In this document: positions 1-35,890 of the stretch, one piece after another
How the letters are laid out: each line of letters starts with the position of its first letter
Position numbering within the stretch: the first letter of the stretch is position 1
Notes under the pieces: generated by a model
What the model saw: the letters and a program-made list of their open reading frames with translations, nothing else
What the model was told of the DNA's origin: nothing
Database searches by the model: none
DNA from: Streptomyces afghaniensis 772
Lineage (GTDB): Bacteria > Actinomycetota > Actinomycetes > Streptomycetales > Streptomycetaceae
Direction: 5' to 3'
NCBI GenBank assembly: GCA_000415505.1
Contig: KE354153.1
Location: forward strand, 1-35,890
DNA: 35,890 nt
Translations under genes and position numbers: made by a program

Positions 1-43
1 TGAACAGCCTGCCCGGTTCGATGTGCGGTCGCTGCACGCTCAT
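1..43 (-). CDS. possible 5' end of a leftward gene, cut by the window edge
   Basis: On the minus strand an ATG at 43-41 opens a frame (MSVQRPHIEPGRLF) that stays open to the left edge. A GGGAGG stretch lies about 11 bases upstream of the ATG. Only 14 codons are visible, so no family can be named and the call rests on the ribosome-binding-site-like spacing alone. Confidence 0.25.
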   Translation of the reverse strand, partial: MSVQRPHIEPGRLF

Positions 44-335
44 GGCCCGCTCGCCCTCCCGGTGCGGCGCTCAGCCGTCACCGTGCTCACGCCGGTCGCG
101 CCACTGCGGCCGACAGGTTTTCGGATGATGGCCCAGCGGTGCCCGCCTGGACAGAGACCCGGGAGACGAGCGCCGGAAGTGAGGACGAATGACGTATCCC
201 GAGCACGACGTTCAGCCTTGTCAGGTCGGCCTGCTGCCGAGTGGCGCGCCTTCGCGGTCCGTGCTCCCACCGGCCCGGCAGCTTTCCGTCCGATGGACCG
301 AGGAGAGTCAGGACATTCGTCGCTGTGCACAGATA
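44..335. other. non-coding or unassigned left-end stretch
   Basis: About 290 bases without a convincing gene. Frames are open on both strands, as expected at this GC content, but none has a ribosome binding site together with a recognisable protein. It probably holds the back-to-back promoters of the leftward gene at the edge and the secreted-protein gene that starts at 413. Confidence 0.4.
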
Positions 336-349
336 CTTGAACTCTCAAG
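336..349. promoter_or_regulatory. inverted repeat upstream of the secreted-protein gene
   Basis: CTTGA-actc-TCAAG is a perfect 5+4+5 inverted repeat 63 bases before the ATG at 413. It starts within ATACTTGAA (333-341). The same nine bases recur before the YceI gene at 17315-17323, so one regulator, for example of the MarR type, may read both. The position suits an operator. The regulator is not identified. Confidence 0.4.
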
Positions 350-412
350 AATTGGCCCAGGAGCCCAGCCGGACCGGCACGGCCCGTCTTGTTTTCCGTG
401 GAAGGACGATCG

Positions 413-1357
413 ATGACAAGTTCTCTCGCACGCAGGCAGCTTCTCGGCGCGGGCATCGCCCTGGGAGCGACGGCCCTGATCGGTGGTACGGCACAGGCCG
501 CCCCGGGCACCGCCAGATCCTGGCCCGGGGAGTTCTCGCTGCCCAACGGCTGGGGGCCGGAGGGAGTCGCGATCGGCTCCGCGCCGTACGCCTACTTCGG
601 ATCGATCGCCACCGGCGGCGTGTACCGGGTGAACCTCGCGAACGGCAAGGGCAAGGTCGTCCACCGCGGCCTGGGGCGCATGACGGTCGGCCTGAAGGTC
701 GACTCCTGGGGCCGGCTGTTCCTGGCCGGCGGCAGCAGTGGCGAACTGCGGGTCGTGGACGCGCACAGTGGTGCGCTGCTCGCCAACCACGTGGTCGCCG
801 GAGAGAACAGTTTCGTCAACGACGTCCTGCTCACCCGCGACGCCGCCTGGTTCACCGAGTCGTTCAGCGCGCGGCTGTTCAAGCTGCCCCTGGGCAGGCA
901 GGGCCGCATCGGCGCCCCGGAGAGCCTCACGCTGAGCGGTGACTGGGTGCAGTCCGGTTTCACGTCCAACGGCATCTCACTCACCCCCGACGGCAGCGCC
1001 CTGCTCGTCACCAACGCGGCCGTGGAGGGCGGTTCGCTGATGCGCGTCAACCCCCGCACCGGCGTGGCCCGCAAGGTGGACCTGGGTGACACGGCGCTGC
1101 CCAGCGGCGACGGGCTGGTGCTCATCGGCCGCACTCTCTACGTGGTCCAGCCCAACCCCAACCAGGTGGACGTGATCCGGCTCAACCGGTCGGGCACAAG
1201 GGGCACCGCGATCGGGGTGATCAGGGACGACCGCTTCGACCTGCCCACCACGGCCGCCGCGTACAAGGGTCGGCTTTACCTGCCCAACTCCCGCTTCACC
1301 ACCCCGGGCCGGGACGAGAACACCCCTTACAACGCGGTGTCCGTGCCGTTGGTGTGA
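413..1357 (+). CDS. secreted beta-propeller-like (SMP-30/NHL-type) protein
   Basis: A 314-residue protein. The ATG at 413 is chosen over an in-frame TTG at 389 because GGAAGG at 400-405 gives ideal spacing. The N-terminus carries twin arginines (LARRQLLGAG) followed by a hydrophobic stretch and an AQA-A cleavage site near residue 30, so export by the Tat or Sec route is likely. The mature part has repeated strand-turn units such as GGVYRVNLANGKGKV, LFLAGGSSGELRVVD and LYVVQPNPNQVDVIRLN, resembling SMP-30/gluconolactonase or NHL six-bladed propellers. Substrate is unknown; lactonase-like or purely binding roles are both possible. It ends at a strong hairpin facing the aldehyde dehydrogenase remnant. 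Export and fold are fairly secure, function is not. Confidence 0.8.
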   Translation: MTSSLARRQLLGAGIALGATALIGGTAQAAPGTARSWPGEFSLPNGWGPEGVAIGSAPYAYFGSIATGGVYRVNLANGKGKVVHRGLGRMTVGLKVDSWGRLFLAGGSSGELRVVDAHSGALLANHVVAGENSFVNDVLLTRDAAWFTESFSARLFKLPLGRQGRIGAPESLTLSGDWVQSGFTSNGISLTPDGSALLVTNAAVEGGSLMRVNPRTGVARKVDLGDTALPSGDGLVLIGRTLYVVQPNPNQVDVIRLNRSGTRGTAIGVIRDDRFDLPTTAAAYKGRLYLPNSRFTTPGRDENTPYNAVSVPLV

Positions 1358-1366
1358 CGTACGGCC

Positions 1367-1419
1367 GGAGCACGGCTTGCCCCTGTCCGCTCGAAGCGGG
1401 CCGGGTCCAGCCGTGCTCC
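1367..1419. terminator. bidirectional hairpin terminator between convergent genes
   Basis: GGAGCACGGCT (1367-1377) pairs perfectly with AGCCGTGCTCC (1409-1419), an 11-base stem. The loop holds a second hairpin, CCGCT-cga-AGCGG (1387-1399). It sits between two converging stop codons (1357 on plus, 1426 on minus), the expected place for a shared terminator in a high-GC genome where U-tracts are often missing. Confidence 0.7.
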
Positions 1420-1425
1420 CGGTTT

Positions 1426-2067
1426 CTATCCGTGCGTCGTGATGGTGTGCGCTTCGGTGAAGGAGAGCAGACCCTCGGGGCCCATCTCGCGTCCGATACC
1501 GCTCTGCCGGAAGCCGCCGAACGGAGCCCGGTCGTCGCACGCGACGGCGTTGGCTTGATTGATCCAGGTGGTACCGGTACGCAGTCGTTCCGCGAGGGCG
1601 GCCGCACGGGCGGGATCGCCGCTCCACACCGAGGAGCACAGCCCCGACCAGTCGTTGTTGACCCGGTCCACCACGGAATCGATGTCGTCGAAGGGCAGGA
1701 TCGGCAGGGCGGGGCCGAACTGTTCCTCGGTGACGATCCGCAGGCCGGTGTCCGGGTCGAGGACGAGGGTGGGGCGCAGATAGTGGCCCTTGGAGGTGGC
1801 CACGCCGGGGGCCAGGGTGCCCAGTTCCCGCACCTCGGCTCCGGCTCCGGCCGCCTGGGCGAGCATGGCCGCCACCTTGTCGCGCTGGGCGGCGCTGTTG
1901 AGGGGGCCCATGGTCGAGGCAGGATCGTCTCCGGGCCCCACACGCTGGGTGTCGAGGGCGGAGGAGAGCGCGTCGACGAGTTCGTCGTAGCGGGAGCGGT
2001 GGACGTACACCCGCTTGACGGCCATGCAGACCTGGCCGCTCGTCAGGAAGGCGCCCTGGACTGCGGG
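1426..2067 (-). pseudogene. aldehyde dehydrogenase, C-terminal half only
   Basis: The last ~213 codons of an NAD(P)-dependent aldehyde dehydrogenase of the aromatic-aldehyde type. Homology begins at GAFLTSGQVCMAVKRVYVH, so the catalytic cysteine (codon 2026-2028) and everything after it are present: EEQFGPALPILPF, the WINQANAV segment and the PFGGFRQSGIGRE motif near the end. The family is normally about 480 residues. The whole coenzyme-binding N-terminal half, the start codon and the promoter are missing. The frame stays open upstream but its residues there look random. The break lies at about 2058-2072, directly against a truncated IclR regulator on the other strand. A deletion that removed the 5' halves of a divergent regulator/dehydrogenase pair explains both. 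It should be enzymatically dead. Confidence 0.85.
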
Positions 2068-2069
2068 CT

Positions 2070-2293
2070 CGTGGGTGGGCGCTGACGGACCAACAGCTGG
2101 CGCCCGGCATTCGGTCGGTCGCGCCCCGTTGCGTGACGGCTCCGGCCAGGTCATCGCGGCACTCAACGTCAACTGCCACGCGGCCGAGACATCGGTCGAG
2201 CGGCTTGTCGAGGAGCATCTACCGCTGCTGTTGCAGACCGCGGGAGACATCAGCGCGGATTTCGCCCGCGTCGCGGCCGTCCCGCAGACCTGA
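2070..2293 (+). pseudogene. IclR-family regulator, C-terminal remnant with frameshift
   Basis: Residues RGWALTDQQLAPGIRSVA (about 2070-2123) are typical of the effector-binding domain of PcaR/PobR-type IclR regulators. The match then jumps frame (near 2124-2125) into PLRDGSGQVIAALNVN, ending VERLVEEHLPLLLQTAGDI and a stop at 2291-2293. The pattern equals the family's C-terminal 70 or so residues with one base lost in the RSVA-x-PLRD segment. The winged-helix domain and most of the effector domain are gone. It abuts the truncated aldehyde dehydrogenase, so both were probably cut by one deletion. The original pair would have been a regulator and a divergent aromatic-aldehyde dehydrogenase. Confidence 0.75.
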
Positions 2294-2347
2294 GCAGCCA
2301 GTTGCCCCTGGCACGGACCTGAGGGCCGTAGGAGGGCCGCGTGCGCG

Positions 2348-3259
2348 TCACGCCTCCTCAACGGCTTCCAGATCGAGGGGTGTGGGCCTGAAGTCCTGGA
2401 GTCGGTCCGCATAGGCGCCTGAGAAGAGTTCCGCGACCGATCCGGCGGTCCAGCCGCCCCGCCCGAACCGCTCCTCGACCTCACCGGGGTGCGTCCACAG
2501 GGCGATCCGGTCGCCTCCCGCCGCGATGGCCTGTCCGGTGACGTGGGCCGACTCCTTGGACGCGAGGTACACGATCACCGGTGCCACGTCTTCCGGCGAT
2601 CCCAGCCCCTGCCGCCGGATGGCGTCGGGAACGGGCTCCCCGGCATCGACCTTCGCCACGAGGTCACCGACCCGGGGCATGGTCGCCACCATGCGGGTCA
2701 GCGCGGTCGGCACGATGGCGTTGACGGTGACATCGATCTTCGCGAGCTCGAGCGCCCAGGTGCGCGTCATCGCGACGATCGCGCCCTTGGACGCCGAGTA
2801 CGCGGTCTGGCCGAAGCTGGCGCGCTGCCCAGCCGGTGATCCCACCAGGATGAGACGACCGCCCTCGCCCTGTTCGCGGAAGCGGGCAGCCGCCGCGCGA
2901 CCGCAGGTGAACGTACCGCGCAGATGGCTGTCGACGACGAGGTCGAAGTCGTCGTCGGTGGTGTTGCGCAGGGTCCGGTCGCGCAGCGCACCGGCGTTGG
3001 TGACCATCACGTCCAGTCGGCCGAACTCGTCGACCGCGCGCCGCACCAGCGCGTCGGCGAACTCGGAACCTCCGACCGCACCGACATGGGCGACGGCCGT
3101 TCCGCCCGCGTCCGTGATCAGGTCGGCCGTCTCCGTGGCCACATCGGCGTCCAGGTCGTTCACGACGACGGCGGCACCCGCCGCGGCCATCGCGCGAGCA
3201 TAGGAACGTCCCAGGCCTCGGCCCGAACCTGTGACAATGGCGACTTTGCCGTCGAGCAT
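2348..3259 (-). CDS. short-chain dehydrogenase/reductase, hydroxyacyl-CoA dehydrogenase-like
   Basis: A 303-residue SDR. The glycine motif TGSGRGLG (about residues 10-17), the NAG motif (TNAGALRD) and the Ser...Tyr-x3-Lys triad (GSPAGQ... TAYSASKGA) are all intact. The residue after strand beta-2 is Asp (VVNDLDAD), which favours NAD(H). The C-terminal extension after GGDRIALWTHPGEV resembles SDRs related to the dehydrogenase part of peroxisomal multifunctional enzyme 2, so a 3-hydroxyacyl-CoA or related secondary alcohol is a plausible substrate. The start ATG follows GGAGGA with good spacing. It stands alone between the remnant pair and the two-component system, reading the same way as the latter. 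Family is secure, substrate is inferred. Confidence 0.85.
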   Translation of the reverse strand: MLDGKVAIVTGSGRGLGRSYARAMAAAGAAVVVNDLDADVATETADLITDAGGTAVAHVGAVGGSEFADALVRRAVDEFGRLDVMVTNAGALRDRTLRNTTDDDFDLVVDSHLRGTFTCGRAAAARFREQGEGGRLILVGSPAGQRASFGQTAYSASKGAIVAMTRTWALELAKIDVTVNAIVPTALTRMVATMPRVGDLVAKVDAGEPVPDAIRRQGLGSPEDVAPVIVYLASKESAHVTGQAIAAGGDRIALWTHPGEVEERFGRGGWTAGSVAELFSGAYADRLQDFRPTPLDLEAVEEA

Positions 3260-3401
3260 GCTGTCCTCCTGGACGGGGGCGATAGGGCGACTCCCCTGAG
3301 CGTAGGAACGCCTGGGCCCGTGAGGATCCCGCTGATGACGGCACCTGCGGCCGACCTGTGTCCCGGCCGGTCCGGGACATCCGTCGCGGTCGGCAGGGCG
3401 G

Positions 3402-4211
3402 TCAGCCCTTCGGGGGCACCAGTCCTTGCCGCACCGCGAGCAACGCGGCCTGGGTGCGGGAGGTGAGCCGGAGTTTGCGCAGTACGTTGCTCACGTGGGT
3501 GCGGGCGGTGCGCTCGCTGATCACCAGCTCGTCGGCGATCTGCTGGTTCGAGCGGCCCTCGGCGACGAGCACGAGGACGTCGCGTTCCCGGCTGGTGAGC
3601 GAGGCGAGCCCGGTCGGCGGCGAAACGATCTCCTGGGTGAGTCCTCTGGCCACCTCGGGGTCGAGGAAGACCTCGCCCCGGGCGGCCGCGCGGATCGCGG
3701 CGACCACCTCGCTTGCGTCGGCGTCCTTGAGCAGGTAGCCGGCGGCCCCCTGCGCGAGCGCCGCATGAACGCGTTCCATCTCGCCGAAGCTGGTGAGCAC
3801 CACAAGTCGGAGACCAGGGTGGCGCTGCTTGATCGCTCCGATCGCCGTCGCCCCGTCCATCTTGGGCATGAGCAGGTCGATCAGGACCACGTCCGGCAGT
3901 TCCTGGTGAGCGGCCATCGCGTCGAGCCTGGTGAGTGCCTCCTGGCCGTCGGCGGCCTCCGCGGCCACTTCCATGTCGTCCAGGACTTCGAGGTAGGCGC
4001 GGATTCCGCGGCGTACGACGGCGTGGTCGTCGACGATCAGGACCCGGACCGGGCGGGGTTCTCGGTTCCCCGGAGCGGAACCGCCGATGGGATGCTCCCT
4101 GATCCCTCCGAGCCCGGGGGCGACTCCGGCACTCGTACGGGAAGGGGTATGACGACCCGTACGGTCGTGCCGCTCCTGGCGCCGGATCTGATCCTCATGG
4201 TGCCGCCCCAT
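3402..4211 (-). CDS. NarL/LuxR-type response regulator (start uncertain)
   Basis: The recognisable protein spans codons from 4049 down to 3402. A receiver domain begins VRVLIVDDHAVVRRG, has the phospho-acceptor Asp in DVVLIDLLMPKMDG and the conserved Lys in GYLLKDAD. A LuxR-type helix-turn-helix follows (LTSRERDVLVLVAEGRSNQQ, then ISERTARTHVSNVLRKL). It would receive phosphate from the histidine kinase encoded just upstream and bind DNA. Oddity: between the receiver and the ATG at 4211 there is no in-frame ATG, GTG or TTG, so the shortest standard start adds a 54-residue tail overlapping the kinase's ATPase region. Either translation starts at a non-standard codon near 4050, or an indel in the kinase/regulator overlap hides the real start. 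The regulator itself is secure. Confidence 0.8.
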   Translation of the reverse strand: MGRHHEDQIRRQERHDRTGRHTPSRTSAGVAPGLGGIREHPIGGSAPGNREPRPVRVLIVDDHAVVRRGIRAYLEVLDDMEVAAEAADGQEALTRLDAMAAHQELPDVVLIDLLMPKMDGATAIGAIKQRHPGLRLVVLTSFGEMERVHAALAQGAAGYLLKDADASEVVAAIRAAARGEVFLDPEVARGLTQEIVSPPTGLASLTSRERDVLVLVAEGRSNQQIADELVISERTARTHVSNVLRKLRLTSRTQAALLAVRQGLVPPKG

Positions 4212-5689
4212 CGCTCTGTCCTTTCCCGCATGGTCCTCAGTCCGTAGCCGTGGTGTCCGGTGACAGTGGCCGCCTCGCCGTCCTCGTTCTCCTGTGCGGC
4301 CCGTCGCCCGCCGGATTCCGTGACCCCGCGGCCGTCGTCGCGGATGGCGGCGGTCAGGGTGTGGTCGTGTACGGCGAGGCGGATGGTGACGGTGGTGGCC
4401 TCCGCGTGCTTGACCACGTTGTGGATGGCCTCCCCGACGATCCGGTACATGTCCTCGGCCAGTTCCGGTTCGACCGTGTCCACTTGCTGTCCGCACTCCA
4501 GCCGGATGCTGAGGCCCGTCCGGTTCTCGGTGCTTTTGACGAGCGTGGTCACCGCGTCCTCGAGGCCGAGCCGGAGGGAGGAGGCGGGACGTAGTTCGTG
4601 CACCATGGCCCTCAGGTCGGCGAGGACGGTTCGCGAGAGGGTCCCGACCTCGTCCGCGAAGGCGCGGACCGCTTCCGCCGGCACCGCTTCGTCCCGCGCG
4701 CCCAGCACTCCCACGGCGTTGGCCTGCATGCCGATGGAGAACACCTGCTGCACGATCGAGTCGTGCAGGTCGCGGGCGAGGCGCTGACGCTCGTTGCGGC
4801 GGGCGCCCTCGCGCTCACGCTGAAGCAGCGTGGCGTAGTCGACGGCGAGGGCGGCCTGTTCCGCCATGGCGGCGAGGAACTCCAGGGTCCGGCTCCCGAT
4901 CTCCTGCCCGGGGGCGAAGTAGGCGTTCAGCACCCCTTCGGGACGACCGCGCGCCATCAACGGCACACTGACGAAGGAGTCCCAGTTCAGCTCCCCGAGG
5001 TAGGCGTGCAGCGGTTCCCAGGCCGGGTCCTCGAGGATCTGGGCCCACCGGTGCGGGACGACGATCGGCCTGCGCTCCTTCAGGGTGTCCAGCATGCACA
5101 GCCGGGCGCCCCGGTCACGGCACTCCAGCAGACGGTCGAGGAACGCGTCCCAGTGGCGCAGTCCCGCGGAGCCCATCAGCCGCAGTTCCCGGCCTGTGCT
5201 GTCGAGGGTGAGGATCTGCACGCCCGCCAGGCCGTCCGCCTGGACGATCTGCTGGGCCACAGCGTCCAGTGTGGAGCCGAGCGAGCCCTCCGAGGCCAGT
5301 GCGATCGACGTCCGGGCGATCGCCGCGATCCTGCGCTGCCGGTGCCATTCGTCGGTGACGTCGCGGAACGACACCACCGTCAACTTCGGGTCGGCCGGCA
5401 GACTGCGGGCGCGGTACGCGAACTCGCGTCGGGGTCCGCGGGCGGGCTCCCAGTGGGCCACCTGCTCGTCCGACCGGACCTCCAGCAGCCCCGCGCGGCA
5501 CTCGGCGGCTCCCTCCACCAGGGTGAACGGGGACGGCGCACCGATGAGGTCGCCCTCTGTGTCCGCCCGAAGCAGCGCGGCCGCCGCCGGGTTCAGCCGT
5601 ACGAACCGGCCCACGCAGTCCAGAACGGCGAGGCCGTCCGGCGCGACGGCGGCGATGTCGTCCCACCCCACGAGCGGCGACGCGGACAT
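4037..5689 (-). CDS. sensor histidine kinase, PAS-GAF-HisKA_3-HATPase
   Basis: A 550-residue soluble kinase with no membrane segment. Residues ~10-115 resemble a PAS domain (AVLDCVGRFVRLNPAAAALL). Residues ~135-290 form a GAF-like domain (VSVPLMARGRPEGVLNAYF). The dimerisation/phospho-acceptor segment ERQRLARDLHDSIVQQVF puts the phosphorylated His at about 309. The ATPase part has the N box EAIHNVVKHA (~420-429), the G1 box DDGRG (~451-455) and GYGLRTMRERTERWGG (~481-496). It should autophosphorylate on a cytosolic signal sensed by PAS or GAF and pass phosphate to the overlapping response regulator. The ATG at 5689 follows GGGAG. The 370-base gap to the divergent acyl-CoA synthetase holds two palindromes, so that synthetase is a candidate target. 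Confidence 0.9.
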   Translation of the reverse strand: MSASPLVGWDDIAAVAPDGLAVLDCVGRFVRLNPAAAALLRADTEGDLIGAPSPFTLVEGAAECRAGLLEVRSDEQVAHWEPARGPRREFAYRARSLPADPKLTVVSFRDVTDEWHRQRRIAAIARTSIALASEGSLGSTLDAVAQQIVQADGLAGVQILTLDSTGRELRLMGSAGLRHWDAFLDRLLECRDRGARLCMLDTLKERRPIVVPHRWAQILEDPAWEPLHAYLGELNWDSFVSVPLMARGRPEGVLNAYFAPGQEIGSRTLEFLAAMAEQAALAVDYATLLQREREGARRNERQRLARDLHDSIVQQVFSIGMQANAVGVLGARDEAVPAEAVRAFADEVGTLSRTVLADLRAMVHELRPASSLRLGLEDAVTTLVKSTENRTGLSIRLECGQQVDTVEPELAEDMYRIVGEAIHNVVKHAEATTVTIRLAVHDHTLTAAIRDDGRGVTESGGRRAAQENEDGEAATVTGHHGYGLRTMRERTERWGGTMRIRSGARSGTTVRVVIPLPVRVPESPPGSEGSGSIPSAVPLRGTENPARSGS

Positions 5690-5862
5690 GACCGATCTCC
5701 CTCAACATCGACGAAGAACCCGCCCCGCAGACCTGCTGTGCGACAGGGACGCGTTCGAAAACCGCGGGCCTGCGTCGTACGCGTCGGCCGGTTCGGAGAC
5801 GAAGGCGACTGGCGCCCGGCCACAGCATCGTAGCCCGGCGTATTCGAGGTGGTCCTACGTCA

Positions 5863-5888
5863 TTCGACCTGTTCGTCGGCAGGTCGAA
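5863..5888. promoter_or_regulatory. operator-like inverted repeat
   Basis: TTCGACCTG (5863-5871) and CAGGTCGAA (5880-5888) form a perfect 9-base inverted repeat with an 8-base spacer, 26 bases in all, about 175 bases before the kinase gene and 170 before the ligase gene. ATTCGA also occurs just upstream at 5852-5857, near a weaker copy of the half-site. A dimeric regulator such as the neighbouring NarL-type protein could bind here. Binding is an inference from symmetry and position. Confidence 0.5.
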
Positions 5889-5955
5889 GCGCCGAGCCGC
5901 TTCAGTCATTGCTCGCGTTCCCCGCGGGGAGGGCGCCTGCCTAGGTTGAGAGGAC

Positions 5956-5995
5956 GCCCCGCGGATCGTTACTCCCCCGAAAGGATCCGCGGGGC
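5956..5995. promoter_or_regulatory. 12-base inverted repeat in the synthetase leader
   Basis: GCCCCGCGGATC (5956-5967) and GATCCGCGGGGC (5984-5995) are perfectly complementary with a 16-base spacer, 64 bases before the GTG at 6060. It could be an operator, or a stable hairpin in the 5' leader of the acyl-CoA synthetase message. It has no U-tract, so a simple terminator is less likely. Confidence 0.5.
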
Positions 5996-6059
5996 CCTAC
6001 GAGCGGCCTGCTCAGCCGTGCGCTCCGCGTAAGCCATCGAGGACGAGGAGGTCCGAGAC

Positions 6060-7700
6060 GTGAACGTGTCCATCGGCACGATCTGGGAGGCGGTCTGCCG
6101 CGCGCTGCCCGATGCCGTCGCCATCACGGAACCCGGTCGTGGGACCACGTACCGGGAGTTCGACGAGCGCGCGTCACGGCTGGCCGCCGCACTGGAAGCC
6201 GTCGGGGTGGGCGAGGGCCACACCGTGGCCTGCTATCTGTACAACGGCGCCGCCTACCTGGAGACGGTCTTCGCCGCCTTCAAGCTCGGTGCCATACCGG
6301 TGAACGCCAACTACCGCTACACCGGCGAGGAACTTTCCGAACTCCTGACCGACGCCGACGCCGCCGCGGTCGTCTTCAGCGGCGCCCTGGCCGACCGCGT
6401 CACGCATGCCGCGAAGCATGTGCGCACACTGAAGCTGCTGGTGAGGGTGGGCGAGCCGCCCGCCGACGGTCCGGGCGGGCCCACGGTGCCCGAACTGGAG
6501 GAGCTGCTGACCGCGCACCCGCCGCGCGAGCCTCAGCGACGGCCCGGAACGGACCAGCTGTTCATGTACACCGGCGGGACCACGGGCAAGCCGAAGGGCG
6601 TCATATGGCAGCTGAGCGACCTGCTGCGCGCCCACGTGGTCCCGTTCTACCACCCGCTCGGAGTCACCGAACTTCCCGCAAGCCTCGACGAGGCCGTGGC
6701 CGTCGCCGTCAAGGCACGCCACGAAGGCCGCGCGCCGACCACGATGCCCGTCGTACCCCTGATGCACGCCACCGGGCTGTTCAACACCATGGGCGCCCTG
6801 ATGACAGGAGGCCGGGCGGTCACCCCACGAGCGGGCGGCCTCGACCCGGAACATGTCTGGCACATGATCGCCGAGCAGCGGGTCGATACGGCCATCATCG
6901 CGGGCAACGCCGTGTGCCGCCCGCTCGTCGACGAACTCCTGCGGGCTGAGAAAGCCGGGACGCCGCACGACCTGCGCTCGTTGCGCAGGATGATCAGCTC
7001 CGGCACCGCGCTCAGCGATCCGCTCAAGAGGGCACTGCACGAACGTGCCGACATCACCATCACCGAAGCCATCGCATCGAGCGAAGGGGGCCCTTTCGCC
7101 TTCGCGATCACCTCCTCGGTAGAGGATCTGCCCTCGCGTTTCCGCCCCGTTCCGGCGACGCGGGTGATCGGCTCCGATGACCGCTTTCTCGAACCAGGCA
7201 GCGACGAGACGGGCGTCCTCGCCTATTGCGGGCCCATGCCGCTCGGCTACTACAAGGACACCGAGAAGAGCGCGAAGGCATACCGCACCATCGAAGGGGT
7301 CCGGCACGCGATCCCCGGCGACCTGGCTCGAATCGAAGCCGACGGCGCGATCCGGTTCCTCGGGCGCGGCTCGGGCGTGATCAACACGGGCGGGGAGAAG
7401 GTGCACCCGCAGGAGGTGGAGAACGTACTGCTGGGGCATCCGGAGGTGACGGACTGTGCCGTCGTCGGCGTCCCCGACGAGACCTGGGGCGAGCGTGTGG
7501 CGGCCGTCGTGGCGGTCCGGCCGGGCAGTACCGTCACCGGCGACGAACTGCGCGACCTGGTCCGGCAGAGTCTCGCCGGGTACAAGGTGCCGCGTTCCAT
7601 CGTCCTGACGGACAGACTGCCGCGGACCCCGACCGGCAAGCTCGAGACCGCCTGGGCCAGGAAGACGGCCCAGGAAGCCGGCTCGGGCGACGGAATGTGA
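6060..7700 (+). CDS. acyl-CoA synthetase (AMP-forming)
   Basis: A 546-residue adenylate-forming enzyme that would activate a carboxylic acid to its CoA thioester through an acyl-AMP. Motifs in order: the phosphate-binding loop MYTGGTTGKPKGV (~170-182), a second core motif region ITEAIASSEGG, the hinge stretch FLGRGSGVINTGGEKVHPQE, and the C-terminal lysine motif PRTPTGKLE near residue 530. Length is normal for the family. The GTG start follows AGGAGG eight bases upstream. The gene faces the divergent two-component system and converges on the GntR gene with only a 14-base gap. The sequence style is that of FadD3/FadD19-like actinobacterial ligases acting on cyclic or bulky acids, but the substrate cannot be read from the sequence. 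Confidence 0.88.
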   Translation: MNVSIGTIWEAVCRALPDAVAITEPGRGTTYREFDERASRLAAALEAVGVGEGHTVACYLYNGAAYLETVFAAFKLGAIPVNANYRYTGEELSELLTDADAAAVVFSGALADRVTHAAKHVRTLKLLVRVGEPPADGPGGPTVPELEELLTAHPPREPQRRPGTDQLFMYTGGTTGKPKGVIWQLSDLLRAHVVPFYHPLGVTELPASLDEAVAVAVKARHEGRAPTTMPVVPLMHATGLFNTMGALMTGGRAVTPRAGGLDPEHVWHMIAEQRVDTAIIAGNAVCRPLVDELLRAEKAGTPHDLRSLRRMISSGTALSDPLKRALHERADITITEAIASSEGGPFAFAITSSVEDLPSRFRPVPATRVIGSDDRFLEPGSDETGVLAYCGPMPLGYYKDTEKSAKAYRTIEGVRHAIPGDLARIEADGAIRFLGRGSGVINTGGEKVHPQEVENVLLGHPEVTDCAVVGVPDETWGERVAAVVAVRPGSTVTGDELRDLVRQSLAGYKVPRSIVLTDRLPRTPTGKLETAWARKTAQEAGSGDGM

Positions 7701-7714
7701 CTGTGGCGTCTGCC

Positions 7715-8272
7715 TCAGCTCGCGCGGTGCCTACCTGCTTCAAGCATCCGGAGGGCCTCCACCGCAGTGGCGCCATGGTCCCGCATGGCCGCTTCGGCCG
7801 CGGTCGGGTCCTTGGCGATCATCGCCTCGATGATCCGCTGGTGCCGGGGCAGCGACACACGGGCCCGTCCCGGCATCAGGGAGAGCACGGAGTGGTGCCG
7901 CACCACCTGGGCCCGCAGCCGTTCGAGAACCTGGTCGGCCGTCTCGTGGCCGGCGATGTCGCGCACACAGCGGTGCAGACGGGCGTTGAGGTCGCTGTAC
8001 GTCATCAGTTCGCCGTCGGCGACCGCCCTAGCCATGCTCGCGCCGATGCCACGCAGTTGTTCGGCCTGCGCCCGGCCGACCCGCTCCGTCGTACGAGCGG
8101 CGATCAGCCCCTCCACCGCCAGCAGCCGGAGTGCCGACCTGACGTCGGCGGGGCCGGCGCCGAACCGTTCGCAGAGGTCCGCCTCGATCAGGTGCTGTCG
8201 CGGCAGGTACTCACCGCTCAGGAGCGCGCCCCGGACCGCACCGGTGACGTCGGTTTCCACAGGAAGGCTCAC
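7715..8272 (-). CDS. GntR-family (FCD) regulator, apparently shortened
   Basis: A 185-residue regulator. The winged-helix part is seen in LLSGEYLPRQHLIEADLCER and PADVRSALRLLAVEGLI; the C-terminal part has FCD features such as DLNARLHRC, VVRHHSVL and PRHQRIIEAM, whose histidines normally bind metal. Typical relatives are 210-230 residues. Here GLI runs straight into AARTTERVGRAQAEQLRG, so about 30 residues covering the DNA-binding wing and first FCD helix look to be missing in frame. It lies 45 bases downstream of the aldolase gene, same strand, and probably forms an operon with it. It is the obvious candidate regulator of both the aldolase and the divergent ring-cleavage operon. Start is GTG; a GGAGG lies 13 bases upstream, rather far. 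Whether it still works is open. Confidence 0.75.
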   Translation of the reverse strand: MSLPVETDVTGAVRGALLSGEYLPRQHLIEADLCERFGAGPADVRSALRLLAVEGLIAARTTERVGRAQAEQLRGIGASMARAVADGELMTYSDLNARLHRCVRDIAGHETADQVLERLRAQVVRHHSVLSLMPGRARVSLPRHQRIIEAMIAKDPTAAEAAMRDHGATAVEALRMLEAGRHRAS

Positions 8273-8317
8273 GGTGCTCAGTCGCCCTCCACAACACGTT
8301 CACGGCGGGGAATTCGG

Positions 8318-9001
8318 TCAGTCCTGATAGACCACGCCCAGGTCGGCGAGCCTGGCGCGCAGTCCGTAGTGGTCGACGCCCAGCGTCCCGGAGCGCAGGA
8401 CCTCGCGGGTGGCCGCCTCCTTGGCGAGCCGCTTCTCCGCGAGCTCGGCCGCCTCGTCCGCCTCCGCGAGGGGCACCACGACCACACCGTCGTCGTCGGC
8501 GACGACGACATCGCCAGGGGAAACGGTCACCCCGCCGAGCGCCACGGGAACGTTGACCGAACCCGGGGAGGCCTTCACCGTGCCCTGGGCGGACACCGAA
8601 CGGGCCCAGACATGGAAGCCCATGTCCCGCAGTTCGGCGGTGTCGCGTACACCGGCCCCCGTGACCAGGCCGATGACGCCCCGGGCGGCGAGGGACGTCG
8701 CCAGCAGTTCGCCGAACATCCCGTCCGTGGACGGCGAGGTCGTGGTCACCACGAGGACGTCACCGGGCCGGCAGACCTCGACGGCGGCATGGATCATCAG
8801 GTTGTCTCCCGGGTGGGAGCTCACCGTCACCGCGGGGCCCGCCATACGCACGTTCCGCTGGTTGGGCCGCAGGCCGGTCCCCGCGAAGCCGCGGCGGCCG
8901 ATGGCCTCGTGGACCGTGGACACCCCCGCCTCGGCGAGCCGGGCGACGACATCGGCGGCAGGCCGGTCGATGTTCCTCACGACGACATGACGGTTCGGCA
9001 T
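8318..9001 (-). CDS. 4-carboxy-4-hydroxy-2-oxoadipate aldolase (LigK/GalC/ProA type)
   Basis: A 227-residue RraA-fold protein. Length and long matching stretches equal those of class II CHA/HMG aldolases: HPGDNLMIHAAVE, TDGMFGELLATS, GAGVRDTAELRDMGF (R119 and D120, the usual substrate- and metal-binding pair), GTVKASPGSVNVPV and PGDVVVADDDGVVVVP. These enzymes split 4-carboxy-4-hydroxy-2-oxoadipate into pyruvate and oxaloacetate with a divalent metal, the last step of protocatechuate 4,5-cleavage and of gallate breakdown; many also decarboxylate oxaloacetate. ATG follows GGAGGA. The divergent gene encodes the hydratase that makes its substrate, which supports the aldolase call over the RNase-inhibitor RraA role. 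The gntR gene follows. Confidence 0.87.
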   Translation of the reverse strand: MPNRHVVVRNIDRPAADVVARLAEAGVSTVHEAIGRRGFAGTGLRPNQRNVRMAGPAVTVSSHPGDNLMIHAAVEVCRPGDVLVVTTTSPSTDGMFGELLATSLAARGVIGLVTGAGVRDTAELRDMGFHVWARSVSAQGTVKASPGSVNVPVALGGVTVSPGDVVVADDDGVVVVPLAEADEAAELAEKRLAKEAATREVLRSGTLGVDHYGLRARLADLGVVYQD

Positions 9002-9195
9002 GTTTCCTCCGGGCTGTGCCAGGGCTGGTGTCAGGAGAATTCACGAAGACAACACTATTGTCAACAGAAATGCTGGCTATACGGTGACATCGATTGACTT
9101 GACCTCTTTCGTCCCGTCTTCTCTTCGTCACATACGCACAGGGGCAAGGGACTTCGCATCACGTCGCCCACCCCACTCGATCTCAAGGAGTCCTG
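9002..9195. promoter_or_regulatory. divergent promoter region of the aldolase and ring-cleavage units
   Basis: A 194-base, relatively AT-rich gap. It holds the inverted repeat GACAA-cacta-TTGTC at 9048-9062. On the minus strand a TTGACA (complement of 9060-9065) overlaps the repeat and has AATTCT 17 bases further along (toward the aldolase), a possible promoter. On the plus strand TTGTCA at 9058 and TATACG at 9078 are too close for a good match. FCD-type GntR proteins often bind TTGTC/GACAA half-sites, so the adjacent gntR product may act here. Confidence 0.5.
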
Positions 9196-9945
9196 ATGAC
9201 CTCCCACACCTCCACTCCGTCCGAAGGGTCGCTGCTGGTGATCAGCGCGCACGCGGGCGACTTCGTCTGGCGGGCCGGTGGCGCCATAGCCCTCGCCGCC
9301 GAACGCGGTCAGCGCGCAAAGGTGTTGTGCCTGAGCTTTGGTGAGCGCGGCGAGTCCGCCCGTGCCTGGCGGGACGGTCTCGCCCTGGACGAGATCAAGG
9401 CGCTGCGCCGCACCGAGGCAACGAACGCCGCGGCCGCCCTGGGTGCAGAGATCGAGTTCCTGGACGCCGGGGACTACCCGCTGCTGGAGACACCGGAGTT
9501 GGTGGACCGCATCGTGCGCGTGTACCGGGAGGTGGACCCCGCGGTCGTCCTCACCCACACCCTTGCCGACCCCTACAACGGCGACCATCCGGCCGCCGCC
9601 CGCATGGCGCTCCAGGCACGCGTACTGGCCCAGGCGGTCGGCTACGACGCGCCCGGCGAACCGCTCGGCGCTCCCCCGGTGTTCTTCTTCGAGCCGCACC
9701 AGCCGGAGCAGTGCGACTTCAAGCCGAACGTCCTGCTGGACATCACCCCGGTCTTCGACAAGAAGCGCAAGGCCATGGAGTGCCTGGCCGCCCAGCAGCA
9801 CATGTGGGACTACTACACCGACCTCGCCAAGCGGCGCGGCGTCCAGCTGAAGCGCAACGCCGGCCCCAACCTCGGCCTCTCGCACGGAACCATGGGAGAG
9901 GCGTACGTGCGGCTCTACCCGCAGACGACGGGTGTTCTGGCGTGA
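9196..9945 (+). CDS. galB: 4-oxalomesaconate hydratase, GalB type (PIG-L family)
   Basis: A 249-residue member of the zinc-dependent PIG-L/LmbE family. Instead of the usual AHPDD it has SAHAGDFVWRAGGA (H19, D22), the variant characteristic of the GalB branch, followed by LSFGERGESARAW, THTLADPYNGDHPAAAR (H121, H131 as probable metal ligands) and QQHMWDYYTDLAKRRG. GalB hydrates 4-oxalomesaconate to 4-carboxy-4-hydroxy-2-oxoadipate in Pseudomonas putida gallate catabolism. Here the divergent neighbour encodes the aldolase that consumes this product, and LigAB-like subunits lie in the same rightward unit. AAGGAG precedes the ATG with good spacing. Its stop overlaps the next gene's GTG. The main alternative, a deacetylase of mycothiol or similar type, is less likely given the motif and context. 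Confidence 0.85.
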   Translation: MTSHTSTPSEGSLLVISAHAGDFVWRAGGAIALAAERGQRAKVLCLSFGERGESARAWRDGLALDEIKALRRTEATNAAAALGAEIEFLDAGDYPLLETPELVDRIVRVYREVDPAVVLTHTLADPYNGDHPAAARMALQARVLAQAVGYDAPGEPLGAPPVFFFEPHQPEQCDFKPNVLLDITPVFDKKRKAMECLAAQQHMWDYYTDLAKRRGVQLKRNAGPNLGLSHGTMGEAYVRLYPQTTGVLA

Positions 9946-10280
9946 CGGCACAGGGCGGGACGGGTGTCCGTGGGGCTACGCACATCTGGGTTCCCTTCCG
10001 GGACACGTGCCTTTACGTGCAGTTCGCGGACGAACCCGACGGGGCGAACGGACCGGCCCCGACGTACGACCGCCTGAGCCTGTTGGCCGATGCTGTCGCC
10101 GAGGACGCGCTGACACGCGACGACCGCTACGGCGTACCGATGTGGCGCACCGACGTCCGACAGCTGCACGCCGTCGTGGAGGCCCTCTGGAACGAGGACG
10201 ACCGCCAGGTGCGGATCCATCTCGACCAGGCTCCGCGGCCCGACGGGCGTGCCGGGACACCCGGCCCGCGCGACGGATGA
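9942..10280 (+). CDS. small protein of unknown function, coupled to galB
   Basis: A 112-residue protein starting at a GTG that overlaps the galB stop (GTGA), so translation is probably coupled. No family is recognised. It begins with THIWVPFRDTCLYVQFAD, is acidic in the middle (AEDALTRDDRYG), has WRTDVRQLHAVVEALW, predicted helical, and ends in a proline/glycine-rich tail. There is no signal peptide, membrane segment or cysteine cluster. Position between the hydratase and the oxygenase genes suggests a role in the ring-cleavage pathway, for example as a small auxiliary subunit, tautomerase or chaperone, but nothing in the sequence decides this. The reading frame keeps strong third-position GC, supporting a real gene. 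Confidence 0.65.
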   Translation: MTAQGGTGVRGATHIWVPFRDTCLYVQFADEPDGANGPAPTYDRLSLLADAVAEDALTRDDRYGVPMWRTDVRQLHAVVEALWNEDDRQVRIHLDQAPRPDGRAGTPGPRDG

Positions 10281-10424
10281 CGTAGTCGGGGCCACGACCA
10301 TGCGCCGCCCCGGTCCGGTCATTCGAGCGATGACCTGGGCATTGTCCGCTGGCTAGCGTCGATCGTGGCGCCGCCGACCGCGGCCGGAGCGATCCCTGCC
10401 GACCGTACCGAGGAGATGACGAAC

Positions 10425-11462
10425 GTGACGAGCCCCCCAGCCGCCGCCCCGGACACGCACGCCCTCGGTTTCGCCGAGGCCGGAACGCCGTCCGTCGCCC
10501 TGCGCGGCACCGAGTTCGAAGGCACCGCCACCGTAGTGGCCCGCCAGACGGTGGCGGACGGTGTCGTGTCGCTGGAACTCGCGGCGAGCTCCGGCGAACC
10601 GCTGCCGTCCTGGCAGCCGGGAGCACACATCGACGTCGTCCTGCCCACGGGCGTCACCCGGCAGTACTCGCTCTGCGGCCCGGTGAAGGACACGGCCCGC
10701 TGGCGCGTGGCGGTGCTCCGAGAGTCCGACGGACGCGGCGGATCGCAGTGGATCCACGACCACCTCGTGGAGGGCGGCGAACTCCGGGTGCGCGGCCCGC
10801 GCAACAACTTCCCGTTGCGGCCGGCGGGCCGGTACCTGTTCGTCGGCGGCGGCATCGGCATCACCCCCCTGCTCCCGATGATCGCCGAGGCCGAGGCGGC
10901 GGGCGCCGAGTGGTCCCTGCTCTACGGGGGCCGCACGCGCGCGTCCATGGCGTTCCTGCCCGAACTGGAGGGCTACGGCGAGCGCGTGACCGTACGTCCG
11001 CAGGACCAGTACGGTCTGCTCGACCTCGCCGGTTTCCTCGGCGATCCCGACCCGTCCGCCCTGGTGTACTGCTGCGGCCCCGCGGGGCTCATCGACGCGG
11101 TCGAGGCACACTGCGCCGGCTGGCCGACCGGAGCGCTGAACGTCGAGCGGTTCGCCGCGGCGGCCGTGCGACAGCCGGCGGACGATGAGGCCGAGCAGCC
11201 GATCGAGGTGGAACTGCGGGCGTCCGGGACGACGCTGACCGTGCCGCCCGGGCTGTCGGTCCTCAAGGCCGTGGAGCAGGCGGGCGTCCCTGTCCTGTCG
11301 TCCTGCGAGGAAGGCATCTGCGGCTCGTGCGAGACCTCCGTCCTGGAGGGCGAGGTCGACCACCGCGACTCACTGCTCACCGACGACGAGCGGGCAGCGA
11401 ACGACACGATGCTGATCTGCGTCTCCCGCGCGCGGGGCCGACGCCTCGTCCTGGATCTCTGA
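10425..11462 (+). CDS. VanB-type oxidoreductase: FAD, NAD and plant-type [2Fe-2S] domains
   Basis: 345 residues from a GTG that sits nine bases after GAGGAG; an ATG at 10416 is too close to that site and a GTG at 10365 has none. The order is that of phthalate-dioxygenase-reductase/VanB proteins: flavin site RQYSLCG (~79-85), NAD site LFVGGGIGITPLLPM (~138-152), CCGPAGLIDAV, then a C-terminal ferredoxin with C294-x4-C299-x2-C302-x29-C332. It carries electrons from NAD(P)H to the Rieske oxygenase encoded next, 60 bases downstream. A 144-base gap after the small unknown gene could hold an additional promoter. The assignment to a one-protein reductase of a two-component Rieske system is secure. 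Confidence 0.92.
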   Translation: MTSPPAAAPDTHALGFAEAGTPSVALRGTEFEGTATVVARQTVADGVVSLELAASSGEPLPSWQPGAHIDVVLPTGVTRQYSLCGPVKDTARWRVAVLRESDGRGGSQWIHDHLVEGGELRVRGPRNNFPLRPAGRYLFVGGGIGITPLLPMIAEAEAAGAEWSLLYGGRTRASMAFLPELEGYGERVTVRPQDQYGLLDLAGFLGDPDPSALVYCCGPAGLIDAVEAHCAGWPTGALNVERFAAAAVRQPADDEAEQPIEVELRASGTTLTVPPGLSVLKAVEQAGVPVLSSCEEGICGSCETSVLEGEVDHRDSLLTDDERAANDTMLICVSRARGRRLVLDL

Positions 11463-11522
11463 TACTTCGTCAATTCGACAGGCGGACTGCCCCGTTGGGC
11501 CGACGTCAAAGGAAGGACCGCC

Positions 11523-12569
11523 ATGACACTGACACAGCACGTGCGCAACGGCTGGTACCTGGGAGCCTGGTCCGACGAGATCGGCCGAACCCTCAAGCAG
11601 CGCTGGATCACGGACCTCCCGGTCTGCTTCTACCGACTGCCCGACCAGACCGTCACGGCCGTCGAGGACCGCTGCCCCCACCGCAAGTACCCGCTGTCGC
11701 TGGGCCACCTCGACGACGACGGAACCCTCCAGTGCGACTACCACGGCTACCGCTTCGACGGCCAGGGCCTGTGCGTCGGGGTCGCCGAGCAGGCCGACAG
11801 GCCCAAGGCGGCACTGCGCCGCTTCCCCCTGGTCGAGCGGGACGGCGCCATATGGATCTGGCCCGGAGACCCCGAACTGGCCGACGAGAGCCTCCTGCCC
11901 GACACCTCGTGGCTGACCGACCCGAACTGGACCCATGTGCACGGGGTCGTCCCGCTGAAGGCCCGGCACCTGCTGCTCCTGGAGAACCTGCTCGACCTCA
12001 CCCACGAGACGTTCCTGCACCCGAGCAGCATCGGCAACGCCGCCGTCGCCGCGACCCCGATCGACGTGACGGTGGACGGCGACCGGGTCGGCTTCAGCCG
12101 CCGCATGATCGGCATCGAGGCGCCGCCGTTCTACGAGAAGTCCTGCGGACTGACCTCTCCGGTGGACCGCTGGCAGGACGGCGACTTCTACCCGCCGGGC
12201 ATCTTCGTCCTCAACATCCGCGTCGCGGCAACCGGCACCGAGGAGCCGGACGGCTTCCACATGAAGGTGCTGTACGGGATGACGCCGGGGCGCGGCAACG
12301 AGACGCACGACTTCTACGCGCTCGGCCGCGACTACCTCATCGACGACCAGGAGCTCACGAAGTTCCAGCACGAGCAGCAACTGGCCGTGATGCAGGAGGA
12401 CGTCGACGCCCTGGAGGCGCAGGAGATCATGTACGCCACCGACCCGGGCGGCACCGCCGAGTCCAGCATCAAGTCCGACCTCGCCGCACTCCGCGGACGC
12501 CGGGCGGTGGCGAAGATGCTCACCCGCGAACAGCAGGCCGGCGGCACGCGGCCCCGGGCGTCCGCATGA
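11523..12569 (+). CDS. VanA-type Rieske oxygenase, terminal component
   Basis: 348 residues, ATG preceded by GGAAGGA. The Rieske cluster ligands are C51-x-H53 (CPHRKYPLSLGH) and C71-x2-H74 (CDYHGYRF). The catalytic mononuclear iron site shows in ENLLDLTHETFLH (D158, H161, H166). Length and pattern fit the VanA branch (vanillate/syringate-type O-demethylases, toluenesulfonate methyl-monooxygenase) and related phthalate-type single-subunit oxygenases. With the VanB-like partner it would attack an aromatic acid before ring cleavage. O-demethylation giving protocatechuate, 3-O-methylgallate or gallate fits the LigAB and GalB genes; a dihydroxylation followed by the SDR is the alternative. Its stop overlaps the next ATG by four bases (ATGA). 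Confidence 0.9.
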   Translation: MTLTQHVRNGWYLGAWSDEIGRTLKQRWITDLPVCFYRLPDQTVTAVEDRCPHRKYPLSLGHLDDDGTLQCDYHGYRFDGQGLCVGVAEQADRPKAALRRFPLVERDGAIWIWPGDPELADESLLPDTSWLTDPNWTHVHGVVPLKARHLLLLENLLDLTHETFLHPSSIGNAAVAATPIDVTVDGDRVGFSRRMIGIEAPPFYEKSCGLTSPVDRWQDGDFYPPGIFVLNIRVAATGTEEPDGFHMKVLYGMTPGRGNETHDFYALGRDYLIDDQELTKFQHEQQLAVMQEDVDALEAQEIMYATDPGGTAESSIKSDLAALRGRRAVAKMLTREQQAGGTRPRASA

Positions 12570-13282
12570 GCGGCCGCCACGTCTTCGTACTGCTCCACGG
12601 AGCCTGGCACGGCGGCTGGGTGTGGCAGCGTGTCGCCCCGCTGCTGCGCGCGGCCGGACACGAGGTGCACACCCCCACGTTGACCGGGGTGAGTGACCGC
12701 GCCCATCTGCTGAGCCCGCAGATCGGTCTCGGCACGCACGTCGAGGACGTGGTGGCGCTGATCGAGGCCCATGACGCCCGGGATGTCGTGCTCGTCGGCC
12801 ACAGTTACGCGGGCCAGGTCGTCACCGGCGTCGCGGACCGGATCCCGGACCGGCTTGCGAAGCGGGTCCACCTCGACGCCTTCGTCGGCGACGACGGTGA
12901 CGCGGCGATCGATCTGCTGCCCGACCGCATCGCCGGGCACTACCGGGAGTCCGTGGCCGGCCCCGGGTTCGGCTGGCTCATCCCGGTGCGTTCGCTGAGC
13001 GTGCTCGGCGTCGAGGACCAGGCGGACCTCGACTGGCTCGGCCCGCGGCTGACCCCGCACCCGTGGCTGACCTACACCGAGCCACTGCGGCTGACCGGCA
13101 AGGCCGACCAGGTCCCCGGCGCCTTCGTCGAGTGCACCGACTGGATGCGGGTGTTCACCCCGCACGCCGGGCGCGCCGCCGCCCGCGGCTGGCCGGTCCA
13201 CGAAATCACCACCGGACACGAAGCGATGGTCACCGCCCCCGGCCGACTCGCCGAACTGCTGCTGGAGATCGCGGCAGCCTGA
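12566..13282 (+). CDS. alpha/beta hydrolase, methyl-esterase-like
   Basis: 238 residues, ATG overlapping the oxygenase stop. The oxyanion-hole motif LLHGAWHGGWVW (~9-20), nucleophile GHSYAG (S80), a probable acid at D192 (CTDWMRVF) and TGHEAM (H218) complete the triad. The N-terminal pattern resembles the salicylate/methyl-esterase group of small hydrolases (plant MES proteins and bacterial EstC-like enzymes). In this operon it could hydrolyse the methyl ester left when a 3-O-methylgallate ring is opened, or open the lactone 2-pyrone-4,6-dicarboxylate in place of the missing LigI. Fold and triad are clear. The substrate is inferred from neighbours only. Confidence 0.85.
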   Translation: MSGRHVFVLLHGAWHGGWVWQRVAPLLRAAGHEVHTPTLTGVSDRAHLLSPQIGLGTHVEDVVALIEAHDARDVVLVGHSYAGQVVTGVADRIPDRLAKRVHLDAFVGDDGDAAIDLLPDRIAGHYRESVAGPGFGWLIPVRSLSVLGVEDQADLDWLGPRLTPHPWLTYTEPLRLTGKADQVPGAFVECTDWMRVFTPHAGRAAARGWPVHEITTGHEAMVTAPGRLAELLLEIAAA

Positions 13283-13302
13283 CCCCGTGAAGGACATCCC
13301 CC

Positions 13303-13584
13303 GTGGAATTCCTCGTCCGCACCGAGAACACCTTGCCCCCGGACACCCCCGACGACGTACGCGAGGAGCTGCGCAAGGGTGAGCGCGAACGGGCCATGCA
13401 ACTCAGGGAGGCCGGCATCCTCAAGCGGCTGTGGCGGGTGCCTGGCCGGAACGCGACCATCGGCCTGTACGAGGCGGCCGACCCGGCACAGCTGCACGAC
13501 GCGCTGGTCTCCCTGCCGATGTGGAAGTGGATGGACATCACCGTCGAGGCACTCGCCACCCATCCGCAGGAGAAGGCACCATGA
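13303..13584 (+). CDS. muconolactone-isomerase-like small protein
   Basis: 93 residues, close to the length of CatC. It begins EFLVRTENTLPPD and continues with AMQLREAGILKRLWRVPGR, NATIGLYEAADPAQLHDAL and SLPMWKWMDITVEAL, the arrangement of the ferredoxin-like muconolactone delta-isomerase family (CatC: MLFHVRMDV..., R-x-G...LWRxxG, LPL). No cis,cis-muconate pathway genes (catA, catB) are nearby, so muconolactone is an unlikely substrate. A double-bond shift or tautomerisation of the ring-cleavage product, such as 4-oxalomesaconate keto-enol or cis-trans isomerisation, would fill a gap in the pathway. The GTG start follows AGGA. The stop overlaps the next ATG (ATGA), so it is tightly coupled to the SDR gene. 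Confidence 0.8.
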   Translation: MEFLVRTENTLPPDTPDDVREELRKGERERAMQLREAGILKRLWRVPGRNATIGLYEAADPAQLHDALVSLPMWKWMDITVEALATHPQEKAP

Positions 13585-14324
13585 CCGGCCCGGCGAACCG
13601 CAGCCCCCGGGTCGCCGTGGTCACGGGCGCCGCCGGCGGCCTGGGGCTCGCCATCGCCCGCAGACTGGCCGGGGACGGTTTCACGGTCGCCGCCCTCGAC
13701 GTCGACGAACCCGACGACACCAGCTCGATCCCGGGCGGCCGGGCCTGGCGTTGCGACGTCGGGGACCCGGCCGCGACCCGCCAGACCGTATCCGAGATCG
13801 CCGAGGCGTACGGCGGGGTCGACGTCCTCGTCAACAACGCCGGCCTGCTCTCCGGCCGGGCGCCGCTGCTGGAGACGACCCCGGAGGAGATGCACCGCTT
13901 CTTCGCCGTCAACGCCGTCGGCCCGCTGCTCATGGCGCAGGCGTGCGCGCCCTGGCTGCGCAAGAGCCCGTACCGCGGCCGGATCATCAATGTCGCCTCC
14001 CGCACCTTCTTCACGGGGCCCCCGGGCCAGATCGCCTACGTCGCGAGCAAGGGCGCGCTCATCGGGATGACCCGGGTGATGGCACGCGAACTGGGCGAGC
14101 ACCGGATCACGGTCAACGCGGTGGCGCCCGCGCAGGTGGCCACCCCGGGCACCCGGGCGCACTCCGGCGACGAGGTGTTCGCCGCGACCATGAGCCGGCA
14201 GGCGATCAAGGAGTTCGTCACCCCGGAGCAGTTCGCGGGGCTGGTCTCCTATCTCGCCTCGCCGGACGCGGTCATGGTCACCGGCCAGACGTTCGTCTGC
14301 GACGGCGGCGGGCTCCTGCACTGA
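13581..14324 (+). CDS. short-chain dehydrogenase in the ring-cleavage operon
   Basis: 247 residues. Motifs: VTGAAGGLGLAIAR (cofactor loop), ALDVDEPD (Asp favouring NAD), VNNAGLL, the active-site Ser in INVASRTFF, and the Tyr-x3-Lys in IAYVASKGAL; the C-terminus TGQTFVCDGGGLLH is standard. Two roles are possible. It may be a dihydrodiol dehydrogenase acting after a Rieske dioxygenation, or it may oxidise the cyclic hemiacetal of 4-carboxy-2-hydroxymuconate semialdehyde to 2-pyrone-4,6-dicarboxylate. The latter is normally done by LigC, a Gfo/Idh/MocA-type enzyme that is absent here. The overlap with the isomerase-like gene and the 32-base gap to ligA mark it as part of the operon. Substrate not determined. 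Confidence 0.87.
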   Translation: MTGPANRSPRVAVVTGAAGGLGLAIARRLAGDGFTVAALDVDEPDDTSSIPGGRAWRCDVGDPAATRQTVSEIAEAYGGVDVLVNNAGLLSGRAPLLETTPEEMHRFFAVNAVGPLLMAQACAPWLRKSPYRGRIINVASRTFFTGPPGQIAYVASKGALIGMTRVMARELGEHRITVNAVAPAQVATPGTRAHSGDEVFAATMSRQAIKEFVTPEQFAGLVSYLASPDAVMVTGQTFVCDGGGLLH

Positions 14325-14356
14325 CCGTCATCCACACCGGAGAGGAGAAGAACAGC

Positions 14357-14713
14357 ATGTCCAGCACCACACCCCGGGTCCCCGGCACCTATGTCTTCGA
14401 CGCCGCGGAGAACCGCCGCGGCCGAGCGTTGAACCGGCTCTGCGGGTCCCTCAAGGACGCCGAGAACCGGGAGAGGTTCAAAGCCGACGAAGCCGCGTAC
14501 TGCGAGACGTACGGGCTCACGGCCGAGCAGCGCGACGCCGTTCTGCGGCGGGACTGGAACCGGATGATGGAGCTGGGCGGTTCCATCTTCTACGTCTTCA
14601 AGCTCGCCATGGTCGACCAGAAGTCCATGCAGTACCTCGGCGGGGTCTTCACCGGCATGACCACCGAGGAGTTCGCGCAGGCGCTGAAAGCGGGAGGGCG
14701 GAACTTTGGCTGA
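14357..14713 (+). CDS. extradiol dioxygenase alpha subunit, LigA-like
   Basis: 118 residues. VPGTYVFDAAENRRGRALN, ENRERFKADEAAYCETYGL, MELGGSIFYVFKLA and TGMTTEEFAQAL match the small alpha subunit of protocatechuate 4,5-dioxygenase, which caps the active site of the catalytic beta subunit. Length is close to Sphingobium LigA. The ATG follows GAGGAGAAG. The next gene, the beta subunit, starts eight bases inside this one, which secures equal synthesis of the two chains. Because LigAB-type enzymes act on protocatechuate, gallate and 3-O-methylgallate to different degrees, the exact substrate stays open. Confidence 0.92.
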   Translation: MSSTTPRVPGTYVFDAAENRRGRALNRLCGSLKDAENRERFKADEAAYCETYGLTAEQRDAVLRRDWNRMMELGGSIFYVFKLAMVDQKSMQYLGGVFTGMTTEEFAQALKAGGRNFG

Positions 14714-15554
14714 GGTGATATGGGGTCTGGCGACCTCGCACGTGCCGTCGATCGGTGCGGCCATGGACCACGGGAAGACGCAAGACCCGTACTGGAAGCC
14801 GCTGTTCGACGGATACACACCGGCGCGGGAGTGGATGGCCCGCCACACCCCTGACGTCGCGGTCGTTGTCTACAACGACCACGCCAACGCCGTCGACATG
14901 AGCGTCACCCCGGCCTTCGCGCTCGGGACGGCGGAGTCGTACCGCGTGGCCGACGAAGGATGGGGCAGCCGCCCGGTGCCCGCCGTCACGGGCGCTCCCG
15001 AGTTCTCCGACCACCTCGTCAAGAGCCTGATCGACGCCTCTTTCGACCTCACCGTCTACCAGGAACTCGACGTCGACCACGGCCTGACCGTTCCGCTGTC
15101 GGTGTACTGCCCCGACCCCGGCGAACGCTGGCCCTGCGCGGTGGTCCCCCTCCTGGTCAACGTCATCCAGTACCCGCAGCCGACCGCCGCGCGGTGCCTG
15201 GCCCTCGGCCGCGCGCTCGGCGAGGCCATCCGCTCCTTCCCCGAGGACCTCAAGGTCGCCGTCTTCGGCACCGGCGGCATGTCCCACCAGCTCGCCGGCG
15301 CCCGCGCGGGACTGATCAACCAGGACTTCGACCGGATGTTCCTCGACGCGATCGAGCACGACCCCGAGAAACTGGCCGCGCTGACGCGCGAGGAGTACAT
15401 CCGCGAGGCCGGCTCCGAGGGCATCGAGCTGATCATGTGGCTGATCATGCGCGGCGCGCTGGGACCCCGGATCCGCCGTCTGTACGAGGCCTACCACGTA
15501 CCGGCGTCCAACACGGCGGCCGGGATGGTGCTGTTCGAGAACCTGAGCCGGTGA
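14706..15554 (+). CDS. extradiol dioxygenase beta (catalytic) subunit, LigB-like
   Basis: 282 residues from a TTG overlapping ligA by eight bases; GGGAGG lies about eight bases before it, and the next GTG (14715) is too far from that site. All class III extradiol residues are present: H12 (LATSHVPSIG), H59 (YNDHANAVDM) and E241 (GSEGIELIMW) as Fe(II) ligands, and H194 (GTGGMSHQLAG) as catalytic base, matching H12, H61, E242 and H195 of Sphingobium LigB. DVDHGLTVPLS and HVPASNTA are also family signatures. It cleaves a catechol-type carboxylate next to a hydroxyl with O2, giving 4-carboxy-2-hydroxymuconate semialdehyde from protocatechuate or 4-oxalomesaconate directly from gallate. It is about 20 residues shorter than LigB at the C-terminus. 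Confidence 0.93.
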   Translation: MAEVIWGLATSHVPSIGAAMDHGKTQDPYWKPLFDGYTPAREWMARHTPDVAVVVYNDHANAVDMSVTPAFALGTAESYRVADEGWGSRPVPAVTGAPEFSDHLVKSLIDASFDLTVYQELDVDHGLTVPLSVYCPDPGERWPCAVVPLLVNVIQYPQPTAARCLALGRALGEAIRSFPEDLKVAVFGTGGMSHQLAGARAGLINQDFDRMFLDAIEHDPEKLAALTREEYIREAGSEGIELIMWLIMRGALGPRIRRLYEAYHVPASNTAAGMVLFENLSR

Positions 15555-15588
15555 TACGCCGTCAGCCCAGCTGGGCCGGCGCCACGCG

Positions 15589-16164
15589 TCAGCCGGAGCG
15601 GTAGCGGAGGCCGTCGAGCAGGAGGTCGAGCATGCGGCCCGCGCGGTCGCGCAGCCCCTTGTCGCTCGTGATCAGCAGGACACCCCCGAGGCTGAAGCCG
15701 ACATCGAGGGGGTCCACGTCCGAGCGCAGAACTCCCACTTCGGCCCCGGCGTGCAGCAGTGTGCTGATGGCCGTGCTGATCCGGTCGAGACTCTCGGCGA
15801 ACGGATCCTCGTCGCCGGAGGCGATGACGGCCTTCAGTGCGTCCGCCATGCCCTGCTTGGTGGCCAGGTAGTCGATGAACAGGTCCATCCACCTCCGCAT
15901 GGCCTGGTCGGGCGGGAGCTGTGCGAGCAGTTCCGTGACGCTGTCGCAGACCCGGGCGAGTTCGTTGCGGTAGGCGGCCTCGAGCAGGGCCTCGCGGGTG
16001 GGGAAGTGCCGGTAGAGCGTGCCGATGCCCACGCCGGCGTCCTTGGCGATGGCCTCGAGGGACGCGTCGGTGCCGGTCTCGGAGAACGCGCGCCCCGCGG
16101 CCTCGAGCAGGCGTTCCCGGTTGCGTCGCGCGTCAGCACGCAGTCCGCGTGTGGTGGCGGTCAC
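15589..16164 (-). CDS. TetR-family regulator
   Basis: 191 residues. The N-terminal DNA-binding domain is typical: RERLLEAAGRAFSETGTDAS, then IAKDAGVGIGTLYRHFPTREAL with the recognition helix around GIGTLYRHF. The ligand domain (AMRRWMDLFIDYLATKQG, ISTAISTLLHAGAEVGVLRSD) resembles the SbtR-like group common in Streptomyces. The GTG start follows GGAAGGAAAG. It is divergent from the SDR at 16269, and two identical-architecture palindromes lie between them, so self-repression and repression of the SDR by this protein are very likely. It converges with ligB with 34 bases between stops, so it probably does not belong to the ring-cleavage unit. Confidence 0.9.
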   Translation of the reverse strand: MTATTRGLRADARRNRERLLEAAGRAFSETGTDASLEAIAKDAGVGIGTLYRHFPTREALLEAAYRNELARVCDSVTELLAQLPPDQAMRRWMDLFIDYLATKQGMADALKAVIASGDEDPFAESLDRISTAISTLLHAGAEVGVLRSDVDPLDVGFSLGGVLLITSDKGLRDRAGRMLDLLLDGLRYRSG

Positions 16165-16184
16165 AGCTTTCCTTCCTTCTGGAC

Positions 16185-16204
16185 AATCGGAGGACCCTCC
16201 GCTT
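16185..16204. promoter_or_regulatory. TetR operator copy 1
   Basis: AATCGGAGG-ac-CCTCCGCTT: inner arms CGGAGG/CCTCCG are perfect and AA/TT match further out. It lies 21 bases upstream of the TetR start codon. Its partner is 33 bases away, about three helical turns, on the same face of the DNA. Confidence 0.75.
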
Positions 16205-16217
16205 AAGGTCTGGAAGT

Positions 16218-16237
16218 AATCGGAGGCACCTCCGGTT
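16218..16237. promoter_or_regulatory. TetR operator copy 2
   Basis: AATCGGAGG-ca-CCTCCGGTT repeats the architecture of the site at 16185-16204 with only the two central bases and one outer base changed. It lies 31 bases before the SDR ATG. The pair most likely controls both divergent promoters. Confidence 0.75.
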
Positions 16238-16268
16238 TCGAGAGTAGCAAACAGGGAGCATTGCGAGA

Positions 16269-17234
16269 ATGGCCACGAGGGCAGGCATCACCAGTCCGTT
16301 CACCAGCCGGTCCACGGCTGCCGACGTCATCGCGGGCATCGATCTCACGGGCCGCCGCGCTGTCGTCACCGGGGCGGCGTCCGGCATCGGCGTGGAGACC
16401 GCCCGAGCGCTGGCCGGCGCCGGCGCGGAGGTCACGCTGGCCGTGCGGGACACCGCCGCCGGCGATCGCACCGCGAAGGACATCCGGGCCACCACCGGCT
16501 CCGAAGGCGTACGGGTCGCCGCCCTGGACCTGACCGATCCGGCGTCCGTCCGCGCGTTCACCGCCGCCTGGCACGGCCCGCTGCACATCCTCGTCAACAA
16601 CGCCGGGGTCATGGCGGCCCCGGAGAGCCGCACACCCCAGGGCTGGGAGTTGCAGTTCGCCACCAACCACCTGGGGCACTTCGCCCTGACCACCGGGCTG
16701 CACGAGGCACTCACGGCGGCCGGCGGTGCCCGGGTGGTGTCGGTGAGTTCCAGCGGGCACCTGTTCTCACCCGTCGTCTTCGACGACCTCCACTTCACCG
16801 AGCGGCCCTACGACCCGTGGCTGGCGTACGGCCAGTCCAAGACCGCAAACGTGCTGTTCGCGGTCGAGGCCGGCCGGCGATGGGCCGCCGACGGGATCAC
16901 CGCCAACGCGCTGATGCCCGGAGGGATCCAGACCAACCTGGGACGCTACATGGACGACGCCCGGATGGGCCTGTTCATGACCCACCTGCGAGCCCTCCTC
17001 GGCGAAGGAACACCCCTGCCCGAGATGTCCTTCAAATCGGTCGAACAGGGCGCCGCGACCTCCGTCCTGCTGGCCACCTCACCCTTGCTCGACGGCGTCA
17101 GCGGCCGGTACTTCGAGGACTGCAACGAGGCACCGCTGCACCAGCCGGGCACCAACACCGGGGTCGCGCCGCACGCCCTGGAGCCGGAGGCGGCCGAGCG
17201 ACTCTGGCAGGTCTCCGAGCAGCTCCTGGACTGA
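16269..17234 (+). CDS. short-chain dehydrogenase, retinol-dehydrogenase-like
   Basis: 321 residues, longer than classical SDRs because of a 25-residue N-terminal lead and a C-terminal tail. VVTGAASGIGVETAR, VNNAGVMAAPESRT, the active-site Ser in VSVSSSGH and the Tyr-x3-Lys in LAYGQSKTAN are intact; NHLGHFALT is the usual asparagine region. The pattern LDLTDPASVRAF and NALMPGGIQTNL resembles the protochlorophyllide-reductase/retinol-dehydrogenase-like group, which prefers NADP(H) (here VRD follows beta-2). ATG follows GGGAG. The divergent TetR gene and its two operators suggest induction by a small molecule, perhaps the substrate, which is unknown. Confidence 0.88.
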   Translation: MATRAGITSPFTSRSTAADVIAGIDLTGRRAVVTGAASGIGVETARALAGAGAEVTLAVRDTAAGDRTAKDIRATTGSEGVRVAALDLTDPASVRAFTAAWHGPLHILVNNAGVMAAPESRTPQGWELQFATNHLGHFALTTGLHEALTAAGGARVVSVSSSGHLFSPVVFDDLHFTERPYDPWLAYGQSKTANVLFAVEAGRRWAADGITANALMPGGIQTNLGRYMDDARMGLFMTHLRALLGEGTPLPEMSFKSVEQGAATSVLLATSPLLDGVSGRYFEDCNEAPLHQPGTNTGVAPHALEPEAAERLWQVSEQLLD

Positions 17235-17314
17235 CCCCCTCCCGCTCGCCGGCCACGGCTGAGCCCGCGCACGCCCGTAGCGACCCCTCACGTCCCAGGG
17301 CCACCCGCGACCAA

Positions 17315-17335
17315 ATACTTGAAACTTCAGTTGAA
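17315..17335. promoter_or_regulatory. palindromic promoter element before the YceI gene
   Basis: ATACTTGAA-ac-TTCAG-TTGAA is an imperfect inverted repeat (TGAA-ac-TTCA core) in an AT-rich island ending 23 bases before the ATG at 17359. TTGAAA at 17319 could serve as the -35 box. The nine bases ATACTTGAA also begin the repeat at 333-349, so the same regulator may bind both. Confidence 0.4.
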
Positions 17336-17358
17336 TCACGAAACATAGAGGAGACACC

Positions 17359-18066
17359 ATGGCAGGCAGCATCCGCAGGCACTGGAAGCGCTGGCTCATC
17401 GCCGGTGTGGCCACCGTCGCCGTGCTGTGCACGGCGGGCCCCTACATCTACATCAACTACGTCCAGGACAAGCCACCGGCCGCCCTCTCGCTCGACGACC
17501 CGCCAGGCTCGGACTCCTCGGGCAGTTCCTCGGGTTCCGGGGAGGATGTCGAGGGTGCCTGGCGGGTGGGCAGCGGTTCGCAGGCCGGTTACCGGGTCGA
17601 CGAAGTCCTCTTCGGCCAGAACGTCACGGCGGTGGGCCGTACCGAAAAGGTCACCGGCGAGCTGGAGATCGAAGGCAACCGGGCGGTCAACGGATCCTTC
17701 ACCGTCGAGCTCGCTTCGGTGAAGAGCGACTCCGACCAGCGCGACGGCCAGTTCCGCGGCCGGGTCATGAACACCGAGCGGTACCCGGAGGCCACCTTCG
17801 AGCTCACCGAGCCCGTCGACTTCGGCTCTGCGCCGGCGGTGGGCGAGCAGGTCAGCGCCAAGGCCACAGGCGAGCTGACCGTCCACGGTGAGACCAACTC
17901 GGTCTCCTTCGAGCTCGACGCCCAGCGCACCGCCGACGGCTTCCGGGTCAACGGCTCCATTCCGGTCACCTTCGCCGACTACGGCATCGAGGCACCCGAC
18001 TTCGGCGGGATCGCGGTGGAGGACGAGGGAAACATCGAGTTCCTCCTCGCCTTCGACCGCGCCTGA
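17359..18066 (+). CDS. YceI-family protein, membrane-anchored or secreted
   Basis: 235 residues. RRHWKRWLIAGVATVAVLC and the following residues form a positively charged N-terminus and one hydrophobic segment (~12-34), a signal anchor or uncleaved signal peptide. A Ser/Gly-rich linker follows (SDSSGSSSGSGE). The YceI lipocalin-like domain runs from about residue 65: GYRVDEVLFGQNVTAVGRT, SVKSDSDQRDGQFRG, ERYPEATFELT, ATGELTVHGETNSVSFEL and IPVTFADYGIEAPDFGG. YceI domains bind isoprenoids or other amphipathic lipids in a beta-barrel and often respond to redox or stress. ATG follows GAGGAG. A 93-base gap separates it from the secreted SnoaL gene, so they may share a transcript. Confidence 0.9.
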   Translation: MAGSIRRHWKRWLIAGVATVAVLCTAGPYIYINYVQDKPPAALSLDDPPGSDSSGSSSGSGEDVEGAWRVGSGSQAGYRVDEVLFGQNVTAVGRTEKVTGELEIEGNRAVNGSFTVELASVKSDSDQRDGQFRGRVMNTERYPEATFELTEPVDFGSAPAVGEQVSAKATGELTVHGETNSVSFELDAQRTADGFRVNGSIPVTFADYGIEAPDFGGIAVEDEGNIEFLLAFDRA

Positions 18067-18159
18067 GCCCACACGGGCCCCCTCGCCCTTTACTCCCGAT
18101 CTCCCACCAGACACCCGCCGACGCGTTCAATGCCGTCCGCACAGCCTTGGAGAACCCCC

Positions 18160-19146
18160 ATGTCGAACAGCACCAGCCGGCTGCCCCGTAAGGCCATAGC
18201 CACCCTCCTGGCCGCGGCGACCGTAGGAGCCGTGGCCGGCTTCGCACCCGCCGCCACGGCCACTGCCTCCGCCTCCGCGCCGTCCCACAGCGGCCTGGGC
18301 CTCGGCCTCGACGCCCCGTACACAAGCCCCGCCACGCAGGAGCGCAACAAGCGCGTCGCCGTCCACGTCCTCACCCAGCTCTTCGAGGAGGGCAACCTCG
18401 CGGTCGCCGACCGGTACATCCGCGAGGACTACATCCAGCACAACCCCGCCGCGCCCAACGGCCGGGAAGCGATCAAGAACTTCATCCGCGACTGGACCGC
18501 GCGCTTCCCGGACCACCAGTACAACGTGAAGCGGGTCCTCGCCCAGGGCAACCTGGTCCTGGTGCACTCCAACCCCGTCTACGAGCCCGGCACCCGTGGC
18601 GCGGCCGTGGTCGACATCTTCCGCTTCGACCCCAGGAGCGGCATGATCGCCGAGCACTGGGACACGGTCCAGGACGTGCCGGCGACCAGCGTCAACGGCA
18701 ATGACATGTTCGGTACGGTCAGCAACCCGCACACGAACCAGCCCAGCGGCCCGCGCTGGAGCACGGCGCTCAGCGAGAAGATCGCCACCAGTTACTTCGA
18801 CACCCTCCTCGTCGACAAGAATCCCGACGCCGTCAGGTACCTCGCGCCCGAGTACTACCAGCACAACCCGACCATCCCCAGCGGCTCGGCCGGCCTGCGT
18901 GAGCAGTTCACCAATTTCTTCCGCCAGTTCCCGAACCTGATCGTGGAGCGCAAGCGCGTCATCGCCGACAAGGACTACGTCGCCATCCACGCGCACTACC
19001 GCCTCAACCCCGAGGACCGGGGGCAGTCGGTCGTGGACATCTTCCGGGTCAAGAAGCAGAAGAACGGCAAGCTCAAGATCATCGAGCACTGGGACGCCGT
19101 ACAGGACGTCCCGGCCACCTCCGCCAACGACAACACGATGTTCTGA
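18160..19146 (+). CDS. secreted protein with two SnoaL-like domains
   Basis: 328 residues from the ATG at 18160, preceded by TTGGAGA; an upstream ATG at 18130 would spoil the signal peptide. A Sec signal (RKAIATLLAAATVGAVAG ... ATATASA) covers about the first 38 residues. Two tandem SnoaL/NTF2-like domains follow. Each has a Q-H-N-P strand (YIQHNPAAPNG, YYQHNPTIPSG), an xFPxx segment, a VVDIFR strand and an ending EHWD-x-VQDVPATS-x-N-x-N-x-MF. The nearly identical endings show an internal duplication. SnoaL-like folds act as cyclases, isomerases or hydrolases, or only bind ligands. No catalytic role can be assigned. A strong terminator follows the stop. Confidence 0.88.
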   Translation: MSNSTSRLPRKAIATLLAAATVGAVAGFAPAATATASASAPSHSGLGLGLDAPYTSPATQERNKRVAVHVLTQLFEEGNLAVADRYIREDYIQHNPAAPNGREAIKNFIRDWTARFPDHQYNVKRVLAQGNLVLVHSNPVYEPGTRGAAVVDIFRFDPRSGMIAEHWDTVQDVPATSVNGNDMFGTVSNPHTNQPSGPRWSTALSEKIATSYFDTLLVDKNPDAVRYLAPEYYQHNPTIPSGSAGLREQFTNFFRQFPNLIVERKRVIADKDYVAIHAHYRLNPEDRGQSVVDIFRVKKQKNGKLKIIEHWDAVQDVPATSANDNTMF

Positions 19147-19172
19147 CCTCTCCGGGTCCCCCGCGCCCCCTC

Positions 19173-19198
19173 GGCCCGTCACCGGTCGGTGACGGGCC
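19173..19198 (+). terminator. hairpin terminator after the SnoaL gene
   Basis: GGCCCGTCACC (19173-19183) and GGTGACGGGCC (19188-19198) form a perfect 11-base stem with a four-base loop, 27 bases after the stop of the SnoaL gene. A short T-run (GTGTTTC) follows. Confidence 0.75.
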
Positions 19199-19213
19199 AC
19201 GTGTTTCCCGACC

Positions 19214-19258
19214 GCGGACATCGGTCGTCCGCTGTACGGACGGATGTCCGGACAGCGG
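19214..19258. promoter_or_regulatory. nested palindromes before the dioxygenase remnant
   Basis: GCGGAC (19214-19219) pairs with GTCCGC (19227-19232), and CCGCTGT (19229-19235) pairs with ACAGCGG (19252-19258). TGTCCGGACA is a further perfect palindrome inside. They lie just upstream of the ATG at 19289 and look like an old operator for the broken intradiol dioxygenase gene. Their regulator is unknown. Confidence 0.35.
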
Positions 19259-19288
19259 TCGCGGCCGGAACGGATCGAGGAAGATTCC

Positions 19289-19836
19289 ATGGCCTTCGTG
19301 ACGGAGGACAACCTCAGCGACCTGGCGGTGAAGCGGTGGGCCACGGCGCACTCGCCCGGCTCGCCGAGCTGATGACAGCGTTGGTGCGGCACCTCCACGC
19401 GTACGCCCGCGAGGTCGGGCTGACGGAGGAGGAGTGGGCGGCTGCCGTCGAATGGCTCACGGCGACCGGCCGGATCAGTGACGACAAGCGTCTGGAGTTC
19501 ATCCTCGCCTCCGACGTCCTGGGTCTCAGCACGCTCGTAGTCCAGATGAGCCACCACTTCTCGGCGGACGCCACTCCGGCGACGGTGCTCGGTCCGTTCC
19601 ACATCGACGGCTCTCCGACGGCCGGTTTCGGAGCCGACATGTCGGGCGGCATCCCGGGCACGCCGCTGTTCATCACCGGCCGGGTCCTCGACCTCGACGG
19701 CACGCCTCTGCCCGACGTCGTCCTGGACGTGTGGCAGGCCGACGCCGACGGCGCCTACGAGGCGCAGCTGCCGGACATCGACGAGGCCCGGCTGCGCGCG
19801 CTGTACCGGACGCGGGCGGACGGCACGTACTGCGCG
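19289..19836 (+). pseudogene. hydroxyquinol 1,2-dioxygenase-type intradiol dioxygenase, frameshifted and truncated
   Basis: The ATG at 19289 opens MAFVTEDNLSDLAVKRWA, the family N-terminus. One base is lost between 19354 and 19357, and the match continues in the next frame: RLAELMTALVRHLHAYARE, FILASDVLGLSTLVVQM, ATVLGPFHIDGSPT and VLDVWQADADGAYEAQLPD. Similarity stops at LYRTRADGTY, near 19836. The tyrosine in DGAYEAQ is the first iron ligand; the second tyrosine and the two histidines of the R-PAHVH region are gone. Intact relatives are about 280-300 residues; about 180 remain. The enzyme class opens hydroxyquinol in resorcinol and similar pathways. Both lesions are inactivating. No partner genes such as maleylacetate reductase are nearby. 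Confidence 0.85.
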
Positions 19837-20203
19837 CAAGGGAGGTCCGTCGCGCCGGCCGAGGCGACGGCCGCTTCCCGACTGCCCCGGCCTGCCAGGT
19901 CCGGCACGGGTAGGTCGGCCACGACCCTCGCGCGCGTCCTCCCAGAGTTCGAAGCCGCTCCGGCAGAGATCCTCTACAACGGCGCCCAGTGGGCGCGGGC
20001 CTGGCCAGGGGCCGGGTGAGGATGACCGTCGGCCTCATCACGGCCGCACTCTCCGGCTTCGGGGGTGACGGGCGGCCGCCAGGGGCTGCACCGCGTCCCC
20101 GCCGGGACGAAGCCGAGAAGACCGCCGTCCCGGCGCAGCGGAACCGTGCTCACATGCCCGCCCGGCCCGTGGGCGGCGCGAGAGCGCCCCGGTAAAGCGC
20201 CGT
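19837..20203. other. decayed stretch with no recognisable gene
   Basis: About 370 bases. The frame of the dioxygenase remnant stays open to a TGA at 20017-20019, but its residues (for example EFEAAPAEILYNGAQWARA) match no family that I recognise. It may be debris of the lost dioxygenase C-terminus or of another gene. No RNA gene or clear repeat is seen. Confidence 0.4.
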
Positions 20204-20217
20204 AAACCGATCGGTTT
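20204..20217. promoter_or_regulatory. TetR operator in its own promoter
   Basis: AAACCGATCGGTTT is a perfect 14-base palindrome 32 bases before the TetR ATG. It overlaps a possible -35 (TTTTCA, 20215-20220) that lies 17 bases before TAATCT (20238-20243). The same sequence recurs at 21048-21061 and, slightly changed, at 21071-21086. Confidence 0.75.
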
Positions 20218-20249
20218 TCATTCTGTCCACATCGAGTTAATCTCGCGGC

Positions 20250-20819
20250 ATGGCCACCGAAGTAAAGCCAAGTACCAGAGAGCGGCTGCTGCAGGCGGCG
20301 GCCACGCTCACCTACCGAGACGGTGTCGGCATCGGCGTCGAGGCGCTGTGCAAGGCGGCGGGGGTGTCGAAGCGCTCCCTGTACCAGCTGTTCGAGAGCA
20401 AGGACGAACTGCTGGCGGCGAGCCTGGGGGAACGCGCCTCTGCCTTCACGGCCGGGCTCCTGCCGGCGGCGGACTACGGCCGTTCACCCCGCGAGCGGAT
20501 CCTGCACGTCTTCGGCCAGCTGGAGGAGCAGGCGGGTGCGCCCGACTTCCAAGGCTGTCGGTACCTGGCTGCTCAGATCGAGCTCAAAGACCAGAGCCAC
20601 CCTGCGAGCCAGGTGGCCCACCGGGTCAAAGAGAATCTGACCGCCTTCTTCCGCGCCGAGGCCGAACGGGGCGGGGCAAGCCATCCCGACCTGCTGGCCC
20701 GGCAGCTCAGCCTGATCTTCGACGGCGCCAGCGCCCGGGCGGGGATCGGAGCCGACAATCCGACAGGGCTCGTCACGCCCACCGTGACCACCCTGCTCGA
20801 TGCGGCAGGCATGCACTGA
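20250..20819 (+). CDS. TetR-family regulator
   Basis: 189 residues. STRERLLQAAATLTYRDGVG, then LCKAAGVSKRSLYQLFESKDEL, form the helix-turn-helix domain with recognition helix around KRSLYQLF. The ligand domain contains GCRYLAAQIELKDQSHPA, a feature of TetR proteins near QacR/YcdC-like Streptomyces regulators. No ribosome binding site precedes the ATG, and the -10-like TAATCT ends only six bases before it, so the mRNA may be leaderless. Palindromes at 20204, 21048 and 21071 bracket the gene, so it probably represses itself and the alpha/beta hydrolase downstream. Confidence 0.9.
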   Translation: MATEVKPSTRERLLQAAATLTYRDGVGIGVEALCKAAGVSKRSLYQLFESKDELLAASLGERASAFTAGLLPAADYGRSPRERILHVFGQLEEQAGAPDFQGCRYLAAQIELKDQSHPASQVAHRVKENLTAFFRAEAERGGASHPDLLARQLSLIFDGASARAGIGADNPTGLVTPTVTTLLDAAGMH

Positions 20820-20894
20820 CGCATCCCCTTTCGAGCAGGCGCCGTGACCGTGCCCTCCCCAGGCCGATGGCTCCCGCCCCTGATTGCCCGCAAT

Positions 20895-21009
20895 CGAGGG
20901 GAGCCCGGGTGGCCGTAAGGGTGTTGACGGGCGTGCCGTAGTAGCCCTTGAGTGCGGAATCGGCGACCGCTGTACGGATGACACTCTCGCGTCTCTCCTG
21001 TGCGCTGAC
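20895..21009 (-). pseudogene. N-terminal relic of a second TetR-type regulator
   Basis: On the minus strand SAQERRESVIRTAVADSALK and GYYGTPVNTLTA match the first helices of a TetR DNA-binding domain (compare the common pattern ERRESVIRAA... GGYYGTSTEAIA). Only about 32 codons survive. The expected start codon is now GTC and the recognition helix is missing. It is probably a fragment left by a deletion between the TetR gene at 20250 and the hydrolase at 21184. Confidence 0.5.
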
Positions 21010-21047
21010 CCTATTGCTGCGGATGGCAACCTCAGCCTTGCACCCGG

Positions 21048-21086
21048 AAACCGATCGGTTTACGATGCCGGAAACCGGTCGGTTTC
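21048..21086. promoter_or_regulatory. paired TetR operators before the alpha/beta hydrolase
   Basis: AAACCGATCGGTTT (21048-21061), identical to the site at 20204, is followed by GAAACCG-gt-CGGTTTC (21071-21086). The two are 24 bases apart, centre to centre. They lie about 100 bases upstream of the hydrolase ATG and mark it as the regulated target of the TetR protein encoded at 20250. Confidence 0.75.
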
Positions 21087-21183
21087 TCAATGAATCCAAG
21101 GGCTGGTCGTGGTCATGCCCCTTCGGGCGGGCCCTATCCGAATCACCCGTCCGCAGCAGTTCACACAAAGGGAAGCCAGCGAG

Positions 21184-22062
21184 ATGCCCAGCCCAGAGCC
21201 ACGTCCCACGATTCACATCCCGGGAACCACCAGCCACACCATCGCCCCGCGCGCGGGACTCCGCAGCGACGAGGGGACCCTGCGCTACCTCAGAGCGGGC
21301 ACCGGCGCTCCCGTGGTCCTGCTGCACACCGTGCGCACCCAGGCCGAGCACTTCCGCTCCCTCATCCCGCTGATCGCGGACCAGTACACCGTGTATGCCC
21401 TCGACCTGCCGGGGATGGGCTACTCCGAGATCATGCCCGGTGCGTCGTACGACGAGCCGGCCATGCGCGCGGGCGTCAAGCGGCTCCTGACCGAACTCGA
21501 CCTCCACGACGTGACCCTGGTCGGGGAGTCCATGGGGGCGGTGCTCGCCCTGACCACCGCGGCCGACCTGCCCGAGCGGGTCCGGCGCGTCGTCGCGGTG
21601 AACACGTACGACTTCCGCGGCGGTATCGCCCGGTCCAGTCTTCTCGCCCGTGTGGTGGTCGGCGGTGTCCTCACTCCGGGGGTGGGCCCGGTGGTCGCCG
21701 GGGTGGAGCCCAAGGCCGTCGTCCGCAGGATCCTGCAGGGCGGGCTGGTCGACAGGACCGCGCTGCGGGAGGACTACCTCGACGAACTCCTCCAGGTTGG
21801 CCGCCGCCCCGGCTACGCGAGCGTCGCCCGGGCCGTGTACCAGAGTCTGCCCAGTCTCATCGCCGCCCGCTCGCGCTACCCCGAGGTCAAGGCACCCGTC
21901 CACCTCGTCTACGGGGAGAAGGACTGGTCGCGGCCATCGGACCGGCAAGCCGACAAGGAGCTGCTGCCGACCGCCGATTTCACGCAGGTGCCGGGAGCAG
22001 GCCACTTCATCGCCTTGGAACGGCCCGACCTGCTGGCCGACCTGCTGAACGCGGTGGCGTGA
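21184..22062 (+). CDS. alpha/beta hydrolase
   Basis: 292 residues from the ATG at 21184, with AGGGAA about nine bases upstream; a GTG at 21109 would add 25 residues not typical of the family. VVLLHTVRTQAEHF is the oxyanion-hole region, LVGESMGAVLAL holds the nucleophile Ser, VYGEKDW the probable Asp and GAGHFIALERP the His. A cap region lies between about residues 140 and 210. The family includes haloalkane dehalogenases, epoxide hydrolases, C-C hydrolases and esterases. The serine nucleophile argues against dehalogenases and epoxide hydrolases. Two operators upstream suggest induction by the ligand of the TetR protein. The CocE-type gene follows 103 bases later. Confidence 0.87.
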   Translation: MPSPEPRPTIHIPGTTSHTIAPRAGLRSDEGTLRYLRAGTGAPVVLLHTVRTQAEHFRSLIPLIADQYTVYALDLPGMGYSEIMPGASYDEPAMRAGVKRLLTELDLHDVTLVGESMGAVLALTTAADLPERVRRVVAVNTYDFRGGIARSSLLARVVVGGVLTPGVGPVVAGVEPKAVVRRILQGGLVDRTALREDYLDELLQVGRRPGYASVARAVYQSLPSLIAARSRYPEVKAPVHLVYGEKDWSRPSDRQADKELLPTADFTQVPGAGHFIALERPDLLADLLNAVA

Positions 22063-22165
22063 GCGCCCCGAGAGCGCCGTAGCCACCCCGTTCGGGGGTA
22101 GTGCGGGACGGGGACCGGGTTCGACCATGTGCCTGACAGCGTCGTGGCATGCAAAGGGGCAGCGC

Positions 22166-23842
22166 GTGGCAGAGATTCAGATCGAGTTCGATGTGCCGAC
22201 GGAGATGCGTGACGGCACTGTGCTGCGCGCCGATGTCTACCGGCCCGGGGGTACGGGGCCGTGGCCGGTGCTGCTGAGCCGACTGCCGTACGGCAAGCAG
22301 TCGCCCCTGCTGGCCATGATGCTCGATCCCCTGGCGGCAGCCAGGCGTGGCTTCATGGTGGTCATCCAGGACACCCGTGGCCGGTTCGCCTCCGAGGGGG
22401 AATGGGAGCCGTGGACGTACGAGGAGAGCGACGGTTACGACACCGTGCGGTGGGCCGCTGCCCTTCCCGGCGCGAACGGTTCAGTCGGCATGGTCGGCGG
22501 CAGCTACTTCGGCAACACCCAGTGGATGGCGGCGCTGTCGAAGCCACCGGAGCTGAAGGCGATCGCACCGTTGATCACGTGGTCCGATCCGGACGACGGC
22601 CTGTGGACGCGCGGCGGCGCGATCGAACTCGGCATCACCGTGCCCTGGTCTCTCATGCAGGGCGCCGACACGCTGATGCGCCGTCACCGCACCGACCTCG
22701 AGGGACTCGTGAGCGGTATCACCGGGCTCGTGCGGGATCTGGACGGCCTGGCAAGCGGCGGTTACGCGGAGCTGCCCGCCGGGCGGTTTCCCGCGTTCGC
22801 CCGGCACGACCTGCCCGAGCTGGGCTACGAGCGTTCCCGGCGGGAGCCCGACTGGGCCCGGTCCTGCCGCGTGGCGGGCCGGCACGACGAGGTCGACCTG
22901 CCCACCTTCCAGCTCGGCGGCTGGTACGACATCTTCGCCCAGGGCACGCTCGACAACTTCACCGCCATGCGCAGCGCCGGCCGGCCCGCCACGCTGATCA
23001 TGGGCCCGTGGTCCCACACCAACTGGCGGCACGTGGTCGGTGACGTCAACTTCGGGTTCGGCGCGAACTCCGACTTCATGGGCATGCGGGGACGCGTGCA
23101 CGACATGCAGTTCGACTGGTTCCAGCGCACGCTGGGCGACAGTGAGGCTCTGGAGCCGGACACCGGCAAGGTGCTGCTGTTCGTCATGGGCATCAACCAG
23201 TGGCGCGAGGAGACGGAATGGCCCCTGTCGCGGGCGGTGGACACGGACTTCCACCTGCGCGCCGACGGACGCCTGACGCAGGAGCCGCCGTCCACGGCCG
23301 AGCGGGCCGATGAGTTCACCTATGACCCCATGGACCCGGTGCCCACGACCGGCGGCGCGCTCCTGATGTCCGACGAGTTCCGTGCCGGGCCACTCGACCA
23401 GACGGCCGTGGAGGGACGCGAGGACGTCCTGGTCTTCACCACCGCACCGCTCACCGAGGCCGTCGAGGTGACCGGGCGCGTCCGGGCGGTGCTCTTCGCC
23501 GCCACGGACGGGCCCTCGACCGACTGGGTGGCACGCCTGTGCGACGTCGACGAGAACGGTGTCTCCCGCAATGTGGCCGACGGCATCGTGCGGGTGCGCG
23601 CGGCGACACCGGGCGAGGCGGCCGAACACGTCGTGGACCTGTGGTCGACCAGCATCGTCTTCCGGGCGGGGCACCGGATACGGGTCCAGGTCACCTCCAG
23701 CAACTTCCCGCGCTGGGACCGCAACCTCAACACGGGCGAACCCGAGGAGAGCGCGACCACGGCCCGAGTGGCCCGGCAGCAGGTCTTCCACGATCCCGCC
23801 CGGCCGTCCCGCATCGTCCTGCCCGTGGTGCCTCCAGCCTGA
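22166..23842 (+). CDS. CocE/NonD-family serine hydrolase
   Basis: 558 residues from a GTG at 22166 (GGGG nearby upstream); an ATG at 22127 would add 13 residues. The X-Pro dipeptidyl-peptidase S15 domain shows in PTEMRDGTVLRADVYRP, VVIQDTRGRFASEGEWEP and GMVGGSYFGNT (S113, nucleophile). The catalytic His is probably in MGPWSHTNWR, and the Asp comes before it near GGWYDIFAQG. The C-terminal jelly-roll domain (LTEAVEVTGRVRAVLFA, HRIRVQVTSSNFPRWDRN) is complete. Relatives cleave acyl esters or amides, such as cocaine esterase and glutaryl-7-ACA acylase. No signal peptide, so cytosolic. The substrate is unknown. It may be co-transcribed with the hydrolase before it. Confidence 0.9.
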   Translation: MAEIQIEFDVPTEMRDGTVLRADVYRPGGTGPWPVLLSRLPYGKQSPLLAMMLDPLAAARRGFMVVIQDTRGRFASEGEWEPWTYEESDGYDTVRWAAALPGANGSVGMVGGSYFGNTQWMAALSKPPELKAIAPLITWSDPDDGLWTRGGAIELGITVPWSLMQGADTLMRRHRTDLEGLVSGITGLVRDLDGLASGGYAELPAGRFPAFARHDLPELGYERSRREPDWARSCRVAGRHDEVDLPTFQLGGWYDIFAQGTLDNFTAMRSAGRPATLIMGPWSHTNWRHVVGDVNFGFGANSDFMGMRGRVHDMQFDWFQRTLGDSEALEPDTGKVLLFVMGINQWREETEWPLSRAVDTDFHLRADGRLTQEPPSTAERADEFTYDPMDPVPTTGGALLMSDEFRAGPLDQTAVEGREDVLVFTTAPLTEAVEVTGRVRAVLFAATDGPSTDWVARLCDVDENGVSRNVADGIVRVRAATPGEAAEHVVDLWSTSIVFRAGHRIRVQVTSSNFPRWDRNLNTGEPEESATTARVARQQVFHDPARPSRIVLPVVPPA

Positions 23843-24290
23843 CCGGGAGCGATGGGAGAACCCGCCGATCCGTTGCTCCGGTGGGCAAGGGCACCGAAGT
23901 AGCCATGTCGGCTCGGTCGAAGGGCGGCAGGCATCCTGCGGCGGAGGCGATGACCTCCCACGGGCGCCTGCCCCTCCATCTCACCGACTCGGCGGACTCC
24001 CCCGGACCATGAGGCCCTGACCTGGCGTTCAGCCCTCGTCCTGGATCCCCTGGACGCCCCTGCAACCTGTGCCATGTGGTGCCCACCCCAGGCGGGCAGC
24101 CATCCACATCTGTCACCCCAGCCGACTACCGCTCCGGACATGAACTCGATGGAACAACCAAGATCCGGACCATACGCGGGCCAGACGAGCCGCAAGTGTC
24201 GCCCGTTACATAATCGCCGCAGCTCACGGGCTCGCGCCCGCCGTACCACCAGCAGACGAAGAATCTGCCGGCAAGCCGACTTCGCCAGAA
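23843..24290. other. 450-base stretch with no recognisable gene
   Basis: Frames are open on both strands, but none has both a ribosome binding site and family-like residues. Base composition drops somewhat between 24100 and 24250. It may hold debris of a lost gene, but no relic could be named. A long palindrome closes it at 24291. Confidence 0.5.
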
Positions 24291-24314
24291 CCGGGGCATA
24301 GCGCTATACCCCGG
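24291..24314. terminator. 24-base palindrome after the MarR gene
   Basis: CCGGGG-c-ATAGCGCTAT-a-CCCCGG is symmetric except for one position on each side. It starts 19 bases beyond the MarR stop codon (minus strand). Position suggests a hairpin terminator. The near-perfect symmetry with no loop would equally suit a protein binding site. Confidence 0.5.
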
Positions 24315-24332
24315 GGCGATCCCCTGGAGCCG

Positions 24333-24827
24333 TTAAGCCCGTTTCCCACCGTTCTGCTCCCGGACGGTGTCGAACAGGGAGGTCAGAGCGGGACTTCCCG
24401 CGAGACTGTCCAGCAGGACGTGAAGCGACTGTCGTTCCGTGGTGCCCAGGTCTGCGAGGATTTCGCCGTCGAGATCGACGAGTGTGCGGTTGAGGCGCGC
24501 CAGGACCTTCCGCCCTTCGGCGGTGATGTCCACGGCGTAGCGGCGACGATCCTGCGGATCTCGTGTCCGCTCCGCGTATCCGGCGCGCTCCAGGTCGTCG
24601 AGACTCGTCACCATCGTCGCGGGGTCGATGCGCAGGAACGAGCCAAGTGCCAGTTGCGGCATGGCACCGTTGTCAGCCAAAGCCTGCAGGACGCTGTAAT
24701 GCCGCACTCGCAGGCCGGTCCCGCCGATGCCGTCCTCGGCGATCCTGAACGCCACCTGTCCGAGTTTGACCAGCAGGCAGATGGTGTGCTCGGCCACTGT
24801 CCCCGGTACCAGCGGAGCCTCGGACAT
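24333..24827 (-). CDS. MarR-family regulator
   Basis: 164 residues. The winged helix is seen in RHYSVLQALADNGAMPQ, LALGSFLRIDPATMVTSLDD (recognition helix) and LERAGYAERTRDPQDRRRYAV, with the wing DPQDRRR. The C-terminal helices (LNRTLVDLDGEILADL) form the dimer interface. MarR proteins of this kind respond to aromatic or phenolic ligands. The ATG follows a GGGCGGG stretch. CGTACG half-sites 24-50 bases upstream suggest self-regulation. It is encoded just downstream of the acyl-CoA dehydrogenase, in the same direction. Confidence 0.88.
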   Translation of the reverse strand: MSEAPLVPGTVAEHTICLLVKLGQVAFRIAEDGIGGTGLRVRHYSVLQALADNGAMPQLALGSFLRIDPATMVTSLDDLERAGYAERTRDPQDRRRYAVDITAEGRKVLARLNRTLVDLDGEILADLGTTERQSLHVLLDSLAGSPALTSLFDTVREQNGGKRA

Positions 24828-24849
24828 CGTTTATCCCGCCCATGGTTAG

Positions 24850-24878
24850 TCGTACGTATGGTCCTGTCCATCGTACGA
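24850..24878. promoter_or_regulatory. MarR operator candidate
   Basis: TCGTACGTATGG (24850-24861) and CCATCGTACGA (24868-24878) form an inverted repeat with one unpaired base. The two CGTACG cores are 21 bases apart, two helical turns. The site lies 23 bases upstream of the MarR start codon. Confidence 0.55.
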
Positions 24879-24960
24879 GAAAGCCCGAGGCGCCAGGACC
24901 GCTGCGGGCCGGCGGGATTCCCCACCGTCCGCCGGCTTACGGCCGGTGCGTCCTGGGTGG

Positions 24961-26187
24961 TCAGCCGACGATGGCCCGACCGAAGATCTGCCGGGCTACG
25001 ACCCACTTCTGGATCTCGTTGGTGCCCTCATAGATCTCGCCGATCTTGCTGTCCCGGTAGATCGCCTCGACGGGGCCGGGGCTGCCGTCGGCACCCAGTT
25101 CGCGCGCGAAGCCGAGGCCTCCGAAGGCCTGGACGGCGTCGCGCGCCATGTCCACCGACAGCTTGGTGGCGTAGTACTTCGCCATCGCGGCCTCGGGCTC
25201 CGGGGACGGGTTGCCCGCGTCCAGGCGCAGGGCGGCCTTCGTGTAGAGGGTGCGGGCGTTCTCGATCTCGGTGGCCCGTTCGGCGAGCAGGAACTGCCAG
25301 TGCTGGTTGGCGGCCACCGGCTTGCCGAAGGCGTGTCGCGTCGACAGGTGGGCCACGGTGTGGTCGAAGGCGGCCTGCGCCATCCCGACCCCGGCAGCCG
25401 CGATGCCGATCCGGCCGTAGGTCAGAGTGGACAGCGCATGGCGCAGTCCGTGTCCCTCGGCGCCACCGAGGAGGTCGTCGTCGGTCAGGTGCACATCCGT
25501 GAAGCGGATGTCCGCGGTGAGCTGGCCCCGGTTGCCCATCTTGCGGTCGGGAAGGCCGACTTCCACTCCGGGAAGTGCCGTGTCGACGATGAACATGCTC
25601 AGCCGGGTGCCGGTGCGGGCGAGAACCACCACGAACCCGGCGACGGGCGAGTTGGAGATCCACCGCTTGTGGCCGTTCAGCACCCAGCCGGCCTCGGTGC
25701 GTATCGCCTCGGTCTGAACCGCCTGCGGGGACAGGTCACTTGAGGCGTTCGGCTCGGTGGTGGCGAACGCGCCGACCACTGAGCCCTCCGCGACCTTTCG
25801 CAGCCATCGCTGCTGCTGCTCCTCGGTGCCCTGCCGCAGGGCGTTGCCCGCCAGGATGCAGTGCACATCGAAGACGGCCGCGACGCTGCTGGAGCAGTAG
25901 GCCAGTTCCTCGATGGCCGCGGCGGTGGCGGTCGCCGGGTGGGTCAGGCCGTCGCCGCCGACCTCGCCGGGGAAGGGGATCCGGAAGACCCCCGCCGACG
26001 CAAGCCCGTCAAACACATGCCGGGGGAAGCCGTCCGTGCGCTCGTCGCCCCCCGCGATCGCCACGGCGTGCGGAGCCACTTCGTGCTCTGCGATCCGGCG
26101 CACGGCAGCGCGAACGGACTGTGTCTCTTCGGGAGCGAGGAGCTCGTGGTAGAGCCGGTCGATCTGGCGTGTGGGAGTGGAAGTCAT
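24961..26187 (-). CDS. acyl-CoA dehydrogenase
   Basis: 408 residues. FAD-dependent alpha,beta-desaturation of an acyl-CoA, with electrons going to electron-transfer flavoprotein. FATTEPNASSDLSPQAV and GHKRWISNSPVAG are the flavin-contacting loops; RHAFGKPVAANQHWQFLLAE and YYATKLSVDMARDAVQAFGG are the C-terminal helical domain; IGEIYEGTNEIQKWV contains the catalytic base E387 in the short/medium-chain position. Length is normal. The minus-strand ATG at 26187 has no clear ribosome binding site. The gene is divergent from an SDR at 26251, with a 63-base gap carrying a direct repeat; marR follows downstream. Chain or ring preference of the substrate cannot be read. Confidence 0.9.
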   Translation of the reverse strand: MTSTPTRQIDRLYHELLAPEETQSVRAAVRRIAEHEVAPHAVAIAGGDERTDGFPRHVFDGLASAGVFRIPFPGEVGGDGLTHPATATAAAIEELAYCSSSVAAVFDVHCILAGNALRQGTEEQQQRWLRKVAEGSVVGAFATTEPNASSDLSPQAVQTEAIRTEAGWVLNGHKRWISNSPVAGFVVVLARTGTRLSMFIVDTALPGVEVGLPDRKMGNRGQLTADIRFTDVHLTDDDLLGGAEGHGLRHALSTLTYGRIGIAAAGVGMAQAAFDHTVAHLSTRHAFGKPVAANQHWQFLLAERATEIENARTLYTKAALRLDAGNPSPEPEAAMAKYYATKLSVDMARDAVQAFGGLGFARELGADGSPGPVEAIYRDSKIGEIYEGTNEIQKWVVARQIFGRAIVG

Positions 26188-26198
26188 ACGGGGAAGAT

Positions 26199-26223
26199 AT
26201 CATTAGCATCGCGCATCATTAGC
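26199..26223. promoter_or_regulatory. direct repeat in the divergent promoter
   Basis: ATCATTAGC occurs at 26199-26207 and again at 26215-26223, 16 bases apart, in a short AT-rich gap between the acyl-CoA dehydrogenase and SDR genes. It is well placed to control both. The MarR protein next door is a candidate binder, but its own promoter carries a different motif. Confidence 0.45.
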
Positions 26224-26250
26224 TCAGCAATCTATTTTGGAGGTTCGACC

Positions 26251-27078
26251 ATGACACAGACGCTGGCCGACAAGACCATCCTGATGTCGGGAGGCAGCCG
26301 CGGCATCGGACTCGCCATCGCTCTGCGCGCGGCCCGCGACGGTGCGAACGTGGTGATGCTCGCCAAGACCGCCGTGCCGCATCCGAAGCTCGAAGGCACG
26401 GTCCACACCGCCGTTGACGAGATTGAGCGCGCGGGCGGCAAGGGGCTGGCCGTCGTCGGTGACGTCCGAAACGAGGTCGATGTGCGCACCGCTGTCAACG
26501 CGGCGGTCAGTGCCTTCGGTGGCATCGACATCGTGGTGAACAACGCCAGCGCGATCGACCTGTCGTCGTCGGAGCAGCTGGAGATGAAGCGGTACGACCT
26601 GATGCAGGACATCAACACGCGTGGCACGTTCCTGCTGAGCAAGGCCGCTATCCCGCACCTGCGCGAGGCGGAGAATCCGCATGTCCTCACGCTCTCCCCG
26701 CCGTTGAACCTCGCGCCGTACTGGGTGGGGAAGCATCTCGGTTACACGCTGTCGAAGTACGGCATGAGTCTGTGCACCATCGGGCTCGCGGAGGAGCTCG
26801 CCGCCGACGGTATCGCCGCCAACTCGTTGTGGCCGCGAACCCTGATCGACACAGCTGCTGTACGCAATGTGGTCGGTGGCGCCGGGCAGGCCCGCAGCCC
26901 ACAGATCATGGCCGACGCCGCGTACGCCGTCGTCACGCGTGACGCACGGAAGTGCACCGGCAATCTGTTCATCGACGACGAGGTGCTGTCGGACGAGGGC
27001 GTCACCGACCTGTCCGTCTACAGCCCTGCCGGCTTCGAGGGTGATCTCGCGCTCGACATATTCGTCGATCCGGCCTGA
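26251..27078 (+). CDS. short-chain dehydrogenase, HSDL2-like
   Basis: 275 residues, ATG after TTGGAGG. ILMSGGSRGIGLAIALRAAR is the cofactor loop, MLAKTAVPHPKLEGTV the characteristic HSDL2-type insertion, VNNASAIDL replaces the usual NNAG, the active-site Ser is in LTLSPPLNL, and Tyr-x3-Lys is in LGYTLSKYGM. LWPRTLIDTAAV replaces the usual PG motif. These are features of the hydroxysteroid-dehydrogenase-like-2 group, thought to act in fatty-acid or sterol metabolism with no settled substrate. It is divergent from the acyl-CoA dehydrogenase, with which it may work on the same CoA or lipid substrate. Confidence 0.88.
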   Translation: MTQTLADKTILMSGGSRGIGLAIALRAARDGANVVMLAKTAVPHPKLEGTVHTAVDEIERAGGKGLAVVGDVRNEVDVRTAVNAAVSAFGGIDIVVNNASAIDLSSSEQLEMKRYDLMQDINTRGTFLLSKAAIPHLREAENPHVLTLSPPLNLAPYWVGKHLGYTLSKYGMSLCTIGLAEELAADGIAANSLWPRTLIDTAAVRNVVGGAGQARSPQIMADAAYAVVTRDARKCTGNLFIDDEVLSDEGVTDLSVYSPAGFEGDLALDIFVDPA

Positions 27079-27089
27079 TCCCGCACTGC

Positions 27090-27314
27090 TCAGCACATTA
27101 ACGCGAGGGCGTTCTCGATGCCCTTCTCTAGGACCTCAACGGCGAGCTTCGAGTCGAAGGCGGCGCGGGACAGTTGCAGCGACCTCCTCGAGTCCCGGGC
27201 GGCCGGGCGGCCGGGCCGCAGAGTGCCGTACCTCGCCGCCTGCGTGCGTAGCTCCTCCGCGACGACGTTGCCGACGAGGTCGTCCTTCGATGCCACAGGT
27301 TCCTCTGACGCCAC
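27090..27314 (-). CDS. possible small hypothetical protein or gene remnant
   Basis: A 74-codon minus-strand frame from a GTG at 27314, with no ribosome binding site. Its residues (KDDLVGNVVAEELRTQAARY, AAFDSKLAVEVLEKGIENAL) have amphipathic-helix character and high third-position GC, and a TTA codon occurs near the end. No family is recognised. It may be a real small gene, a degraded C-terminus, or chance. The 317-base gap between the SDR and the dihydrolipoyl dehydrogenase contains nothing better. Confidence 0.25.
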   Translation of the reverse strand: MASEEPVASKDDLVGNVVAEELRTQAARYGTLRPGRPAARDSRRSLQLSRAAFDSKLAVEVLEKGIENALALMC

Positions 27315-27395
27315 GGAACTGCCTCGCGCACAGGTCGGTAACGCGGCAGACCACCCAGCCCATACTCACGTCGCATTTCGAGAGGGCAGCGCCTG

Positions 27396-28808
27396 CTACA
27401 TGTTGATCATGTGGCCCGCGAGGCCGTGGACGGCTTCCTTGACCGCCTCGCCGAGGGTGGGGTGGGCGTGGACGTTGCGGGCGACCTCATGGACGGTGAG
27501 GTCCCACTGCTGGGCCAGCGTCAGTTCGGGGAGCAGCTCGGTGACGTCCGGGCCGATGAGGTGAGCGCCTATGAGCTCGCCGTACTTGGCGTCACTGATG
27601 AGCTTCACGAAGCCGGTCGCATCACCCAGACCATGAGCCTTGGCGTTCGCGGTGAACGGGAACTGGGCCACCTGGACGTCGAAACCCTGCTCCCTCGCCT
27701 GTGCCTCGGTGTAGCCGAAGCTGGCGATCTGCGGCTGGCAGAAGGTGGTGCGCGGGATCATGACGTAGTCCAGCTCCATGGTCTCCGCGCCTGAGAGTGT
27801 CTCAGCGGCGACCACTCCCATCGCCTCAGCGGCGTGCGCGAGCATGAGCTTCGCGGTGACGTCACCGATGGCGTAGATGTGCGGAACGGACGTACGGCAG
27901 CGCTCGTCCACATCGATGGCGCCGCGCTCCGTGACCTTGACGCCGGTGTTCTCCAGGCCGTACCCGGTCACGTTCGGGGCGAAGCCGATCGCTTGGAGGA
28001 CCTTGTCCGCCTCCAGGACCTGGCGGGCACCGTCCTTTCCGGTGACCGTGACGCGGACCTGCTGCCCGGACTCATCGATCGACTCGACACGGGTCGAGGT
28101 GAGTACGTCGATGCCCAACTTTCGGTACTGCTTGGCGAGTACGGCGGAAATCTCGGCGTCCTCGAGGGGAGCGACGCGGTCCAGGAACTCCACGATCGTG
28201 ACGTGCACACCGTAGTTGTGCAGGATGTACGCGAACTCGATGCCGATGGCGCCGGCACCCGCGATGACGATCGACTGCGGGAGGTCCTCCGCGAGGATCT
28301 GCTCCTCGTACGTCACCACGCGCGCGCTGCGCTTGGTGCCGGGGAGCAGCTTCGGGGTGGCGCCCGTGGCGATGATGCAGTGGTCGAAGCCTATGGTGCG
28401 GGAGTTGCCGTCGTGGTCGGCGACCAGAAGCGTGTGCGGGTCGAGGAACGTACCGCGGCCACCGACTTCCGTGATCTTGTTCTTCTTCATCAGGTAGTGG
28501 ACGCCCTTGACCCGGCCGTCCGCGACCTTCCGACTACGGCGGAATGCCTCCCCGTAGTCGAAGGAGACCTCACCGTCGACCTTGATGCCGAAGGTCTTCG
28601 CCTCGCGCGTGAAGACGTGCGCCAGTTCGGCGTTGCGCAGCAGGGCCTTGGTGGGGATGCAGCCCACGTTCAGGCAGACGCCGCCCCAGTACCTCTCCTC
28701 GACGACCGCTACACGCTTGCCCAGTTGGGCGGCCCTGATGGCGGCCACGTACCCGCCTGGGCCCGCGCCGAGTACGACGACGTCGAAGTGCTCACCCTGC
28801 TCGTCCAT
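27396..28808 (-). CDS. lpdA: dihydrolipoyl dehydrogenase
   Basis: 470 residues. It reoxidises dihydrolipoamide with NAD+ as the E3 component of 2-oxoacid dehydrogenase or glycine-cleavage complexes. [20 protein letters not shown] binds [19 protein letters not shown] holds the redox-active C45 and C50, [15 protein letters not shown] binds [13 protein letters not shown] is the second FAD motif and [15 protein letters not shown] holds the His-Glu pair. ATG at 28808 follows GGAAAGG; upstream in-frame codons do not fit. No E1 or E2 gene is in the window, so this is probably an additional copy serving a distant complex or a special redox role. Confidence 0.92.
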
Positions 28809-28924
28809 GGACCTTTCCTTTCCACTGGGACGGTCGACTCCACGTCGGTGGCCGACTCGCTCCCGATCGCACAACCTGTTCATCGACTCAGTCGCTGTGG
28901 TTCAACGCCCCGATGCCGTGATCC

Positions 28925-29080
28925 ATGCCCGCGCAGCGATCACCGACGGGCCAACGCCCCGTCGACTTCGTGTACTCCCGCCTCGGCGGCACCGAGCCTG
29001 AGCGTGTCGAGCCCGAAGGCCGCGACCGGACCGTGTACACCGGGCTTGAGGACGGCATCCGGCGCCGCCGCATCTCGTAG
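28925..29080 (+). other. 51-codon frame ending against the chimera, probable gene fragment
   Basis: From an ATG at 28925 a frame reads RPVDFVYSRLGGTEPERV... and ends RRRRIS with TAG at 29078-29080. No ribosome binding site is present and the family is not recognised. It stops exactly where the saccharopine-reductase-like remnant on the other strand ends, so it may be the C-terminal piece of a third gene joined there. The rest of 28809-29080 shows nothing else. Confidence 0.25.
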
Positions 29081-30025
29081 GGATCAGGTCCGGTGAGGGC
29101 CGTCGTGGCCAGGGGACGACCGTGGCCGTCGCGGGCGACCGCGATCACCAGGGAAACGGCCGTCGGTGTCCGGCTCACGATGTGCTCCCCGGAGCCGCCC
29201 GGACCACCGCGTCAGAGCAGCCCGCACCTTGGCCGACCTCAGCAAGGGCGCCTGGAGCATGGCGGCGATCTGTACCGGACGCGTCCACCGCCCGAGCCAG
29301 CCCATCCCCACCTCGACGCTCTCCAACTGAGGGAAGACCTCAGGCAGGCCGAGATGCTCCGTGTCCGGGACGGTCATGGCCGGGCGTCGCACACCGGCGG
29401 AGCGGAAGGTGAGGACACGCTCGGCGGCCCGCTCGTCGACCAGTCGGGATGAGGCTCCAGGGCGTGGGGTGCGGTAGGCGAACCCGTCCTCGGCCGCCGC
29501 GGCGACCAGCGTCTGGCGCGTGCCACCCGTGGTCAGGTCCCAGGAGTCGCGCAGGGTGCTCCGGTACTGCAGCTCACTCCCGCGCCCCGAACGGGTGATG
29601 AAGTAGCCGATCTCGACATGGCATGCGCGCTCGCCCGCCTGTTCCAGGGCCAGGGCGCCGGCGAGATTGCCGGGAACGTAGTCGTAGCCGAACGCGGGCA
29701 CGAGAGTCGCTCCCCGGGCAGCCGCGACGGAGTCCAGCTCAAGGAGGACCCGGCGGGCGAAGGGGCCCTCCCCCGTGGAGTCGAAGTAGCGCGCTCCCGC
29801 CCGCGCGGCGGCCGTGACCGTGGCCATGTCCACCAGCCGGCGCAACCGGTCGGTCAATGTGTTGCGCGCGATCCCCGGTGACACCTGGAACGCGTCGAAC
29901 CGCCGGATCCCGTAGAACGCCTCACGCAGCACCAACGGCGTCCACCAGTCCCCGAGCAAGTCCATGGTGCGCGCGATCGAACAGGGCCAGTGCGCAAAGG
30001 ATGTCCGCCTCATGACAGTCAGCAT
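29079..30025 (-). pseudogene. chimera: HxlR regulator N-terminus fused to a saccharopine-reductase-like enzyme
   Basis: Minus-strand ATG at 30025. The first ~65 residues are an HxlR winged helix (RTSFAHWPCSIARTMDLLGD, then FYGIRRFDAFQ and GIARNTLTDRLRRLVD). Without a stop the frame continues, at about 29827, as AARAGARYFDSTGEGPFARR and PAFGYDYVPGNLAGALALEQ. These belong to the middle of the trans-acting enoyl reductase/saccharopine dehydrogenase-like family, whose NAD(P)-binding Rossmann start is missing. Near 29200 the family match shifts frame to GPGGSGEHIVSRTPTAV and TTALTGPDPYEM. The in-frame product ends at 29084. One deletion joined two genes and a later indel disturbed the end. Enzyme activity is unlikely; a DNA-binding chimera could still be made. 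Confidence 0.7.
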
Positions 30026-30098
30026 AGGTTCGTCCAGTCGTGAGACCCAGCAGGTGGAGCGGGGACAGTTCATACACGCGACATCTTGCGCTCAATAA

Positions 30099-30111
30099 AT
30101 AACGAAGTTAT
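30099..30111. promoter_or_regulatory. TetR operator within the SDR promoter
   Basis: ATAAC-gaa-GTTAT, a perfect 5+3+5 palindrome, lies between a possible -35 (TTGCGC, 30086-30091) and -10 (TATGTT, 30109-30114) 17 bases apart. The same motif, ATAAC-ttg-GTTAT, is in the promoter of the TetR gene at 31749. The -10 ends six bases before the ATG at 30121. Confidence 0.7.
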
Positions 30112-30120
30112 GTTGCCGCC

Positions 30121-31017
30121 ATGAAACGTGACTTGCTGGGCAGAAAGCTGGTTGTCACCGGAGCGGCGCGCGGCATCGGCGAGAAGGTGGCCCGCCTGGC
30201 CATCGCCCGAGGCGCTCAGGTGACCTTGATCGGACTGGAGCCCGATCGGCTCCGTGATCTCGCCCGCGATCTGGGCCCCGCCGCTTCCTGGCGTGAGGCC
30301 GATGTGCGCGACGGCACCGTCCTGCGGTCAGCGATCGATGAGGCCGCGGGGGTCATGGGCGGCATCGATCTCGTCGTCGCCAATGCAGGCGTCGTGGCGT
30401 ACGGGACCGTGCGACAGACGGACGAGGCGTCGTTCGAGCGGGTCCTGGACATCAATCTGAACGGTGTCTTCCGGACCCTCAAGTACGTGACGCCCCATCT
30501 GGAGCGCAGCCGGGGACACGTGCTGGTCGTGGCGTCCGCGCTGTCCTTCATGCCGCTGGCGGCGATGGCCTCCTATGGCGCCAGCAAGGCCGCGGCCGAG
30601 CTGCTCGCCCTGACCTATCGCCAGGAGGTGGCGCACCTCGGCGTCACGGTCGGCCTGGTGCACCCCTCCTGGATCGACACGGATCTCGTCCGGGGCGCCG
30701 AGGTGGACCTCCCCTCGTTCCAGGGCCTGCGCAACCGGCTTCCCTACCCGGGCAATGTCACCACGAGTGCCGACCGGGCGGCTGCCGCGATCGTCGACGG
30801 GCTCGTGCGCCGCCGCAGCCGCGTGTACGTCCCGCGCGCGGTCGTCGTGGCCAACTGGGCCAAGGCAGCGCTGAATTCGCCACTGGCCTGGCCATGGGCG
30901 AGGCGCTTCGCGGCCCGTGCCGTTCCGTCCCTCGAACGGGAGGTCGCGGCGCTGGGGAGGCATGACCAGCTCACGCCGGGCACCGGTACCTCTGCCGCGG
31001 AGACCAAGTCGCCCTAG
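30121..31017 (+). CDS. short-chain dehydrogenase, probably from a leaderless transcript
   Basis: 298 residues. VVTGAARGIGEKVARLA (cofactor loop), VVANAGVVAYG (NAG motif), the active-site Ser in VVASALSF and the Tyr-x3-Lys in ASYGASKAAAE are present. The C-terminal part (NWAKAALNSPLAWPWARR) is longer than in classical SDRs and similar to actinobacterial SDRs near steroid/cutin-type gene sets. No ribosome binding site precedes the ATG. The -10-like TATGTT ends at 30114, so transcription probably starts at the ATG itself. The operator in this promoter matches that of the TetR gene, which converges on it from the right, so the two form one regulatory unit. Confidence 0.88.
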   Translation: MKRDLLGRKLVVTGAARGIGEKVARLAIARGAQVTLIGLEPDRLRDLARDLGPAASWREADVRDGTVLRSAIDEAAGVMGGIDLVVANAGVVAYGTVRQTDEASFERVLDINLNGVFRTLKYVTPHLERSRGHVLVVASALSFMPLAAMASYGASKAAAELLALTYRQEVAHLGVTVGLVHPSWIDTDLVRGAEVDLPSFQGLRNRLPYPGNVTTSADRAAAAIVDGLVRRRSRVYVPRAVVVANWAKAALNSPLAWPWARRFAARAVPSLEREVAALGRHDQLTPGTGTSAAETKSP

Positions 31018-31065
31018 CCGCACACGGGTGGTCCCGCACGGGACAGCGACCTGCCTTACCGACTT

Positions 31066-31749
31066 TCACCGACCTTGAACGATCGAGTCGTAAAGGCGCG
31101 CGCCCGCCTCGTGCGAGGCTTCGGCCCGTTCCCGCTCGTCGCCCAGACCGACAGCGAAGTTCACGCCCATCGGCAGCATCACCTGCACCACGGGGTCCTC
31201 GAACTCGCCGAAGTGCTCGGCCAGCTCAAGGGTGACGTACCCGTGGACCAGACTCCACAACTGGGCGGCTATGACTTCAGGTTCCTGCCGCTCGGCCCTG
31301 CCCGAGTCCACGAGCCGTTGACATGCCGCGGTGATATGGGCGTGGGCATCCCGGAAGGCCGGCGAATGTCCGCTGAAGCGAAGGTCCGCGTCCGACAGCG
31401 GCCGGTACGTCGCACGAGTGGACAGGCCGAACATCAGGTCGTACAGGTGAGGGTTCTCGTGGGCCACTCGGCGGCAGGTCAAAGCCATGGCGAAGAGATC
31501 CGCGATCGGATCATCCGTCACCGGCACCTGGGCGAACGCCGCGCCGAGCTCCCTGAAGCCGTGGTCGGCCACGGCGCGCATCAGTTCGGGGATCCCTCCG
31601 AAGTGGCCGTAGACGACCATCGTCGACAGCCCGCTCGCGGACGCCACCGTACGCGCCTTGATGGCCGACGGCCCCTGTTCGGCCAGCAGGCCGACAGCGG
31701 CTCGCACAAGCCGCTCCGGTGCGTCATCGAGCCTCGGCCGCCCTGCCAT
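31066..31749 (-). CDS. TetR-family regulator
   Basis: 227 residues. GRPRLDDAPERLVRAAVGLL and the helix-turn-helix VASASGLSTMVVYGHFGGIP are typical. The C-terminal domain (ALTCRRVAHENPHLYDLMFG, AAQLWSLVHGYVTLELAEHF) belongs to the WHG/TetR_C_13-like group. The ATG has GAGAGG close upstream. The promoter carries ATAAC-ttg-GTTAT, repeated before the SDR at 30121, so self-control and control of both the SDR and the divergent enoyl-CoA hydratase unit are likely. The ligand is unknown; an acyl-CoA intermediate would fit the target genes. Confidence 0.9.
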   Translation of the reverse strand: MAGRPRLDDAPERLVRAAVGLLAEQGPSAIKARTVASASGLSTMVVYGHFGGIPELMRAVADHGFRELGAAFAQVPVTDDPIADLFAMALTCRRVAHENPHLYDLMFGLSTRATYRPLSDADLRFSGHSPAFRDAHAHITAACQRLVDSGRAERQEPEVIAAQLWSLVHGYVTLELAEHFGEFEDPVVQVMLPMGVNFAVGLGDERERAEASHEAGARLYDSIVQGR

Positions 31750-31768
31750 GCCTCTCGCGCCTCCACCA

Positions 31769-31798
31769 TTGACACTCTTGAAATAACTTGGTTATCTA
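31769..31798 (+). promoter_or_regulatory. promoter of the enoyl-CoA hydratase unit with embedded TetR operator
   Basis: TTGACA (31769-31774), a perfect -35, is followed after 18 bases by TATCTA (31793-31798). The palindrome ATAAC-ttg-GTTAT (31783-31795) sits between them and overlaps the -10, so bound repressor would block RNA polymerase. The divergent tetR promoter must lie in the same stretch. About 160 bases of leader follow before the ATG at 31961. Confidence 0.65.
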
Positions 31799-31960
31799 AC
31801 TCGTCACGGCAATAGTACACATCTCGAGTGACGTGCCGTTTCGGACACGGGCGCGCCTCCCCGGACGGGCTTTCACGCACTGTCCCAGATTCCTGGCGCC
31901 GGCAGGCCCTCCCTCACTCGCTTTGCACTCCCCCATGAACTCAGCACGGGAGCAGAATCC

Positions 31961-32935
31961 ATGCCATACAAAGACAAGGGTCATCTGGAGATCGAGGACC
32001 GCGGAGCCGTCCTTGTCGTCCGGGTCGACGGCGGCCCGCACCAGTTGTTCGGCCTCGATATCGCCCATCAGCTGGACAAGCTGGTGAACCGGGTCGACCG
32101 CGATCCGAGCATCCGTGCCGTCGTCTTCACCGGGGCACATCCCGAGCGGTTCGTCAGCCATGCCGCGGTCCGGTGGCTGCAGGAAGAGGGAGCCGCGAGC
32201 CCGACGGTCGGCCGACGCGGTGCCGCCGCCGTCGTACGCATGGCCAAGCACGTGGACCGGTCCCGTCTCCTCGGGCCCGTGATGCGCAGGACCCCGATGC
32301 GCGGGGCCCTCCAGCTGGAGCGTCTGCACACGACCTTCCTCCGGATGAACGCCAGCGGTGTCCTCTTCGTCGCCGCCCTCAACGGTTCGGCTCTCGGCCT
32401 CGGCGCCGAGTTCGCCTGGGCCTGCGATCTTCGGGTCATGGCCGACGGGGACTTCTTCATCGGCCAGCCCGAAATCCTCCTCGGCATCATCCCGGGCGGA
32501 GGCGGCACCCAGCGGCTGACCCGCCTGATCGGCACCCATCGGTCCCTGGCCGCGATCCTCGAAGGCAAGCCGTTCACGCCCGCGGAGGCGCTCGCCAACG
32601 GGGCGGTCGACAAGGTCGTACCCCAGGACAAGGTCGTCGCGCAGGCGGTCGAACTCGCGGAGCACTTCGGCCGGCGGTCGAAGGGGTCGGTCGCGGCCGC
32701 CAAGAGGTCGGTGTACTTCGGCGGCTCGATGCCCCTGGAGGACGGACTCCACGTCGAACGCGCCGAGTTCTTCACCAGGGTCATGTCGAAGGACGGCCAG
32801 GAACTGATGCTCGACTACATGGAGACGACGGACGCCACCGGCGAGCTCCCGCTCTACAACCCGGACACCTACGCCCAGGCGCTCGCCTCGGGCAGCGTGC
32901 CCGGGCACCGCTCGACGAAGACGACGCGGCGGTGA
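31961..32935 (+). CDS. enoyl-CoA hydratase/isomerase family protein
   Basis: 324 residues, about 60 longer than usual because of an insertion around residues 70-130 (ASPTVGRRGAAAVVRMAKHV and following). The crotonase core is otherwise complete: AVVFTGAHPERFVS, the oxyanion-hole region FVAALNGSALGLGAEFAWAC and PEILLGIIPGGGGTQRLTRL, where a Glu (PE) aligns with the first catalytic carboxylate of hydratases. The second Glu position is occupied by a Gly-rich turn, so hydratase, isomerase or hydrolase activity cannot be decided. ATG follows GGGAG. It begins a three-gene unit with the alpha/beta hydrolase (4 bases later) and the acyl-CoA synthetase. Confidence 0.88.
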   Translation: MPYKDKGHLEIEDRGAVLVVRVDGGPHQLFGLDIAHQLDKLVNRVDRDPSIRAVVFTGAHPERFVSHAAVRWLQEEGAASPTVGRRGAAAVVRMAKHVDRSRLLGPVMRRTPMRGALQLERLHTTFLRMNASGVLFVAALNGSALGLGAEFAWACDLRVMADGDFFIGQPEILLGIIPGGGGTQRLTRLIGTHRSLAAILEGKPFTPAEALANGAVDKVVPQDKVVAQAVELAEHFGRRSKGSVAAAKRSVYFGGSMPLEDGLHVERAEFFTRVMSKDGQELMLDYMETTDATGELPLYNPDTYAQALASGSVPGHRSTKTTRR

Positions 32936-32939
32936 GCCG

Positions 32940-33863
32940 ATGATGACCACTGCGCACTCCTTCACCCGCCACGACATCACCTTCCCCTCCGGCGACAGCA
33001 CCTGTGCCGGATGGCTCTACCTCCCGACCGGCGTCACCTCCCCGCCCGTCGTCATCCTCGGGCACGGCCTCGGCGCCACCCGCGAGATGCGCCTGGACGC
33101 CTTCGCCGAGCGTTTCGCTCAGGCCGGCATCGCCGCCGTGGCCTTCACCTACCGGCACTTCGGCGACAGCGGCGGTCACCCGCGCCAGCTCCTGTCGATC
33201 AAGCGTCAGCTCGCCGACTGGGACGCCGCCATCGCCTACGTCAAGGCCCGCCCTGACGTCGACCGCTCCCGCATCGCGGTGTGGGGCAGCTCCTTCGGCG
33301 GAGGCCACGCCATCACCGTCGCCTCTCGGCATCCCGAACTGCGCGCGGCCGTGTCCCAGTGCCCGTTCACCGATGGTCTCGCCTCCGCGCTCGCGCTCGG
33401 CCCGGTCGCCTCGCTCAGGATGACCCCCGTGCTCGCTCGGGACATGGCGGCCAGAGTGCGCGGCAAGGCACCCGCGATGGTTCCCATCGCCTCCGCCCCC
33501 GGTTCGCCGGCCCTCATGAACGCTCCGGACGCCCTGCCCGGATATCAGGCGCTGCAACCGGCGGGGACGACGTTCCGCAACGAGGTGGCGGCGCGGGTCA
33601 TTCCGACCATCGCCACCTACCGGCCTGGGCGTGCGGCGAAGAAGGTCGCCATGCCGATCCTCTTCTGCGTCAGCAACACCGACTCCGTCACGCCTCCCGC
33701 CCAGACCCTCCGGTACGCGCGCACCGCACCCCGGGGAGAGATCAAGAGGTACGACGCCGGCCACTTCGACTTCTACACCGGCGAGACCTTCGAGGCCCTG
33801 GTCCGCGACCAGATCGAGTTCCTCACCCGGCAGTTGCACCCCGCGCCGGCATCGACTCCTTGA
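32940..33863 (+). CDS. alpha/beta hydrolase (acyl-esterase/thioesterase-like)
   Basis: 307 residues, starting four bases after the hydratase stop, so probably translationally coupled. VVILGHGLGATREMRL is the oxyanion-hole region, IAVWGSSFGGGHAI contains the nucleophile Ser, PILFCVSNTDSVTPP the Asp and YDAGHFDFYTG the His. A FAYTYRHFGDSGGHPRQ-like segment (here FTYRHFGDSGGHPRQ) identifies the YcjY/acetyl-xylan-esterase-like group. No signal peptide is present, so it is cytosolic. Between a crotonase and an acyl-CoA synthetase it may release or hydrolyse an ester or thioester intermediate. Substrate unknown. Confidence 0.87.
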   Translation: MMTTAHSFTRHDITFPSGDSTCAGWLYLPTGVTSPPVVILGHGLGATREMRLDAFAERFAQAGIAAVAFTYRHFGDSGGHPRQLLSIKRQLADWDAAIAYVKARPDVDRSRIAVWGSSFGGGHAITVASRHPELRAAVSQCPFTDGLASALALGPVASLRMTPVLARDMAARVRGKAPAMVPIASAPGSPALMNAPDALPGYQALQPAGTTFRNEVAARVIPTIATYRPGRAAKKVAMPILFCVSNTDSVTPPAQTLRYARTAPRGEIKRYDAGHFDFYTGETFEALVRDQIEFLTRQLHPAPASTP

Positions 33864-33898
33864 CCGGATCGCACAACACCGAGACAGGTACGCCCGCC

Positions 33899-35365
33899 AT
33901 GAACTTCGCTTCACTGCCCGACCGTCGCGCCGCTCTCGACCCCGATGGGGCAGCGGTCTCGGACGGGCGCCAGTCACTCACCAACGCTCAGTTGCTGGAC
34001 CGGGTCCGTGCGGCAGCGCGTCAGCTCCAGGACCTCGGCATCGGTCCCGGCGATGTCGTGGCCCTCAAGCTGACGAACCGCATCGAGTTCGTGCTGCTGT
34101 TGTTCGCCGCCTGGCGGATCGGCGCCACCATCACGCCGGTCAACCCGAGCATGACCGACGTCGAGGTGGACCGACAGGTCAAGGACTCCGGTGCGCGTCT
34201 GCTGGTGGTCGAAGACCGCGCGGCGCCCGTCACGGACGGTACTGCCGTACTCGCCGTCGGCGCACTGTACAAGGAAGGGACGAGTTCGGATCACGCACCG
34301 CATGTGGACTCGTCCGCGCTGGCTCTTCTCATCTACACCAGCGGCACCACCGGGACGCCCAAGGGCGTGATGCTGGACCACGCCAACATCGACGCCATGA
34401 CGGAAATGGGCCGCCGGTCCCTGGACATCGGGCCCGCCGACCGGTGTCTGCTGATCCTGCCGCTCTTCCACGTCAACGGCATCGTGGTCAGCATTCTCAC
34501 GCCTCTTCTCGCGGGGGCGAGCGTCGTCATCGCGGGCCACCGGTTCGACCCACACAGCTTCTTCGACCTCGTCGAGCAGGAGCGCCCCACCTTCTTCAGC
34601 GCCGTGCCGACGATCTACGGCATGCTCGCTGCGCTCCCGGACGGCGTGCGGCCCGACACATCGTCGCTGAGGTTCGGAGTCTGTGGCGCCGCACCTGCCT
34701 CCGCCGAGTTGCTGAACCGGTTCGAAGCCCGGTACGGGTTCCCTCTTGTCGAGGGGTACGGCCTGTCCGAAGGAACCTGCGGGTCCACCATCAACCCCGT
34801 CGCGGGCCCGCGACGTGCCGGCACCGTGGGACTTCCCTTCCCCGGCCAGGAGATTCGGATCGTCGACGCCGAAGGTACCGAGGTGGGGCCGGGCACGGAC
34901 GGTGAGGTCCTCGTGAAGGGCCCCAACGTCATGCGTGGCTATCTCGGCCGCCCTGAGGAAACGGCCAGAGTCATCGTCGACGGCTGGTTGCACACGGGCG
35001 ATGTGGGTCACCTCGACGCCGAGGGCTATCTGACCCTGGTCGGGCGCTCGAAGGACATGATCATCCGTGGTGGGGAGAACATCTACCCCAAGGAAATCGA
35101 GGACGTCCTCACAAGCGACCCGTCGGTGCTCGAAGCCGCCGTGATCGGCGTACCCGACGAGAAGTGGGGAGAGGTGGTCGTGGCCTACATACAGCCGCGA
35201 CCAGGCGTGACCGTCGATCTGACGGCGCTGCGGGAGCTCTGTGCGCGCAGCCTCACCGGCTTCAAGCGTCCGACCGGGTTCTTCGTGGTAGAGGCCATAG
35301 CGAAGAACGCGGTCGGGAAGATCGACAAAGTCTCCTTGCGCGCTGCCCACGTCGCGGCTTCCTGA
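33899..35365 (+). CDS. acyl-CoA synthetase (AMP-forming)
   Basis: 488 residues from the ATG at 33899; upstream in-frame sequence overlaps the hydrolase gene and is not family-like. Motifs: LLIYTSGTTGTPKGVMLDH (phosphate-binding loop, ~145-163), FGVCGAAPAS and VEGYGLSEGTCG (adenine pocket), GWLHTGDVGHLDAEGYL (ribose-binding Asp) and the hinge VGRSKDMIIRGGENIYPKE, with the C-terminal lysine in NAVGKIDKVSL. It is on the short side for the family. It would activate the acid that the hydratase and hydrolase act on. It is the second such enzyme in the window; the two differ clearly and are not duplicates. Confidence 0.92.
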   Translation: MNFASLPDRRAALDPDGAAVSDGRQSLTNAQLLDRVRAAARQLQDLGIGPGDVVALKLTNRIEFVLLLFAAWRIGATITPVNPSMTDVEVDRQVKDSGARLLVVEDRAAPVTDGTAVLAVGALYKEGTSSDHAPHVDSSALALLIYTSGTTGTPKGVMLDHANIDAMTEMGRRSLDIGPADRCLLILPLFHVNGIVVSILTPLLAGASVVIAGHRFDPHSFFDLVEQERPTFFSAVPTIYGMLAALPDGVRPDTSSLRFGVCGAAPASAELLNRFEARYGFPLVEGYGLSEGTCGSTINPVAGPRRAGTVGLPFPGQEIRIVDAEGTEVGPGTDGEVLVKGPNVMRGYLGRPEETARVIVDGWLHTGDVGHLDAEGYLTLVGRSKDMIIRGGENIYPKEIEDVLTSDPSVLEAAVIGVPDEKWGEVVVAYIQPRPGVTVDLTALRELCARSLTGFKRPTGFFVVEAIAKNAVGKIDKVSLRAAHVAAS

Positions 35366-35594
35366 GATTCACCGCGCGCCGCGCCTGGATGCCCGGGCAG
35401 CGCACATCCGACAGCGCGGCCGCGGGGGACGCTTCGGCGGGGGTCCCGGTCTCGGCCAGGATCTGACTGAGTGGCGGCCCAACCGGAAGCGGCTGGGCCG
35501 CCCCTCGGTTCGGGAGGCTGCTCGGACGACTTGCCCCGGCCGGCCAGTGAGACTGTGGACCCGCAGGGGCGCCGCTCTCGTCACGGTGGCAGGG
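35366..35594. other. intergenic region between convergent genes
   Basis: About 230 bases between the acyl-CoA synthetase stop and the dehalogenase-like remnant. No gene, clear hairpin terminator or repeat was recognised. Confidence 0.5.
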
Positions 35595-35890
35595 TCACCG
35601 ACTCGCCTCGTCGGCCAGGAACGACCGCAAATGGCCCAGCAGCGCCTCCGGTTGCTCTTCCGGGATGAAGTGGCCGCACTCCGGGATTTCTGCTCCGGTG
35701 ACGTCGTCCGCGTAGGCGCGCCAGATCTCCAGCGTCGGCAGGCGGGAGGGCAGCCCTGCGGAACCCCAGAGCGCCAGTACCGGCATGGTGAGGCGGCGGC
35801 CTCGGCGGCGTCGATGTCGTCGAGGGCGACGTCCTGCTCCATGGCGCGGTAGTCGTCGAAACTCGCGCGCATGGCACCCGGGCGGGAGAA
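35595..35890 (-). pseudogene. haloacetate-dehalogenase-like alpha/beta hydrolase, frameshifted, cut by the window edge
   Basis: From the right edge the minus strand reads FSRPGAMRASFDDYRAMEQD and DIDAAEA in one frame, then RRLTMPVLALWGSAGLPSR and AEIPECGHFIPEEQPEALL in the next, ending at 35595. Together these equal the C-terminal third of fluoroacetate/haloacetate-dehalogenase-like hydrolases, including the catalytic His in CGHFIPEE. The frame changes near 35790-35800 (one base missing). It could be a real frameshift or a sequence error. The N-terminal two thirds lie outside the window. Confidence 0.65.

Follow-up and report, generated by a model that had tools for sequence, protein, structure and literature searches.

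A proposed syringate catabolic cluster running through 3-O-methylgallate in Streptomyces afghaniensis 772

Syringyl units make up a large share of hardwood lignin, of which syringate is a building block. As far as the cited literature covers the subject, bacterial syringate catabolism has been genetically resolved in few strains, none of them an actinomycete. The published account of Pseudomonas sp. NGC7 assigns the syringate pathway to vanA1B1-mgaAB-mgaC-mgaD together with galBCD; in that account the hydrolase acts on CHMOD, the strain cannot use PDC, and vanA1B1 homologues as well as predicted full gene sets are also reported in Actinomycetes (PMC12314914). For Novosphingobium aromaticivorans and Sphingobium SYK-6, the descriptions give a DesA-LigAB-DesC-DesD route with O-demethylation to 3-O-methylgallate (3MGA), cleavage to CHMOD, ester hydrolysis and isomerisation (PMC8091115, PMC6888825). 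LigAB types are described there as accepting protocatechuate as well as 3MGA (PMC8091115).

We analysed a window of 35,890 nt on contig KE354153.1 of Streptomyces afghaniensis 772, and all coordinates below are positions in this window. An initial annotation had read the locus as a protocatechuate 4,5-cleavage cluster in which an SDR, an alpha/beta hydrolase and a CatC-like protein stand in, one to one, for LigC, LigI and LigU. All the genes that it named were found: a GalC/LigK-type 4-carboxy-4-hydroxy-2-oxoadipate aldolase, RraA-like (8318..9001, minus strand; NF006731, PF03737), a PIG-L family protein of GalB type (9196..9945, plus strand; PF02585, 82.8 bits), the alpha/beta hydrolase (12566..13282, plus), the MIase/CatC-like protein, hereafter MIase (13303..13584, plus; PF02426), the SDR (13581..14324, plus), a LigA-like small subunit of a ring-cleavage dioxygenase (14357..14713, plus; TIGR02792, 117.6 bits, cut-off 108.6) and its LigB-like catalytic subunit (14706..15554, plus; NF009903, 391 bits, cut-off 317). 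The list was incomplete, as a Rieske oxygenase with a VanA C-terminal domain (11523..12569, plus; PF19112, 125 bits; PF00355) and a ferredoxin/flavin reductase (10410..11462, plus; PF00111, PF00175) had been overlooked inside the same interval, and their presence changes the interpretation of the cluster. Starts and stops overlap at 12566/12569, 13581/13584 and 14706/14713, and the genes are thus taken as a single operon, which holds the Rieske O-demethylase, the LigAB-like dioxygenase and the alpha/beta hydrolase. Our analysis supports the notion, with a probability of about 0.7, that this cluster serves syringate catabolism via 3MGA and is not a rebuilt protocatechuate 4,5-pathway, its substrates and reactions being predicted ones.

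The cluster may be regarded as a new version of the van-mga-gal pathway reported in 2025 for NGC7, the closest known system. According to the published outline of that pathway, both have a Rieske O-demethylase, a LigAB-like dioxygenase, an alpha/beta hydrolase, a tautomerase, GalB, GalC and a GntR regulator, and LigC and LigI are missing from both. The hydrolase is likened here to MgaC by position and type, not by sequence. In the same outline NGC7 has a SnoaL-like MgaD and a PrpF-family GalD, whereas the MIase takes that place here, and no SnoaL-type protein was found among the ten cluster proteins scanned. Moreover, fdhA2 belongs to the NGC7 set, while the SDR and a two-component system belong to the present one; the sensor histidine kinase of the latter (4037..5689, minus), a candidate regulator, is MctS/MadS-like under the cut-offs, and its protein cluster is represented in 52 of 81 loci. 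The Novosphingobium and SYK-6 routes share the order of reactions but, unlike the present locus, are described as branched, with a folate-type DesA, side branches through PDC and gallate, and LigI, LigU and LigJ. The protocatechuate 4,5-clusters of Arthrobacter keyseri pRE1 and Sphingomonas sp. R1 pR1a have LigAB, LigK and the final steps in common with it. They differ by Gfo/Idh (LigC) and amidohydrolase (LigI/LigJ) genes, to which pR1a adds a LigU-type tautomerase, and neither the MIase nor the alpha/beta hydrolase occurs in the compared stretches of the two plasmids.

In the proposed route, the Rieske oxygenase, with the reductase as electron donor (VanB role), would remove one methyl group from syringate as formaldehyde, giving 3MGA. 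LigAB, a proposed 3MGA dioxygenase, would open the ring beside the remaining methoxy group to give the methyl ester CHMOD, which the hydrolase (MgaC/DesC role) would convert to 4-carboxy-2-hydroxymuconate (CHMA) and methanol ahead of cyclisation to the dead-end PDC. The MIase, using its conserved Glu27 as acid/base, might then ketonise CHMA in place of MgaD and/or GalD/LigU. Hydration by GalB (2-keto-4-carboxy-3-hexenedioate to CHA) and cleavage by GalC would yield pyruvate and oxaloacetate. LigC and LigI would be unnecessary on this route, and the SDR would be accessory. Blocking the hydrolase should give PDC, a polymer building block, as is described for NGC7.

Conservation was followed in 80 loci, the LigB relatives kept out of 253 confirmed, and as these are 70-98% identical the locus counts describe close kin. 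LigA and LigB are present in 80/80 loci, the hydrolase in 74, the MIase in 70 and an ortholog of the SDR in 16. The hydrolase lies at most 4 genes from LigB in 72 of 81 loci. Four loci (L083, L104, L107, L124) have a compact eight-gene operon, reductase-GalB-GalC-Rieske-hydrolase-MIase-LigA-LigB, which keeps the order of Rieske oxygenase, hydrolase and LigAB seen here, and no SDR, ALDH or LigC relative was recognised in these loci. A split locus is found in three Pseudonocardia genomes (G230, G231, G237), where hydrolase and MIase adjoin GntR and GalB-GalC, apart from LigAB. The constant core in many actinobacterial genera provides a ready gene list for testing.

On this one core the O-demethylase has been exchanged repeatedly, which makes a clean case of non-orthologous replacement. 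A folate-type (LigM/DesA) cluster occurs in 39/81 loci and a Rieske cluster in 25/81, so that 64/81 have either and 0/81 both (hypergeometric 5e-10, kinship ignored); the remaining 17/81 have neither type. The LigB tree requires at least 6 switches between the two, and metF/purU/folD genes accompany 38/39 folate-type but 0/25 Rieske loci. Of the folate-type copies tested, three first copies score as LigM, the vanillate/3MGA O-demethylase, at 893-899 vs 580 bits, over the cut-off. Five second copies score best, yet under the cut-off (566-574 vs 800), as DesA, the syringate O-demethylase. LigM runs counter to the 3MGA reading, since alone it would turn 3MGA into gallate and no esterase would be needed. 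Both methyls might be removed, with LigAB acting as a gallate dioxygenase that forms OMA directly. The MIase would then tautomerise OMA, and the hydrolase would serve an earlier step, on methyl gallate or another plant ester. The GalB and GalC types would suit this gallate route, and VanAB of Streptomyces sp. NL15-2K is described as converting syringate to a mixture of 3MGA and gallate (PMC9867520). We consider it improbable all the same: the hydrolase is kept with LigAB as tightly as the MIase is, and the compact operons place it between the O-demethylase and the MIase, as expected for an enzyme acting on a ring-fission product. Moreover, LigB scores 321.6 bits with the model for gallate dioxygenase, under the cut-off of 412, and its nearest solved structure is LigAB (1b4u/1bou), followed by gallate dioxygenase (3wku).

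The nearest folds of the hydrolase are 6tj2 (SABP2-like), 8hfw, MES16 and SABP2. Ser80 and His218 are invariant in 37/37 sequences. With the catalytic acid placed by eye, its usual site, position 192, holds Asp in only 17/37, and Asp104 is invariant. Nearest fold and Ser/His catalytic residues put the protein in the SABP2/MES-type group, which also holds hydroxynitrile lyases and a methylketone synthase, so that its CHMOD methylesterase activity stays a proposal. With the hydrolase at the same place in a Roseomonas van-lig cluster, no kinship was detected beyond the nucleophile elbow.

In the protocatechuate 4,5-cleavage reading, the SDR would act as LigC (hemiacetal CHMS to PDC), the hydrolase as LigI, the MIase as LigU and the Rieske pair as a vanillate O-demethylase. 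The proximity of LigB to LigAB of known structure would fit it. The best NCBIfam score of the SDR is with pyridoxal 4-dehydrogenase, an enzyme that makes a lactone from a cyclic hemiacetal by oxidation, as LigC does; the score however misses the cut-off (190.6 vs 325 bits). Lactone opening is within reach of alpha/beta hydrolases, 3-oxoadipate enol-lactonase being one example. The absence of LigC-, LigI- and LigU-family genes from the cluster, as initially claimed, was borne out, and a search of the own genome returned no canonical LigC (the best match, a generic Gfo/Idh protein, reached 66 bits, with 31% over residues 3-146) or LigI (best match 39 bits; none among six of ten Amidohydro_2 places scanned with NCBIfam). 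For LigU/GalD there were only sub-cut-off matches: on contig C726 one that two reading frames share between them (216 + 25 bits, cut-off 440), and on C641 a second, weaker match (63 bits); a canonical Lig set of LigC, LigI and LigU/GalD was thus found in neither cluster nor genome. Nevertheless, we find it hard to credit the protocatechuate reading. LigAB, hydrolase and MIase remain linked while the SDR is mostly lacking, also between MIase and LigA in two Streptomyces operons (L054, L060), and 34 of the 74 loci with hydrolase and LigB have no SDR, ALDH or LigC relative. Protocatechuate 3,4-dioxygenase is over the cut-off in 34/34 genomes tested, own included, and the cluster carries an O-demethylase. 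A PDC lactonase is also opposed by the fold and sequence neighbours of the hydrolase, mainly methylesterases, and by the behaviour of NGC7 and its enzyme noted above. Thus, of the three proposed one-to-one substitutions, only that of the MIase holds up; judged from sequence, non-homologous replacement in this actinomycete is supported for the tautomerase and probably does not apply to LigC and LigI.

The MIase is over the PF02426 cut-off (108 bits, cut-off 26.7) but under the CatC muconolactone isomerase equivalog TIGR03221 (80.7 vs 130.6 bits). It resembles CatC and ClcF chloromuconolactone dehalogenase in fold (TM 0.84-0.90 to ClcF/muconolactone isomerase), length and Glu27, which is present in 68/68 cluster members and aligns with the residue mutated in 3zo7. 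Cluster members share Arg6, Arg35, Trp76 and Glu82, and mostly Asn50/Thr52, all missing from the three CatC compared, and form a branch apart from CatC (support 91/79, not starred; 92 columns). It seems, then, that a late step of this route uses a fold borrowed from a different pathway. We tentatively suggest that it was recruited as a tautomerase converting CHMA directly to 2-keto-4-carboxy-3-hexenedioate, the GalB substrate, in the manner of 4-oxalocrotonate tautomerase on 2-hydroxymuconate. Such a reaction would bypass both the keto form of OMA and the step of LigU/GalD, giving actinobacteria a complete eight-gene syringate-to-TCA operon with a constant core and an interchangeable folate or Rieske O-demethylase. 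If true, a small and well understood fold would have gained a new function, and it would become clear how genomes without a LigU/GalD protein complete the pathway. Such a protein was not found in 18/47 genomes, all 18 of which have the MIase; the first set of genomes contributes 11 of them, and in 10 of these 11 the cluster includes GalB and GalC. The four compact-operon genomes showed no LigC above 72 bits and no PrpF-family protein, and three (G215, G220, G221) showed no LigI match.

These LigU/GalD-less genomes argue against a narrower and less likely role, in which the MIase would be only the cis-trans isomerase/tautomerase for CHMOD/CHMA (MgaD/DesD role), the GalD step being left to GalB or another unrecognised protein. 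In its favour, NGC7 is reported to require both MgaD and GalD (PMC12314914). In addition, 23/34 genomes have a LigU/GalD-family protein (17 over the cut-off) besides the MIase, and replacement of GalD by the MIase need not be universal. In six genomes (G226, G227, G224, G228, G225, G092) a GalD-type gene lies about 4 kb or less from a LigI gene, as if for a PDC branch. Against the 3MGA route as a whole, genomes with a real LigI (>200 bits; 13/34) could hydrolyse PDC, and in one genome (G214) a LigC (54%) is encoded close to the cluster.

The aldolase passes NF006731 (311.5 bits, cut-off 179), misses the narrower TIGR02798 (266.9 vs 304.5) and is 50-55% identical to LigK/GalC from Sphingomonas sp. 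R1, Roseomonas mucosa and Arthrobacter keyseri. The putative GalB takes its name from the PIG-L family and synteny, not from an equivalog model; the GalB and GalC clusters occur together in 34/81 loci. The reductase, for which an upstream start at 10365 is possible, is PaaE/BenC/GbcB-like with every score under equivalog cut-offs, and is 37% identical to the annotated PDR/VanB of Roseomonas mucosa. The GntR-type regulator (7715..8272, minus), recognised by gene call and inspection of the sequence, belongs to a protein cluster spanning 15 loci. An acyl-CoA synthetase (6060..7700, plus; NF005863, 526.5 bits, under the cut-off of 543) is linked in some loci, with a match at least 50% identical in 17/80. 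A small ORF between GalB and the reductase (9942..10280, plus), with no family match in the NCBIfam or Pfam scan, is kept in related Streptomyces and has matches in 14/80 loci.

We read the cluster in the window as one for the degradation of syringate through 3-O-methylgallate (3MGA), with a probability of about 0.72. The initial annotation had described a protocatechuate 4,5-cleavage pathway in which an SDR, an alpha/beta hydrolase and a CatC-like protein replaced LigC, LigI and LigU; the genes that it listed are present in the window, but a Rieske oxygenase and a reductase had been left out. On the plus strand the order is PIG-L (GalB-type), a small ORF, reductase, Rieske oxygenase (with a VanA C-terminal domain), alpha/beta hydrolase, CatC-like protein of PF02426 (hereafter MIase), SDR, LigA and LigB, and several of these genes overlap by a few bases. 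The GalC/LigK-type aldolase and a GntR-type regulator run in the opposite direction. Genes were called with a codon-usage caller trained on the window, which small or frameshifted genes may escape (e.g. in LigB loci L059 and L070). The small ORF (9942-10280, +; 112 aa) belongs to no family and was matched between GalB and the reductase in 14 of 80 LigB loci (the best 80 of 253). The window has a GC content of about 70% and is part of contig C448, one of the 1724 contigs that make up the 9.85 Mb genome; the window's nearest named relatives at this locus, from a LigB scan of named genomes, are Streptomyces.

That scan gave 253 confirmed LigB relatives, the best 80 of which were retained with up to 10 kb per side and are, by title and among the matches listed, Actinobacteria. 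In these best 80 of 253 loci, tblastn found LigA and LigB in 80, the hydrolase in 74, MIase in 70, the GalB-type protein in 42, GalC in 40 and the Rieske oxygenase in 25. Gene calling and clustering over 81 loci (the same 80 plus the window) gave the hydrolase in 74, MIase in 68 and both in 67, with the hydrolase at most four genes from LigB in 72. Because of these counts, we define the core as LigAB, hydrolase and MIase, without the SDR. A general role of the SDR in the pathway was ruled out by its patchy occurrence, an ortholog (at least 65%) being found in only 16 of the best 80 of 253 loci: 13 loci from Streptomyces in the clade of the window, plus L061, L063 and L079. In two loci of that clade (L054, L060) LigA directly follows MIase, and on a Rhodococcus opacus plasmid with the same core a LigM-type gene has as its neighbour a similar SDR, 71% to one protein of the SDR cluster.

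An O-demethylase adjoins the core in 64 of the 81 loci (best 80 of 253 plus the window), and this links the core to aromatic acids with methoxy groups. It is of the LigM/DesA type (tetrahydrofolate) in 39 loci, with two copies in 20, and of the Rieske type in 25, both types together in none; metF, purU or folD clusters accompany 38 of the 39 folate-type loci vs 0 of the 25 Rieske loci. On the LigB tree, one type must have given way to the other at least six times. With NCBIfam models, three first folate-type copies are LigM (893-899 bits; cut-off 580), and the five second copies tested fit DesA better than LigM, yet remain under the DesA cut-off. A mobilizable Rhodococcus opacus plasmid, pRop44186_a (L126), carries the cluster in its folate-type form, together with a full set of one-carbon genes (metF, purU, folD, folE, folP, pabB and formate dehydrogenase-like genes). 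As to protocatechuate, its 3,4-dioxygenase (TIGR02422, over cut-off) is found in 34 of 34 cluster genomes, that of the window included, so that there is no need for another way of degrading protocatechuate. Cleavage of 3MGA gives a product that still bears a methyl ester (CHMOD), and an esterase is then needed; the hydrolase would be this esterase.

Its relatives are consistent with such a role. Those with solved structures are SABP2 (a methyl salicylate esterase), hydroxynitrile lyases, polyneuridine aldehyde esterase and a pheophorbidase-like protein, and the predicted structure (pLDDT 91) matches best 6tj2 (described as tobacco SABP2-like), followed by 8hfw (alpha/beta fold hydrolase), MES16 and SABP2. 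All 37 aligned homologues have Ser80 and His218; the alignment also shows Asp104 to be conserved, and no conserved acid at the usual position. From sequence and model we infer an esterase, in a fold group that includes lyases as well. The hydrolase also matches a Variovorax plasmid, where no ring-cleavage genes were found in the neighbourhood, and a Microvirga plasmid whose record is without annotation. On a Roseomonas mucosa plasmid (L131, 4026-21178), a van-lig cluster has an alpha/beta hydrolase directly after LigB; kinship to the window's enzyme was considered and dropped, the alignment being limited to the nucleophile elbow. The Roseomonas enzyme may be a further case of a hydrolase recruited independently to this step.

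MIase belongs to PF02426 but falls below the CatC equivalog cut-off, and a true CatC was therefore rejected. In the tree, the MIases of the clusters form a separate branch (support 91/79, not starred). Glu27, found in all 68 cluster members, aligns with the residue altered in the ClcF E27A structure 3zo7, and Arg6, Arg35, Trp76 and Glu82 are common to cluster members and were not seen in the three CatC compared; a substrate bearing an additional carboxylate would fit with the extra arginines. Three genomes of Pseudonocardia (G230, G231, G237) have the hydrolase and MIase genes side by side at a site apart from LigAB, next to a GntR gene and GalB-GalC; this arrangement links the two enzymes to the steps that follow ring fission and precede GalB. 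A search of the window's own genome with the MIase protein found no further copy.

For the PrpF-family tautomerase LigU/GalD, the OMA tautomerase model NF033377 has a match in 23 of the 34 cluster genomes (17 over cut-off); the other 11 have no PF04303 match either, and in 10 of them both GalB and GalC are in the locus. In a second set of 13 further genomes, mostly picked for an MIase not adjoining LigB, 7 had no PF04303 match. Each of the 18 genomes that lack the family carries an MIase with at least 54% identity to the window's. Two genomes of the second set have no close MIase (G234, 37%; G235, none), and both show a PF04303 match, which in G235 is only a fragment. Thus, each genome examined holds one or the other. 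The genomes reached through loci have no completeness value, and absences are weaker in the 5 of 47 titled as MAGs (L080, L085, L088, L095, L102). In the window's genome, the only matches to NF033377 are one divided between two frames (216 and 25 bits) and a second, weak one (63 bits). The PrpF/OMA-tautomerase-family gene in two reading frames (contig C726, 19704-20788), flanked by a LysR gene and a transporter, is either a pseudogene or a sequencing error.

LigC and LigI were searched for with the Sphingomonas sp. R1 proteins. In 35 records, LigC was found only in the Arthrobacter keyseri control (73%) and in G214 (54%); LigI was clear (>200 bits) in the control and in 13 of 34 genomes, which counts against PDC (2-pyrone-4,6-dicarboxylate) as a dead end everywhere. 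Where LigI exists, PDC formed non-enzymatically from CHMOD could be salvaged. The window's genome has neither, the best matches being 66 bits for LigC and 39 bits for LigI. The whole-genome check called for by the initial annotation thus gave no full member of LigC, LigI or LigU/GalD, and the possibility that these are hidden elsewhere in the genome was discarded. GalD-type genes are only weakly associated with LigI (10 of 13 genomes with it, 13 of 21 without). In L138, L142, G224-G228 and G092, LigI and an OMA tautomerase gene are no more than about 4 kb apart; these tautomerase genes would be separate in function from MIase.

Four loci (L083, L104, L107, L124) have a compact operon in one direction, reductase-GalB-GalC-Rieske-hydrolase-MIase-LigA-LigB, and no SDR, ALDH or LigC relative was recognised in the fetched stretch. 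Their genomes gave no PrpF-family match and LigC scores of 53-71 bits; three of them lack LigI, and the fourth (G223, with L124) has a 38% relative. If complete, this set would take syringate to pyruvate and oxaloacetate. The non-homologous replacement proposed at the outset holds for the tautomerase and probably not for LigC and LigI.

The logic of the pathway is already known. The Pseudomonas sp. NGC7 report (PMC12314914) describes syringate degradation by VanA1B1, MgaAB, MgaC, MgaD, GalD, GalB and GalC with a GntR repressor; MgaC is an alpha/beta hydrolase, whose mutant converts syringate to PDC at 95%, MgaD is SnoaL-like, PDC is not usable by the strain, and homologues in Actinomycetes are mentioned. 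The window's cluster follows the same logic, with MIase in the place of the tautomerase. Equivalent roles are given to DesA, LigAB/DesZ, DesC and DesD in Novosphingobium and SYK-6 (PMC8091115, PMC6888825), and VanAB of Streptomyces NL15-2K is reported to convert syringate to 3MGA and gallate (PMC9867520). Canonical 4,5-cleavage clusters (Arthrobacter keyseri pRE1, Sphingomonas sp. R1 pR1a) contain genes of the Gfo/Idh and amidohydrolase families and show no MIase. Among the papers found, no title or beginning of an abstract describes an MIase in an oxalomesaconate, syringate/3MGA or CHMOD pathway; nor do these papers mention the recruitment of this fold, the exchangeable O-demethylase or the broad distribution across Actinobacteria.

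Other genes of the window may be mentioned. The ORF at 19189-20019 (+) resembles by eye an intradiol ring-cleavage dioxygenase, perhaps broken, and had no NCBIfam match at 1e-30. An aldehyde dehydrogenase (1426-2484, -), which adjoins an SDR at 2348-3259, looks truncated or frameshifted; its C-terminal half alone matches family models (profile ~250-480). Lastly, a response regulator (3402-~4049, -) and a GAF-type sensor kinase (4037-5689, -) belong to clusters found in 45 and 52 of the 81 LigB loci (best 80 of 253 plus the window), and this recurrence makes the two-component system a candidate sensor for methoxylated aromatics.
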